A stretch of DNA of 64,000 bases from Capitulum mitella (taxonomy: Eukaryota > Arthropoda > Thecostraca > Pollicipedomorpha > Pollicipedidae), in contig CP099839.1 of assembly GCA_030062745.1 (NCBI GenBank), positions 16,047,733-16,111,732 on the forward strand, read 5' to 3'. Positions 1 through 64,000 of the stretch are shown here, piece by piece (the stretch's first letter is position 1; the number at the start of each line of letters is the position of its first letter). Made by a program: the position numbers and the translations under genes. Under the pieces are notes generated by a model. It did not search any database. It worked only from the letters and a program-made list of their open reading frames with translations, and was not told the origin of the DNA.

Positions 1-1104
1 GTAAGAGCTGGGGCAGCACCGCCAATCTTGGGACAGCAGGTTGGATTGGGGATCACTTCACCTTAGTCATCTTTGAGAAGATACATTGGCAAACAAACAG
101 AAATGCTGCCACTGTAACATAATTCTCCCAAGAAATTTTTCATTTTTAAGGAACAAAAACATTGCAAAGACTTTATTAGATATTTGCACACAGCATCACA
201 AAGGGGCCAAAATCTGACATATAGCTGCATATTAAAGTAGGCTGGGTTTGTACATTTTCCAAACATGGGTTGGTTTGCTGCCCCATTTGGGAAAGAACTG
301 AGGCCACCCTACATATATTGTTGACATCTGTGACATGGTTTGCAGAAAGCCCACCCCAGCCTGCATTTCTCCAAACCAGGTGCATTTCCTCAGGCATGCT
401 GTGGTGCTTTGCCCTACTGCGATAATGTATTTAACATGTTGATGGTACATTCGCTTCATTTAACTACCCTCTTCACAAACGGGGAAATCAACGGTTCTCA
501 CCAAACAGGATAACGACCAACCGAAGTTTGGGGTTTCTGGAGGTTTGCCTACCAACCAATGCAACACAACGTTTGTTAAGTCGCAACAAAATAAGGTTTA
601 AACAGTCTTGGTTCTTACAAACTTCAGTTAGCTACTCAGCACGCAAATTACTCCCATCTAAAAGAGTCGTTTTTGAGACCCTACTTGAACCCCGCTTCTC
701 ACCAACCCACAGGCTTCTCGCTTCTACTTCCAGAACGCCAACACAATTGTTCCGTCCTCACCGTGTAGTGTGCATTTTTGATTGTAGGATGTGCGCTAGT
801 TTTGCCTTAAATTGCTGAGCAAAAAACTTCACAGATTTTTCCAAAAACTTATAAGGTAGAGGAAAAGCCGTTTTGATCGATTTAAATTATCAAGATTAAC
901 AAAAGCCAATAAACAATAAATAAAATGATGGTATGTTGTTGGAAGTCAATGAATATGCTTTGTTTTGATTTCGTCGGAATGCGATGTTGGGGCGGTCAAT
1001 AAATCTGCGGACGTGGTGGTGACCGTCGTCATATGTCAACGACACAAGTGCGCCCATTGTGCCGTGTACGTGGTTGCGTGCGTTGCGGGTCACGCGTGGT
1101 TTTG

Positions 1105-1232
1105 CCGGGAAAGAGACCCGGCAGGTCAGACGACTGACTGACGCCCGACTAGACACAAGACTTGACCCAAGACTTTGGACACCTGAGCCCATGAGGTTGT
1201 GTGTCCTAACTCACAAACAAACAACAGACCCG
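1105..1232 (-). repeat. Dispersed repeat E, copy 1 (inverted relative to the copy at the window's right end)
   Basis: The segment that runs through GACTTGACCCAAGACTTTGG and a following CACCTGAGCCCA reappears as its reverse complement at about 63,905-64,000. The two copies share roughly 95 bases with few differences. This copy keeps CpG where the distal copy has TG or CA, for example CAGACGACTG here against CAGATGACTG there. The true ends of the family are unknown because the distal copy runs off the window. Confidence 0.75.
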
Positions 1233-2850
1233 GCAGGTCGCGCATGTTTGTTAGGATTAGGATAAATGTAAGGTGATTAGCTCGGATAGTTGAGTTTCTT
1301 ATCATGTAGCTGAAAGTGGGTTAGTTATTGTATGTGTTTGAATTGATACCAGGTCAGGCAATATTCCTCAGCGAAGCCCGGAAAACGTCAAGCTTCCTTC
1401 GTAATTTATTTTTAGCTTTGGGTCGTATGGCGTGATCGGGTATATTTTTACAGTGGTGGGCTGTTGTGTAGGGGAGTAGTACCACATAATGGCTTTTCCA
1501 CATCACTTGTGCATATCATACGTTAAAATCGGCAAACTCTCATGACCTTGACATTGATCTTGACCTTGAGGTAATAGAGATGTAGGCTTCATGGTCTGAA
1601 GGATTCAGTCTTATGCAAGTGGAATGTCAATCCTAATCTGGGACAATATACATGATGTTCTCCCAGTAGTTAAGTCATGCCTGGAACTGACTGATGGAAA
1701 CAGCACCTGCTACCAAATCAGGGAGGTCATAGTTTTTCATATTAAGTGCAAAACCATGACACTGCAACCACTGTCTAAAATTTGAAGCATTCTTGGTATT
1801 CCAGGTACCACAGACATTTGCTCATAGGAATTGCAATTGGCTTAAAGTAAGAAACTATTTTCATTTCATCATTTCTCTTATTGCATTATCAATGCAACAT
1901 TTTCTGACAAATGGCATAAAATGTTCAGAATAAATGTTGGTTATCCTGCTTATGTAACAAATCCTACCTATCCTCACTATGGCTGTGTTTCACAGGCTCA
2001 ACTAAATAACACTTGCCATCAAACAATAGCAACTAAGCAATATGTCTGCCCAGACATGTTTTCTAGCAATCCAGAGGAAAAAGAAAACATTTCTATGCAT
2101 GATAGCTGAATGGAGATGTTTTTGACATGTGCCCAAAACTTCACTCAGATGATTTAAAGTATTTTTTATGAAATACACGAAATGTCCAGAAGTGACTCAT
2201 GTAACATGCATTTGATTCTTGGACTTGTGATATGTCATAAACATAGTCAGTGGATTGGAAGTGTACTCTCATATAGTCCCAGGTGCTGTGGTCTTTCTGC
2301 AACTGCTTTCTACTCTTTCAAGTCAGTAGTCTTGCATCTAAATGCTGTAGATATTCTGGAATGATGCTGTTGCTGCAAAGAAAATGAACAAGTGTGGTGT
2401 TCATCTCTTCTAAAGGTCTGGAATAGGTGATCACAGGCCCCAAAGTTTATGGTGTCATCTCCTCATGACACATGAGCCAAGTCCTGGTGAGTAAACAAGT
2501 GCCAAATATCTGGAATATTAACCTACTCTCAACCCTGGGAGGGAATTTCATTGCTGCTTCCAAGGGCTTTTTGTAATAAGCAAATAATCAGTATTCACAG
2601 AGTGCTGAGATTTCCAACACCTTTCCTTACAGCCTTTGCACATGTCCTGTACAATTTTCAACATCAGGCCATGTCAGGTCACAGACATCAGTCATTTGCA
2701 GTAGGTTGACCTCCAATTTTTGAAGTCTTACAAACCATGCATTGCTATGGATTGACCTAAAACTTTCAGTGATAGTGGTCAACAACATTCCTAGGAATTG
2801 TGTTAGCTCAGATTTGTTGTAAAGGTGGAAGTCCATGACCTGAGGTCATG

Positions 2851-3148
2851 GTGGGAAATTTGGTTTTTCTTCTTGGTGTCATAGTGTAATTCTTGTTTTA
2901 GAGTATGAAATTTTGCAAAGAGTAATACTGGTTTAGATTGGCATTCACTGTGTAAGTCAGTTATGACATCATGCCTGCTTGTTACTGAATGGAGACAGAG
3001 TCATTTGCTCCCAACATTAGAATTTCTCAGCATAGTTATAATGTAGCTTTTGGATGGAGGCACAGTATCAGGCTTTTGGAGTATGAAATGTTTTTGGAGC
3101 ACATATTTTCTGGTTTTCTTCAGTGCCACAAAATGACATCTTTTCCAG
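2851..3148 (+). repeat. Dispersed repeat A, copy 1 (about 300 bp)
   Basis: This is the same-strand relative of 53,368-53,670, which lies in DRG1 intron 6. Shared landmarks in the same order are GGAAATTTGGTTTTT, AGAGTAATACTG, GTCAGTTATGA, AGACAGAGTCATT, TTTCTCAGCAT, AATGTAGCTTTT and ATGTTTTTGGAGCAC. No long open frame or terminal repeat is visible, so the class is unknown. It may be a non-autonomous element or part of a larger one. Confidence 0.8.
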
Positions 3149-3235
3149 CCTCCCCTTAGCTCAGCTCAGTTTCCACCCTATTTCCCTATTTCTAACAGTT
3201 TTGAACCATTTCTCAAGCTTGTTGGTGTGCAAAAT

Positions 3236-3790
3236 CATTCCTGGGTCAAGGAAACCACTTAATGTGACAAATGGGATAGATGCACTTGAAGGGTCATCAG
3301 GTTAGCTCAGGTCACATTTGGGGTGAAGTTGTAAAAAGAAGTCTGAAACCCCATTTTGATAATGCTGGGAGTTAAAATAGGCACTGCCATCATTTTGCAG
3401 TCCAAAATTGCATTTAAACACTTCCAAGCTCTGAAATCACCTTGCCACCTTATGTCCAAGGTGTGAAATAACCTCTCATGACATTATGTCACCTGAGGTT
3501 ATGAGAGGTCACCATGATGGAACCTGAAATGCATTGCTGGTGCCTGAAATGCATTCCTGGGTTAAGGAAGTCACTAAATGCTACAAATAGTATTGGCCCT
3601 TATCAAGGATTATGAGATGAGATCAGGATGCATTTTAAGTCAGCTAGGAAAAAAGAGTCTAAAGCCCCATTTTGAAGATTCCTTGAGTAAAAATAATCAC
3701 TGTTGCCAATTTTGCAGTCCAAAATCACACCAAGATGCTTCCATGCTTTGAAATGACCTTGGATGTTTTGAGGTCATGCAAGATTCCTGT
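3236..3790 (+). repeat. Diverged tandem duplication, period about 316 bp
   Basis: Two consecutive copies start at 3,236 and 3,552, both with CATTCCTGGGT. Both contain an (A/T)GAAACCCCATTTTGA-like core, then TTTTGCAGTCCAAAAT, then a TGAAAT(C/G)ACCTTG tail. The copies are clearly related but diverged. Many AGGTCA/TGACCT hexamers occur in this stretch. No coding content is seen. Confidence 0.65.
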
Positions 3791-3863
3791 GATAGGAGCT
3801 GAGTTTATATCCAGATGTCCAGCTTTGTCTCTCTGGTTTATCTAATAAACCAGTGGAAAATCT

Positions 3864-4029
3864 AGGCATAAAAGAGTGAAACCCAAGTGTGGTTGAAAAG
3901 TGATCATGATCTTACATCACGACAGGTCACATGACTGACCTTATATAGGCATAAAAGAGTGAAACCCAAGTGTGGTTGAAAAGTGATCATGATCTTACAT
4001 CAGGACAGGTCACATGACTGACCTTGTAT
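3864..4029 (+). repeat. Near-identical 83-bp tandem duplication
   Basis: AGGCATAAAAGAGTGAAACC begins at 3,864 and again at 3,947. The two 83-base units differ at only a couple of positions (CACGAC against CAGGAC, and TTATAT against TTGTAT near the end). The near identity suggests a recent duplication. It also contains AGGTCACATGACTGACC, a palindromic-looking motif. Confidence 0.85.
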
Positions 4030-4991
4030 AGCACTGTATTGATCACCATTGCCCTTTTTTGGCATTGGTATTGATCCTTGACAGAACACAGAATAAAGCA
4101 AGGGAAATGACTGAATGTTTGATTAGATCAGATTATGCCAGATCCTGGGTACTGTAATTTGTTAGTACTTAAAAATGTTTGTACAAATCATTTCTACTGT
4201 CTCTGATAAACTCCACTCCTCCTGTGGTGCTGACACTGGTTGACTGACAGCATATTTATTAGGCTTCAGTTTTGTATGTGCATTAGTGGCTTTTTGTATA
4301 AATTCATGGCATTTCCAGCACATCAAATGTTTTCTTCCTTCTAATGCATGACTGGGCCTGCAAAATGTGGCAGGTTTTACAAGGCCTGTATTGGGCAGAG
4401 TTGGGATGAAGAACTATTTTTAAGCTAACTCTAAAAATGCTCTGACAGAACCCCTGAATTGGAATAGTGAGCATCACATTTTTTTGTTCATTGTGAAATC
4501 AGATGGACTAAATCCATTGAGAAACCATATTTTGGCATAGGTTAGGGTCAGAATCTCTGCCTTAAGTGAGGCAGCATGTTTGCTGAAACCTGCCCATTTT
4601 GGAGAGGAATTGAAACTGCCCCACGTATCTCATTAACACTGGTGATGTGGTCTGTAAAGAGGTCGTTTTCTTGGGCTGAGTTAAAGTACTGTCACATTTC
4701 TTGGCATTGCTGCATATATATCTGGAAATAACATAAATGGCTATCCCTCACATTACCCTGTACATTTTCTTCCATTTTTAACTCATTGCTAATAGGTTTA
4801 AATCATGTCATATGTTGTATATGCTGATTTCTGTTCCAGGTGCTGTTAGCCGATCACTCTAGTCTGGAATAATTTGCTCTTGATACCAGATGGCCTGATT
4901 ATCAAGACCCCTGTATGCAGATAGTATTGATGGTCTGTGAGAAGCACTGCCAAGTTTCCTTGTAATTTAGTCTTGATTAATCAACCATACA

Positions 4992-7900
4992 ATGGCTCAA
5001 GTAAAAGGTAAGTGTGTGGGAACCTGACACTGCAAATGTTTTAGTTTTCTCACTGTTTTTTGTCTAAGCTGTTGTGTTGAGGCCATTTATAACAAGGACA
5101 GCCCAAGACCTTGCAACATGCTGTTTGTAAAGTTGCAAAGGTATGCTACATATCTCTTTTGTTAAGAGTTTTGTTACATGACTCAGTTTTCATGGTGCCT
5201 AAGTTTTGGTACTGAGTGGTTATGTCTCATCACCTGAGATGGATTGGTCCAAATTTTTATGCATTCATGTTCCCCATTTTGACCGTGGTTTGGGTTTTGA
5301 TCGTGGGTTGTGATCTGTGTAGACTCGTCGATGAAGTACCTGAGCCTGGTGACGCTGACGATGCAGAATGCCCTGCTGGGCCTGTGTACCCGCTACGTCC
5401 GCACCCGGCCCGGAGACATGTTCCTGGCCACATCAGGTCAGGGTCGGTCCTCCCACTGCTCAGAACCCAGTTTAATTTCAGTAGGAGAGAGGCACTACTG
5501 GTGTGTGGTGGTTCGGTAAGTAAAGTTTTTTTGCAGCCTGCTCACAAAAAATGAAACCCACGTTCTTTTTTAACTTCCAGTTGTGGTTAGCATGCTAACA
5601 AATTGTGTCATCATCATAAATTGGTATGCACTTGAGAATCTTAGTGACCAGGTAAGAAAATGTTGTCCATCAGGACTTTTTCAAGGTGGCCACCAACATA
5701 GACAATACAGTCAGCCACTGTGGGTTCGGTGACTGGTGCAGCGAGCGCTGATAGGTGTACGACCCGTCCTCTCTGGCTGTCGTCGTACAGTTGGCTGTCT
5801 GTCATGGACACGGCCAGGTGTGAGGGGTGCAGCTGCTGGCAGCTGGGATAGCATGACGCTGCTCGACGCTTTTTCCTCTGCGCCATTGCCGTATTTACGT
5901 AGCGTGGCTGAACGCTGCGAACTGTGTATGATCCACCGGTCGGTATCTCTTTTTTTCGTTGGACAGAGACTGGACGATTTTGGCATTGAGCATTGTGGCT
6001 GGGCATTTTAATGGTGATCGTGGCCTTGGGACGGGTTTAATATGGCCGTAGTTGCTGGACGATTTTAATGATCGTAGTTGACGGACAGTTTTGATAGCGA
6101 TCTTAGTTCCGATAGGTTTAAAGGGACTGTGGTTGTTGGACGGCTTTGCCAGTGACCTTATTTTCTGGACGGTTTTGACAGTGACCTTAGTTTCTGGACG
6201 GGTTTGAAAGTGACTAAATCGCCGATGTTGGACGTCAGTCTGGATTCCGGGTGACTGAAACCTTGCCTGCTTGGGAACGTCTAAATCTGTCTGGAACATG
6301 ATCCAGATTGGTTAATGAGAGTTGTTGCACTTTTTGGGCACGATATAGCATGAGTGCAGTAACAGACCAAATTTTGTCGAGGTGTAATAACCCATAACGC
6401 ATAATAACACATGGATTGTCGTCTCGAGGCAAATGCATTAGATCGCCGTACCTCGCATCTGTAGCAGTGGCTAGTATTTCTTTAGATCAGTGCTGGTCCG
6501 TGAGCAACATTCATCTGTCTCTTCCATCGTGGCCAGCTCTTCATGTGCCCGCCATCACTAAAGTTACGACTATATGAGTACTATGTGATATGATATTAGG
6601 ACCAGAAAGAGAAACTCCGGTGGTATCGGACGACATTTTACCAACATCTCAATGAGTAACATGTACCGACGATAAACGCGCATATCTACGCCAAGGGCAG
6701 TTGTCTCTTGCGTTCGCAGTGACGTCAGACGGCTAGTGCTGTAAGCTTTCGCGGAACAAACCTCATTTAGTGGACCATTGAACGCTTAGTGTTTGATGCA
6801 CTTATTGGTGGGGGCAGTAGTTTGGTCGGTATGATTGACGGATTGACTTTGGAGAAGAATGGCTACCCATTTTTTTTTCAGCCACGACGCTTAACGTGCG
6901 GCATCCCTTCTCTCCCACGAACGAACCCATTGGATTGTCAGCCGTTAGTGTGTCTTCGAAGCACCATCTATGTGAACATATGTGCACATCGTCTCCCTTT
7001 GAGTTTTTGTACTTGTGTCTGCCGTTCGCTGCGTGATACGCTGCATAACGTGTACCCGGATGTACCGCAAAGCGTTCACCGTATATCCTGGCCGCCGCCG
7101 TGTGACTGGCATCGGTGGCCGGCAGCCGTGCTGATGGGCGAGCTGGTGAAGCTGGTCACATGCCTGGGCATCCTGCCCCACTCGGAGGGCTCGTTATCGC
7201 GCGCCTGGCTGGCCATTAGAAAGCAGATCCTCGACCAGAAGATTGACACGCTCAAGGTGGGCGTGCCCAGTCTGATCTACACCATCCAGAACAACCTGCT
7301 GTACGTCGCCGCCTCCAACCTTGACGCCGCCACCTACCAGGTGGGTGGCGCGCGGACACTCGGCGGTCACCCCGCGTCGCCTCAGGGGCGGTACATCGGG
7401 ACCTCGGCCGGCCAGTGACGTCATTACCGCGCTGAAACAGCGCTCAGTTCCGTCATTGGCTCCCAGAGTGATTTTGTTCATACCAGAACTGTTCGAGCCG
7501 CCCGTAAGACGTGCATAATTGGTTTACCATGCCTCGTGAAAAACAGATGTTCAGTGCTATGCTGCATATTTGCGACCAGGAATTGTATAGTGATTCAGTG
7601 GAAGCACAGGGGCTCAGTTGAAATGAGGTTCGTTTTCTGTGGAAACAAAATGACGGTGTTTGTAGCTTCACACTCCACAACTCATTCATTGTGTCCTGGA
7701 CGTCTGTTCTTAAAGGGTGTCTTGCTTCACGGCATAGTTTTCCCGTTGGCCGCCTCGGGTAGGTCCTGTCCGTACGTCTGGTACAGGCTGTGGACCCCGC
7801 GCCGGGCTGCTCGGTCGCCGTCGGCTGACCGGCCGCCGGCCCGCAGGTGACCTACCAGCTGAAGATCCTGACGACAGCCATGTTCTCGGTGACGATCCTG

Positions 7901-8497
7901 GGCCGCTCGCTGCGCCGGCTGCAGTGGTGTGCGCTGCTCGTGCTGCTCGTCGGCGTGGCGCTGGTGCAGTTGGCGCAGGCCGACCCGTCCAAGCCCGACC
8001 CGCACGCGCCCGCCCAGAGCCAGCTGCTCGGATTCACCTGCGCCCTGGCCGCCTGCGTGCTCTCCGGCTTCGCCGGCATCTATTTCGAAAAGATCTTGAA
8101 GGGCTCGGACGTGAGCGTCTGGATCCGTAACGTGCAGCTGAGCGCGCTGTCGCTGCCGCTGGCCCTGGCCACCGGCCTGCTCAGCGACGGCAGCCGCATC
8201 GCCGAGAAGGGCCTGCTGTTCGGCTTCGACTGGGTGGTCTGGTGCGTCATCCTGCAGAACGCCATGGGCGGCCTGCTCGTGGCCGTGGTCGTCAAGTACG
8301 CCGACAACATCCTCAAGGGGTTCGCCACCTCGCTGGCCATCGTCATCTCGTGCGTTGTCTCCATCTACGTGTTCGACTTCCAACTGTCGCTGACGTTCGT
8401 GGTGGGCACGGTGATGGTGCTGTCGGCCGTGTTCATGTACAGCTACCAGCCGGCGCCGGCCGTCGCAGCCGCACAAGGCGCATCGTTGAAGGTCTGA
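4992..8497 (+). CDS. UDP-galactose/UDP-GlcNAc Golgi transporter, SLC35A2/A3 family
   Basis: Four coding exons join in phase: 4992-5007, 5323-5436, 7126-7340 and 7847-8497. Together they give 331 residues, the usual family length. An in-frame stop at 4,974 precedes the ATG, which supports this start. Introns are GT-AG (donors GTAAGT, GTCAGG, GTGGGT). The family antiports a UDP-sugar into the Golgi lumen against UMP through about ten membrane helices. Diagnostic segments visible are RYVRTRPGD early, SLIYTIQNNLLYVAASNLDA in exon 3, VTYQLKILTTAMFS opening exon 4, GFAGIYFEKILKG, and KYADNILKGFATSL near the end. The PGD motif and GGLLVAVVVKYAD resemble human SLC35A2 somewhat more than A3, so UDP-galactose is the likelier substrate, but the sequence cannot settle this. 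A 269-codon antisense frame under exon 4 is a GC-bias shadow. The tiny first exon (M plus four residues) rests on splice site and phase only. Confidence 0.93.
5959..6245 (+). repeat. Degenerate minisatellite in intron 2 of the SLC35A gene, period about 32-35 bp
   Basis: Units built on (T)GGACGGTTTTGA(C)AGTGACCTTAG recur about eight times with heavy divergence, for example around 6,055, 6,085, 6,150, 6,170 and 6,195. The unit lengths vary. No function is evident. Confidence 0.6.
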
Positions 8498-11400
8498 ACC
8501 CTCCCCTCCCCCCGCCCCCGACGCTTGTTTAACCACGCTTGCTTGCCGACGTTTCTGACGCTCTGCTCTTTCTCACTTTTTCACCGCGAGCCGTCAGACC
8601 TGCTTTGCTTGTTTTGCACGGCTTCGGCTGCTTAGGCGGCCATCTGGTGTTGATCACCGCCACCAGTGGACATCTGTCCGCTGTTTTCGTGCTTTCTGCG
8701 ATTCAGTCTTCTTCCGCCGGGCATGGTGGTCAGTCTTTGACTTTGGTTTCCGCCGTCAGGGTGGCGGTGGTGGCGGCGGCGCCAAACGAGCGGCGCCGTG
8801 ACCTCCCGTGGCGCCGCGGCCGCCAGGCGGCTCTGGCGGACGGTCCGCGGCCACGCGCCCCATGACACACCTGACTGCTGACCGCCGGCCGGGCCGGGCG
8901 CCCCTGACGGCATCCTGACCTCGACGGACCTCAACGGACCTCGACGCCCCCGTAGTCTGGTGGAATCAGTCGTACACACGCCCAAATGGCCGCACATCGA
9001 CATGGAGTCGGCGTAGCATGATATTCTCGCATTCCCGTGAAACCTTTTTTGTGTTACACGTGAAGCATTTGTTCTTGGGTTGTGGCCTTACAAAGGAATG
9101 GAGTTTTGTGTAGGGACACATCCACTGTGATGAAATTGAGTCGATAGGCTATAGGAAAAGACAGTTGGCTGTAAAAGGCATCTAAATCTATGGAAAGTTG
9201 CGTGACCGGACTTCTCGCAGTGCGTGGAAGTGAAACCCAACAAAACAGAGTCTCCAAATCTGTATTCTTTACCTTCGCGCTGTTTCGATTAAGCTGCTGC
9301 CACGGACCTGAAGCTCATGACGTCGACATTGGATTGAAAATGTTGCATTATTGCTGCACTGCAATATCGATCTTTTATTCATGCCAGTACTTGTGCCAAA
9401 CGAGTCGCAAAACACGTCGGTCGTATTAACGAGCATGCGCTTGATGCTAACTGCTCGTGATCTTTTTTTCGTCTAGGTACAATTATTGAGATTCAGTCCG
9501 GTGGCACAGAATCATCCAAGCATTGTCAGTACCTCTACAGGCTCGCCATGCGGTTTCTTACATTCTTATGCACCAACCACTGCACTGGTACAAAAATGAT
9601 GCAGATATGCCTTGCTGGTGGTCAGCATCTTCGTAGGGTAGCCATCGTCCAGACTTCTCAGTTTCTTAGTGAAAAGGTCAACGTTAAGTTTCACTTGCGT
9701 TACCTGTGATAATTAGGGCAAAGGGAATTGGTTCCAGTGCTCATTCCAGTTTTGGAACCCCGTGTTGTCTTATAGTGTATTTCTGTGCCTTCTGTTTCAT
9801 GTGCCAGTATCGTTCATTTGTATGTGCTTTCTTATGCGTTCCTGCCGGAAAAACATCGCGGTGCGGGGTAGCGTTTTTATTTACTTCATGCATTTTTGTT
9901 CGATATCGATTCTACCTAACCTTTAAACTATCGTTAGTTTTCTTTGCATCCGGTCTGCATGGAGTATGTTCTCTCTGGGGCTGGTGATACAGCTGAAAAC
10001 TTCAGCCCGTATCCCGTCGGAAATCTGTTGTTGCGCACACCTTTATAACTTTGGTAGTATCGAGTTATTCAGTAATGGTTATACATGAATATGGACGCGG
10101 GTGGAGCGTGCTTAGTTTAGGTTGGTGTCAGGACTTGCGTGCGAGTGTGGAAAACATTTAGTGTAATCCAGAAGCATTTAATGTGAACCGTCTTTTCTGG
10201 AGACTAAGTCGAAATTTCGCTTCACTGCGTGTTTTCTTTGGAATGTTTTTGGCCTTGACGGAAAAGACATTTTCAGTCGTCTGTTTCAGATGAGTTCCAA
10301 CAACAATCACTATAATTTCTTAAACCAGAGCGCCGTTGACGTTATTTCTCACTTGTTATTTATATATCGCATGGTAAATGACCAGTCTCCCACCTATGCA
10401 TGCTCTTGGGTTGGCTGCTTGCTGCTGTAGCATTGTAGATGTGTGGTTCAGTGACTCACCTAACGCGAACCTGTGATGGGGTGAATTCAGGTTAATGTCG
10501 AAATATGGGGACCGATATCAGCGAACTATGCACAGATTGTTGGACATTGAACTGTGTTTAATTGTTGTTGCTTTCATGTGGTGGTTGGGCGGGTGCATTT
10601 ATTTGTCTGGGGAATCATGTCAGGAGAATAGGAGCCATGAATTGCGCTCTCAGATCTGCGCCGTGTTAGGTCATCTGGCATGGACGGGGCAGTATTCTGT
10701 AAGTAAAACATCTTGAGTATGGGCCAAAGTCCGGAAAGGATTAATGAAATGATTGGCCTGTACGGCATGGATTTATAGACTCTTGCATCGTTGGAATTTT
10801 CATTAAACCAAACCCAGTGGCCAAATAAAAACGGCGATTGCTGTAGAGTTTGGATGTGGGCATGTCGGTGCTGCTGCGTTGGCTTCGATCGAACGTCAGC
10901 ATGTTATGTGGAGCTATCACGCTCTCAGTCTTGCTAAATTTTGCCATTGGACCATAATTGTCCGTCTGGCTGTACCTCAAGGTCCGGATATTAAGACTAC
11001 ATCCTGTCATTTCTGGGCAGAAAAGGCGCGTTCGCGTTCCTCGGTGTTAAAGTCCGTTTGGCTGGAATCGGGTCGAGCCTGTGTGGTGATACAGATGTGC
11101 GGCCCTCGCTTCCTGGTTTTCACGTGCCAGTCGGGAATACACGAGGGCGGACCGTGGTGCGGGTGTTTACTGGAGCGGCAGGCGGCGGACGCCGGAGAAA
11201 CGGCCTAACCGGGCCCCGGCCGCGGCCGCCGCCGCTTTCTCCGTAATCCGTTTAGGAGACTGAGCGGGCGGCGCTGATCGGGGAAGGTGTGGTGGAAGCG
11301 GGCGCGCCGGCCCGTGGACACTCGGTGGTCAGCTCTGGGCCAGCATGACGCCTTGGAGTCTGCTCCCGCGGACGAGGTGGGTGACCAGCGCGTGCCGTGC

Positions 11401-11650
11401 GGCTCGAAACGCGTGCTCTGCTCTGTTGCGTACCTCCCACACCGCATGCCTGGAACACTGACAGCATGCCCTCAGCATGCGATTAATTCATGATCGTGTG
11501 CAAGTTATGGAAGTACACACTGGACAACATAGCAGTGTTCCATACGCCTGCCACGTTCGTAAAGCGTACTTTCCTGCTGGAGCCTGATGTGTAAAAGCGC
11601 AGTCGTGAATATCACTTGGTGACCTAGGTAGCTGGCTTTCCGTGGCATCG
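8498..11650. other. Intergenic, no gene recognised
   Basis: This stretch presumably begins with the 3' untranslated region of the SLC35A gene. The rest has only short open frames in mixed composition. A GC-rich patch occurs at 8,750-8,950 and another at about 11,140-11,350. I see no RNA gene, transposase fragment or clear tandem array. Confidence 0.5.
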
Positions 11651-11658
11651 TATAAAAT
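11651..11658 (+). promoter_or_regulatory. Candidate TATA box upstream of the secreted repeat protein gene
   Basis: TATAAAAT lies at 11,651, with a CAGT initiator-like step at 11,683-11,686, about 32 bases downstream. Just after it, ATG TCG TCG is followed by a GTGAGG donor at 11,698. This could be a tiny first coding exon (11,689-11,697) feeding the downstream exon in phase 0. The leader would then be only a few bases long, so the assignment is tentative. Confidence 0.35.
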
Positions 11659-11802
11659 ATCGTTTCAGGGGCACTGAAATGGCAGTGGATGTCGTCGGTG
11701 AGGACTGGTCACGGTCAGTCCTCTCTCAGTGCCGCATGGTGACCCGGCGAGGTGTTTCCTCGCTCCGCCGCCGGCACGGAGCGGCGGTTTTCACTCGATC
11801 AG

Positions 11803-14461
11803 CGGTCCTCATCTGTCCTACCCCGCAGGCCGGCCGCCGCCGCCCCGCCGGCGCTGCTACTGCTGCTGCTGCTGCTGCCTCTGCCTCTGCTGCCGGCGCT
11901 CGCCGCTGAGGGCGGCCGTCCGCTCAGCCGTCAGAAGCGCTTCATCTGCATGAACTACCCGGCCTGCTGCCTGCCGAGCGACACGTGCGGCTTCTTCTGT
12001 CCCGTGTGTCCGGCGTCCCGAGCGGCGCGGGCCGTGAAGAGGCCGGCCGGCGGCGACGCGGCGGCCGCGGCCGCTCCGGCCGGCCCGGCGCCGGCCCTGC
12101 AGAAGCTGGCGGCCGCCGGTCAGCTGACGGAGCGGGAGGTGGCCGTGCTGCAGGCGCTGGCCGCCGGCCGGCCGCCGCCGCCGCCGCCCGCTATGCTCCG
12201 ACTGCCGGCTCTGCAGCGGTTGGTGGCCAGCGGCCAACTCACCCGCAAAGAGGCCGCCAGCCTGGAGAACCTGGCCAAACGAGCTCGTGAACGGCAGGCC
12301 CGGGCCTCGGGGGCGCAGGCGGGAGTACCGCAAACGGGAGGACCACAGATGGCAGCAGCACAAACGGGAGGACCACAGATGGCAGCAGCACAAACGGGAG
12401 GACCACAGATGGGAGGAGCACAAACGGGAGGACCGCAGATGGCAGGAGCACAAACGGGAGGACCGCAGACCGGAGGAGCGGGAGGAGTCCGTGGCTCGCG
12501 CGGTCCCGCAACGGGAAGGCAGCAGCGTCGGATGCCGTCAGGCGGCGCTCAGATGGCGGACGTGGCCGGCACGCTGGCGGCCCTGCAGAAGGAGCTGCAG
12601 AAGATACGCGCCGAGCGAAAGAGCGTGACCGGGTCCCTGAAGCCCCTCCGGAAGCAGATCGACGGCCTGGTGCGCACCACAGAGATGCTGAAGGCGGAGG
12701 TGATGTTGATGAAGGTGGGCGGGCGGCCGGAGGCGGCGGGGACGGGTCTCCAGCGTGTCCGGGCAGGACCGGAGCCGGGTCAGCCGCCGGCCGCTGGCTC
12801 GCAGCGGAGACCGGCCTCCGGCGGAGGCTCTCCGTCACGGCCAGGTCGGCCTCGCAAGAACTTCACCTCGGCTCGCGGCGGACCGTCTCAAGGCACGGAA
12901 AGGCCGCAGACAAATCAGCGGCCGTCGGCACCTGTGCGGGCGGGTGTTACCAGAAAAACACCACCAGCGTCTCCCGGCCGGGTGGGTTTCACCCCAGAAA
13001 AGCCGACAGTCCCTCCTGCGCGGAAAGGTTTCACCCCCAAAGCACGAACGGCCCCTCTCGAGATGGCGGGTTTTATCCCAGCAAAGCCAACAACCCCTCC
13101 TGTGCGGACGGGTTTTATCCCAGAAAGGCCAACACCGCCTGTGCAGACGGGTTTTATCACAGAAAAGCCAACAACCCCTCCTGTGCGAACAGATTTTATC
13201 CCAGAAAAGCCGACACCGCCTCCTGTGCGGAAGGGATTTATCCCAGAAAGACCAACGATCCCTCGTGTACGGACGGGTTTTACCCCCACAAAACCAACAA
13301 CCCCTCCTGTGCGGACGGGTTTTACCCCTGAAAAGCCAACAACTTCTCTTGTGCGGACGGGTATTATCACAGAAAAACCAACAACCCCTCCTGCGCGAAC
13401 AGGTTTTATCCCAGAAAAGACAACACCGCCTGCTGTGCGGAAGGAATTTATCCCAGAAAGACCAACGACCCCTCGTGTACGGACGGGTGTTATCCCAACA
13501 AAACCAACAACCCCTACTGTGCGGACGGGTTTCATCCCTGAAAGGCCTGACAACGCCTCCTGTGGGGAAGGTAATTATCGCAGAAAGGCCAACGATCCGC
13601 TATGTACGGACGGGTTTTATCCCAACAAAACCAACATCCCCTACTGTGCGGACGGATTTTGTCCTAGATAGGCCAACGACCCCTCGTGTACGGACGGGTA
13701 CCGTCCCAAAACGGCTACAAACTCCCTCGGTGCGGCAGAGTTTTATTCCGGAGCAGCCAATAACCCCTTCTTCGCGTGAAGGTCTTAAACCGAAAAAGCC
13801 AACAACCCCGTCTGTGCGGATTGGTTCTACACCAGAGCAGCGCCCAATACCTACGCGTATAGGCTTTATTCCAGCAATCCCTACACATTCTGTGCGTCTG
13901 GATTTTATCACAGAGAAGCCCCCCGTGAGGCCCGGTTTTGTCGCAGAACAATCGCCGTCGCCATCTGCCGTTCGATCTGGATTCATCCCCGACCAGAAGC
14001 CCTTCTCTGGTGTGCGTGGAGACAAGGCGGCGAAGGGCGAAACGAACGAAATATTTAGCTCGAATGTCAGGTCTGTGACCAGTGGTGACGTGACCGAAGC
14101 CGCATCATCGTCACCTTCCACCGTTCCCGCCTCAGTCGGTCCCAGAGCCTCGCCCGGCCCGTCTCCGGGCGCTGCCCCGGCGGCTCCCAGAGCGGGCCGC
14201 CGTCAGGAACCAGTTGGTCTCGGGGCCTCCATCGGTCAGGGCAGGTCCGGCAGTTCGGGCGCGGACCAGGGGCTGACCGCGGCCGGCCAGGAGCGGACCG
14301 CGGCCGGCCGTGAGCTGCTCCGGCTGATCGGTGGTCCGCCCGGCGACCGGACGATCCAGGTGGTGCCCCCACCAGACCTCACCGCCGGTAGGCAGACCAG
14401 GGTGCCCCCCGGCCCTCAGTGTCCGCAGACAGGGCCGACACATTGGCAGACGGCTGGATAA
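11803..14461 (+). CDS. Secreted proline-rich tandem-repeat protein with furin-like site (unrecognised; single-base frame break)
   Basis: I do not recognise the family. The exon probably starts at 11,803 after a TTTTCACTCGATCAG acceptor; a second acceptor lies at 11,828. No in-frame ATG exists at its start, so a short upstream exon is needed (candidate 11,689-11,697, M-S-S). Domains in order: a hydrophobic signal core (eight leucines, then PLPLLPALAA); a furin-type RQKR site at 11,929-11,940; six cysteines spaced C-x5-CC-x5-C-x3-C-x2-C (11,947-12,007); an Ala/Arg-rich stretch; about five 10-residue TGGPQMAAAQ-like units; a probable coiled coil (12,553-12,720); then roughly twenty 14-residue units of the type VRTGFIPEKPTTPP; and a Ser/Pro/Gly tail. 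The repeat frame shifts by +1 at G13549, which is extra relative to the repeat unit; past it the same peptide pattern continues to the TAA at 14,461. Ignoring that base gives about 885 residues. Secretion with Pro/Lys/Thr repeats suggests an extracellular structural or adhesive protein, by inference only. Confidence 0.6.
12331..12480 (+). repeat. 30-bp coding tandem repeat
   Basis: About five units of CAAACGGGAGGACCACAGAT plus ten further bases encode TGGPQMAAAQ-type decapeptides inside the secreted protein. The units are nearly identical in DNA sequence, indicating recent expansion or homogenisation. The variable positions alternate between Ala-Ala-Ala, Gly-Gly-Ala and Ala-Gly-Ala. Confidence 0.85.
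12985..13920 (+). repeat. 42-bp (14-codon) coding tandem repeat
   Basis: The unit encodes (V/A)RTGFIPEKPTTPP with substitutions at most positions. The early units (12,985-13,540) are well conserved and in one frame. Units after 13,549 are in the next frame and more diverged. Because 42 is a multiple of three, the array also keeps two other sense frames and an antisense frame open over hundreds of bases; those are shadows. Confidence 0.85.
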
Positions 14462-15797
14462 GGTCGTCGGCAGTGTACTAACGGCTTAAATCAGGGGCCT
14501 TTCACAGATCGTACCGCGAAGATATTGTTTTTGTGAGCGCAGTAGAACTTTCTTATGTTATGTGGCTTCTTGGATGTAATTCATTGTTGTTTCAGGGGTC
14601 TTATACAGTCGGCAGTTCCTTTCAAAGATGTGCATCGGCCAGCAATGGCTGATAAGAACTCCCTCTTTCGAAATCGCAACCTGTGCGTATGGAATCTCCC
14701 AATGCGATCAATTGGCGACAGTGCCCGAGCATTCGTACTCGGTGACGAACAGTTTCGTACGTTTTGTATTCAACCTCAAACGCCATCAGAAGGTGTAACT
14801 TGGCAACAGTTGTAACGACGAATACACACTGACCGCTCTTGTTTACCGACCGTCTCGCCGGGAGCCGTGACGCAACAGAAAGTGCCTCCGCGGCGGCGGC
14901 CGCCGGCTGACGCACGCAGCCAATGTCACGAGCTTTGTGTCCCGCTGCCGTCCGGCCGCACAGAGGGCACAGATGACGCGCGCGCAACAGCCAACAAAGG
15001 TGAACAAGTCCTGCGAGGATGATGGCGCACCATTCGGCCAACAACGGCGGAACTGCCCAGCTGCGGCGGTGCAGCGGCCCGCCGCCGGCGCCTGTTTGCC
15101 GGGCGGTCCGTGCAAACAGCTCGACGGCGGCGCGTGAGAGCGAGGACCGTCCGGGCCCTGTTGGGCGCCTGGCTCTGGTCTGGCGGAACGGCAAGGTCTC
15201 GGCCGCAGGACGGCCGGCAGAGAGAGGACGTGGGGTGTACTACGTGACGGGGCAGATTCAGGCAGCTCCTCTCTGAGCGTCGTGTTCATGGGCAACAGGC
15301 CCTACCTGATGCGATTCTAATTCAAGGAACAATTTCGTCTGGTTGCACGAGTAGACTGCTGTGAAGAGGATTTTCGATAGTCTAATCAAGCGAGAAATCC
15401 CCACACTTGAGACAACGGAAATCAAAGCAGTACCAAAGCCTGGGACACTTTTCCTCCTGTCTTCTCGTCGCAGGGGAGCGTATCACAATGTTCTGGAGCT
15501 CCCAGAGAGCTATTCAGTGTCATCATAACGCCGCAGAGCACGGCCAGCCGACTGACGGGAAGTTACAGCAGCAGATGGATGGTAAGCGGCGCACTGCGGT
15601 TCGCGTTCGGCTGGTGATGTGATTGTGTGGTGTTTCATCGGTTTTTCATGATCCAGTGCACCCACTTTCACCGTTCCGCGTCTGAACCGATTGCAGAAGC
15701 ATAGCGTAAGCTCAGCGGCGTGTTGTTTCGTCGAGCCGCGACCAGAGGTGAAGCACCCAGCATGTGTTCGCTCCCCAGATTTTCGACACTTCGATTC
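14462..15797. other. Intergenic, with a GC-rich patch at about 14,860-15,290
   Basis: No gene is supported. The GC-rich patch is open on both strands (150-190 codons on the minus strand, under 90 on the plus strand). None of these frames shows a recognisable motif or a coding-like amino-acid composition. It could be a CpG-rich regulatory region or an unrecognised exon. Confidence 0.4.
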
Positions 15798-16130
15798 ATG
15801 CCGCTGAGCGACTGGAACATCGACCCGAACAAGGTGTGGTCCGCGTCAATCGGTGACTGGGACATCAAGACTGACCGTTTTTTCCGTGCCGCTAAGTGAC
15901 TGGCGCCTCAGGACTGACAAAGTTTGTTCCGTGCCGCTAAGTGACTGGCACCTCAGGACTGACAAGGTTTGTTCTGTGCCGCTAAGTGACTGGCACCTCA
16001 GGATTGACAAGGTTTGTTCCCTGTCGCTCGGTGACTTGAATCGCAGTACTGATCAGGTTTGGTCCGTGTCTGGGACAGTGACTGAAATCTCAGGTTTGAC
16101 TAGGCTCGGCTCCGTGACTAGGGTCTGAGG
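15798..16130 (+). repeat. 45-bp minisatellite able to encode a 15-residue repeat
   Basis: GTGCCGCTAAGTGACTGGC followed by 26 further bases recurs at 15,886, 15,931 and 15,976. More diverged units lie on both sides, the first beginning ATGCCGCTGAGCGACTGG at 15,798. The central units read VPLSDWHLRTDKVCS in a frame that stays open from 15,853 to 16,128. The first units read the same motif in a different frame, with the shift at a T6 run near 15,878. No splice sites or homology support a gene, so it is listed as a repeat. Confidence 0.7.
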
Positions 16131-16689
16131 ACTGACGGGCAAGACGAATCGCTTTGAAATCTGCATAGAAAATTATGCCGTCCCTTCAGCATCAAACGGC
16201 TGTCCTCGCCATGGAAAAACATATGTTGTGAATTCGGTAAAGTTTACCGAGTTTCGTGACGCTGCGCACGATTGATGAAGGTCATGGTTGGTGGTTGCCG
16301 CCGCAGAGGGCGCAAACTCCGCGTAATATGTAAATCGTTCCGGTTCCTTGCGCGTCGTGCGATTGGCGTTCTCTGGAGCGAAGTCAAACAGCCTCGCTGA
16401 TACCATGAATCGGTTATGCTGTAATCCTCTCGCTTGGGTTTTAGCAGGGAGAGGTGCGTCAGTAAGGAAACAGTGCTCCCGCCGAGTGGAGTGTCAGCGC
16501 CAGGCGCACAGAATCCCGTCACCGAACAAGGCATGCGCCGAGTAAGTAGTAACAGACAGGCTGCGTTTGTCATTGTAAGGCACTATGTTGTCGATTAAAA
16601 TGAATTGTGGGCAATAAGATTTGGTTCACAATGACCGTCAGATTACATTTTCCGGCTTCAACAAAATCGCTCATGCCTAAAGCTTATTT

Positions 16690-17920
16690 CCAACAGGGGG
16701 GGGGGGGGTGAGTGGGGCGCTGGATCCACCCTCCCTCAGGTTTTTTGCTTGCCAATTTCAGGGGTTTTGAAGTAGCTTCACGAGACTTCGTGACTTTTCC
16801 CAATTATTTGTCCTACGTATTGTCACAAAATTTAGTAATTCTATTTTGCTCAGGGACGAGACCAGGCAACGTTTTTGAGAGGCATCTCAGGCCATTTTTG
16901 GCCCTTTTCAGGGTAAAGGGAAAATGACTGTCAAAAGAAGCGTTTTTAAGATAAAACTTGAAACTTTATATGGATGTATAGGTAAATAGTTGGGCAACAC
17001 GCAAATACAATTTTGTTCATCTGAGGTCAATTTACAATGTCAGGTCAAGGTCAAAGCCAAAATTTAGTTTTATAACAAATATTTTGGCGCTATTTTTCAA
17101 GCTCGGAATATATGTCACGTACAAGGGCGCTCTCTACTTGTGTACCAAGTTTCAGCTCGATATCAGGTCGGGTCACGGAGCTATGACCTAAAATGTCAGT
17201 GCGAGTACGCTATATCAAAACAGCCGTAAAATGGAATTTCAGAAATAGAGCGAATCCAAATGATTGGAAACGTTTTCAGATAACATTAAACGCACACGAG
17301 ATCATTCCAAGTGATTCTAAGGCTATTGGAGGTCATTTAAGGTCAAAGGTCGTAAGTTGACCTGAAGAACATGTGACCATGACAGTCCCCCTTTTCATGT
17401 TCCTGGCACCGCCTATGCTAGCAATATACCAACGCTGTAATACGATTTGTACTTCTTCAGCATAACGTAGCTAGTAGAAGCTAAAAAGGTGTTTTTAACT
17501 TCCTTGAAAACTCGGTTTTTGAAAAACTAATCCTCCTGTTTTTGAAACCCTATGAACGCCTATGAATTTTCTTAAAATTATAATTATTATTAAAATTATT
17601 TTAAAAAATATATGGACCTATGGTAAAAGTCTTATCCATAATCTCCCGATTCATGCCAGATTCATCAAAATCGGCCTATAAACAACAGAGTTATAACAAG
17701 TTCAAAAATATTCCCCATTTTGACTTTTTTGCCCCCTGTATCTTTCCCCTTCAAAATTTTGAAAACGTCTCTTCACAGAAATGTAGTTAACGTCATGGCA
17801 AATCGATTGCCGTTTGTTGGGATGAAATCGGATGTGTGGTTCTCAAGATCTCGGCGGGGACCGAATCCACCCCCTGCCGGGAATCAGCCATACGTCTAGC
17901 CCTCCGGGAATAGAGTGAAG
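16690..17920 (+). mobile_element. Non-autonomous DNA-transposon-like element, copy 1 (family C, about 1.2 kb)
   Basis: Most of this stretch aligns by eye, in the same orientation, with 57,982-59,195. Shared blocks include CTTGCCAATT(T/C)CAGG, CCAGGCAACGTTTTT, TAAATAGTTGGGCAA and ACATGTGACCATGAC. The right end, CCCTCCGGGAATAGAGTGAA, is close to the reverse complement of the other copy's left end (TTAACCCTATTCCCGGCAGGG), so the family has terminal inverted repeats. This copy's left end is degraded by a G-run at 16,696. No transposase frame is present. Confidence 0.7.
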
Positions 17921-18289
17921 GCAATTGCGCACGCTTATTAGGGAACCACCACGACCAGTTTTCTTTTAGCGTGACCGTCGACGCTGGTCGCGGGACGGAC
18001 TAGGGAAAAGCATTGAAGTGATATACCGGACTCCATTGCTGTCGTGAGCTCATCGATAAACGATAATACTAGGACCATGCCACATTCCTAACGGTTGTTT
18101 TCATGGTGTTGATGCAGTTGACAGCTAATACAGTTGTTTTCATGGCACGCTGCTTTTGGCCCATTTCCCTATATGTTTCGTTACGTTGCAGTCTGGGTGT
18201 AGCGGCCCGTAGGCAGGTATGGCTGCTGCCCCACCAACTCTGGGTTTTTCCAACACTAGTCCTAAGGTGTTGGATGGGGTTCCCCGTTA

Positions 18290-18655
18290 CTACTTCTCAT
18301 ACCGCTAAACGACATTACTGCTACGCGACAGTCCTGCTACGCGACACTACGTCTAACGATAGTACTGCTACACGTCACCATCTCTAACGGCAGCACTGCT
18401 ATGTGGCACTTCTACACGACATTACTACTAACGACACCACCGCCACGCGAAGCTACTGCTAACGACTTTACTGCTAACGACTTTGCTGCTAATGACTGCT
18501 GATGACACCGCTGCTTAAAGACGCTACTGTTTAAGACACAGTTGCTAAACGACAACACTGCTAACTACACTCCTGCTAAACGACACTTCTGCAAACAACA
18601 CTACTGCTAAATGACAATACTTCCACCGACATTACTGCTACCGCCACTACTGCTA
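18290..18655 (+). repeat. Left arm of a large inverted minisatellite array
   Basis: Irregular units of about 14-18 bp centred on TACTGCTAACGACA fill this stretch. The same unit in reverse complement fills 18,835-19,425, so the two arrays face each other across about 180 bp of unrelated sequence. Confidence 0.75.
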
Positions 18656-18834
18656 ACTTGACCTGGGTGTTCATTTTTCACATCAAGTATCGTGGGTATT
18701 CATTTAGAATGACAGTTTCATGCATCTGCCGTAGTCTGTTTGGAAGCCATTGGGAATAAACCAAACCCATGCCAGCAGTAAGAAGTTTTGCGCCTTGAGC
18801 AGCTGTGTAGTTAACAGTGACGTCGCTTACAGGT

Positions 18835-19425
18835 ACTCAGTAGCAGTGAAGTCGTACAGCAGTAGTGCCAGTAACCGTAGTGTGGTGTCAGTGGTTCTGT
18901 ATGTAGCAGTAGTGTCGGGTAGCAGTAGTGTTGGTAGCAGTAATGTGTAGCAGTTATGTCGGTAGCCGCACTGTCGGTAGCAGCAGTGTCGGTAGCAGCA
19001 GTGTCGCGTAGCAGTAATGTCGTGTAGCAATGCGGTCGGTAGCAGTAGTGTCTGTATCAGTCGTGTCGTGTAGCAGTGATGTGTAAAAGTACTGTCTGTA
19101 GCAGTAGTCCAGTAATAGCGGTAGCAGTAATGCCATGTAGCAGTGGTGTCGTGCAGAAGTACTGTCGGTAGTAATAGTGCCATTGGCAGTAGTGTCGCGA
19201 AGTATTATTTTCGTTCTTTTAGCAACGTGCCATGTAGTAGTGCAGTAGTAGTGTCATGTAGTAGTGCTGTCGTTACTTGTCTGTCTAGTGCTGTCGTTAG
19301 CGGTAGTATCGTGTAACAGTACTGATGTTAGCAGCGCCGTCGTTAGCAGTAATGTCGTTAGCAGTATTGGGGTAGCAGTAGTCGTTAGCAGTATTGGAGT
19401 AACAATAATGTCGTGCTACCTTTGG
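18835..19425 (-). repeat. Right arm of the inverted minisatellite array
   Basis: Units of the form GTAGCAGTAGTGTCG, with spacing of about 14-18 bp, are the reverse complement of the left-arm unit. A transcript crossing both arms could fold into a long imperfect hairpin. The open frames in the arms are Ser/Val-rich on one strand and Leu/Thr/Tyr-rich on the other, and are products of the repeat. Confidence 0.75.
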
Positions 19426-21096
19426 ATGGAAAGAAACAGCCTTAGCCCTATTCCGAGACCTAAATTTTAGAGCCAAATCTTGCTGGGTGGGGGGCGGGGC
19501 TCGTCGGCTCCCTTCATATCTCGGGAACAAACCGCCTGACTCAGGTGCGAGACGGCTGAAACGGATCCTTGTGACCTAATCTACAACTCTACGTCCTTCA
19601 AAATCCGAAAAAGCTTCCATGCTGGTGTCAGGAACCAGAAAAGGAACTTTTGTAGCATGCTCATTGGTTGCCATTTGATCGGGTGTTCTTGGTAGGAGGC
19701 TCTGAAGAATAAATGGAAGTAGTACGCCATGTTCGAAAACGTACGTCTGGGCCAAAATTCCTCCAAAGGTTTATTAGTGGCGCATCCAGGGACTATACAA
19801 GCGAGGGTAATGTACGACGAACTTTTGCCGTCTGAAAAGAACCAAAATGAACCACTTAACTTCTTTCTATACTTTGGAGCACAAAAAGAGAAACTGGCTT
19901 ACAATAACGGTGTCAGGAACGAACAATGGGAGGCTTGCACCTTGATTTGTAATGCATACGAAAGTATTCATGTCAGTGCGCATATTGTGACTGTAAACGC
20001 CCGTGGTCTGAGAGCCAGGAACCTGCTTGGAGGGCGATGTGAAGGACCTTCTTGCCTCAATGTTTTTAAGTGGTGATGATACCTAAAACAGGATGAAAGT
20101 TATTGCGACCCAACATGCATTTTTATAGAAATAGTGACGACCAGTGACAGTGCCAGGGGTCTGAAAAAGGATGTTAAAACCATTTTTCTGGCGCATTCAT
20201 CACTCTTATTTATGATACCAAGAACGGTACCGTGCGTCTGGCGCGGTATATGGGCCCTACGTAGAGTTTCCCTGGATCCGCTCCTGGCAAAATGCACCAT
20301 AGGTTATATGTGAAGACACATATCGTTCACGTCAAGGCGCAGACCAATCCGAAGGCGTCCTTGGAATCGCATTATGTGGACGTTGGGTTCGTGGCATGGT
20401 CCACTGTGTGCCCATTTTCGGCCCCCTGGATCCGCTCCTGCTGTCCTTATGTTGCCTTTACATCTCAGAACAAGCAAAGAATATGAATAAAGCATAACGA
20501 ATGCTATATCTACCCTTGATCTGGCAATGAAGATTAAGTATTTTGCCGAAAGTAATGCCTCGAGTGACCCGTCTTCCTCCCCTGGATCCGCCACTGCATT
20601 CATGAAATGTAACGCGCTGTAACGCATGAAATGAACAGGTGCTTTTCGAAAAATGGCGACCTGATTCTCAAAACACCGAACAGAACACGTCTGGTGCATT
20701 GGCACGAAAGTCCCGCCGAACATCCCTGCCGAAAACTCGCCCTGGACCCGCATCCGATAAAACTGCAAACTCAATTTTTTCACTGTATGCGGAAAAGACT
20801 TTAGGAGAAGTCACCGAGTGTCATGATTCTGTCTCAGGCCGTTCAGAAATGACAAGTGAAAAACCTCAAGCGGGTTTATTAAGCCCCTCCTTAGCCCGCG
20901 ATAAGGCTAAAGTGGTTCTTCGCATACCAGCTTTCAAAGCGCTCCTACATGGATGGTTGCAGCAGTGCGAAACTGGTCGGAGTTGGTAACAGGAGCAGCT
21001 GTTTCACTCCTTGGGAGAATACAACCGTGGCTCCGTAGCCCACCAAAAAGTGAAAAATTAAAATAGCTATTGTTACCGCGAAAATGGCTATTGTTA
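19426..21096. other. Intergenic; three copies of a short GGATCC-containing motif
   Basis: No gene is supported. CCCTGGATCCGC(C/T) occurs near 20,271, 20,424 and 20,581, spaced about 155 bp apart, each at a change of sequence character. These may be ends of nested or degraded repeats. A 115-codon frame at 19,729-20,076 has no convincing domain. Confidence 0.45.
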
Positions 21097-21262
21097 GGGA
21101 GTCACGCCTCTCCTGAGTCAGCCGTGTACCAGGGAGTCATGCCTCTCCTGAATCAGCCTTGTACCGGGAGTTAGGCCTCTCCTGAGTCAGCCGTGTACTT
21201 GGGAGTCATGCCTCTCCTGAGTCAGCCGTGTACCGTGGAGTCACGCCTCTCCTGCGCGTACC
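21097..21262 (+). repeat. Minisatellite, about 38-bp unit, roughly four copies
   Basis: GGGAGTCACGCCTCTCCTGA followed by GTCAGCCGTGTACC repeats about four times, with small differences and one shortened unit. It ends in a fifth, partial copy where the GC-rich segment begins. Confidence 0.8.
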
Positions 21263-21479
21263 GGGCCAGTCCTCTCGTGAGGCCGTGCCGCCATCCAAGG
21301 TGATCGGGTCGATGCGTCAGGCGGGGAAGCCGACTGGGCGGGCGACACTTCCCCACTGGCGGCGTCCCGCTGGTCGGAGCACCGAGGCCCGCCCAGTCGA
21401 GCAGAACAGCGGCCGAGGACGGGGTCGCACGCCGCCGATCCACGGCACTTCCGTCACGGGGCGCGCTCCAGAGGCCGGC

Positions 21480-21795
21480 GGAGGGGCGAGATCAGGAATG
21501 AGGTCCTGACAGGTGACCGGCCCGCACCAGACGTCGGTCCGGAACAGGAAAGGTCGGCAGAGGCGCGAGATCAGGACTGAGGTCCTGACAGGTGACCGGC
21601 CCGCGCCAGACGTCGGTCCGGAACAGGAGAGGCCGGCAGAGGCGCGAGATCAGGACTGAGGTCCTGACAGGCGACCGGCCCGCGCCAAACGTCGGTCTGG
21701 AACAGGAGAGGCCTGCAGAGGCACGAGTTCAGGACCGAGGTCCTGACAGGTGACCGGCCCGCACCAGACGTCGGCCTGGAACAGGAGCTTCCGTG
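21480..21795 (+). repeat. 79-bp GC-rich tandem repeat, about four copies
   Basis: GGTCCTGACAGGTGACCGGC begins at 21,502, 21,581, 21,660 and 21,739, an exact 79-base period. Units differ by a few substitutions. Since 79 is not a multiple of three, the array is not expected to be coding. The unit contains GACGTCGGTCCGG. Confidence 0.88.
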
Positions 21796-24700
21796 AAGTC
21801 GGCCTCGAGGGCCTCGCTGGGCCTGAGGGGGCGATCGCGGTAGAGCCGGGTGCTGAAGGCTTTGTCCGCGCTCAGGAGGCCGCTGCAATCACGACTGTGG
21901 CGGTGGCGATAGTTTCTTTATATCGAGGTGAGCTCGCCGTTTCCTCGTTGGGCTCATTTGCGTATCTCCTGCACCGTTCACAGCAAAGTTGGTCGGGCGC
22001 GTGCAGCAGACAGTACTCGAGGAGACTCCTCTAAGATACGACAGTACAAGACGCTACCGGCCAATTGTCGGCGCTCTTGACACCGCAACCTTGCAGCTGG
22101 TGTGCACGTGCAGGCAGCAGCTCCACGCAAATCACAGAAGGGTCGCCTTGGCACATATGCAGTTCCAAGGCCTAGTCGTCCCCGCTAAAAACTCGTATTT
22201 CGCTGCTGGGGAAGACTGCAAAGCGGCATACCAGAGCAGGGTGTCATAGGTCTGTAGGATTTCCTTACTAGTCACCCATTCGAGGTAAGCACACGTGAGA
22301 CATCTGCAAGGGCACGAGGGCAGTAGGACGAGCGCACCTCCTTAATGCCTTCCGCATGAGGATGGACACGCGATCAGTTAGTGACGAGCTTGACGGGATA
22401 AGGCGGCAGTTTGTGCGATGTTACGGCCGAGGCTGGAGGATTATGCTAATGGACCGGCAATGGGCCGGCTGAGTCCAGCTGACGGTTGATAAGCCCGAAT
22501 CGTATCCGGGGGTGGTAGGGCCTGTCCTTCCAGTCACACTCAGTCCCTCCCCTCAGTCTGGTACAGACCACCCGTTAATTGATACAGCGTCACGAATAAA
22601 AGACACCGTTCGCGTTGGGTTGTTTCTGGGGTTTTTCTTCCACGTGCTTACAAGCGACGCAAACATTCGGACCTGTTCGATTCAATGTCGGGTAAATTTC
22701 GACCTTGATACACGTGCACGTGACGTGGCTTGAGTTCTGGACATGGAAGTCACCCACGTCGGCGACGTCCTTAAGGAGTCATTGCAGGATGCCAGTGCCG
22801 TTTGACGCGGCGAGATGACTGCCGTGTTTCCTCACGCGGGACAGGTCAGGAGGGGAGATACCATGGCCAACGGGCCCGGACCCCAAGGAACACTAGTCGA
22901 AATGTTAAACACGAATTAGGAAAGGTGAACCGACTGAGGTCCAATGGCTTTGGCGGGAGTTACCCTTTATATTTTCTGGATGTTTCGTGCTGATGTTCTG
23001 GGGTGGTTTTATCGCTTGCCTGCCGACTTCGAGACAACCAATGGGGTGGTCTCACCGCTGAGAACAACAGCCGACCAGGCAGTCATAAATCGCGCAACTT
23101 GAACGTAACGCAGCTACTAATATCGAGATCAGTGGCGTGGATTTCGGTCAGAACAGGCACGAGACACGGTACAAACGAAACTTTCGTTCTCTCGTTTTCA
23201 CATGAGAACAGCAAATGCTGCACTTGTCACACAGCACTACGTAGCGAGTGTTTCTGTGGTCATTGCCGCATTCCATTGCTAAACACCGATGGAAAGTACT
23301 CATGAACGTTACTTTATAGACATCGAGCTAATTCCTGTGCGTGTTTGCGTGACTGATGCCTAATTAAACTCTTTCAGTCAAGGACAACCGTGCTTGAACC
23401 AGTTCTGTTACCTCATACCCGGGCACCGAGGTGAGGTCACCGCCCAAAGGACCTTGTAAAGTCCTCTCAACGCAGGAAACAGAACAAAAGAACTCCCTGG
23501 ACCGTGCGTATTTGTGCCAAAGAATGGCGTTTGTCGGGCCCTGAAATCATCGAGGAAAAACCACGGACTTTGTCAGGTCTCAAGACCATGAGGCCTGCCA
23601 TCATTCGTGCTTTTACGCAGTGCAGAGTTGATGAAATTAACATCGAAAAGGTGTTTGCGCCAATGCCAAGTGACTTTTTTCAGTTGATGGCAAGCGTTGG
23701 CTGCCAGTTACGAATTATGTTGTTTTCATTCATCATATCATCATCGCTTACGCCTTGCGCCAAATTTTCATTTGCACTGGTATGTTTAAGCAATTGTTTG
23801 CATGCAGTGAAATGAAACTAAAATTAAAAATTGGCAAAAATGGGGCCTGTGGCTCCACTGTCCGATGTTTCACGCATACGAATTATGATCACTGGATCGC
23901 AAGCATACTTAGTCGATATCACCAAGAATGTGTTGCATTCAATATGTTCTGTTTTATGAACTTCAGTGCTTTATATCTTAAAATAAGGATCAGATAATCA
24001 TCAGTTGCATCACAACAGCTGCTAGTGTCTTCATGGTAATGCAGACAATACAGACATCAAGTAAAAAAGGAAGAAAGTAGGGAGAGAAGCCATTGAGCTC
24101 GCTGACTATAATTTATCTGTCTGATGTGGGTTTATCCGTATATGTAGAAAGATACTAGACTTAATAATGACGTATCCATAAACGCTGCTTCGACTTTTCG
24201 ACTTCGTAAACACGGCCGTCCAACCGCCGCTTTAAAGTTGATTTCAAGGCCTCAGATATTCTCAAACGCATCCTGCATCTAGCGCGTCACCTGCCGCCGG
24301 AGACATTGTCAGCAGCTATCCGGTTGCCCAAGACAACACTGTCGCGCCGCATCGGGCAAGCTGAAGGGCCTTAAGCGTCAAACGACGACAGGCCAGCAGT
24401 CAGTGACTAGCAACAAGCCGAACCCGCTGCACCCAATACGACCGTGCCGTATAGAGCCTACCCCAGGCAGCCGGTGGGCGAGGTGCCAGAGAAGCACAAA
24501 CACTTGCTCCCTGTGCATGGGTGCGATGAACTTTTCTTGCCTTTTCTTTCTCTACGGATCATCTAGCAGGCGTTTGTCAGCTATCAGATCTGGTTGAGTT
24601 AGAAAACTTGTAAGCCAACATAAGACACCGTATCTTCGAAAGTCTTCGCACTCTGTGGCACAACAGTCAACCTGTTTCCAAACCAAAAGTTGTGTTACAC

Positions 24701-26150
24701 TGAAACAGAAGCTTTTAAACGGGTTTCTTGATCGACTACCAGCACAAAACACATGGTATTTACTATGGCCTGAGGCGAGATATAACGTCCGGATCGCGGT
24801 CATTGTCTGGAAATTCTATGCACCACCAAAACGAATGCCGCGACCGGTCAATTTAGACCACCCATGACCCCCATACAGGTCATCAGAGGTCAAGTTCATG
24901 TAACTGAGATTACCAAATATAGGGTCGAATTTCGCCACACGACCAGTTGTAATAACCATTTAAAGATTTCCTTGCGGGAAAACGGGAATTTGAAACTATT
25001 TTGTGTAGTTTCATGGTGTTCATGGACTTGTCGGTATGCGCCAAATCAGGCATGCCTAAAATAAACACATTTGTGACGTGTAAGTATCGTATGGCCGAGC
25101 TTGGGCTGCGTTTCCATTTTGCTCTGATATTTGTGAACTAATATCCCATGAATACATTCACACGGATTTCGACGTTAACAATGACTGCAATCTCCGATTG
25201 ATAAGCAAAAAACATTTCCGCATTGATCTGATATTCCCCTTTGACGCGACCAGTGACCTGAGCGGTGAATGACGTTAAAAAATTTCGTATGCCCCGGGGT
25301 TGTTTCTCCCCGGGAATCAATTATTATTTGAATCCGCCAAATTGGTCCACCGGTTGCAGGGTAAGTGAGTAGGGGCGTATCACACAACCCTCCCCCTAAA
25401 ACGCGGAAGGTGGCGACACACTCCAGCAACTGCCAAGTTAAACACGGTACTGAGACAAAGTTGTAAGAAGAAAAGAGGCAAATGCGAGGTTGATGCACAC
25501 TAAAAAGGACACCGAAAACATTACACTAAATTATACAGACCATGCGCCCGAAGTTTTACGGCGCGTAGCAAAGGCAATGTACATACTAAAAGCTGGAGAA
25601 ACCAAGGTGCCTACTGGCGCTTAAGAGTCGATTGGAAGGCAGGAAAATTTTACACATTGCCTGCAAAGCACGCGCAGCCATAATCATGCATGCAATTCTA
25701 TCAGTCCACCTTGAATTTATTTTTTCCACTTGGATCCGTTGTTCACCAAAGAGGTATACTAGACATATGCTAGGCATACGCTAACTGGTTCACGCACGAA
25801 CACAAGTAGGCAACACGTCGCCACGTCAGAGCCTGGCTCGCCCGCAGGGCACACTAGGCACATGTAAGCACAATACATTTGTAACGACGGCCTAACTCCG
25901 ACCAGAAATGATGTCTGAAAATACATAGTCACAAAGCGCGCTCTAACACTTCACCCGGCTCTGGGAGCCGCATGGTCTTGAATAAAACATCAGCCGAGCA
26001 CAGTGTCGGCGGTGGCAGGGCGGTCGTGTCAGCCTGAACGTCCGGCGTGCGGCCCTGGCCACTTCCTGTTGTCTCCGGCAGGGCGGCATCCAGCGCCGCG
26101 GCGCACTCCCGGGCGGCCTCCGCCCCCCGCGCCTCCGCCGGCCGCCGCGC
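21796..26150. other. Intergenic, no gene recognised
   Basis: Only short open frames are present and none has a recognisable domain. No RNA gene or clear tandem repeat was seen. Composition varies, with a CpG-containing AT-richer stretch from 23,600 to 25,900 and a GC-rich patch starting near 26,000 that leads into the next promoter. Confidence 0.5.
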
Positions 26151-26153
26151 CGG

Positions 26154-26245
26154 TACAAAAGGGCAGCGCCGCCGACAATCGGAAGCACTCGCTCCACACC
26201 GCACCGCCGCGCCACAACAGAGCCCTTCCTGGCAGCCGCAGCAGG
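26154..26245 (+). promoter_or_regulatory. Candidate TATA-like promoter and non-coding first exon of the small secreted peptide gene
   Basis: TACAAAAG at 26,154, a one-base variant of a TATA box, lies 33 bases before an initiator-like GCACTC (A at 26,187). From there, about 59 bases without any ATG lead to CAGCAG and a GTGAGC donor at 26,246. The next good acceptor (CCGTTTCAG) is at about 27,373, 16 bases before the peptide's start codon. The arrangement of a leader exon, an intron of about 1.1 kb and a single coding exon is coherent but unproven. Confidence 0.45.
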
Positions 26246-26284
26246 TGAGCTCCGGCACCACCGGCCCGGCGGCCCGCCGCCATC

Positions 26285-26336
26285 AGCTGGACAGCAGCAC
26301 GGCTTCAGGCTGGACAGCAGCACGGCTTCAGGCCCG
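26285..26336 (+). repeat. Short tandem duplication in the leader intron
   Basis: CTGGACAGCAGCACGGCTTC followed by AGG occurs twice in direct succession at about 26,287 and 26,311. Confidence 0.85.
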
Positions 26337-27388
26337 CGCTGTCTCCGTCTGTGAATGTTCAACGGACTTTCGATAAAGGCCGTGCCTCAACGTTGCTTTC
26401 CACGCAACATTTTAAGGCCCATTATTTTCTCGTCACTTAAAACTGGAGATAAGGGGGAGAGCAAGGGTGGAGCCACCTCTTTTGGTGTTGCAAAAAGAAC
26501 ATCAGGATTACTGAAACATGATGTTCGTCCTATGACAGATCAACGGAAGAAAAAACCTTAACCACTCCCGGCAGTGCCAATAATTTGGGCGTGGTTCCAA
26601 CTGCTGCAGGACAGACTACCTATTATGCTTTTCCGTTAATTACTAGCCAGTTTCGTATCGTTTTGAGATGTCTGTCTGCAATCCATTGCAAACGACAACG
26701 GTTGCGTTCTCAATACTTTTCTTAGATATTGCATGACAATCATAACGTCATTCCTTCCCTAAGAATTTCCCATGACGGTTTCAACAGGCCTATCGAAAAG
26801 TTGGGGAGTGCAATCGATTAAGAAGCCTTGCAACTAAATGTTCGAAAACATTACGAAATTTCTATCACTATATCTGATGATGTGTCATTCATTCACCGCA
26901 TTTGTCCAATTCGGAAAGACCAATACCAGAACAGCTTGCGACATCAACCAATACGCCTGGCCCAGTTTCGCAATCCTCAGAGCAAAGTCAGGTCGCTCGG
27001 GACCAAACGTTGACTAAGCCCTGATCCGTCAGGCCTCGCGTGTCCTCCAATGGCTGCGTGGTGTACAAAGATTGCGGAACAGACCTTGAAGGGAGCCCCG
27101 GGCGTCGACACGCGCGTTCTCGCGCACCGACGGACCCGGCCCGGAAGTGGATTATGTTGTTTTGTACAGAGCCGCCCAGTAATAGTCAGTGTAAACACGG
27201 ACGTCCGCCAGTGTGGAGGCTCCCACGCGATGCCGTGCCCGTGACCGCGCCACCGTCGACCGCGGCGCGCCCGTTCGTCCGGCTTTCGTCCGGAGCTCGT
27301 CCGCGCTCGTCCAGCACTCGTCCAGGGTGGGAGCGTCGCCCGTGCCGTCTGACGCGCCGCTCCGTCCGTTTCAGCCTCAGTCAAGACC

Positions 27389-27616
27389 ATGCTCCGTTTC
27401 GCCACCGTCCTGATGCTGGTAATGCTGTCGCTGCTGCTGCTGGTGCCGGCCGAAGGCCTGCTGGTGTACCGCTCTCCGCGCCGCTTCGGCGGCCGGCGCG
27501 GCTCCTCCGTGCGCGGCGGCCGCTCCCGGTCCAGGTGCAACTTCGGCAACACCATCAACCCGGACCCGTTCGCCTTCCCCGGGAGCGTGCCGTTCCCGTC
27601 GGTGCCGATCTGCTGA
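27389..27616 (+). CDS. Small secreted basic peptide, 75 residues (unrecognised)
   Basis: The frame opens with a classic signal peptide: Met-Leu-Arg, a hydrophobic run including MLSLLLLVPA, and probable cleavage after about residue 23. The mature part is rich in Arg, Gly and Ser (SPRRFGGRRGSS, then GGRSRSRC). It continues into an Asn/Pro/Phe-rich tail and ends with Cys as the last residue before TGA. There are only two cysteines, so one disulphide or a dimer is possible. Dibasic RR steps could be processing sites. The ATG context AAGACCATGC is good, an acceptor lies just upstream, and a TATA-like promoter with leader exon is found 1.2 kb away. It could be an antimicrobial-type peptide, a prohormone or a matrix peptide. 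No homologue is recognised, so function is left open. Confidence 0.5.
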   Translation: MLRFATVLMLVMLSLLLLVPAEGLLVYRSPRRFGGRRGSSVRGGRSRSRCNFGNTINPDPFAFPGSVPFPSVPIC

Positions 27617-29097
27617 GGGTAGAGCGGCGCCAAACTGAGCCAGGAGGGTACGGCGGCGCCGGGCGGCCGCGGCCCACGCCGGCCGCGGCGCCGCCCGGCC
27701 GCCGCCTCTCAGGCCGGTCCGCGGCCAGTCCGCCGACCGCCGCTCACGTGGACAGCAACTCCATCACGCGGTGCAATGTGTGAGCGCAGTTGAAAGCCAT
27801 GAGTGTAGATGAGTGCGGAGGCACCATGACCTCATGCGATCGCCTGCCCAGCCAGCAGAGTATCCGTGTTCTCCGCTACGCCGCAGCGCGGCGTACAAGG
27901 AGGCACGACAGACGATATTAGTGCGGCGTTAATGCTGTTCCCAGTGAGCAAACCCTGTGACCTAGTGACGATATTAAGGGCGCCCCTGACTGTTCGACAG
28001 TGTATCTTGTGTTTGCAATGTTTATTTAATTGCTATGCCATGGCATTCATATCATAAGTGTGTCACCATGCTTGTTTCATTGTGATAATACAGAACATTG
28101 GATCCATTCCGTCTCGTAAGAAAAGCGAGGATGTTACAATTTCGAGGTTTGCGCAGCAGCCTTTCTGTGCTCGCCACAAAAGTTTTACCGACATTCTACA
28201 TCAAACTCTACAAGTACACTGGACAACTACCATGCCGAGATGGTACAGGCAATCAAGGACACGATTTTCTTTAAGGGGGGAGGAGGCGGAGTTCAGGGAG
28301 GGCTGAAATCATGCAAAAATCCGCTGCTGAGAAGATGATGTGCAATGGGTTTCACTAAAAAATGCGGGTTTAGGGGGGAGGGGGGGGGGGCGACCCTCTC
28401 GCTGCGCCGGTGCATGCAATCCATGGTACATGCATGAATGTGGAATGGTTAGAGGATGGTAAGTGATTAAGCCCGAACGGCGGGAAATGGAACATAAACG
28501 CAAAACACGAAGAAATTGATCATTGCCTCGGGAAATCTGCAGCCGACATGCAAATTCCAAAACTGAAGCACGTTGGCCCTGATGAGCTATCTGTAACTAT
28601 GCTCGGACCGGTAGCGCAGCAGAACCGCGTCAGACGGACGGCGGCGGCGGCAGGGGACGGCAGGGGACGCTGCCGGCCAACCCGGGCCGGATGCGGGCCA
28701 GGGGAGGGGAGAGAGAGGATGACGCACGCTCCCGACGGCCCACCGGGCCGTGCTTAGTCTGTGCCGCGAGCCACGCCAGTACGGCGAGCCGGGTGAGGTG
28801 TCCACAGACCGCCAGAGCAGGCGAAGGCCGCGAATATTCGTGGCGCAGAGAGACGGAACAGGCCGGCGCAGACGCCGATTGCGACACCTCGAACCGGAGG
28901 CGCCAGCATGGAGGCGGTCTGAGCCCGGCGGAGCTCCCGGCCGCAGCCCGTCGACGGATCGGTGCGTGCGCCGGCCGGGCCGGAAGCCAGGCCGATACAG
29001 CGCCGGCAGCGCGACCGGCCGGCCGGCCACATCTGGCGTGACGTCACGGCGCCGCCGGGGCGCCGCGGCGCGCGGCCGGCCGCCTCTCGGAGTGGCC
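27617..29097. other. Intergenic, ending in a CpG-rich promoter-like region
   Basis: After the peptide's stop there is a GC-rich palindromic patch (27,650-27,700) and then ordinary sequence without a gene. From about 28,600 the GC and CpG content rises sharply up to the start codon at 29,098, as expected of a CpG-rich promoter for the SRPBCC gene. Long frames on both strands here are composition shadows. Confidence 0.5.
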
Positions 29098-32000
29098 ATG
29101 GTGGGCCGGACGGTGCGGCGGCGGCTCTGGGGCGGCGTCGGCCTGCTGGCGGCGCTGCTCGTCTGGCTCGGCTGGCAGCCCTCCCACACAGCCACATTCA
29201 CGCACGTCGTGGACGTGGAGCCGCGCCGGCTCTGGGAGCATGTGGCCGACTTCAACAACATCGCGGCGCTCAGTCCGCTCATGTAAGTCCGCCGTGCCCC
29301 TCCCTCCCCTGCATAAATAACGAGCGCGACGGCCGGGCCGCGCCAGGAGTCTCCCACGTCTGCCGTCCGGCCCACGTTAGCGTCACGTCCCAGTCCGGCA
29401 GCGTAAGGCTGCGATCCTCGCCCATAAAATGTCCTCAAAGTGAGTTTTCTGTCCTCAACGATCCAACCGCCGCAGTTTGCTATTCACTCGATTTCGCCCA
29501 TCCAAAGCATCTTCCAGTCACAAAAAACCATGCTCGCGGAAGTCAGGTTCGTTCGGCAAACTTAACTCCTGACTGAAGACCACATTTGCGATTCATCTAA
29601 ACTGTAACGAGTTCAAAAACCGTTTTCCCACGAACCGCCCAGTCCAGCACGAATGGGTCGCGCAGACAGATAAACATTAGATAATTTCAGCTAAATCCCT
29701 GGATCGTATAGAAATGTTTCTGTCTCATTTACAACGAAATTCGCAAAGAAAAACAGACTCTGATGTCACATCTTTGGCCAACAACAAATGTTCCCACTAA
29801 GCCAATGACGCAAGAATGACGTCAGTAGAAAACCGCGGTGTGAAAACATTCTTACAACCTCCGGCCAGTCTCCAGCAAACCTACTCGACCTTGCTACTGA
29901 TGGTCAATTATTCCGACTTAAAACGGCCCCATCGCGAATGCTTTGCGGGTAAAGGAAGAATCCATCGCAAATGAGCTGCTTCACGATTTCGAGGCCGACG
30001 GAGGGTTCACCGGCCCAGCAGAAGGCTCCTGCGCCTAGGACCTCTCACGTGCAGCGTACCTGCATAATCTGCTTCAGCCTACAAGGACATTACCAGGGTC
30101 ATATCCCTGAGGACGTAGCCCCGCTCGATCTCAGACATCATCTTTACCAGTAGTCGATGTTAATGCCCAAAAGTCTTGCAGATATACACACTTGCCTAAG
30201 ACGGAGGGAAGGCCCACATTTTTTGGGGGGGTTCAACCATTGCATATCGTCTTTCCAGCCGCGGTTTTCAAATTTCAGGCCACACTGTGACCCCCCGTTA
30301 AGAAAATCCTGATTGAGTCCCTGCATCGGATGACTTGAAGTTAAGGAGCATTCCTGCTAATGGGTATTTCGTCGGACAGATATGCGCGAATGCTTCCTGT
30401 TTCTATTATTCAGTCAGTCTCGGTCCTGGAAACTATGCAAATTAACCCGCGCGCCTTCTCGCACGAAGGTCAGTCCCATAAGGCTGGCACGTTGGCGCTG
30501 ACTGGATGGCTGGACGGCCTTCCCTCCCGCCCGACGCCAGAAAGGGTCCAGCCGCCAGGCGGCCGGCCGGATCCCGGCACGGAGGGCGGGTCAGCCGGCA
30601 GAGGTAGCTGCAGCTCAGAGATCGCTGCAGCACACAGCGGGCAGAGGTGACCAGTTCATGTAACCAGCCAGCAGACTTCCGCTAAAGTCTGTCAAAAGAG
30701 TTATCATGAGGACTTCATAGGGGCTTCGGAATACATGATAAATTCCAGGAAAATGGATATTAGGTTTGTCTCTTCTCATCACCGTAATTCATTCAAAACA
30801 TCGCACGTTCAAGCACGTTCAAAAATGGAAAGAAGCAAAGGCACGCATATTATTGTAGTGCGCATACCACATGAATAGCACGTACATAACATTAACGTGG
30901 TAAACAGTTTACGGGAACATTTCCCGTACACAAACGCGCACCTATTGCAAGCGCAGTAAAATCCAACCCCGAACACCAGAGCGGAAATCTTGCTGAAATA
31001 CTTCATTTCATCTTGCTCTGGCCTTTTCACATCTTTCATCTCAAGATGCAAAAGTCTTAGGACCACATTTGACCATATCCCTTCCCGACTCCAAAATGCA
31101 AACCACCTTTTACAATTGCAGCCTGGATCCCTGCAGCGGTCGCAAGCTACCCGCTAGGTTTATCAAAACTGACATTAACCTAAACGCATTTATTCAATGA
31201 ACCGAGACTGAATCGTTGAATTTAGCACAAATGAAACCTAACGAAGGCAATGTCAAAACCCAGTCCCTCTGTGCAAGCACAAAACCGATGTAGTAGAGAC
31301 ATACAAGTGGCTGAAAACATGACGGCGATATATCCAGCCCGACCAAATCTTTCTGAAGCGTTCACTAAGTTGGAACATTCCATCAAGTTGCTGAGGACTT
31401 TTGCACTAATCCCGTGCGTCGTGCACACACGTTTTTGTAGTGCATATTCATGGAATGTGTGCAGTATGATTCAAAAACGGCACTTCATCGCTATGCTGAG
31501 GCGACCCAAGGTTACAAACGTCCAGTCTTGGTTTTCCTAATGCGCTCCCCAGACGCGTCAGAAGGTTTTCCTCTGACCCGCGCACTCTGGTGAAAAGCCC
31601 GCCTGCTGGCAAGTACGTCCTGTTCGACTTCAGAAACACTCTGTCACACACACAAACACGCACACACACACGTACTCTTACCCACACCAGACAACTGAGT
31701 GTGTCAGTAATAAAGACATTTGAGCAGATACGTGCCTACATTCCACAAATAAGAAGCAGGGTCCAGTTTCCAGATCTCACATTACAGATCGGCCAGAAAG
31801 TTTATCGGGATACATACCGAGGTTCATGTCTCATTAGAAGCCGGCGTATAGTTTTTGAAATTCTTTCAGATCTAGACAAGTTAAATGTTCAGATACTTAA
31901 ACGTACTTTTCCACTGTCGAGCTAACCACATGAACTTTTAAATGTTTAAGTTTAATTAACCTGCAATGACCTGAAAAATTCGGACGGCACCTCGGACCCA

Positions 32001-35000
32001 GGTATTCTCTAGGATCTACCAGCAAATGCTCAGCTTAATCCAAGATGCAAACCTGGTCCATAATCCACTCATGGTTTTCGTGGAAGGATCCACCAGGAGC
32101 TGGTATCCAAATCTGATATCCAAAGATCCGAAATCCGTTACCACTTCTGTCGTGAAATTGAAGATCTTGGTCTGGGACCTAGGCCAATGTTTGCAGACAA
32201 AATGCGTTCACCGGGGTAAAGCCAGTTCAACCTGGCCTCTGAGGGCCTCGATTAAAGCAGCCACTGGCCGCGATATGGCCTCACGCGGTGCAACGAGTAC
32301 AATCGTTCAACAGTTCGGCTTGCTCAGACGGGTGCTCAGATTTATTCGCTTTCAATGCATGCGCTAGCCTTTGCCTTATCCTTTGCCTTCAAAGCAGAGA
32401 CAGTCGCTAGGCGAGATAAAGAGCAAGGTTCACGGCAAGTCACGAAACACAGGATCCTGACGGGCGCTGGAGATGACGGTCGCGCCAGCACGACTATTTC
32501 CTGCCACGCCGGCTGTGAACCTGTCATATTGGGAGCCGCAGCACGTGAGGATCTGGGCCAGGAAATGTGCTCCACGCGGGAACAGGCTGCTTGGTGATTT
32601 AAAATGATTTTCTGGTGTTCGGTAAAACTGCGCGCACTGTTGGATGAAAAGGTGTCTTTGGACAGAGTGACCGCGATTCATTTTTTTTCATCCCTATAGT
32701 CTCTAGCTTTGTTAATGTGACATGTTTCACGACGGCCATACAGTGACCTTCAAAATGGCACACTTGAAGACCCCAATCACCGTGAAAAAACCGCCGATTG
32801 ATCTAACCTACGCAGAGAAACAAAACGCTAATCGTCACCGCGTTATTCCGATGCCTAAATGCACCTTTACCGTACGACCAATCACAGACCACCTAGAGGA
32901 TCACCGTCACACCATTGGCCTAATGGTCCGATGGACCTGTAGCGCCACCAGCCTGGTCCCGCTCAGTCCCGCCGCGGCACGTCGCCACCGTGGCAGCAGC
33001 GCCGCCCGGCCAGACGTCCTCGCGGCGGCCGGCTCTCGCGCCCGGCCGAACCCCGGGCGCGCCGGGGCCTTGGGTGGCAGGCATTTCCTCATTGTCGGGG
33101 CGCCGCCCGCCGGCCGGCCGTTACGCGGCCCGGAACTGGGCCGTGTCGGCCAGGGTCACGGCCGCCTGCGGCCTCACGGCGTCACGGACCGGGCGGCAGA
33201 GGCCGGGACCGGCACAGACGCCGGGACCCAGGCGGGGACCACGGGCGTGGACGCGTCGATTGACCCCCGGCTTCACTGGGGCGGGAACATCGGAGGGCTG
33301 CGTTGGTTGTGTCCGAGGACATGCTGCTCTGCGGCACCTCCGAGTAATTCAACAGGGGACGCTCTGTCGGAGCGTGCTTTTTACCTTTACGTTTTCACAT
33401 TCCACATTCCAAAGTGCTCTGGCCGGCACTGCGGAATACGCGAAAATTAACGTAGCGTCTTTTTTCCGTTTGAGCCATCAACGTCAGCAAGAAAGGCTCT
33501 TTAACCCAGTGAGTTTCATCAGGATGTCGGTGCGCGTGTTCCAGTACGGAGTTTGACCTCGGCGAGGAGTCGGGCAGCTACCAGGACTGGCGATATACGG
33601 TGACGTACCGGGAGAAGATGGCCACCCTGCCGCTGGTGGGCCGCGCCACATCAACGTTCCGCGTGCGTCCCGCCGGCGACCGGTTCCTGATCGAGGGCCA
33701 CCACCGCTTCTGCTACATGCTACTGCTCTGCTGTGAGTTCCGGATGAACGGGTTTGGGATTACCCTTCTGTTATTCAATTCACGGTCCAGTCCGCCGATC
33801 CAGACAGGTTATGTAGATCTCTATTGCTTTGGTAACTTAGCCCTCTGGTGACCGCATGCTTCGCGTTTTTTAAAGTAATAATAAAACATACATTCACCGC
33901 TATCGGATTACATAGCCATGCTGTAGCCCTTCCGTCCCAAAGATTTTGGGCCAATCGTGGAGCGGGGCAATACCATGCCCACATGACTATGACATTGAGT
34001 CGTCTTCCTTTGGGATATCATCGCCCGTTCTTTCATTTCCCATCCGATCACATTCATGCGATCGTTTCGCGACAGATTCTGATTTCGACAGACGCAGAAT
34101 TTTTGCGTGATTTCATTACACAATGTTGCTATTCCTTTCGTGTACTAAAAACGGTGGAAGCAGGAACAAAAGCTGGAAGCCAGCCGGATGAGGGCCCGCT
34201 AGGGACACGACGCCTCAACAAAGATAAACGTACTTCCTAGAAGCCTGTCCGGATATGACATAAATTGTCTGCAGTTTGAGATACGACGTCCTCACATCTA
34301 GACTAGACCGTAGTTATACCAACGAATTTCACAAGTGCTTTGTGAAGGCCGCAATCCCGGAATCGGTGGTGCTAAATTTAAGAAGAAGCGTGCTAAGCTG
34401 TGATGAAATGTTTGTGATGAATCAGTTACAAATGAAAAGCACTCAATACGGCGAGCGAAACCCGTGGCGAGATCACAAGAACCCACCACTACGGTATGAT
34501 GAAATACAAACAAAAGCCTTGCACAAAGTTCTGAAGACTTATACCAAGTTCTGAAGATTCAGGCTTTCACGGATACGCCACACGGAATGGAGGACTACAA
34601 TACGATCAACAGCTTTCCCCGGCCCAACTTGCCGGACGGTTTTCGGACTCTGATATACTCCCTTTCAAAGGAGGTACTTCGCGAACAGCCAATGGATCTA
34701 TACGAGTTCTGCGCCGATTACTTCGGCAAACAGCTTCTCAAGCGAGGAGACAGCTGGGTGTCGTTCAAGGCCCGCTACACCAAGAGGAAGAGGGAGGAGG
34801 AAGAGGCACGTCTGAAGGCGATGCCTGATCCAGTAACGGAGGATACCACAGACGAGAAGCCTTCCGACGACTTCACAGAGGAAGAGGAGGCGGCCGCCGT
34901 CAAAATTCAGGCCGGCTTCCGGGGTATGCACGCCCGTCGCAGTCTCGGCGGCACCAGCAGCATGATGGACGCTCAGGAGCGCTGGGTACATCCGCAGCAG

Positions 35001-37028
35001 CAGATGGAGCGAGACCTCGAAACATGCGCCGAGAGCATCAGCTTCGCCAAGCTGGAGTCGGACAGCGGCACTTGGGAGACATGCCAGCGCTGGCTGCATC
35101 CCGGCCGACCAGCTGCACCGCGACCTGGTCACCTGCTCCGAGCCGGTCGAATTCGGCGACCTCCGCGACCGGGCCGCCTCGCTTTTGGACCAGACGGCGC
35201 CGCCGCCGCCGCCGCCCGACCCAGCGCCGCCCGCCTCCGGCTCAGAGCCGAGCGAACACGACGCCGACCTCGACGACGGCATCGAGCCGCTGGACGAGCC
35301 GGGGAGGGAGCGGCCCGCCTCGCCGCCCGAGGCCATCTCGCCGGCGCACAGTGACGTGGACGTGGCCGGGACGGGCGAGGAGCCCACGTCAGAGGCCGAG
35401 AGGGCCGGGTCGCCGCCAGAGGCCGCCACGCCGGCGCACAGTGACGTTAGCGTGGCCGCGGCCGGTGAACAGCCGCCGGCCGAGGCCGAGCGGGCCGGGT
35501 CACCGCCCGAGGCGGCCACGCCGGCGCACAGTGACGTCAGCGTGGCCGGCTCGGCAGCGCCGTCCGCGTCGGCCGCGGCGCGCACGCAGTCCGTGCCGTC
35601 GGTGCAGTCGGCGGCGCACAGCGAGCTGGAGCTGGGCGACCAGTCGGCGGCGCCGTCCGAAGCTGGCGAGCGGGCCGCCTCGCTGGAGGCGGTCAGCGCC
35701 GAGCGGGTGGTGCCGGCCAGCCCGAGCGACAGTCCGCCGCCGCCGCCGCCGGCGCCGGTCGCCAGTGAGGCCGGCCGTCAGACTGCCAGCAGCCAGCTGG
35801 ACCTGGCCGGCGAGCAGCCGGCCGGCGACCCGGCCGAGCGCGCCGGCTCGCCCGCCGAGGCCACCTCGCCGGCACACAGTGACGTGGACGTGGCCGGGAC
35901 AGGGGAGGAGCCTGCGGCCGAGGCTGAGAGGGCCGGGTCCCCGCCAGAGGCCGCCACGCCGGCGCACAGTGACGTCAGCGTGGCCGCGGCCGGCGAACAG
36001 CCGCCGGACGAGGCCGAGCGGGCCGGCTCGCCGCCTGAAGCAACGACGCCCGCGCACAGCGAGGTGGACGTGGCCGGAGCGGCGCCGCCGGCGGAACAGG
36101 AGACCGAGCGGGCCGGGTCACCGTCTGAGGCCAACACGCCGGCGCACAGTGAAGTGGACGTAGCCGCGGCGGCGCCGCCGGCGGGGGAGGAGGCCGAGCG
36201 GGCCGGGTCACCGCCTGAGGCCACTACGCCGGCACACAGTGAGGTGGACGTGGCCGGGGCCGGGGAGGAGCCGACCGCCGAGGCCGAGCGGGCCGGCTCG
36301 CCTCCCGAGGCCGTCACGCCGGCGCAGAGCACGGTCCAGGTGGAGGCAGCGCCGCCGACCGACGACGACGCCGCGCCCGCCGCCACCCAGCCGGAGGACG
36401 ACAACTAGTCCGCCGCCTGTCCCGCGTCCGGAGCCCGCGCCCTGCAGCCTGAGAGCGACTAGTCTGCCGCCTGCCCCGCGTCCGGAGCCCGCGCCCTGCA
36501 GCCTGAGAGCGACTAGTCTGCCGCCTGCCCCGCGTCCGGAGCCCGCGCCCTGCAGCCTGAGAGCGACTAGTCTGCCGCCTGCCCCGCGTCCGGAGTCCGC
36601 GCCCTGCAGCCTGAGAGCGACTAGTCTGCCGCCTGCCCCGCGTTTCCCGAGGATTATCAGTCTGCCACTTGTCCTCGGGTTCCCAAGAGCTAGCCGAACA
36701 AAAGACGCTTGCCCTTCGGCCTCACGTCAGAATCCCAAGCAAATTTCGTCTGATAAACCAGATTCACAGCCATAGTCTCGCACGCTCCTCCGTGTCTGCC
36801 GCGCCGCCCGCTGCCGTCACTCTGATTCGTTTACGTGTTTCAGCGAGCGCCACCAACGTGATGGAGTTCGCGCGGTCGGGCCGCGACTCCGCCCAGACGC
36901 CGTCCACGCAGCTGACGGAGCACATCACGTACGACTGCCCGCTGGGCCTGGGAGCCCTCTGCGAGCGAGAGACCAAGACCGGCCGGCACAAGTTCATGCG
37001 GGACCTGCAGCAGGCGCTGGAGGTGTAG
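29098..37028 (+). CDS. Membrane-anchored SRPBCC (START/polyketide-cyclase-like) protein
   Basis: Three exons join in phase with GT-AG introns: 29098-29282, 33545-33732 and 36844-37028, giving 185 residues. The start has a GCCATGG context. Residues about 10-28 form one hydrophobic segment (signal anchor or signal peptide). The rest fits a small SRPBCC ligand-binding fold: opening THVVDVEPRRLWEHVADFNN, then WRYTVTYREKM, FRVRPAGDRFLIEGHHRF, and near the end HITYDCPLGLGALCERE. The helix-grip fold family binds lipids or other hydrophobic ligands; the ligand here is unknown. The 5' region is CpG-rich. Intron 1 is 4.3 kb. Intron 2 (3.1 kb) contains the entire SPA17-like gene on the same strand. The convergent neighbour PRPF4 ends about 700 bp downstream. 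The length and continuity of the fold argue against a missing internal exon. The assignment rests on motif memory and consistent phases, not an alignment. Confidence 0.72.
29283..33544 (+). other. Intron 1 of the SRPBCC gene
   Basis: The donor is GTAAGT at 29,283 and the acceptor is GTGTTCCAG at 33,544. The intron holds a (CA)n-like microsatellite at about 31,646-31,675 and a GC-rich patch at about 32,930-33,330. That patch leaves a 242-codon frame open at 32,722-33,450, which lacks any recognisable domain. No other gene is supported. Confidence 0.6.
31637..31690. repeat. (CA)n-like microsatellite in SRPBCC intron 1
   Basis: CACACACACAAACACGCACA and the following ACACACGT form an interrupted CA repeat of about 30 bases. 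Confidence 0.85.
34587..36408 (+). CDS. SPA17-like RIIa/IQ-domain protein with long acidic repeat tail (single-base frame break)
   Basis: The N-terminus is a PKA RIIa-like docking domain (residues about 14-52, containing LPDGFRTLIYSLSKEVLREQ and YFGKQLL). A charged linker follows, then an IQ calmodulin-binding motif (about 102-121, AAAVKIQAGFRGMHARR). This order matches sperm autoantigenic protein 17, a flagellar/ciliary AKAP-binding protein. Two related segments follow, W-V-H-P-QQQMERDLETC and W-L-H-P-ADQLHRDLVTC. Between the second HP and ADQ the frame shifts by +1 because CCC at 35,100-35,102 has one C too many. Continuing in the new frame gives the rest of that segment, then a Pro run, and nine units of about 30 residues built on AERAGSPPEATTPAHS(D/E)V. 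Correcting the extra base gives about 606 residues ending at TAG 36,408. Vertebrate SPA17 is about 150 residues, so the acidic repeat tail is an unusual extension. The gene has no introns and lies inside intron 2 of the SRPBCC gene. Confidence 0.78.
35310..36340 (+). repeat. Coding repeat of about 30 codons in the SPA17-like tail
   Basis: Nine units share GCCGAGCGGGCCGGGTCACC and CACGCCGGCGCACAGTGA(C/G)GT cores and vary in a linker of about ten codons. The middle stretch (35,545-35,840) is more diverged. The high GC content opens long Arg-rich sense and Ala/Ser-rich antisense frames that are shadows. Confidence 0.85.
36405..36643 (+). repeat. 54-bp tandem repeat beginning inside the stop codon of the SPA17-like gene
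   Basis: CTAGTCTGCCGCCTGCCCCG followed by 34 further bases starts at 36,405, 36,459, 36,513 and 36,567, with a partial fifth unit at 36,621. The first unit includes the gene's TAG stop codon. As 54 is a multiple of three, every unit carries TAG in the same frame. Confidence 0.9.
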
Positions 37029-37725
37029 CCGCCGTCCTGGCCGCAGTTGCCGAAGAGACACAAGCGAGCGGTTCGTGAGCGCCAATTCCGAGATGTGTGT
37101 TGTTGTGAGCGGCGTTGGTGGTGAAAATGTGGCTCGTCGCGGTCAAATGACATGCTGAAAGAGCATCGGTAAATTGCGTATTTACTCGTCCCGTAATATG
37201 TCATCGCTGCGCATGCAACGACAAATTAGGAAGCATAAAGCTGAGCTGACAAAAAACGATACACTGCCCTGAAGATCATTTTAAACGCGTTGAGATGACG
37301 CCGCGGCTTATCATGCGCCCGTTAAAAACGCTAGCCGGGTAACGAGAGGCGGCTTCCCACAAAGCTGCGCTTCGCAAGCAGTCATCATTCGAACCGGTCA
37401 CCAGCGATTAGTTTCCCAGCCACTTCCGTCAGAAGTGAGGTCCGCTTGTAACTTAACCGGGTAATCAGTACGACCACCCATCACACAGACAACACGGTTC
37501 CGAACGCACACACGTGCCGGGGACTGACTTCTCTTTTGGTCCGCTGAAGAGCTATTGTCTGGTTACGATCTTCACTTCCAGTCAAACAGTGAACGAAGGG
37601 AAGTGGACAAACGCCTCCAGAACAGAGAATCAGGTCATCTCTATTACGACGATGTCCAATGACAGCAAATCCACGTGCGCGCGAGGCGATGACAGCACGG
37701 AACACTACACTCGCAGACAAGGGGG

Positions 37726-40700
37726 TCACTCAGGCATCCAGAGCTTGAAGGTGCGGTCGAAGGAGGAGGTGGCCACGCACTGGCCGTCCGGGGACACGTC
37801 CACGCCCATGATCTTGCCATCGTGACCTTTCAGCGTGTGGAGCGGCTGCCACGTGTCCGAAGACCAGATCTGAAACACAGACAGGCGCAACTGAACGTAG
37901 AGGCCGGGGCTATCCGGACCAATCAAAGCAGTTCGGTGACTGCCAAAAGCAGGGCAGTCTTCTCCCAAAGGCAGTCGCTGGCGTCCACTGGGTGGTGCGC
38001 CCTCAGCGCATCTCTTTACCTTGGCTGTGCTGTCGTACGAGGCGGTGACCAGGAAGGCGCCCTGCTCCGGCTGAAACGCCAGGCTCGACACCAGGTTGGT
38101 GTGCGCCGGTATCGTGTACACGCACTCTCGCCGCCGCAGGTCCCACACCTTGCACGTGTTGTCGCTGCTGCCCGTGGCCACGATGTACCTGGAACACACC
38201 GGAGCACGCGACCGCGCGACAAGGGTCACGACACCTGCCATCGACTGAGACCAGCGCGTCAAAATGAGCCAGCAGCATGACCGGCCACAGCAAACAACAG
38301 CAGTGCATGTGATATAAGAGCGATGTGATATCGGCCGGGTCACAGCATCCCACCATGTGGCAGCATTGGCAGGTATCACGAATAGACCAGCCTCGTCATA
38401 TCGAACGTTGTCTTGCGACCGACTAAATCAGCTTGGTCAGACACAGCTGGCAAACATACTGTGCACAGCCAGGACCGTACCCTGTGCCAGTTTTGTTCTT
38501 TGTTCACCTCCGACGCCTCATCAGATCACAATGGCATCACTGACCCGTTTGAGCTGAAGGCGATGGCCAACACGCCCTTGAGATGACCCTCCATGAACAT
38601 GATGCAGGAGCCGGTCCTCAGGTCCCACAGCCGGGCGTAGGCATCCAGTCCCCTGCGGCCGACGGTGGCGTCACGGCGAGCAGACACACGGGACGACGGT
38701 TCGCCGCGCCGTTACAATTTACTCGGAAAACTCCGAACAGCGCGGTCAAGCAACTCAGCCTCACAACATTCATTGGCATGTCTAACGTCAGCCACGCACG
38801 CAATGAACGTTCCCGTATTCGTCCTTCACGCCCTACTTGCAGTCCCGCGGCGGGCGGAAACTGACCCGGTGGCGGCCAGACTGCCGTCAGTGTGGAAGTC
38901 GACGTCGTAGACGGCGTCGCTGTGGCCCTCCTGGTGCAGCACCTCGGTCAGCTGCTCCAGGTCCCAGAGTCGCCACGAGTGGTCGTGGCAGCAAGTGGCC
39001 AGGAACCGGCCCGACGGGTGGTACTTGAGGTTGGAGACCCGGTACGGCGCGTGGCCCTCGATGTCGGCCAGCGGCTCGTCACTGCCAGCACGAGACCAGG
39101 TACGGTGAAGCGTGGCAGTGAAGTGACAGGCCACGGCTGACAGAATGCAATGAAACAGCAGACCATATGGGCTGGCCAGGAACGATGAAAGGCATCGAAT
39201 GCGAAACGAGGAAAGAAAACACTTCTGGCCATCATGAGAAGTCCCAAAATAAACACTCATTTTGCGACATACTGCGTTATGTGATCCATCACATGCTCAG
39301 GGCCTGGAGATGCTCTGTGAGCACCTGAACAGGATATCATCGGCGACGTCGCCCATATCTCTGCATGCCCAGGGACGTACACAGATCGGCCCAATCCCAA
39401 AAACGTCTGTCCATGTCTGCCCACCTGTCCAGGCTCCAGAGCTTGACGCTGCCGTCGTGGCCGCACGAGGCCAGGTTCACGTCACCGGGCTCGAGCTCGG
39501 TGGTGGCGCGCGGGTGGAACACCACACCGCCCACGTTGCACGTGTGGCCGCGCAGCGTGCGCACCGGCTGGCAGTCGGGCACCGTCCACAGCTTGCAGAG
39601 GCCCGACCAGCTGGCCGTGGCCAGCATGCCGCCGCCCGGCGAGAAGCAGCAGTGCGAGACGGGCCGCGTGTCGCCCACCTGGCTGGCGTGCAGACTGAGC
39701 GCGCGCAGGCGCTTCTGCAGCTGCTGACGCTCGGCGTTGCGTGTCGCCTCGGGCGTCTGCAGCTTGAGCCGCGCGGCCGCCAGCCGCTTCTTCGCCCGCG
39801 GCAGCGAGTAGTCTGCCGGCAGAACCAGCGTCGACCGGTGGCGTCACCATCGACGCCGCGGAAAGGAGCTAACGATGGGGTCACGGGCACACTCAGGGGA
39901 AAGTAGACAACGAGACAGGGAACGAGTGAAGGGGGGGGGGAAGGACGCATAAATAATGGTACATCTCAGATGTCTCTGAACGCACCTTCCCAGCAATACG
40001 TCAATCGAATGCTGTACATCTACCGATTGGAAAAGTAACATATCCACATGCACTAAACAAGCTCACTTCCAGAAATAACAACACTGCATTTTTAGCAAGG
40101 ACTACGAATGTTATTGCAAAGGCATTCATGGGGAATCTTTACCACGGGTTCTCGTATCCGACGAGACGGCGACACCGTCCTATCTTACAGACGACTGCTG
40201 CCACGTGGTGCCGAACCGACAAACCTCGAAGAGCCTCCACCGCTAACCTGCGATCCAGTAGCGGGCCTCCTTCAGCTCGGGAGGACCCTCGTGGTACCAG
40301 GTGTCAGTCCTGGCGGCGTCCGCCGGCGCTGACGTGTCCTCGCTGGGCTTCTGGTCAAACGGCGTCCCCTCGTCACTTCTGAAACACGCGCCAGGCTGAC
40401 GCAACACGACCCTCCGGAACAGGAAACGCGTCAGCTGTCGTCGGACGAGCTCCATGCGCCCACCCTCCGACGTTCCGCCATAATCCTTCAATTATCATTC
40501 TTGCAACATATCCTCTGATGCCACCGGTTGGATGGCAAATGGCGATGTGCCCCATTTTGATGAGCACCAGCGACTGCGACCTCCGATCTCCTGAGTCCGA
40601 TAGTTCGCCGAGATCCGCCCATCCCATTCACAGAATGGCCAGGCAGCGGTCCGCCGAGGCCGCGTCAGACCGGCGGCAGAGCGGCCGGGCGGCCCACCCA

Positions 40701-41326
40701 CCTGGAGAGCAGGTCCCGCAGCCGGTTCCGCCGGTCGGCCGGACCCTCGCCGAACAGGCAGATGGGCTGCTCCCGCTCGCGCAGACGCCGCTTCACCTCC
40801 GAGTCGTCGGTGGAGACGTGGATCTGGCGGGCGCGCTTCCGTCGCTCGAACTCGTCCAGCAGCACCTTCTTGTCCGACAGCGTCTCCCGCTCCTCCAGCG
40901 CCATGAAATCTGCCGACGGCCGCCGTCCGCTACTGAACGGCATCTGCTCGCTCTCTGACGTGGGCTCTTGACCGCTGACGGCTACACAAGACTGAAGGAG
41001 CAGATCAACAACACAACATCGAGGGCCCTGGCCAGGTGCACGACCAATCCCCAAAGGTTGGCATGGTAGTGAATGCATTTTGGTTTGCAGACACGTCCAC
41101 AGTGACGGTCAAAACTGTAAACGCTGCAATCATGGCGCCAGAAGAATGTCGTCCTACCTGTGGACACATTGATGTTGGGACCGGACTTTGGCGAGCCGTC
41201 GCCACCGGCTGCCTCGGCTGCTGCCAGCCGCGCCCGTTCCGTTTCCTCCAGCGAGCCATAGTGCACCGTCTTGGTGCTCGACGTTGGTATGACAATCACA
41301 TCATCGTCATCGGAAGCCTCAGACAT
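37726..41326 (-). CDS. PRPF4: U4/U6 small nuclear ribonucleoprotein Prp4 (WD40 protein)
   Basis: Eight exons on the minus strand join in phase: 41326-41158, 40981-40702, 40378-40248, 39812-39425, 39081-38866, 38652-38545, 38188-38020 and 37869-37726. They give 534 residues, against about 520 in human PRPF4. The protein is part of the U4/U6.U5 tri-snRNP, partnering PRPF3 and cyclophilin H in pre-mRNA splicing. The N-terminus has [15 protein letters not shown]. The SFM/PRP4 motif covers about residues 97-147 ([20 protein letters not shown], then [20 protein letters not shown]). TDTWYHEGP and [11 protein letters not shown] precede a seven-blade WD40 propeller from about residue 225, with CWSGL-type [44 protein letters not shown] and the terminal [10 protein letters not shown]. 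All donors are GT and all acceptors AG. The gene is convergent with the SRPBCC gene. No catalytic or structural residue appears lost. Confidence 0.97.
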
Positions 41327-44117
41327 GATTCACACAGAGTCTAAAACACACAAGTAAAAAATATGTTGCGAGCATACTCACGAAAAATCAGACACTGTTT
41401 GTTGTGTATGAATTCCGGACAATGCATTTCGAAACATCTGGCACAAGTTAAATCTAGCAAGTGGGAACGCAGCAGTCATTCTGAATGTAACAGAAAATCA
41501 CTAAGTCATTAAGGTAGAAAATAGAAAATGACAGCCTTGTGGTACCATACATATTTCCAGCCCCCAAATCAAAATCAAAAATCAAAATAAAAGGCAAAAC
41601 AACTTCCATTCCCTGGCCTCAAAGTTATGTTCCACCTCAAATGTGTGTTTTAAAAGCCCATTTAAAAATGAAACATCATTTAATATAAATCAGATGACGC
41701 TTGATTACTACTAAATGACTCAAACTGGAATACGGGATTATACTAAACCTGAGTTATTTAAAAAATACATGAATATGAATATACCATTCTCAAACAACCA
41801 ATTGTTTGGGATTTAAAAAGCAGAACAGACATTTGGGCAGCTTGTTTACATAAAATATTAACTTTCATTTATCGTGGTATGCAAAAGGAGGTTGTCGAAA
41901 GAGAGGAAAAGCCACCAAACACCTGCACCTAGCATAGAGCACTGCAATATTTCGATTTTACTGTACTCCATAAAGTTATAATTTTAGACACAGTACATCC
42001 AAACTGCACCAACACAAAATGTCACCATATTCATCTAACTTTTTAAACTTAGCCTGAGTGTGCTCAAGTTCACAACAATGGATCAGATTCCATGCTGGGC
42101 CGGGCTCGCTGCTGCAGGATCTTAATTGTATTGTGCTCTACAATATGGCCACTCTATGACCACCTGACCCTTTCAGCCTTGCACCAAATGTAGATGCCCA
42201 TTATGGGACTCATGCTCAGTGCCTGCCATGCACCAAACTCTGTTGCCCACCTCCAGATCAAGTCTTCTAAAAGCAACAACTCAGCAGGTAGTCAATAGCA
42301 GTCACAACAGAAAGCATATGGATCAAACATAAGATGCACTCATCACCACCAATATAGCCATAGTTGCAAAGAATGCATGCATTCAAGCATGATGGCCAAC
42401 TCTACTGTGCCTAGGAAGTAGTTAGTGCTAAGAGCACAGTATATCCCATGCACAGCCCTAAATGGCCTAGGATTGAGGTATATATCTAAAGAATCAATTT
42501 ATAACATCACAAAACAAAAGTAGAGCATGCAAGCAGAGATAATGGTATGTCATACTGGCATTGTCATGCTTTCATAATGGGGTCATGGCCCATGAAATTA
42601 TCTTGAAATCCACGGATTTATCCACTTCAACTGGAGTAATGTTAAAATGCATAACAATTGCTGCTAAAGGAGCAGTGCAGTTGTTTTCTCCATGACAGCT
42701 ATGCTAATGACCAATGTCTTTGGATTGCAAAAAAAAAACATGAAGTATCTGAATGCCACACATGCAACAGTACCACCTCCCAGATTACCTAAACAAGTAC
42801 CAAGTGAGGCAACAGTCGGGCAAGCGACAACTCACCCTAATCACCCGTCACTCGTGACAATGGCGCCTCCGACGGCGACTGATGAAAACATGAGCCAGTC
42901 TGCTCGCTAGTCCACTGGACTCACCATTGGTGGATAAAAGGAGTAGGGTGACCATACGTTATCTCCAGCAACCCAGGAAGGGTAACCAGACCAAGTTTCG
43001 TGCGTCAAGGGTTCGCATGGGAAAGGTTCCAGCCAAATGTCTATAAACATAAGGCTTGTATCGGAAAGGTTTCGAATATGATAAGGTTTGGATTGGGAAA
43101 GATTGGTTCTGGGTGTGAGCCCAAGGCACAGTATAGAGTACTAGAGGCTGCAGGCTGATAAAAGGTGCGATCGGACTTGGCTCAGACTAAGAGGTTACAT
43201 TAGGTAAGGTTAGGTTAGGTTATGCTAAGTTATGATTTTAGGGCCATTTTTTTTCAGATACCAACTATTTCTGATACGAAGCTTAAGTTTAGGAGCCTTT
43301 GATTAGGAGCCCTTTTCCTTACCAATTTTCTCTCTTAGAAATCATTTCCCTACAAACCATTTGCAGTATGAACCCAGCCCAGCACACAGTCACCATTGAG
43401 ATATAACCTAATACCGCATGACCTAAGCTCTTCATTGGACGGAACCAAGCGCGATCACACCCTTCTATCGGCCTGCGGCCTCTAGCATCCTTTACCCTGT
43501 GGTCAATGAAAGATGGCAAATTAGTTAACTACCTGTTAAGTTAGTGTGAAAAATGGGGTTACAACTCCTCTAGTTTCATGGCCACCCACTGTGGCATCAC
43601 TGTCACAGGCGACGAACCATCGGCTTGAGAAGACGCCTGCCCAACTGTTACTGAAAGAGACAGCCCACCCAAACACTTGCAGATTTCAGAGATGAGATAG
43701 CTTGAGGTTGTTTAACCCTATGCAATAAAATTTAACTCATATACTTTCTCAAAACTAAGGGAGGAAACTGTACCCATAGCTCTCACTTCTGCCAGCCCTG
43801 TTCCAGTACCAGTGCATGCCTGCCTACCTTACCTTACCTTACCTTAACCTGCCCCCAAATGGGGTGGGGGCAGTTGACCCCTCCGAGGTTTTTCCAAGAT
43901 TGCAAGAGAATGAACAAATGTGGCACCACAACACTTTGTGTATCTTTTGCTTGATCATTTTTGCACCTCATACCAAATTTCTGACCTCAGGCCGAGTAAG
44001 GTGTCTGATCTAAGTCAGGTCAAGTGGACCTATGTACAAAAAGTTTAGCACCCTGCAACTTTTTCACAAAACATGATATCACAATAAAACTTCCAAGAAT
44101 TACAGATTATGGTAAAT
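41327..44117. other. Intergenic, AT-rich, with short telomere-like tracts
   Basis: This is the region upstream of PRPF4. No TATA box is evident and no gene is supported. A CpG-poor stretch runs from about 41,480 to 42,810. Short (TTAGG)-like tracts occur at 43,201-43,222 (GGTTAGGTTAGG) and at 43,825-43,848 as a CCTTA variant. Confidence 0.5.
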
Positions 44118-45045
44118 GCAAGAAATCTGCCATCTTAGATTTTTTGGAAATGTCTGGGTCATTGACCTAAGGTCATGCCCATTTTCAACACATATCATCA
44201 TTTGTCCAAAAACTGATCAAAATTCTTCTAAGAATTTCAGTGTGGTGAGATCCAGATTCATCCCATTTATCATCAATGGCCAAAGTTTCAATGACCTCCA
44301 ACCACTGACCTGAGGTAAGGACATGAATAACTATTATGAGTCAAAATGCAGTGCCATCAAAATCTGCACTGAATGACCCAGATCAGGTAGAAAATGGCAG
44401 AACTGGCTCACATGATTGCAAATAATACCAAGCAGTTCAAAAAGTTCCAAAAATTGCAAATGCTGGGAATAACAGGCTCTCACAAATAAGGCTCCACCAA
44501 CTGTGTAGATTGATAACTACTATTTTTTTTAACATTTAAGCACAAACAGCCATCAAAGAACCAGTGTGATCAGGAAACAACACTTGGAAAGGCATATTTC
44601 ATGAAAATAGATGAGCACTAAAATTAGTTCCTGTTAATTTCATACCATGCGTGCATACGGCGCCAGCCCAGCAGCGGTGCAAAAAGTGCTGTGTCTTTAA
44701 CTCAAAGTTTCTGCATACATATGAAACACGTCACAGAAATTACATGTGTATCAGCATCTTCAGACCTAAATCTGTCAGCTGGTGCCTTGACCCAGACTCT
44801 TAGTCACAGCCCTTGAGATCTAAGCCATTTCCTGGTCTCATGCCAGCTATCAGGCTATCAGAAAACACATATATGATGCAAAAGGCTTACATATTATCCG
44901 CAGCAAATAATGAAGTCCATTCCAAACTGTACTTGCCACAAGCTTTCCAACAGTGTGCCTGTCTTTACCATATGACCAACTGTTCATGAGTTAGAGGAAG
45001 GGCATATGACCACCCCCAGTTGGAGGCAGTGCATGGCCAGAAACA
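44118..45045 (+). repeat. Dispersed repeat D, copy 1 (about 0.93 kb, CpG-depleted)
   Basis: This aligns by eye with 59,696-60,605 in the same orientation. Shared blocks are AGAAAATGGCAGAACTGGCT, GCTCCACCAACTGTGTAGAT, ACTAAAATTAGTTCC, GTGTCTTTAACT and TTAGTCACAGCCCTTGAGAT. Most differences that remove a CpG from this copy are CG to TG or CA, for example CATGAGTTAGAG here against CGTGAGTTAGAG there. No open frame or terminal repeat was identified. Confidence 0.85.
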
Positions 45046-45338
45046 ACAACATTAGCACTGGAGCTCCAGGTCGTGGATCACCTGCTATCGCAACCTAACC
45101 TAACCTAACCTAACCTTACCTACCCCCCCCCCCCTACCCCAACCTACAAAAAAAAAAAAAATAAGGTTTTTGTTATCTAATATTTATTTTTTTTTTTTTT
45201 TTTTTTTTTTTTCTAACTTTTTCCTTTCTTCCTTTCCCCCCCCGCTTTTTTTTTTTATTTTTTTTTTTGTTTTTTGCGTGCGCTTCTAAAGGATTGCCGG
45301 GCATATGACCACCCCCCAGTTGGGAGTGCATGGCCACG
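45001..45338. repeat. Duplicated 36-38-bp segment flanking a telomeric and homopolymer insertion
   Basis: GGCATATGACCACCCCCAGT and the following TTGG-AG-GTGCATGGCC occur at 45,001-45,038 and again at 45,300-45,335. Between them lie about five CCTAA units (45,092-45,115), C runs, an A run and a long T-rich tract (45,186-45,270). This resembles an insertion flanked by a target-site duplication. The homopolymers make a local assembly artefact equally possible. Confidence 0.6.
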
Positions 45339-48243
45339 ACCCACAGTCAAGCGCAGGTTAATTGCCTATGGTTGTGGGGACTTTTACAGGCTACTAGGTC
45401 ACAAATCCCAAACCAGCCTAGCCATGACTACATGCAATACACTCTGCCCTAGCATGAGTGCCGTGTACTGTTCAATGGTTAAAAACATATTGAACTCCTA
45501 ATATCTTGCAAGTTCATTTATAAGACAACACAGAAACGTGACAACCCACAGCCCTCCAATGACTCTAATCCCACAATTCTAAGAATTATTAGATGCAATT
45601 ATATCCCTGGCACTGGCTTCTGCCGGCCCTGTGCCAGTGCATGCCGCCCGGCCTAAACAGCATTACATGTGGTCCACTACCGTGCATTGTCCGCCAGGTA
45701 GTTTTAATTAGTTGCAAACGTACCGATCTCCTAATCTCTTAGGAGTTCCTTTATGAAATAACAAAAACGTGGCACCATGTAGAACAACACGGGCGTGACA
45801 TTCACAACGCCTCCACGGGCAAAAAAGTTCAAAGGTGGAAGAACGACACGCACACCAAACGAAAAATTACGAAGCTAATGTCTTTGTTGCGTCATTTTTG
45901 CAACGAATAAATTTAGGTAAGGGATCGTGCATAATGACATTATTATTACTAGTTACCAAAAATAGAGTCAAATATCTAAGATTTTATGACGCCACTAATA
46001 TTGAAATATTGACGAAAATGATAGCACTGTCTTTATTCGGTTCTTGAAGTATGTCGTGCATTTCCCAGCGCACGACGACGAATCACAAAATTTTGTTGCA
46101 TGGTGTGAGCACGTGTATGTGTTGGCACATCTTGCGCACGTTTATTGACTAATTAGGCCGTTGATGTCGGATTACTAAAGTAGCTTCCAGAATTTAAGTT
46201 CTGTTGTCATAGATTGGTGAGGTAGGTGTTCTGTTTTGTTCTTGATTGGTAATTTGAAAACAGCTGTCAGTTTGGTCTGTGCCAGTGTTGTTTCATATAT
46301 AAGAGGGTCTCTGTACCTCGCATGACACTTCCCTGGAGTGTATACCTCATTCGCTGTAACTTTTATTGGTTAGACATTGCATGTCTGATAGGCAAACCTT
46401 GCTTTATCTCACCCATGCTTAGGTGCAGAAGTCATGGGGTCAGGGGGGCTTTGACCCCCAACTTTTTTAAATTTAACTTTGACCGTATTGGCAAAGACTG
46501 GAAAGGATTGACCCAAAATGCTACTTCCCCCACACTGAAAAGGAGTTCCTGTGCCCCTGTATCTATGGGTGTCAGAAATCTCAGAGGTCACAAGGCCTGT
46601 CGATTCCGGTCACGTCAAGCTCGTTACATGGCACTGGAATCTGTAATGTGTGGTTTCTTGCATGTGTTTTGCCCAGTGCCTGTTGAGTCTTGATATGAAT
46701 TTTGTGACCATGTCATCTGTCACTACATTGGATGACTGGGAATTCCAGTCATTGACAACATTAAGACTAAAAGTCCTTGGACCAGTGAGGGCTTTTGCCT
46801 GTGGCTTATGTATCTTTCACTGGTGACCTCTGGTGATATCAGAAATGTCAGGAGAAAAGTAACTTCCCATGCTTAGCAACATAACACCATGGAGGACCTG
46901 GAAAACAGCCACCATGCTACCCCTGTGACATTTATAGTAGAGGGAGGACAGCTTAAATGCCAGGAGCCTCTCCAGAGATGGCATATGCCTCAATTCCTCT
47001 GCCATCTGTGGAGCCTGACTCTGCACTGTCTTCAGATGCTTCCAGTCTGTCTTGCCAAATGGGCCTTAGATCAGGTTCCCTTATTCCAAAAATGCCCTAA
47101 CCAAGGACGTGTGCAGAAATGGGAGAGTAGAGATTGATATCTGTGAATAATTGGCAGAATACCACCAGCACCTGGGATGATAGCCACTGCTGCTGCCATT
47201 TGTTTGTGGAATCTGAGCATATACTGAACAACAAAAATCACACTTCCAGTATGCTAAAGTAGTAATGCTAGAGATAATAACTGAACAATTTTATAACATT
47301 TAAATACACTTTTTCAATGATCCTGCATTACTTCATTAAAATGACTTAAGAAATACATGATGTAAGCAACATCAGTTTTGCTGTTGGTGTTTGGAAATGT
47401 CCCATTCAATAAAACATGTAGGTGATTAAATATGGTATTGGGGAGAGTGAAGGGGGTTTTATTGCTAGGATTAAAATCCAGTTAAAAAATATGAATCAGT
47501 TGCACTTCACAGACAATGTGACCAGGCCTAGCCCAAAGTCATTGGTGGTTCCAGTGTTGGCTATGACCCAAATGACTAATTCATTGCAGCACCTCACATG
47601 GCTCAGCTAGCTGGGTAGCTGCACGAAATATTCCTGCATGTAGGTAATGTACTTCAAGGTAATGTACTTCAGCTTTATGTGATAACCTTGGCTAACCTAG
47701 CCCTACCTAGCTTAATGTACCTCACCAACTTAAGATGGGTCCTGCAACTTAAGTTTCTATCCAAGGGTAGGAGTTGGGAAGCAGAATTTGCTGATTTTGC
47801 TTGAACAAAAATGGCTAATTTGCAGAGCTGCCATAACCGAGCATTTTTAAATTTTCCGTTTACTGTCCTCCTAGGAAAAGCTACTTTATCGTCATATAAC
47901 TGCCACATGTAATTTCTTTGCATCAAAATGGAACTCCTGTTTTTTTTCTACTGAAAACTTACCCATATCAAATGAGCACAGCTGCTGGCCAAAATATATC
48001 CACCACAAAACCTTAGGTGTAATTTTGGATAGTTAAGCCAAATTGTACAAATCACATGCTCCTAGCTACCACATTGCACCTTGCCAGGCACATTAAGATT
48101 GACAACATCTCAGAGCATGCTTGCAAGAGTGAGGCTTGGGGTGACATTAGCTGGCACAACAGAAGGGTGCCATGGTACTGCAGGTGCAGCACACAGAGCT
48201 GAAGCTGCCAGTGGCAGTGGTGGTCCTGGCAGGAGTAGGCACT
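45339..48243. other. Intergenic, mostly CpG-poor
   Basis: No gene is supported. A TATATAAG box occurs near 46,297, but no coding region follows it. From about 46,640 the sequence is CpG-poor up to the GC-rich island. The remaining open frames are short. Confidence 0.5.
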
Positions 48244-48830
48244 AGCCATCCAGAGGCACGTGCATGTCCGTCGATGGCGCAGAGGACGCAGAGTCTGAAC
48301 GGTTGGGAGCGGCGGCACAGGGATCCAGGGCGGCCAGCTTCTCCCTGGCGACGGAGACGGAGACGTCTGGGCCGTCTCAGCGCACGGTGACGGTCGCACT
48401 GGCCCGCTGGACCACCGGCTACGGTCCGTCGTATGGACAAGCGAGTGGGCTGCGTGTGGCGTCGCGGCGTACACACAGGTGCGAGACGTGGGCCTCCGTT
48501 TGCGGCACAAGGCTGGGGCCTCGTGCGGCGCGCTGTGGCACTGGGCGGAGACGCCACGTGATCTGACGACGTTCGTCCGCGTACGGGACGGCGCCAGCAG
48601 CCGGCCGGCGACGGAGACCTCGACCAAGTCTCTGGGGAGACGAGCGGCGGAGCGCAGCGCGAGCTGGGCCGCGGCGCCGCTCAGGTCACGGTTCGCTGTC
48701 GTGGGTACGCTGAGCAGCGACAGAGGGACGGAGTCCGTCCGGCGCGTGGCGTCTGAAGCCTGCCGGACGGCATTGTGCCGCCAGTGGATTTTCCACGGAG
48801 CCATTGCCCTGCGAATGTTAGCTGGTTTAT
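48244..48830. other. Isolated GC/CpG-rich island with open frames on both strands
   Basis: This sharply bounded GC-rich block sits inside AT-rich, CpG-poor DNA. On the minus strand a frame stays open from 48,846 to 48,052 (264 codons). On the plus strand a frame ending at 48,832 is open for about 180 codons without an early ATG. Both have GC-rich third positions and neither contains a domain I recognise. A possible acceptor (AACATTCGCAG) precedes the minus-strand frame near 48,813. It may be a CpG island, an exon of an unrecognised gene, or an inserted fragment. Confidence 0.35.
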
Positions 48831-49954
48831 AGATGTAAGCTGGCATTAGACTAAGTCCATTGTTTGTAGGTTGTTAACAGACAAGAACTGGGGCCCGGGC
48901 GTAAAGCAAGAAAATGACAGCTGCAAGCTATGTTGAGCAGTCTCACCTAACCTTTGATGACCTTTATGGCCTCAGATCTTCTCTTTATTGTTTGCCATGT
49001 TAATAAGCACTAATACTTTCCTTCTCCCAATAGTTAGGTTAGCTCTGGGAATTCTTGGGTCTTTCATATTCACCAGTTTTTTTCATATGACGTTATTTGG
49101 CTAAGAAAAAATTGGCTTTGACTCACCTGACCTTAACATGGCCCTGAACCTCAAACTTTGCACACCATGTTTTAACCATATCCTCCACCTATCTCACAGG
49201 TGCCCTTTAGCTGTTGCATTGTTCCAAATCATTAGGTGATGAATTTTTCTTCCTCCCCATTCACTGTTGGCCGCAAAATGACCTCAGTAGCCGGCGCGCC
49301 CGAAAACACCAATAAACAACAATAATAAAACAAACCCCATTCAATATGTGGGATTCTAAGAGAGCCTCATGTGCACCCATGTTCAGCAGTATAGCAGCCA
49401 AACATTCATGAAAACCAGCTGCTACCCTAGGCGACAGTTGGGTTATTGTAAGAATGAACAGGTAATCCAGTTCAGACTTCGACGGACTGTCTGCATGTTC
49501 AGTACTTTGCCAGTTGGATGTGACATAGTTGCAATATTAATCACAAATACCGAAATTTGGTTCAGATAATTTCTTGGGGATATCTGGATCAAAGCCATTC
49601 AAAGCAGTTTGTGGCAGAAACTTTGAAGCCAACGTTAGATGCGTTTTCAGGAAATGGCTGTTTTTGAGGCAAAAATCCCTCTGATGTCAAAAGTGCAACA
49701 CAGCTTTGTGGTGTTCAGCATGATCCTCTATTGGCCAGACACCAGTTGTCCTAGGTCCAAATGATGAGTGCTGAAATGGCTCAGACCTTATTTGGATGGG
49801 AAGTGCTCTCCCATCAGAGGTACAGACCACGATCTCGTGTTTATTATGATGTATGTTACAGTTGCCTGTGGAAGTATGCTGTGTCATCATTGTTATAAAC
49901 TTCATGTTCATTTACAGCGTGAAGTCTTCTCAACGGACGAGGCAGGGCTAAATC

Positions 49955-52900
49955 ATGTCGATCCTTGAAAAAATAGCAGACATTGAAAATGAGGTATGTA
50001 CCAATTGCCATTTTCCCGAAAATGTTTGTGATATATTCACACCTGAGTAGCTCGTGTTACATCGCAAACAGTACGTTATGTTCTCCATTATTTTCATTTT
50101 ATGGAGTACATCTTTGGCGTGTGTCATCATGGAGCATGTCGTAGCCTCTTTTGAGTTTCCAGTTGTGTGTCTGTCTCAGCTAATGGTTGTGACATACATT
50201 TTTATTTTGGCCAGCATGGCACATCTGATTATGCACAACAGTTGTCCCAACAGAGAAACGTATTGACATTCCCTCATGTGTGCAGATGGCTAGGACCCAA
50301 AAGAACAAGGCCACAAGTGGTCACCTGGGTCTCCTGAAGGCCAAGTTGGCCAAACTGCGGCGGGAGCTGATCACGCCCAAATCCAGTGGCGGCGGCACTG
50401 GCGAGGGGTTCGACGTCAGCAAAACGGGAGACGCACGCGTCGGCTTTGTAGGTGAGACTTTCGCCGTTTTGTAATGCTGATCCAACAGGCAGTGTAATTC
50501 GCTGATGGTATTATTCCTGGGATGTCCATGGACTCAGTCGTCATGTGTTGGCCACCTCAGGTTTTCCCTCTGTGGGGAAGTCGACGCTGCTGAGTAATCT
50601 GGCTGGAGTGTACTCGGAGGTTGCCGCATACGAGTTCACCACGCTCACCACCGTCCCAGGCTGTATCAAGTATAAGGGGGCCAAAATCCAGGTAAAAGTG
50701 CTAGGTGCGAAAGCAGTTTTTAATGCAGATGGAACGTGGTACTGTGCTGTGTGTAGGTAGCATACGTTTACTTGGTATCGAATCGTAGTACGGCACCCAA
50801 CCGTTTTGTGCAGAATGCCCACCATCATGGAGCGTGTCGGCGGTTCGACTTTTTCGATCTTACGTTTGTTGATTTGCGACACGCGGTAACGCTTAAAAAA
50901 CCCTTGTGTGTCGATGGCCGCTGAAATATTAACTGAGACGTGTACCTTATCAGTGTGCTTTTTTCGTCACGGCTGGTCACCGTTTCAGCTGCTCGACCTG
51001 CCCGGTATCATCGAGGGAGCAAAGGACGGCAAAGGTCGCGGTCGGCAGGTGATTGCCGTCGCTCGCACCTGCTCTCTGATCTTCATTGTGCTGGACGTGC
51101 TGAAGCCGCTGCAGCATAAGAAGATGCTGGAGCACGAGCTGGAGGGCTTTGGCATCCGACTGAACAAGGAGCCGCCCAATATTGTGTTCCGGCGGAAGGA
51201 CAAAGGTGGTCTCAACTTCCAGGCTATGGTGGGTGACTCGGTGCTCGTGAATGTTGTGCAGTTGTAGGATTCAGGAGACTGTTGGGCTGGAAGCATTTCG
51301 AGGACCGCTCGTGCTTTTGCCACAGGCGTACGTGGCAAATCGTGCGCAGTCCAGCGGTTGGATGATACTTTTTGTGTTGAAAAGCGTAAAAATCGGGCAG
51401 TTGGTAGTGTATGGCAGAACTGGAAGCGAATTGCTTCGTCCTGATTCATATGGTGCAGGTCAAAGTGTGTAAAAAGCTGAGCATCCTACCTCCTGTCCCA
51501 CTGTCGTGATCCAGCGCCTGTGGTTGACGTTTTACAGAATGCCTCTGACGACGTAGGCCTCTTGGTGTTAATAATTCTCGAACTATTATCGTCGACAAGA
51601 AACACTCCTGACGAGGACAACGTTCCGAAAAAGCGGACTGCCCTGGTTACACGGGATTTACATGGGTTACGTGTATGCGTTTCATCCATGCAAAGGCTGA
51701 ATAGGACGGGGTTTAAACTGTTTCTGTATGCGGTCTGCACTGCTGAGGCGGGGACTTCGCCCGGCCTGCAGGTGCCGCAGTCCGAGCTGGACCTGGACAT
51801 GGTGAAAACCATTCTGAACGAATACAAGATCCACAACGCAGACATCACGCTGCGCTGCGACGCCACCCCGGACGACCTGATCGATGTCGTGGAGGGCAAC
51901 CGCGTCTACATCCCCTGCATCTACCTGTTGAACAAGATAGGTGCGCGGTCGGCGCCGGTGTGGCGTCCTCTGGCCGCGCTGCCTGTGGGGGTTTGTTGGT
52001 CGCTTTGTCGGGCTGGAGGACCCCCTGTGAGAGTTTGTCGGTCATTGCACAGTGCTGGAGAACCTCCTGTGAGGGTCGACCGGTCACTGTGTAGGACTAG
52101 AGGACCACCTGTTTCGGAGAGGGGGTCTGTCGGTCATTGTGCAGGGTTGTAAGACCCCCCTGCGAGGATCTGTCGGTCACGGTGCCGGACTGGAGGGCCT
52201 CCTGTGAGGGTCTGTCGGTCACTGTGGAGTGCAGGCAGACCTCCTGTGAGGGTCTGTAGGTCACTGTGCTGGGCTGCAGGACTTCCTGTGGGGTGTGTCG
52301 GTCACTGTGGAATGGAGGAAGACCTGTGGAGATTGTCGGTCATTCCTGGCTGGAGGACCTCCTGTTCGGATCTGTCGGTCACGGTGCCGGACTGGAGGAC
52401 CCCCTGTCAGGATCTGTTGGTCACTGTACAGTGCAGGAAGACGTCCTTTGGGTGTTGATTGGTCACTGTGTCGGGTTGCAGGACCTCCTGTGAGGGTCTG
52501 TTCGTCACTGTGGAGTGTAAGAAGACCTGTAGAGGTCTGTGGGTCGCTGTGCCTAGGAGGACTTAAGGATTTCCTTTGTGGGCCTGAACGTTATTGTGGC
52601 GTTGGTGTCTTCTCGCACACCCATCCTATAAGATGTGGCAAGTGAGTTATGCCATGAGTGTTGCATGAGCACTAAGGAGGATGAAATGTGTATCAGCTCT
52701 ATGTCTGATAGAAGGAGATCGGTAGTGTGTTGCTTCAGTGTAAATGAGTGTGTTGGCTCCATTTTGGCATGCGATTTATTTTGACGAACGAGAGCTTCAT
52801 TGTTCATATCCACTTTACTGACTACTGCTGAGTAGCACCTATGGTGTTGATAACTAAGGATAAAAAGGAATATTGGTGTTCCGAACCTTGAAAATCCTGA

Positions 52901-54377
52901 GATGGTTTCCCTGTCTGACAAGCTGCATGCACCTCTGCACCTAGTCATAAAAGTCATCTGTGTCATGTTCTCAGATCAGATTAGTATCGAGGAGCTGGAC
53001 ATCATCTACAAAATTCCGCACTGTGTGCCGATCTCGGCTCACCACAAGTGGAACTTTGACGACCTGCTGGAGAAAATGTGGGACTATCTGCAGCTGATTA
53101 GGATGTGAGAACTCGCGCCAGAGCGTCGGGCTTAGCGCAGGCGGCTGTCGCTCATCGTAATTGCTATAGACTTCATTTTAGGCGGAATCGAAAAGAGATA
53201 TGACCAGACTCAGCCTCTGCTGGGTATCACGAAATACGTCGGTCTTGTGGCAAGCCCCCTGTGGCAGCGCCAGTATGGAATTGATTTTTTTATGAAGTGC
53301 ATATGTTTTCTGGGTCGAGGAAGTTCAAATCCTCAGATTAAATTTGCTCGTTATGATGACAAGTAAGGTTGGAAATTTGGTTTTTGCTCTTGGTGTTGGA
53401 GTGTAATTTTTGTTTTGGAGTACAAAATTTTGTGCAGAGTAATACTGTGGTATAAGTTGGCGTTCTTGGTGGAAGTCAGTTATGATGTCATACATGTTCC
53501 TTACTGAATTGAGACAGAGTCATTAATTCCCAGAGTAAGAAGTTTCTCAGCATTGTTAAAATGTAGCTTTTTGATGGAGGCACAATAACGGACTTTTGGA
53601 GTATAAAATGTTTTTGGAGCACTTATTCTCTGGTGTTCTTCAACATAAAAGCAGCATCTTTTTCAACCTTGATCACAAGTGAATGCTGTGGCATCTGTTT
53701 CGGTGCGAGGTTTCATCCTCCTGATCAGTGCAGTTGTGTTTTCTTTCCGATTCCAGATACACAAAACCGAAAGGTCAGCTACCGGACTATGAGACGCCCG
53801 TGGTTTTGCCGTTGGCTCGGCATTCGGTTGAGGACTTTTGCAACAAGATTCATCGCAGCATCATCAGAGAGTTTAAATAGTGAGTTAGCTTTTCTGTACC
53901 ATTGAAACAACAGACATTGTTTCGTTTTATTGAACCTGTACGCATGTCATGTAGTGTCCCCAAATGTCCTCAGGTACTCTGTCTTGATTTAAATGAAGTT
54001 TTATGTTTTTTATACCTGGTGACAGTTGCCTCGTATATTTGCGGTAGATTCGCAGTGCTGTCGTATCATAAATAGTTTTCTTCCTTGTCATTTTCACTGC
54101 ACCTCGTACAAATGCGGAGCTGCAGTGAGTAGTTTTCCGTGCTAGCGGTAGCGCACTTTGTCGCCGGTCGTGTCCACCACGGACAGGAGGACGTGGCTGA
54201 ACGTCGGGCAACAAGGCGTCAGCCCGCGTTCCGCCGACTTGGCCTAGTCTCACCTGGCCTGTGGCGTGTTTCAGCGCACTGGTCTGGGGCGAGTCAGTCA
54301 AGCACCAGCCGCAGAAGGTGGGCAAGGAGCACGTGCTCTGCGACGAGGACGTGGTGCAGATCGTGAAGAAGGTCTAA
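49955..54377 (+). CDS. DRG1: Developmentally regulated GTP-binding protein 1
   Basis: Eight exons join in phase: 49955-49993, 50286-50451, 50561-50691, 50989-51228, 51772-51940, 52975-53104, 53757-53879 and 54275-54377. They give 366 residues, one fewer than human DRG1. DRG1 is a cytoplasmic Obg-like GTPase that associates with translating ribosomes and the stabilising partner DFRP1/ZC3H15. Visible elements: N-terminal [11 protein letters not shown]1 P-loop GFPSVGKST (about 69-77, split by intron 2); [10 protein letters not shown] (switch I); DLPGIIEGA (G3); NKID (G4, about 246-249, split by intron 5); PISAHH (G5); and a C-terminal TGS domain ending DVVQIVKKV. All nucleotide-binding motifs are intact. 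An AG acceptor-like TTCATTTACAG at 49,916 suggests the ATG exon may be preceded by a non-coding exon. Intron 5 carries a minisatellite and intron 6 a dispersed repeat. Confidence 0.97.
51975..52565 (+). repeat. Minisatellite in DRG1 intron 5, unit about 50-57 bp
   Basis: CCTGTGAGGGTCTGTCGGTC followed by ACTGTG(C)-GTGCTGGAGGAC recurs about eleven times with substitutions and length variation. The intron donor is at 51,941. The array starts about 35 bases after it and fills nearly 600 of the intron's 1,034 bases. Confidence 0.8.
53368..53670 (+). repeat. Dispersed repeat A, copy 2, in DRG1 intron 6
   Basis: This is the same-strand relative of 2,851-3,148 with the same block order. It keeps some CpGs that read CA in the other copy, such as TTGGCGTTCTTGG here against TTGGCATTCACTG there. 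It ends about 85 bases before the intron's acceptor. Confidence 0.8.
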
Positions 54378-57300
54378 CGCACGGCGCCGTGACCAGAGAC
54401 TGTGATAGGACCTTGCGGTCCGATCAAGGCGTCGCAGTGACCGCGGCTGCACTTCTTCCGAGCACCGGCCTGGAATAGCATTGCTGCCACACTGACCCCT
54501 CTGTTTTCTGTGAAGTTTGGAGGCGTTATGTCGCGTACGCTAAGATTGGGGCAGTGCTGCTCTGTATCAGCGGGTATTTTCGCTGATAGTAATAACAGTT
54601 TCTGCGTCTGTTGTCTTCGTCCACGCCGTTTCGCTTCCGGACACTCAATCTCAGCCTGTCCTGGACGTTTTTGAGGGTGGAACGTTGTTCAGACGTGGTG
54701 GCGTCTGTTCGCTACAGCTGGGCAAATATATTGGGCTGGTCGAATAGCGGAACAATGCCCGTCACATACCAGCGTCTGCACGCAAAGACCTTACACATTT
54801 TAGGTCCCCGCCACGTTTCTTGTATAAATTAGTCCATCGATGTTCGACTTTCCCGGCAAATGTCCTCGCTTACCTGTTTGAGAATTCAGACCTCTGGTGG
54901 CTTGCGTTTGGCGATCGTGTCCGAAATACCGCTGAGGCAGCGGAATTTGTTGCAGTGAAGGTCGATAGGACACACAGAGGTCATAAAAGATAGGTTGGTC
55001 TCATCGACTTGAGACGACGGTGAGACAAATTTCGATTCAGCTCGGACATTCGATTCGATTCAAAGACTTTCCTGATTTTTCATCATAGCAGCTTTAAGTT
55101 TTGTAGGATAGCGGTCTGAGCATCGGTGGTTTGAATCCGAGTGAATGCTTAATGGAGCCTTGCGCGTTTGTCTTCCTGTGCAAGTGCATATATATTCTGC
55201 GTTAGTTATTTTTTTGCCATATTTTACATAGAGCGCACAAGTTTTCTTGTCTTCTGAACGTTTTGGAAGAATATGAACAAAGCAAAGTGAGTACTAATAG
55301 CATGTTTCGCAGCGTGTAGCATGTTTCTAGTAGATGTTTGCCCTTTTGACGGCGCCATGCGTCATCACAGGGATGCATTTTTTATGTCACAGGGACGCCT
55401 TTTCAGCGCCAGGGCACTCATACACAATCACCAGGATGCCTCTGTGTCCTGTGTGTCCTGTATGTGTGACATAACCGTGTTAACGGCGCGGTTATTGGAC
55501 AGGCTGCACATAAGTTATTTTATGGTTGCTTGCTCGATGTTACCGGAGGTCCTTTTTAATCTAAGCGCGCCCGTGTCCTGTGACAAGGGTGTGCGATGTC
55601 CTGTGCGCCCTTCAACGATCGGGTGCCTTTGCATCCACGGACAGCATTAGTCCGTGAGTGACTTGCATGCTCTTAGCTGTTCCCAACGGCTGAGTGCCAT
55701 GCATTTGGCGGCCCTACCTGCCGAATGCGGGTGAGGGCGCCAAATTACTAGGTGGGGGCTAAGACACTTTGCCCCTCCCTAGAACCCAAGCGGGGGCGCC
55801 CCCGCCCTCCTCCCCCGGATCCGTCCCTGGTGATACGTCGCGCGCCTGGGTGCTTTTTATTGCGAAACGTCAACGGTCTTAATGCGACATTAAAACTGAA
55901 TTGATAGATTCGGGAATGAAAGCACGAACTTCTTCCAGGGGGCGTAGCGCTTAAGTCGTGGCCGGAGGAGTTTGGCTGTCTTTGCAAACGAAAGATGGTA
56001 CATGTAGCTACACCATGGCGCTGTTTTCAAGTCTCTGCAATCTCGGGATCGCCAGTTCTCCAAAAACGTTCAGAATTGGCTTTTCCGCATTCCCATCGCT
56101 TGCACGTAACGCGGGCCGCGCTCGTTCTGAGTCGACGCGTTTCAAGTCGATCTGAGCCGCGGTAGCCGAAAAAAAAACTGATCGTAACCGGGACCATGTT
56201 TGACGCTGTTTGTGATTCCCGTTGTACGTGTTATCCCTATGGGCTAAAAATCTCCTGAAGCGTTCATCGTGCGCCCATGACGGGCCGCAGCGCGACGAAA
56301 ATTAACCTTTACACTGGTAGAGCGCGAGATCTTTCGAACGGTGCATAGCTCGAGGCGATCCGTCAACACGCTTGGGTCCCGGACTGGAGCTCATATTTGT
56401 GGAGATACACTTTATACAAATAAAAGCCTAAGGCTCGCTGCTTACTTCGTTAACCCACACACTCTCGGGTCTTCGAATTGCCCTTCGCTTACCGGGGTGG
56501 GGAGGGGATCCCCGAGAATCCCACATGATGTCGAAAACTCAAGACCTACGGAAATGAGAGTAACACCAGTCGGAAGCTTGTGAAATGTTATGGAGAATGA
56601 ACGCATATTTATTGACTCCGGGTGAGTAGTCCAGTATCAAGAGATCAGAAAATGCCATGTCATGACGTCCAAAACTAATGGGGAATAAAAGCAAATATGG
56701 CGGTCTTATAAAGTGATCTTTTATACTTCGCAATCCAAAAAAGGCCAGAAACGTTTTTCATTGCCAAAAGGTAACTGGATTCTCCTCAGGTCATGTCAGG
56801 CCAGGTCTACAGTCAATTGGAATACAACACTGATTTACGTCGAAACTAACACGCAGTTGAAGTTATTTCAAGCATACGTTTTGGAGTCACCATTACGACT
56901 GTTTGGTCATACATGGCAACTTTTATCACGAAGAAAAAAATAATATAGGTGATCTAAGGCCATATCAAGTCAACCAAGCTGAGATCTTCCGGTATTCGTA
57001 TTTGGTGATTGGGTATAAGTACGAATGCCAAACAACGGCCATGCTATAATCATGCTAATGTGTTCCTGAATGGCGTGAAAGTCAGGGTCTGATCAGGTCA
57101 GGGTAAGGATGATAAAAGGTAAAATGTGTCTGTCTCATTCGAAAAATCACGGTGCCAGAGGACAAAACGAATCATTTCAACACATCTGAAGTCACAAAAA
57201 TCGCTTGAAGTCACTAAAACAAGAGTTCTTACGGTCAATGTAGTCATGCAAGGTCAACATACGCCAAATGAGTATTCGTAAGCATCTCAGAAACAATAAT

Positions 57301-57981
57301 AAAATAATAATAGTAATAAGTACGTCCTGAATGTGTCGAAATGGCTTGCGCTGGGATCAGAGTCCTTACTAAACCAAGTTTGTTGTTGGACCCTGACTCC
57401 GGCACCCAGGTGTTCCCAAATATGGAGTAATTTTGCCCTAGGCGCCGAGTCAGACGGCGCTGGAAGATCTTTATCGTGCCGCACATTTCCACGACACGAC
57501 AGCCCTGTGCTTGGTTGACCCTTTCGGTCCCGGTGCCCGTTCTGGGACTGGGACCCATTACGTGCCACGTACCGGATCTGTTGTCCAGCTCCTTTTCCTT
57601 CAGACCACGGCAACGGCAAATAAAAGTAAACTTGTGAAAGCAACTTTATGCGTTGTCTGAAAACATTTCATGGAATTCCATGGCGTCCCAAGTGAAAGCA
57701 ACCTTTGAAGTAATATCAGGTCGTGTCAGGTCACATAAGGTGATGCCATTTAAAATCCTTTACTAGTGAAAGTGGAATTTACATTTATCATGCCTCACCA
57801 GAAGTGAATGAAAGACGCATTTTGTATCCATTTTGTTGTACTGCATCTCAGGACGGTTGACCTGAGTTCAAGTCACACAATTTCCCAAACAACTGAGAAT
57901 TTTCATTGTGTAGAGAACGAGTTGGAGATTAAAACAGCGTTTTCCGTTTGTCAGTATCTTTTTTGACAGTCACTAGCACAC
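54378..57981. other. Intergenic, no gene recognised
   Basis: This presumably starts with the DRG1 3' untranslated region. A GC-rich patch with C/G runs at about 55,720-55,830 ends in CCCCCGGATCCGTCCCTGG, which resembles the GGATCC-containing motif near 20.3-20.6 kb. The 109-codon frame at 55,321-55,650 has no domain. Several AGGTCA-type hexamers lie in 56,950-57,250. Confidence 0.5.
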
Positions 57982-59195
57982 GCTTAACCCTATTCCCGGC
58001 AGGGGGCTGAATCCGCCCCCCTCGGGTTTTTTTCTTGCCAATTCCAGGCTTTTTCACGCAGCTTCACGAACCGTGGTCACTTCTCTAAGCTATTTTTTCT
58101 ACGTGCTGTGACAAAATTTCGAAGTTTTAATTTGATCAAGGGCGGAGCCAGGCAACGTTTTTGGGAGACACCTCAGACCTTTTTGGCCCTGTTGAGGGTA
58201 AAAGGAAAATAACTGCCAAAAATAGCGTTTTTAAGATAGAACTTCAGATTTAATATTGATGCATAGCTAAATAGTTGGGCAATGTGCAAATGCAGTTTTG
58301 TTCGTCTGAGGCCACTTTACAAGGTGAGGTCAAGGTCAAGTTAAAATTTGCTTTTAAAGTGATAATTCCGGCGCTATTTTTTCAAATGCCAAACGCAGAA
58401 TATATATGACATAGGAACGGTGCCCCCTAATCGTGTATCACGTTTCAGCTTGATATCAGGTCTGTTCACGGAGCTATGACCTAAAATATCAATGCGTGTA
58501 CCCCATATCACAATAGCCGTGAAATGGAATTTCTGAAATAGAGTGAATTCAAATGATTGAGAACGTTTACAAGCAATATAAAATGCACACGAGACCATTC
58601 TAAGTGACTCCAAGGTCACTAGAGGTCGTTTAAGGTCAAAGGTCGTAAGTTGATCTGAAGAACATGTGACCATGACCTGTTCCCCCTTTGTCATGTCCCT
58701 AGCACTGATTACGTTAACAGCATACAAACATTGTAATACGATTTGTACTTCCTTAGCATAACATGACTAGCGGAAGCCAAAAAAGTGCTTCTACCTTTTT
58801 TGTTCATTGAGCTGTTGAACTAATCCTCCTATTTTTGAAACGCTGTGAACGCCTACGAGTTTTCTCAAAATTTCAAACGTGTGCACCTATGGTAAATTAA
58901 GTCCCATCCATAATCTTTCGATTCATGCCGATTTCATCGAAATCGCTCCATAAACAACGGAGTTATAAGAAGCCCAAAAACACCCCATTTTGGTATTTTG
59001 CCCCCTGTATCCGCCCTTTCCAAAATTTGGAGAACATCTTTCTCTAAGTGTAGTTTACGTCATGGCAAATCCATTGCCGTTTGTTGCGATGAAATTGGAT
59101 GTGTAGTTGTTGAGATTTCGGGGAGGGGCCGAAACCCCCCCCCGTGCCGGGAATCGGCCATGCCATCGAGCCCTCCGGGAACAGGGTCAAACTTT
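57982..59195 (+). mobile_element. Non-autonomous DNA-transposon-like element, copy 2 (family C)
   Basis: This is the better preserved relative of 16,690-17,920. The left end TTAACCCTATTCCCGGCAGG and the right end CCCTCCGGGAACAGGGTCAA form imperfect terminal inverted repeats of about 20 bp. Internal G/C-rich sub-terminal arms (GGGGGCTGAATCC against GGCCGAAACCCCC) are also inverted. The element has no open frame for a transposase, so it would rely on another element. It contains AGGTCAAAGGTCG near 58,635, a direct repeat of a nuclear-receptor half site with one-base spacing, which the other copy also has. Confidence 0.75.
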
Positions 59196-59695
59196 TTGGC
59201 ATGTCTTGCCAAATAGGCCAGTGACCATGCATGACCTTATTTCGAATATTTTCACGTTGTGAAAGTGATGCACTAACAGCTATTGAAAACTTTACGTTTC
59301 CATCTCTCTTCGTTTTTGCGCTGTATTTAGAAAACCTGAGAGGGACTCCTCGGGACCCCCTCCGCCCCCCAGCAAGCGAAGGTTAAACAAGGCTTCTGCG
59401 CACTCTGTAGCATACAACCATACTAATTCCGTGTCACTCCAATTTCTTGATCTAATCGTAAGTTCTGGGAAAAAAACAACACAGGACGGGCGGGAGCCAC
59501 TAGGGTACTGGTTTACACTGCAAAACCCCAGCCGGAGGGCTTGAGCCATGGAGTCACAGGGATGGAACACGTGAAGCGGTGCCACACCTGCCACAGAACG
59601 TCAGTTTCTCACAAGCTGATTGTTCCGGAAAAAGGAAAGTTAATCTATTTCTAGGTTTCTGCTGTCGTTACCTTTTTAGGTCTGTCCTTGATAGC
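59196..59695. other. Spacer between two repeat elements
   Basis: A 500-base stretch between the family C and family D copies. It has C-rich runs near 59,350-59,375 and no gene. Both neighbours are repeats, so this may itself be repeat-derived. Confidence 0.45.
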
Positions 59696-60605
59696 TGCAA
59701 CAAATCTGTTGTCTCATATTTTTCGGGATTTTCTGGGCCACTGACCTTAGGTCAAGCCCATTTCTAAGACATGTCCTTTTTTCGGAAATTGGAGGAATTT
59801 TTCATAACATTTGTAGTGTGGGGTGAAGCAGACATCTATTTACCGTCAATGGGCAAAGTATCAATGACTTCCAGCCATTGACCTGAGGTCAGGCCACGAA
59901 TAATTGTTGTGAGCCAAAATGTACCACCGTCAAAATCAGCGACGAATTACTCAGAATGGGTAGAAAATGGCAGAACTGGCTTGCACAGACGTAAGTAATG
60001 CCAAGGACCTCAAAAAGTTAAAAATTGCTTGTTTTGGAAATAAATAAGCTCTCGCGAATAAAGCTCCACCAACTGTGTAGATTGGTAACTAAAAATTTTC
60101 CAAAATTTAAGCATGAGAAACCATCACAAGAACCACTAAGACCAATAAAATTTAGATTAAAAGGCTTATGTCGCGAAAATAAAAGAACACTAAAATTAGT
60201 TCCCGTCAAATTCTTTTTGCGTGCGGCTGCGACGCCCGCCGACAGCCGGCGAGAAAATTGCCGTGTCTTTAACTGAAAGTTTTAACAGAAAGTATCTATT
60301 GAATAAATCAGAGAAATTTTACCTGTATCGGCATCTGCGGGCCTTTACTTCTGCCTTGGTGCCGTTACCTATGCGTTATTAGTCACAGCCCTTGAGATTC
60401 AGGCCGTTTCTCGGTCTCATACGGTCGGCTATGAGAGAACATATATAGGACGTAAATTGCTTACATATTATCTAAAACTAAAAAAATTAGGCCAGTTGCG
60501 AGCTCTAATCGTCACAAGCTTTCCAACGGTGTGCTTATTTTTATCTTGGGACCAACCGTTCGTGAGTTAGAGGGGGGCGGTCAACCCCCCAGTCGGGCGA
60601 GATCG
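59696..60605 (+). repeat. Dispersed repeat D, copy 2 (CpG-containing)
   Basis: This is the same-orientation relative of 44,118-45,045. It keeps CpG at sites changed in the other copy, including CTCTCGCGAATAA (other copy CTCTCACAAATAA), TATGTCGCGAAAATA (TATTTCATGAAAATA) and TTTCCAACGGTGTGC (TTTCCAACAGTGTGC). The element boundaries are approximate. Confidence 0.85.
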
Positions 60606-61656
60606 TCGCCGACAAAAGTATTTGCCATTGACGGCGGAATTTCTTGAACTTCGAAATCTAACGAACGGAATTTCAATCGCACTTTGCCACGAAACGTCCG
60701 GGAAAAACGATTTTTCCTCCGCACTTCCTGTTCTTGGGGGGCTGCAGTCAGTTTGTCCCCCCCCCCTAATTTCTGAACCATGGCTTCGCCCGAGCCGGGA
60801 CTAATTCCTCGATTCCATAGGAGCCGTGTGGTTCAACTTCGATTTTGATTCCGGCACTTATCATCGCAATCGATTCCGATTCTGACTCTGGCTGGAACGA
60901 AATCGATTTTGATTCCGATGGAATCACTCAATTTGTAGGGCAGACTGGGTCGCGGCCCAAGAAACTTTAATATTTTTTTACATAAGCCGTATGGTGTTGT
61001 ATACAAGAAATTGCCATGGAAATGGCTCCAGCGTCATGTGCTTGAAAAACGCTCCTACACACATGCCCACAGAGGGAATGAATAGGGCAAGCGTGTCGAT
61101 TCATATTCTTTTGAAAAGGCCCTGGCCCGCCCAGTGTTGATTTGGGCCCATCCAGTGTTGGTATAGAATATAAATGGCCACGGTGCGGAATATATTGGTT
61201 GGCGTCATCGGCAGAAGGGCGCGGGACAGCGTGCGCGTGAGCGAGAGGCGCGGCCTCCGGGAGCGTGTGCTCGCGCCTGCGCGGTCGGCTCCCGCGCATG
61301 CGTGCGCTGGGGTAGACGTGTGTCGGTGGCGCTGGCCCGAAGATCGGGGCATTCCGTACCGTGCCTTCTCCCGGATAGGGCCAAAGAGGGCTCGGCCGAT
61401 TACGATGTGATTTCCTTGTATCAGTGCGTGTGATCGTCCGTGCGTGCCGATGTGTCGAAAATTTCTTTCGACATTTTGCACTTTACGTGTTTGTGCGTTT
61501 ATACTAGGATCCTCTTTTACGTTACGCGATTTATGTAACAAACATCATAAAGTCGTTTTTAATAAATAACTGTAAGAGTGAAAGATCTTTCCCTCCTTCG
61601 TGCAGGGTGCCGGCTGGATTGCTCCACGGTGAATGCGTATTTATAACTAAACCGGG
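60606..61656. other. Intergenic, no gene recognised
   Basis: A C-run occurs at 60,760 and a short array of GATTCCGAT/CGATTTTGATTCC-like words at 60,830-60,930. A CpG-rich patch at 61,210-61,330 is open on both strands without recognisable protein content. Confidence 0.45.
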
Positions 61657-61741
61657 TTGCAACTACCGTGTGCAACCCGGCAGTTGCACACGGTAGTTGC
61701 AACTATAGGCCTATTAGTTGCACAGGCCTATAGTTGCAACT
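61657..61741. repeat. Two chained perfect hairpins built on GTTGCA/TGCAAC
   Basis: Arms 61,657-61,676 and 61,683-61,702 are perfect 20-base reverse complements around a six-base loop (CCGGCA). Overlapping the right arm, 61,695-61,712 and 61,724-61,741 are perfect 18-base reverse complements around an eleven-base loop. Further partial copies of AGTTGCA follow to about 61,765. Confidence 0.92.
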
Positions 61742-61950
61742 AATAGGCGGAGCAATAGTTGCACGGCCAAATCCCTTTTGGTGGCCCGACTGATCACCGA
61801 GTCGCTGGTAGGGTAAGAAGGCGCCTGGGGCGTACTTTACATTGGTTTGGGCCCCTCCAATATTTTCTGTTGGTTGTAAAGGAAAAGGAATAACAGGAGC
61901 GAAAAGAATGGCCGCAATATAGAAGAGATTGTCGGAAAGTAAAGGACTGT

Positions 61951-61952
<2 letters not shown>

Positions 61953-62006
<54 letters not shown>

Positions 62007-62040
62007 GCGTGTGTGTGCGTATGTGTTTATATATACATCT
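61953..62040. repeat. (AT)n microsatellite with adjoining GT-rich tract
   Basis: About 23 uninterrupted AT dinucleotides from 61,953 pass into a GTATATGCGTGTGTGTGCGT tract and a short TATATATAC end. Confidence 0.95.
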
Positions 62041-62737
62041 TTACACATGAGGATAAGTGCAATTTTTATTTGACGAATAACAACGAAAAAAATTATAAAT
62101 TTCCACTGGTCAAAATAAAGTGGGCTAAATCCATTGATAAATCCACATTTGGAGGGAGGTTAGTATGTTGGGCCCTCGGTTCGGCCCCCAATCATTCACA
62201 GAAATCGGCGCCCCTGGAATAGGGAATACAAGAATCATGAAGACGACTGTGTTTCAATATTGAAGCTACATTAGGAACAGCTGTTTGTTGCGCATGCGCA
62301 TTACCCTGAAAGCACCATCGTCTTCCGCCGCAGCTGACGTACGGTGTCTCCTCACAGGGTCCCGTGCTCTTCATTACTTAGCTTTCATAAATGTCAGAAT
62401 CACAATCATCTCTGCTTCTACGTAAACAGTTGGCCGGTGAGTTACGTTCGTAAAGCTGCGTTATGGGCATTTCTTAGAGGCAAAAGGGATATGCTCGTTA
62501 TGCTTGATGGTGCGTGACTTGTAACTCGGCCCAGCCTTTGTTTCGTGTCCACGAGATTAAACACTGGCATCTCCACGATCCGTGGTCGTTGCGTTGCTAT
62601 CCCTCACATCATTTGGAATGACTGCAGTAAGGAAGGCTCAATAAAATAGTTCCAGGATGAGTCATTGGGTCTGGTGCACCTCACGCATTACCATGGGCTG
62701 AGGCAGGCCTATGCTTCCAGTGTACCTGAACAGGACA

Positions 62738-62739
<2 letters not shown>

Positions 62740-62804
<65 letters not shown>

Positions 62805-62823
62805 GAGAGGGAGAGAGAGAGAG
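62740..62823. repeat. (TA)n then (GA)n compound microsatellite
   Basis: About 30 TA dinucleotides from 62,740 to 62,800 are followed by a GAGAGAGGGAGAGAGAGAGA tract. Confidence 0.95.
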
Positions 62824-63331
62824 TGTGTATAGGAAAGAGGACTTAGTCCTTTAAGTTACCATTCTAGCCATTTTTGAGTTTTGCTTCCTTGTAAATTGGA
62901 CCCATTTCTTCAGTTCAGATTGTTTCTTCTTATTTCCTGAATTTATAGGTAGCATCTGTAATATGCTGAGTAAGGAAGCTCCAATATACAAAGAAATCTG
63001 CAATGTCAATGTCAGAAACTATAAAATAGCAGTTTTATAACATAGTGATTGGTTTGCCATGATCAAACATTATTGGTAGAAGATTCTCAAGAACAAGTAG
63101 AATTGAATTGGGCTGAAACATATTTTTAATACCAACATATTTTTTCACACCTGTCAATGGGAAATCCAGGAGCCATGAAATGAAAACAATGTACCATGTT
63201 CTCTTTTTCTTCTTTCATTAATTGTTGCTGCCTGAAAGGACCTGAAAGGAATCATTGTACACCTTCATACATTTTTGAATGCACAAAGTATAAATAAGCT
63301 TACATTAGCAATGTTAGGAGTTCAGAATAGA
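62824..63331. other. AT-rich sequence with no CpG
   Basis: No gene is supported. The whole interval from about 62,690 to 63,975 contains no CpG dinucleotide by direct reading, even though it is almost 1.3 kb long. Confidence 0.6.
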
Positions 63332-63522
63332 GGCTTGCATCTTAATGATTTGTACTGCAGGCAGAAGTGTCTATACCACTATAAATATTGTGGTTGTGCA
63401 TAAATATTATGCACAACCACTATAAATATTAACCACTATACCACTATAAATATTATGCAACCACAATATTTATAGTGGTATAGACACTTCTGCCTGCAGT
63501 ACAAATCATTAAGATGCAAGCC
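63332..63522. repeat. Perfect 65-bp inverted repeat with nested hairpin in the spacer
   Basis: Arms 63,332-63,396 and 63,458-63,522 are exact reverse complements over 65 bases, with a 61-base spacer. Inside, TGGTTGTGCATAA and TTATGCACAACCA (63,391-63,419) form a second perfect hairpin with a three-base loop. The spacer also repeats pieces of the arm (CCACTATAAATATT). Confidence 0.93.
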
Positions 63523-63904
63523 ATGCTTCAGATGTGAGAGCCTGATGTTTTGTTGACATGGTGGGCATTACAGCACACATCATTGGTCTAACCAGAAAGA
63601 CTACATGAGATTGGAGGATTTTTTGTTATCTTCCTGCATGGATGCCATAGCATATTCATAGGACTAAACATTACCTCAAAACAGATTGTGATCCAGTGTA
63701 CAGTTTCATAAGAATAGCAAGCACCAGTTGCAGTGCCAGAGGTGTGAAGTGGTAGGATTAAATGATCTTTTTCATATACCTTTACTGCTAATACTACTGT
63801 GCTTTGAATGTTGCCTTGGTGTCTGACATGATACATGGATAGGAAGTGTGGTTCCCTTTGTTCTGTCTCTGGTAATATGTACTGTATTTTATATTGTTTG
63901 TTTG

Positions 63905-64000
63905 TTTGTTTGTGAGTTAGGACACACAGCCTCTTGGGCTCAGGTGTCCAAAGTCTTGGGTCAAGTCCTGTGTTTCGTCAGGTGTCAGTCAGTCATCTGG
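63905..64000 (+). repeat. Dispersed repeat E, copy 2, preceded by (TTTG)n
   Basis: After four TTTG units (from 63,897), GTGAGTTAGGACACACAGCC onward is the reverse complement of the copy at 1,105-1,232. It continues to the window edge and is therefore truncated by the window, not necessarily in the genome. Confidence 0.8.

What the first reader, a model, noticed from the sequence alone, without database searches (positions are those of the whole stretch)
44118..60605. Two copies of repeat D differ mainly by CpG to TpG/CpA, implying compartmentalised germline methylation
Aligning 44,118-45,045 with 59,696-60,605, CpGs in the distal copy become CA or TG in the proximal copy at many sites (CTCTCGCGAA/CTCTCACAAA, GTCGCGAAAA/TTCATGAAAA, CCACGAAT/ACATGAAT, TCTCGGTCTC/TCCTGGTCTC, CAACGGTG/CAACAGTG). 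Repeats A and E show the same direction between copies in CpG-poor and CpG-rich domains. This is the signature of methylated-cytosine deamination confined to certain domains. In many arthropods methylation is reported mainly in gene bodies, so CpG loss in intergenic repeat domains is of interest.
Basis: partly seen in the sequence, partly recalled or inferred. Interest (0 to 1): 0.75.

Follow-up and report, generated by a model that had tools for sequence, protein, structure and literature searches.

The report
CpG-eroded transposon in methylation-like domain
A mobile-element copy that landed in one CpG-starved patch of an arthropod chromosome (probably a barnacle) has lost nearly all its CpG sites while its relatives elsewhere kept most of theirs, which is what long-lasting DNA methylation confined to some stretches would leave behind; this is known in other animals and is modestly new here.

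Summary
The core observation is real. Scored against 20 other genomic copies of repeat D (a 1.2-kb, TTAA-ended, piggyBac-like non-autonomous element), the 44-kb copy keeps 5 of 64 ancestral CpGs; 54 became TG/CA/TA. The 20 others keep 939 of 1229. Its non-CpG divergence (0.110) is within the others' range (0.072-0.112), so age does not explain it. All 20 fetched copies have CpG-normal flanks. The window has sharp CpG-starved blocks in otherwise CpG-normal DNA; DNMT1, SRA-domain and DNMT3-type ADD matches are present. Best reading: mosaic germline CpG methylation, with this D copy passively caught in a methylated domain.
Two parts of the finding fail. The other repeat pairs I could identify do not show the same direction. 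And "intergenic" is not supported: one block is intron 1 of UBE2G1; the block holding D lies between PRP4 and a DRG1 start exon preceded by a splice acceptor, so may be a 5' intron. A wider gene test was weak: 3 of 13 E2 stretches against 0 of 20 background loci, p = 0.05. No methylation data were available. Precedent: Ciona.

The parts
43844..45045 (+).
   Evidence: Aligns to 20 other genomic copies at 74-78%; 5 of 64 ancestral CpG kept over the whole element
45046..45309 (.). Insertion inside the D copy with an (AACCT)6 stretch and poly-T
   Evidence: Gap in the D alignments between about 45,040 and 45,310; tandem repeats at 45,092-45,122 and 45,183-45,212
45310..45362 (+). 3' end of the CpG-eroded D copy, ending in GGTTAA
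59696..60605 (+). Repeat D, CpG-retaining copy (another subfamily; listed relatives 84-87%)
   Evidence: 33 of 56 scored ancestral CpG kept; CpG o/e 0.99; relatives
41451..49850 (.). CpG-poor domain 2, with less depleted or CpG-normal islands near 42.9-43.4, 45.3-46.1 and 48.3-48.9 kb; between PRP4 (-) and DRG1 (+)
   Evidence: 500-bp windows below 0.35; gene ends
1..5350 (.). CpG-poor domain 1 (continues to -3,049 left of the window), with an island at 551-1,400; between the Rheb start exon (-) and the SLC35A-like gene (+)
   Evidence: in 1,401-5,350 14 CpG seen and 152 expected, TpG+CpA 702 seen and 473 expected
62601..64000 (.). CpG-poor domain 3 (continues to about +69.1 kb): intron 1 of UBE2G1
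   Evidence: exon 1 and exon 2 with matching splice sites and phase
62391..62436 (+). UBE2G1 exon 1 (MSESQSSLLLRKQLA; likeness recalled), followed by a GTGAGT donor
   Evidence: exon 3 best solved relative is UBE2 G1
49918..53877 (+). DRG1 gene: start-codon exon 49,918-49,993 behind a TTCATTTACAG acceptor, later exons to at least 53,877; 500-bp CpG o/e 0.45-1.08 from 50.0 to 54.0 kb
37726..41318 (-). PRP4 (U4/U6 snRNP WD40) gene, CpG-normal
5320..8600 (+). SLC35A-like nucleotide-sugar transporter gene; extent by eye
   Evidence: Pfam Nuc_sug_transp in 1 of 89 ORFs of 1-5.5 and 62-64 kb; ORFs
2847..3151 (+). Copy of a ~300-bp repeat family that was CpG-poor wherever fetched
53364..53669 (+). 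Second window copy of the same ~300-bp family, in a DRG1 intron

Best explanation
The genome carries mosaic CpG methylation in its germline: much of it is unmethylated, and some stretches of several kilobases have been methylated for a long time. In those stretches methylated cytosines deaminate to thymine, so CpG decays to TpG or CpA. A non-autonomous DNA transposon (repeat D) happened to insert into one of them at 43.8-45.4 kb and was methylated passively as part of it, losing about nine tenths of its CpGs, while copies in unmethylated DNA kept most of theirs. The most likely identity of the stretches is the 5' part, often the first intron, of a minority of widely expressed genes. Shown: CpG-specific loss in both the TG and the CA form; ordinary age of the copy; dependence on place rather than on repeat family (one eroded copy against 20). 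Inferred: that the agent is methylation, that it acts in the germline, and that the D domain is a 5' intron.
For: The 44-kb copy keeps 5 of 64 ancestral CpG (33 CA, 20 TG, 1 TA, 5 other); the 20 other copies keep 939 of 1229, the lowest single copies 42 of 63. Per-position CpG transition rate is 1.23 against 0.063 at other C/G sites of the same copy, about 19-fold; in the other copies 0.096. C/G sites outside CpG are not elevated: 23 of 367 by transition, A/T sites 42 of 625, so there is no general GC-to-AT drift. Non-CpG divergence is 0.110; range of the others 0.072-0.112; the CpG-keeping 59.7-kb copy is more diverged, 0.163. All 20 fetched copies have flanks with CpG o/e 0.85-1.13 and 0 of 240 flank windows below 0.35. 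In the CpG-poor blocks TpG+CpA are in excess (e.g. 702 against 473 expected). DNMT1, SRA domains at two places and one ADD_DNMT3 match over cut-off are present. Gene association: UBE2G1 intron 1; an N-terminal coding exon and the adjacent intron in two CDC34-like paralogues (L050, L051; named by eye); a 500-bp block at o/e 0.11 beside the first found exon of a DNMT2-like gene. The Ciona paper PMC3827831 (passages read) states that repeat copies in introns of methylated genes are passively methylated while copies elsewhere are methylation-free.
Against: No methylation data and no transcripts. Only one D copy in a CpG-poor domain was examined. The gene link is weak as a general rule: 3 of 13 E2 stretches had a 500-bp window below 0.2 against 0 of 20 D-flank loci (p = 0.05); at 0.35 it is 3 of 13 against 1 of 20 (p = 0.28), and two of the three are paralogues. 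None of the seven further E2 stretches near N-terminal exons was CpG-poor. Rheb's intron between -8.8 and -3.05 kb, the PRP4 body, the 50-52 kb part of DRG1, the later UBE2G1 body, the far 4 kb of the L051 intron and the DNMT1 and SRA loci are CpG-normal, unlike whole-gene-body methylation. CpG-poor windows of unknown gene context also occur beside the other repeat family (4 of 66). Domains 1 and 2 could be intergenic.
Confidence: 0.72

Rival explanations
1. The methylated domains are intergenic: divergent upstream regions shared by head-to-head gene pairs (Rheb/SLC35A-like, PRP4/DRG1) are methylated as such.
For: Domain 1 lies between the start exon of Rheb (-) and the first recognised SLC35A-like exon (+); domain 2 between the start exons of PRP4 (-) and DRG1 (+). 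No Pfam domain at E 0.01 was found in 106 ORFs of domain 2, and only the transporter in 89 ORFs of 1-5.5 and 62-64 kb.
Against: Domain 3 is inside UBE2G1. The start exons of DRG1 and Rheb are preceded by splice acceptors, so upstream 5' exons are expected. CDC34-like exons and introns are CpG-poor. 0 of 240 windows in flanks of 20 dispersed D copies are CpG-poor.
Confidence: 0.25
2. The element itself is the target: repeats are methylated as genome defence and lose CpG for that reason.
For: TE methylation is reported in the amphipod Parhyale and other arthropods (PMC5111886, PMC7343188; passages read). The ~300-bp family is CpG-poor in all 10 fetched copies, mostly in CpG-normal flanks.
Against: 20 of 20 other fetched D copies are CpG-rich (o/e 0.95-1.32). 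The CpG-poor state reaches kilobases beyond D on both sides. The ~300-bp family shows only four alignment columns with CpG in two or more of 14 copies, so it looks CpG-poor by origin rather than by recent decay.
Confidence: 0.07
3. The CpG-poor copy is simply much older, or the region has a general GC-to-AT mutation bias.
For: The block is AT-rich (G+C about 0.40).
Against: Non-CpG divergence of the copy is 0.110 (others 0.072-0.112); GC-to-AT transitions outside CpG are 23 of 367, A/T transitions 42 of 625; GpC is kept at 43 of 58.
Confidence: 0.03
4. The CpG-poor blocks are large segments of foreign or older sequence with an intrinsically CpG-free composition.
For: Three blocks of about 6-8 kb with abrupt edges.
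Against: They share only short repeats with each other, and a D copy whose relatives are CpG-rich decayed inside one of them, so the cause acted in place after insertion.
Confidence: 0.03

Closest known systems
Mosaic gene-body methylation of Ciona intestinalis with passively methylated repeats (PMC3827831, passages read; Simmen et al. 1999, seen only as its reference)
   Same: Methylated and unmethylated domains; repeat copies in methylated introns methylated by position, copies elsewhere free of methylation
   Different: Ciona has bisulfite data and methylation over whole transcription units; here only the mutational scar is seen, in an arthropod, and mostly in 5' or first-intron stretches
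Gene methylation across arthropods (Lewis et al. 2020, PMC7343188, passages read)
   Same: A subset of genes carries methylation; its two crustaceans showed little exon-intron difference
   Different: Most arthropods there are exon-enriched; here some introns are depleted to o/e near 0 while many exons stay CpG-normal; the word barnacle does not occur in its main text
Parhyale hawaiensis methylome (PMC5111886, passages read)
   Same: A crustacean with methylated CpG and DNMT1/2/3
   Different: Vertebrate-like there, with repeats highly methylated; here 20 of 20 fetched D copies outside the domain show no strong CpG erosion
CpG-depleted gene bodies of the copepod Eurytemora carolleeae (PMC11706791, passages read)
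   Same: CpG o/e read as historic methylation in a crustacean
   Different: Unimodal depletion over genes there (mean 0.5); a sharp mosaic here
piggyBac-like non-autonomous DNA transposons (TTAA target; recalled)
   Same: D ends in TTAACCC...GGGTTAA
   Different: No transposase or autonomous partner was looked for

Membership tests
Mosaic intragenic CpG methylation of invertebrates | Sharp alternation of CpG-depleted and CpG-normal domains | tested here: met
   20,850 of 84,000 bp in merged 500-bp windows below 0.35, much of the rest near 1
Mosaic intragenic CpG methylation of invertebrates | Loss specific to CpG and on both strands (TG and CA) | tested here: met
   20 TG, 33 CA, 1 TA of 64; about 19-fold over other C/G sites
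Mosaic intragenic CpG methylation of invertebrates | Repeats affected by place, not by family | tested here: met
   One eroded D copy in a CpG-poor domain, 20 of 20 fetched others CpG-rich in CpG-normal flanks; the number of eroded copies seen is one
Mosaic intragenic CpG methylation of invertebrates | Domains coincide with transcription units | tested here: inconclusive
   Well supported for UBE2G1 intron 1 and two CDC34-like genes; 3 of 13 E2 stretches against 0 of 20 loci (p = 0.05), 3 of 13 against 1 of 20 at the looser cut (p = 0.28); domains 1 and 2 unresolved
Mosaic intragenic CpG methylation of invertebrates | Depletion runs along most of the gene body | tested here: not met
   Later UBE2G1 body, the 50-52 kb part of DRG1 and the far part of the L051 intron are CpG-normal
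Mosaic intragenic CpG methylation of invertebrates | Maintenance methylation machinery in the genome | tested here: met
   DNMT1 exons, SRA at two places (not shown to be UHRF1), one ADD_DNMT3 match
Mosaic intragenic CpG methylation of invertebrates | 5-methylcytosine present in germline DNA | not testable with these tools
   No methylation reads available
Methylation of transposable elements as such | Most copies of the family depleted of CpG | tested here: not met
   20 of 20 other fetched D copies have CpG o/e 0.95-1.32; they are the 20 best of 39 listed places
piggyBac-like non-autonomous element (repeat D) | TTAA at both ends, CCC/GGG termini | tested here: met
   TTAA seen by eye at the 5' end in 12 of 20 and at the 3' end in 11 of 20 copies; several copies are cut short by the alignment; the 44-kb copy has both
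piggyBac-like non-autonomous element (repeat D) | Mobilised by a piggyBac-type transposase | not tested
   No transposase search was made

The most novel reading that the evidence does not exclude
In this crustacean, germline methylation is focused on the 5' part or first intron of a set of genes and leaves most exons and later gene body untouched, the reverse of the exon-centred insect pattern, and it is strong or old enough to erase nearly every CpG (o/e 0-0.05 over two to three kilobases).
Probability: 0.3. Interest if true: 0.5.

Novelty: new member of a known kind. Interest (0 to 1): 0.36.

Why it matters
Dispersed copies of one transposon act as calibrated probes: each copy arrived CpG-rich, so its CpG loss relative to its non-CpG divergence reads out how long its site has been methylated in the germline, without any methylation assay. 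Applied genome-wide, this would map long-term germline methylation in a lineage for which the paper searches made here showed no methylome, and would test whether crustaceans methylate introns rather than exons.

Tried and rejected
Age or general AT bias as the cause: rejected by non-CpG and GpC controls. Targeting of D as a family: rejected by 20 of 20 CpG-rich fetched copies. Domains as copies of one large element: rejected, they share only short repeats. Coding genes inside the CpG-poor blocks: Pfam at E 0.01 on 106 ORFs of 42 aa or more (41.4-49.95 kb) and 89 ORFs of 40 aa or more (1-5.5 and 62-64 kb; three ORFs over an AT repeat at 62.7 kb left out) gave only the nucleotide-sugar transporter; shorter ORFs were not scanned. 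In the neighbours, 90 ORFs of L033 gave Ras, Roc, GTP_EFTU and a weak EGF match, and 104 ORFs of L034 gave UQ_con. E2 genes as a general test: 3 of 13 only. Not done because the search machine did not answer: Ras and cuticle-protein families (PF00071, PF00379), TET (PF12851), a repeat search with 41,400-44,100, and the repeat content of the CpG-normal islands inside the blocks. Not done for lack of letters: 19 of the 39 other D places listed. Rfam and tRNA scans of the window gave nothing.

Full report
What was checked. The finding says that two copies of repeat D differ mainly by CpG to TpG/CpA, that repeats A and E agree, and that this means germline methylation confined to intergenic domains. 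I checked the pair, polarised it with other copies from the window's own assembly (477,042,490 bases, 16 contigs), and looked at what the CpG-poor domains are.

The pair. The copies at 44,117-44,997 and 59,696-60,573 align at 72.6%, and the quoted examples are there. Comparing the two directly, 27 CpGs are TG/CA in the 44-kb copy and 1 in the other; GpC losses by transition are equal, 13 and 13.

Polarisation. A search with the 44-kb copy listed 39 other places plus two fragments (the tool scored only 40 of 5724 first-look candidates). The 20 copies have CpG o/e 0.95-1.32, in flanks of 0.85-1.13. With the majority state of these copies as ancestor, leaving out the copy being scored, the 44-kb copy keeps 3 of 42 CpGs (15 TG, 20 CA, 4 other) and 33 of 42 GpC; the 20 others keep 591 of 767 CpGs. 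Over the whole element it keeps 5 of 64 CpGs (33 CA, 20 TG, 1 TA, 5 other) against 939 of 1229 in the others, Fisher p about 1e-29; copies share ancestry, so this p is only a guide. Its non-CpG divergence is 0.110, with 0.072-0.112 in the others, so it is near the old end of an ordinary range; the CpG-keeping 59.7-kb copy is more diverged (0.163). The CpG transition rate in the eroded copy is about 19 times that of its other C/G sites.

The other repeats. A and E were named without coordinates. Of the other window pairs, 16,715-17,919 / 58,002-59,190 is symmetric (13 and 12 losses) and CpG-normal in both copies. The ~300-bp family at 2,847 and 53,364 is CpG-poor in all 10 fetched copies (0-0.49), although most of their flanks are CpG-normal, and has only four columns with CpG in two or more of 14 copies, so it carries little information. 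The claim that other repeats agree is therefore not supported.

The domains. With 10 kb added on each side, the main CpG-poor blocks are -3.05 to 5.35 kb, 41.45 to 49.85 kb and 62.6 to 69.1 kb, with islands of normal or less depleted CpG inside. In 1,401-5,350 there are 14 CpGs where 152 are expected, and 702 TpG+CpA where 473 are expected; GpC is 152.

Genes around them. Rheb (-) has its start exon at -2.94 kb and its next exon at -8.9 kb. The first recognised exon of an SLC35A-like gene (+) is near 5.33 kb. PRP4 (-) begins near 41.32 kb. DRG1 (+) has its start codon at 49,955. UBE2G1 (+) has exon 1 at 62,391 and exon 2 at 73.2 kb, with a GTGAGT donor, an acceptor and a matching phase. Block 3 is therefore intron 1 of UBE2G1. 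Blocks 1 and 2 lie between head-to-head genes; the start exons of DRG1 and Rheb are each preceded by a plausible splice acceptor, so upstream non-coding exons are likely and the blocks may be 5' introns. PRP4 and the SLC35A-like gene also have acceptor-like stretches before their first coding letters, so which gene would own a block is open. Pfam found no domain in 106 ORFs of block 2.

Wider test. Two CDC34-like paralogues (named by eye) have a CpG-poor N-terminal coding exon and adjacent intron: L050 is CpG-poor at both ends with a normal stretch between, L051 is CpG-poor for about 3 kb and normal for the next 4 kb, and the 2 kb upstream of L051 are mostly normal. One more E2 stretch has a short CpG-poor window; three of the first six have none. 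These six were chosen for visible introns over about 1 kb. Seven further E2 stretches near N-terminal exons were all normal. In all, 3 of 13 E2 stretches against 0 of 20 D-flank loci have a 500-bp window below 0.2 (p = 0.05); at 0.35 it is 3 of 13 against 1 of 20 (p = 0.28). In the non-overlapping count 0 of 240 D-flank windows and 4 of 66 flank windows of loci L039-L049 are below 0.35. The later UBE2G1 body is normal, as are the DNMT1 and SRA stretches and most of the DNMT2-like ones, with one block at 0.11 beside a DNMT2-like exon. DRG1 varies from 0.45 to 1.08 between 50 and 54 kb. So the gene link is good in single cases and unproven as a rule.

Machinery. DNMT1 exons, DNMT2-like exons (named by eye), SRA domains at two places (not shown to be UHRF1) and one ADD_DNMT3 match over the cut-off (an ATRX-type ADD domain is not excluded) are present.

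Literature. Listings and abstract beginnings from seven searches and passages of six papers (abstract and outline of one) were seen. Searches pairing barnacle or Amphibalanus with DNA methylation showed no barnacle methylome among the 7 papers or the 12 listed of 26. The closest precedent is Ciona: copies of repeats in introns of methylated genes are passively methylated and copies elsewhere are not (PMC3827831). Lewis et al. describe two crustaceans as having little exon-intron difference (PMC7343188). Engelhardt et al. did not find DNMT3 in the copepod orders they studied (PMC8821070).

Verdict. A true and cleanly measurable methylation-type scar, ordinary in kind, with an unusually strong local effect.

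Noticed in passing
window 45,046-45,309: An insertion inside the D copy holds about six AACCT units, the complement of the arthropod telomere motif TTAGG (motif recalled), next to poly-T.
   Followed up: no
window 43,819-43,848: The D copy sits directly behind a short run of CCTTA units ending at its TTAA target.
   Followed up: no
window 2,847-3,151; 53,364-53,669; -1,272 to -976; 70,708-71,026: A ~300-bp repeat family, CpG-poor in every fetched copy, has four copies in this 84-kb stretch, in or near CpG-poor blocks or a gene intron; possible insertion preference or origin from a methylated source.
   Followed up: partly
window 551-1,400; 45.3-46.1 kb; 48.3-48.9 kb; 66.5-67.1 kb: Islands of near-normal CpG inside the CpG-poor blocks; two are G+C-rich (0.6-0.69). 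Young insertions or unmethylated promoters.
   Followed up: no
window 12,984-13,820: A 42-bp tandem array (with 210-bp higher-order period) lies in a long open frame.
   Followed up: no
window 34,503-36,643: A 90-bp tandem array and a 54-bp array lie in or beside a long open frame that begins like a sperm Sp17/RIIa-type protein (by eye).
   Followed up: no
G000 C4:30.07 Mb and C6:30.84 Mb; C2:26.32 Mb and C3:29.37 Mb: Two SRA-domain loci and two CDC34-like genes on different chromosomes; both CDC34-like genes are CpG-poor at an N-terminal exon. Compatible with the reported barnacle genome duplication (PMC11331182, passages seen).
   Followed up: partly
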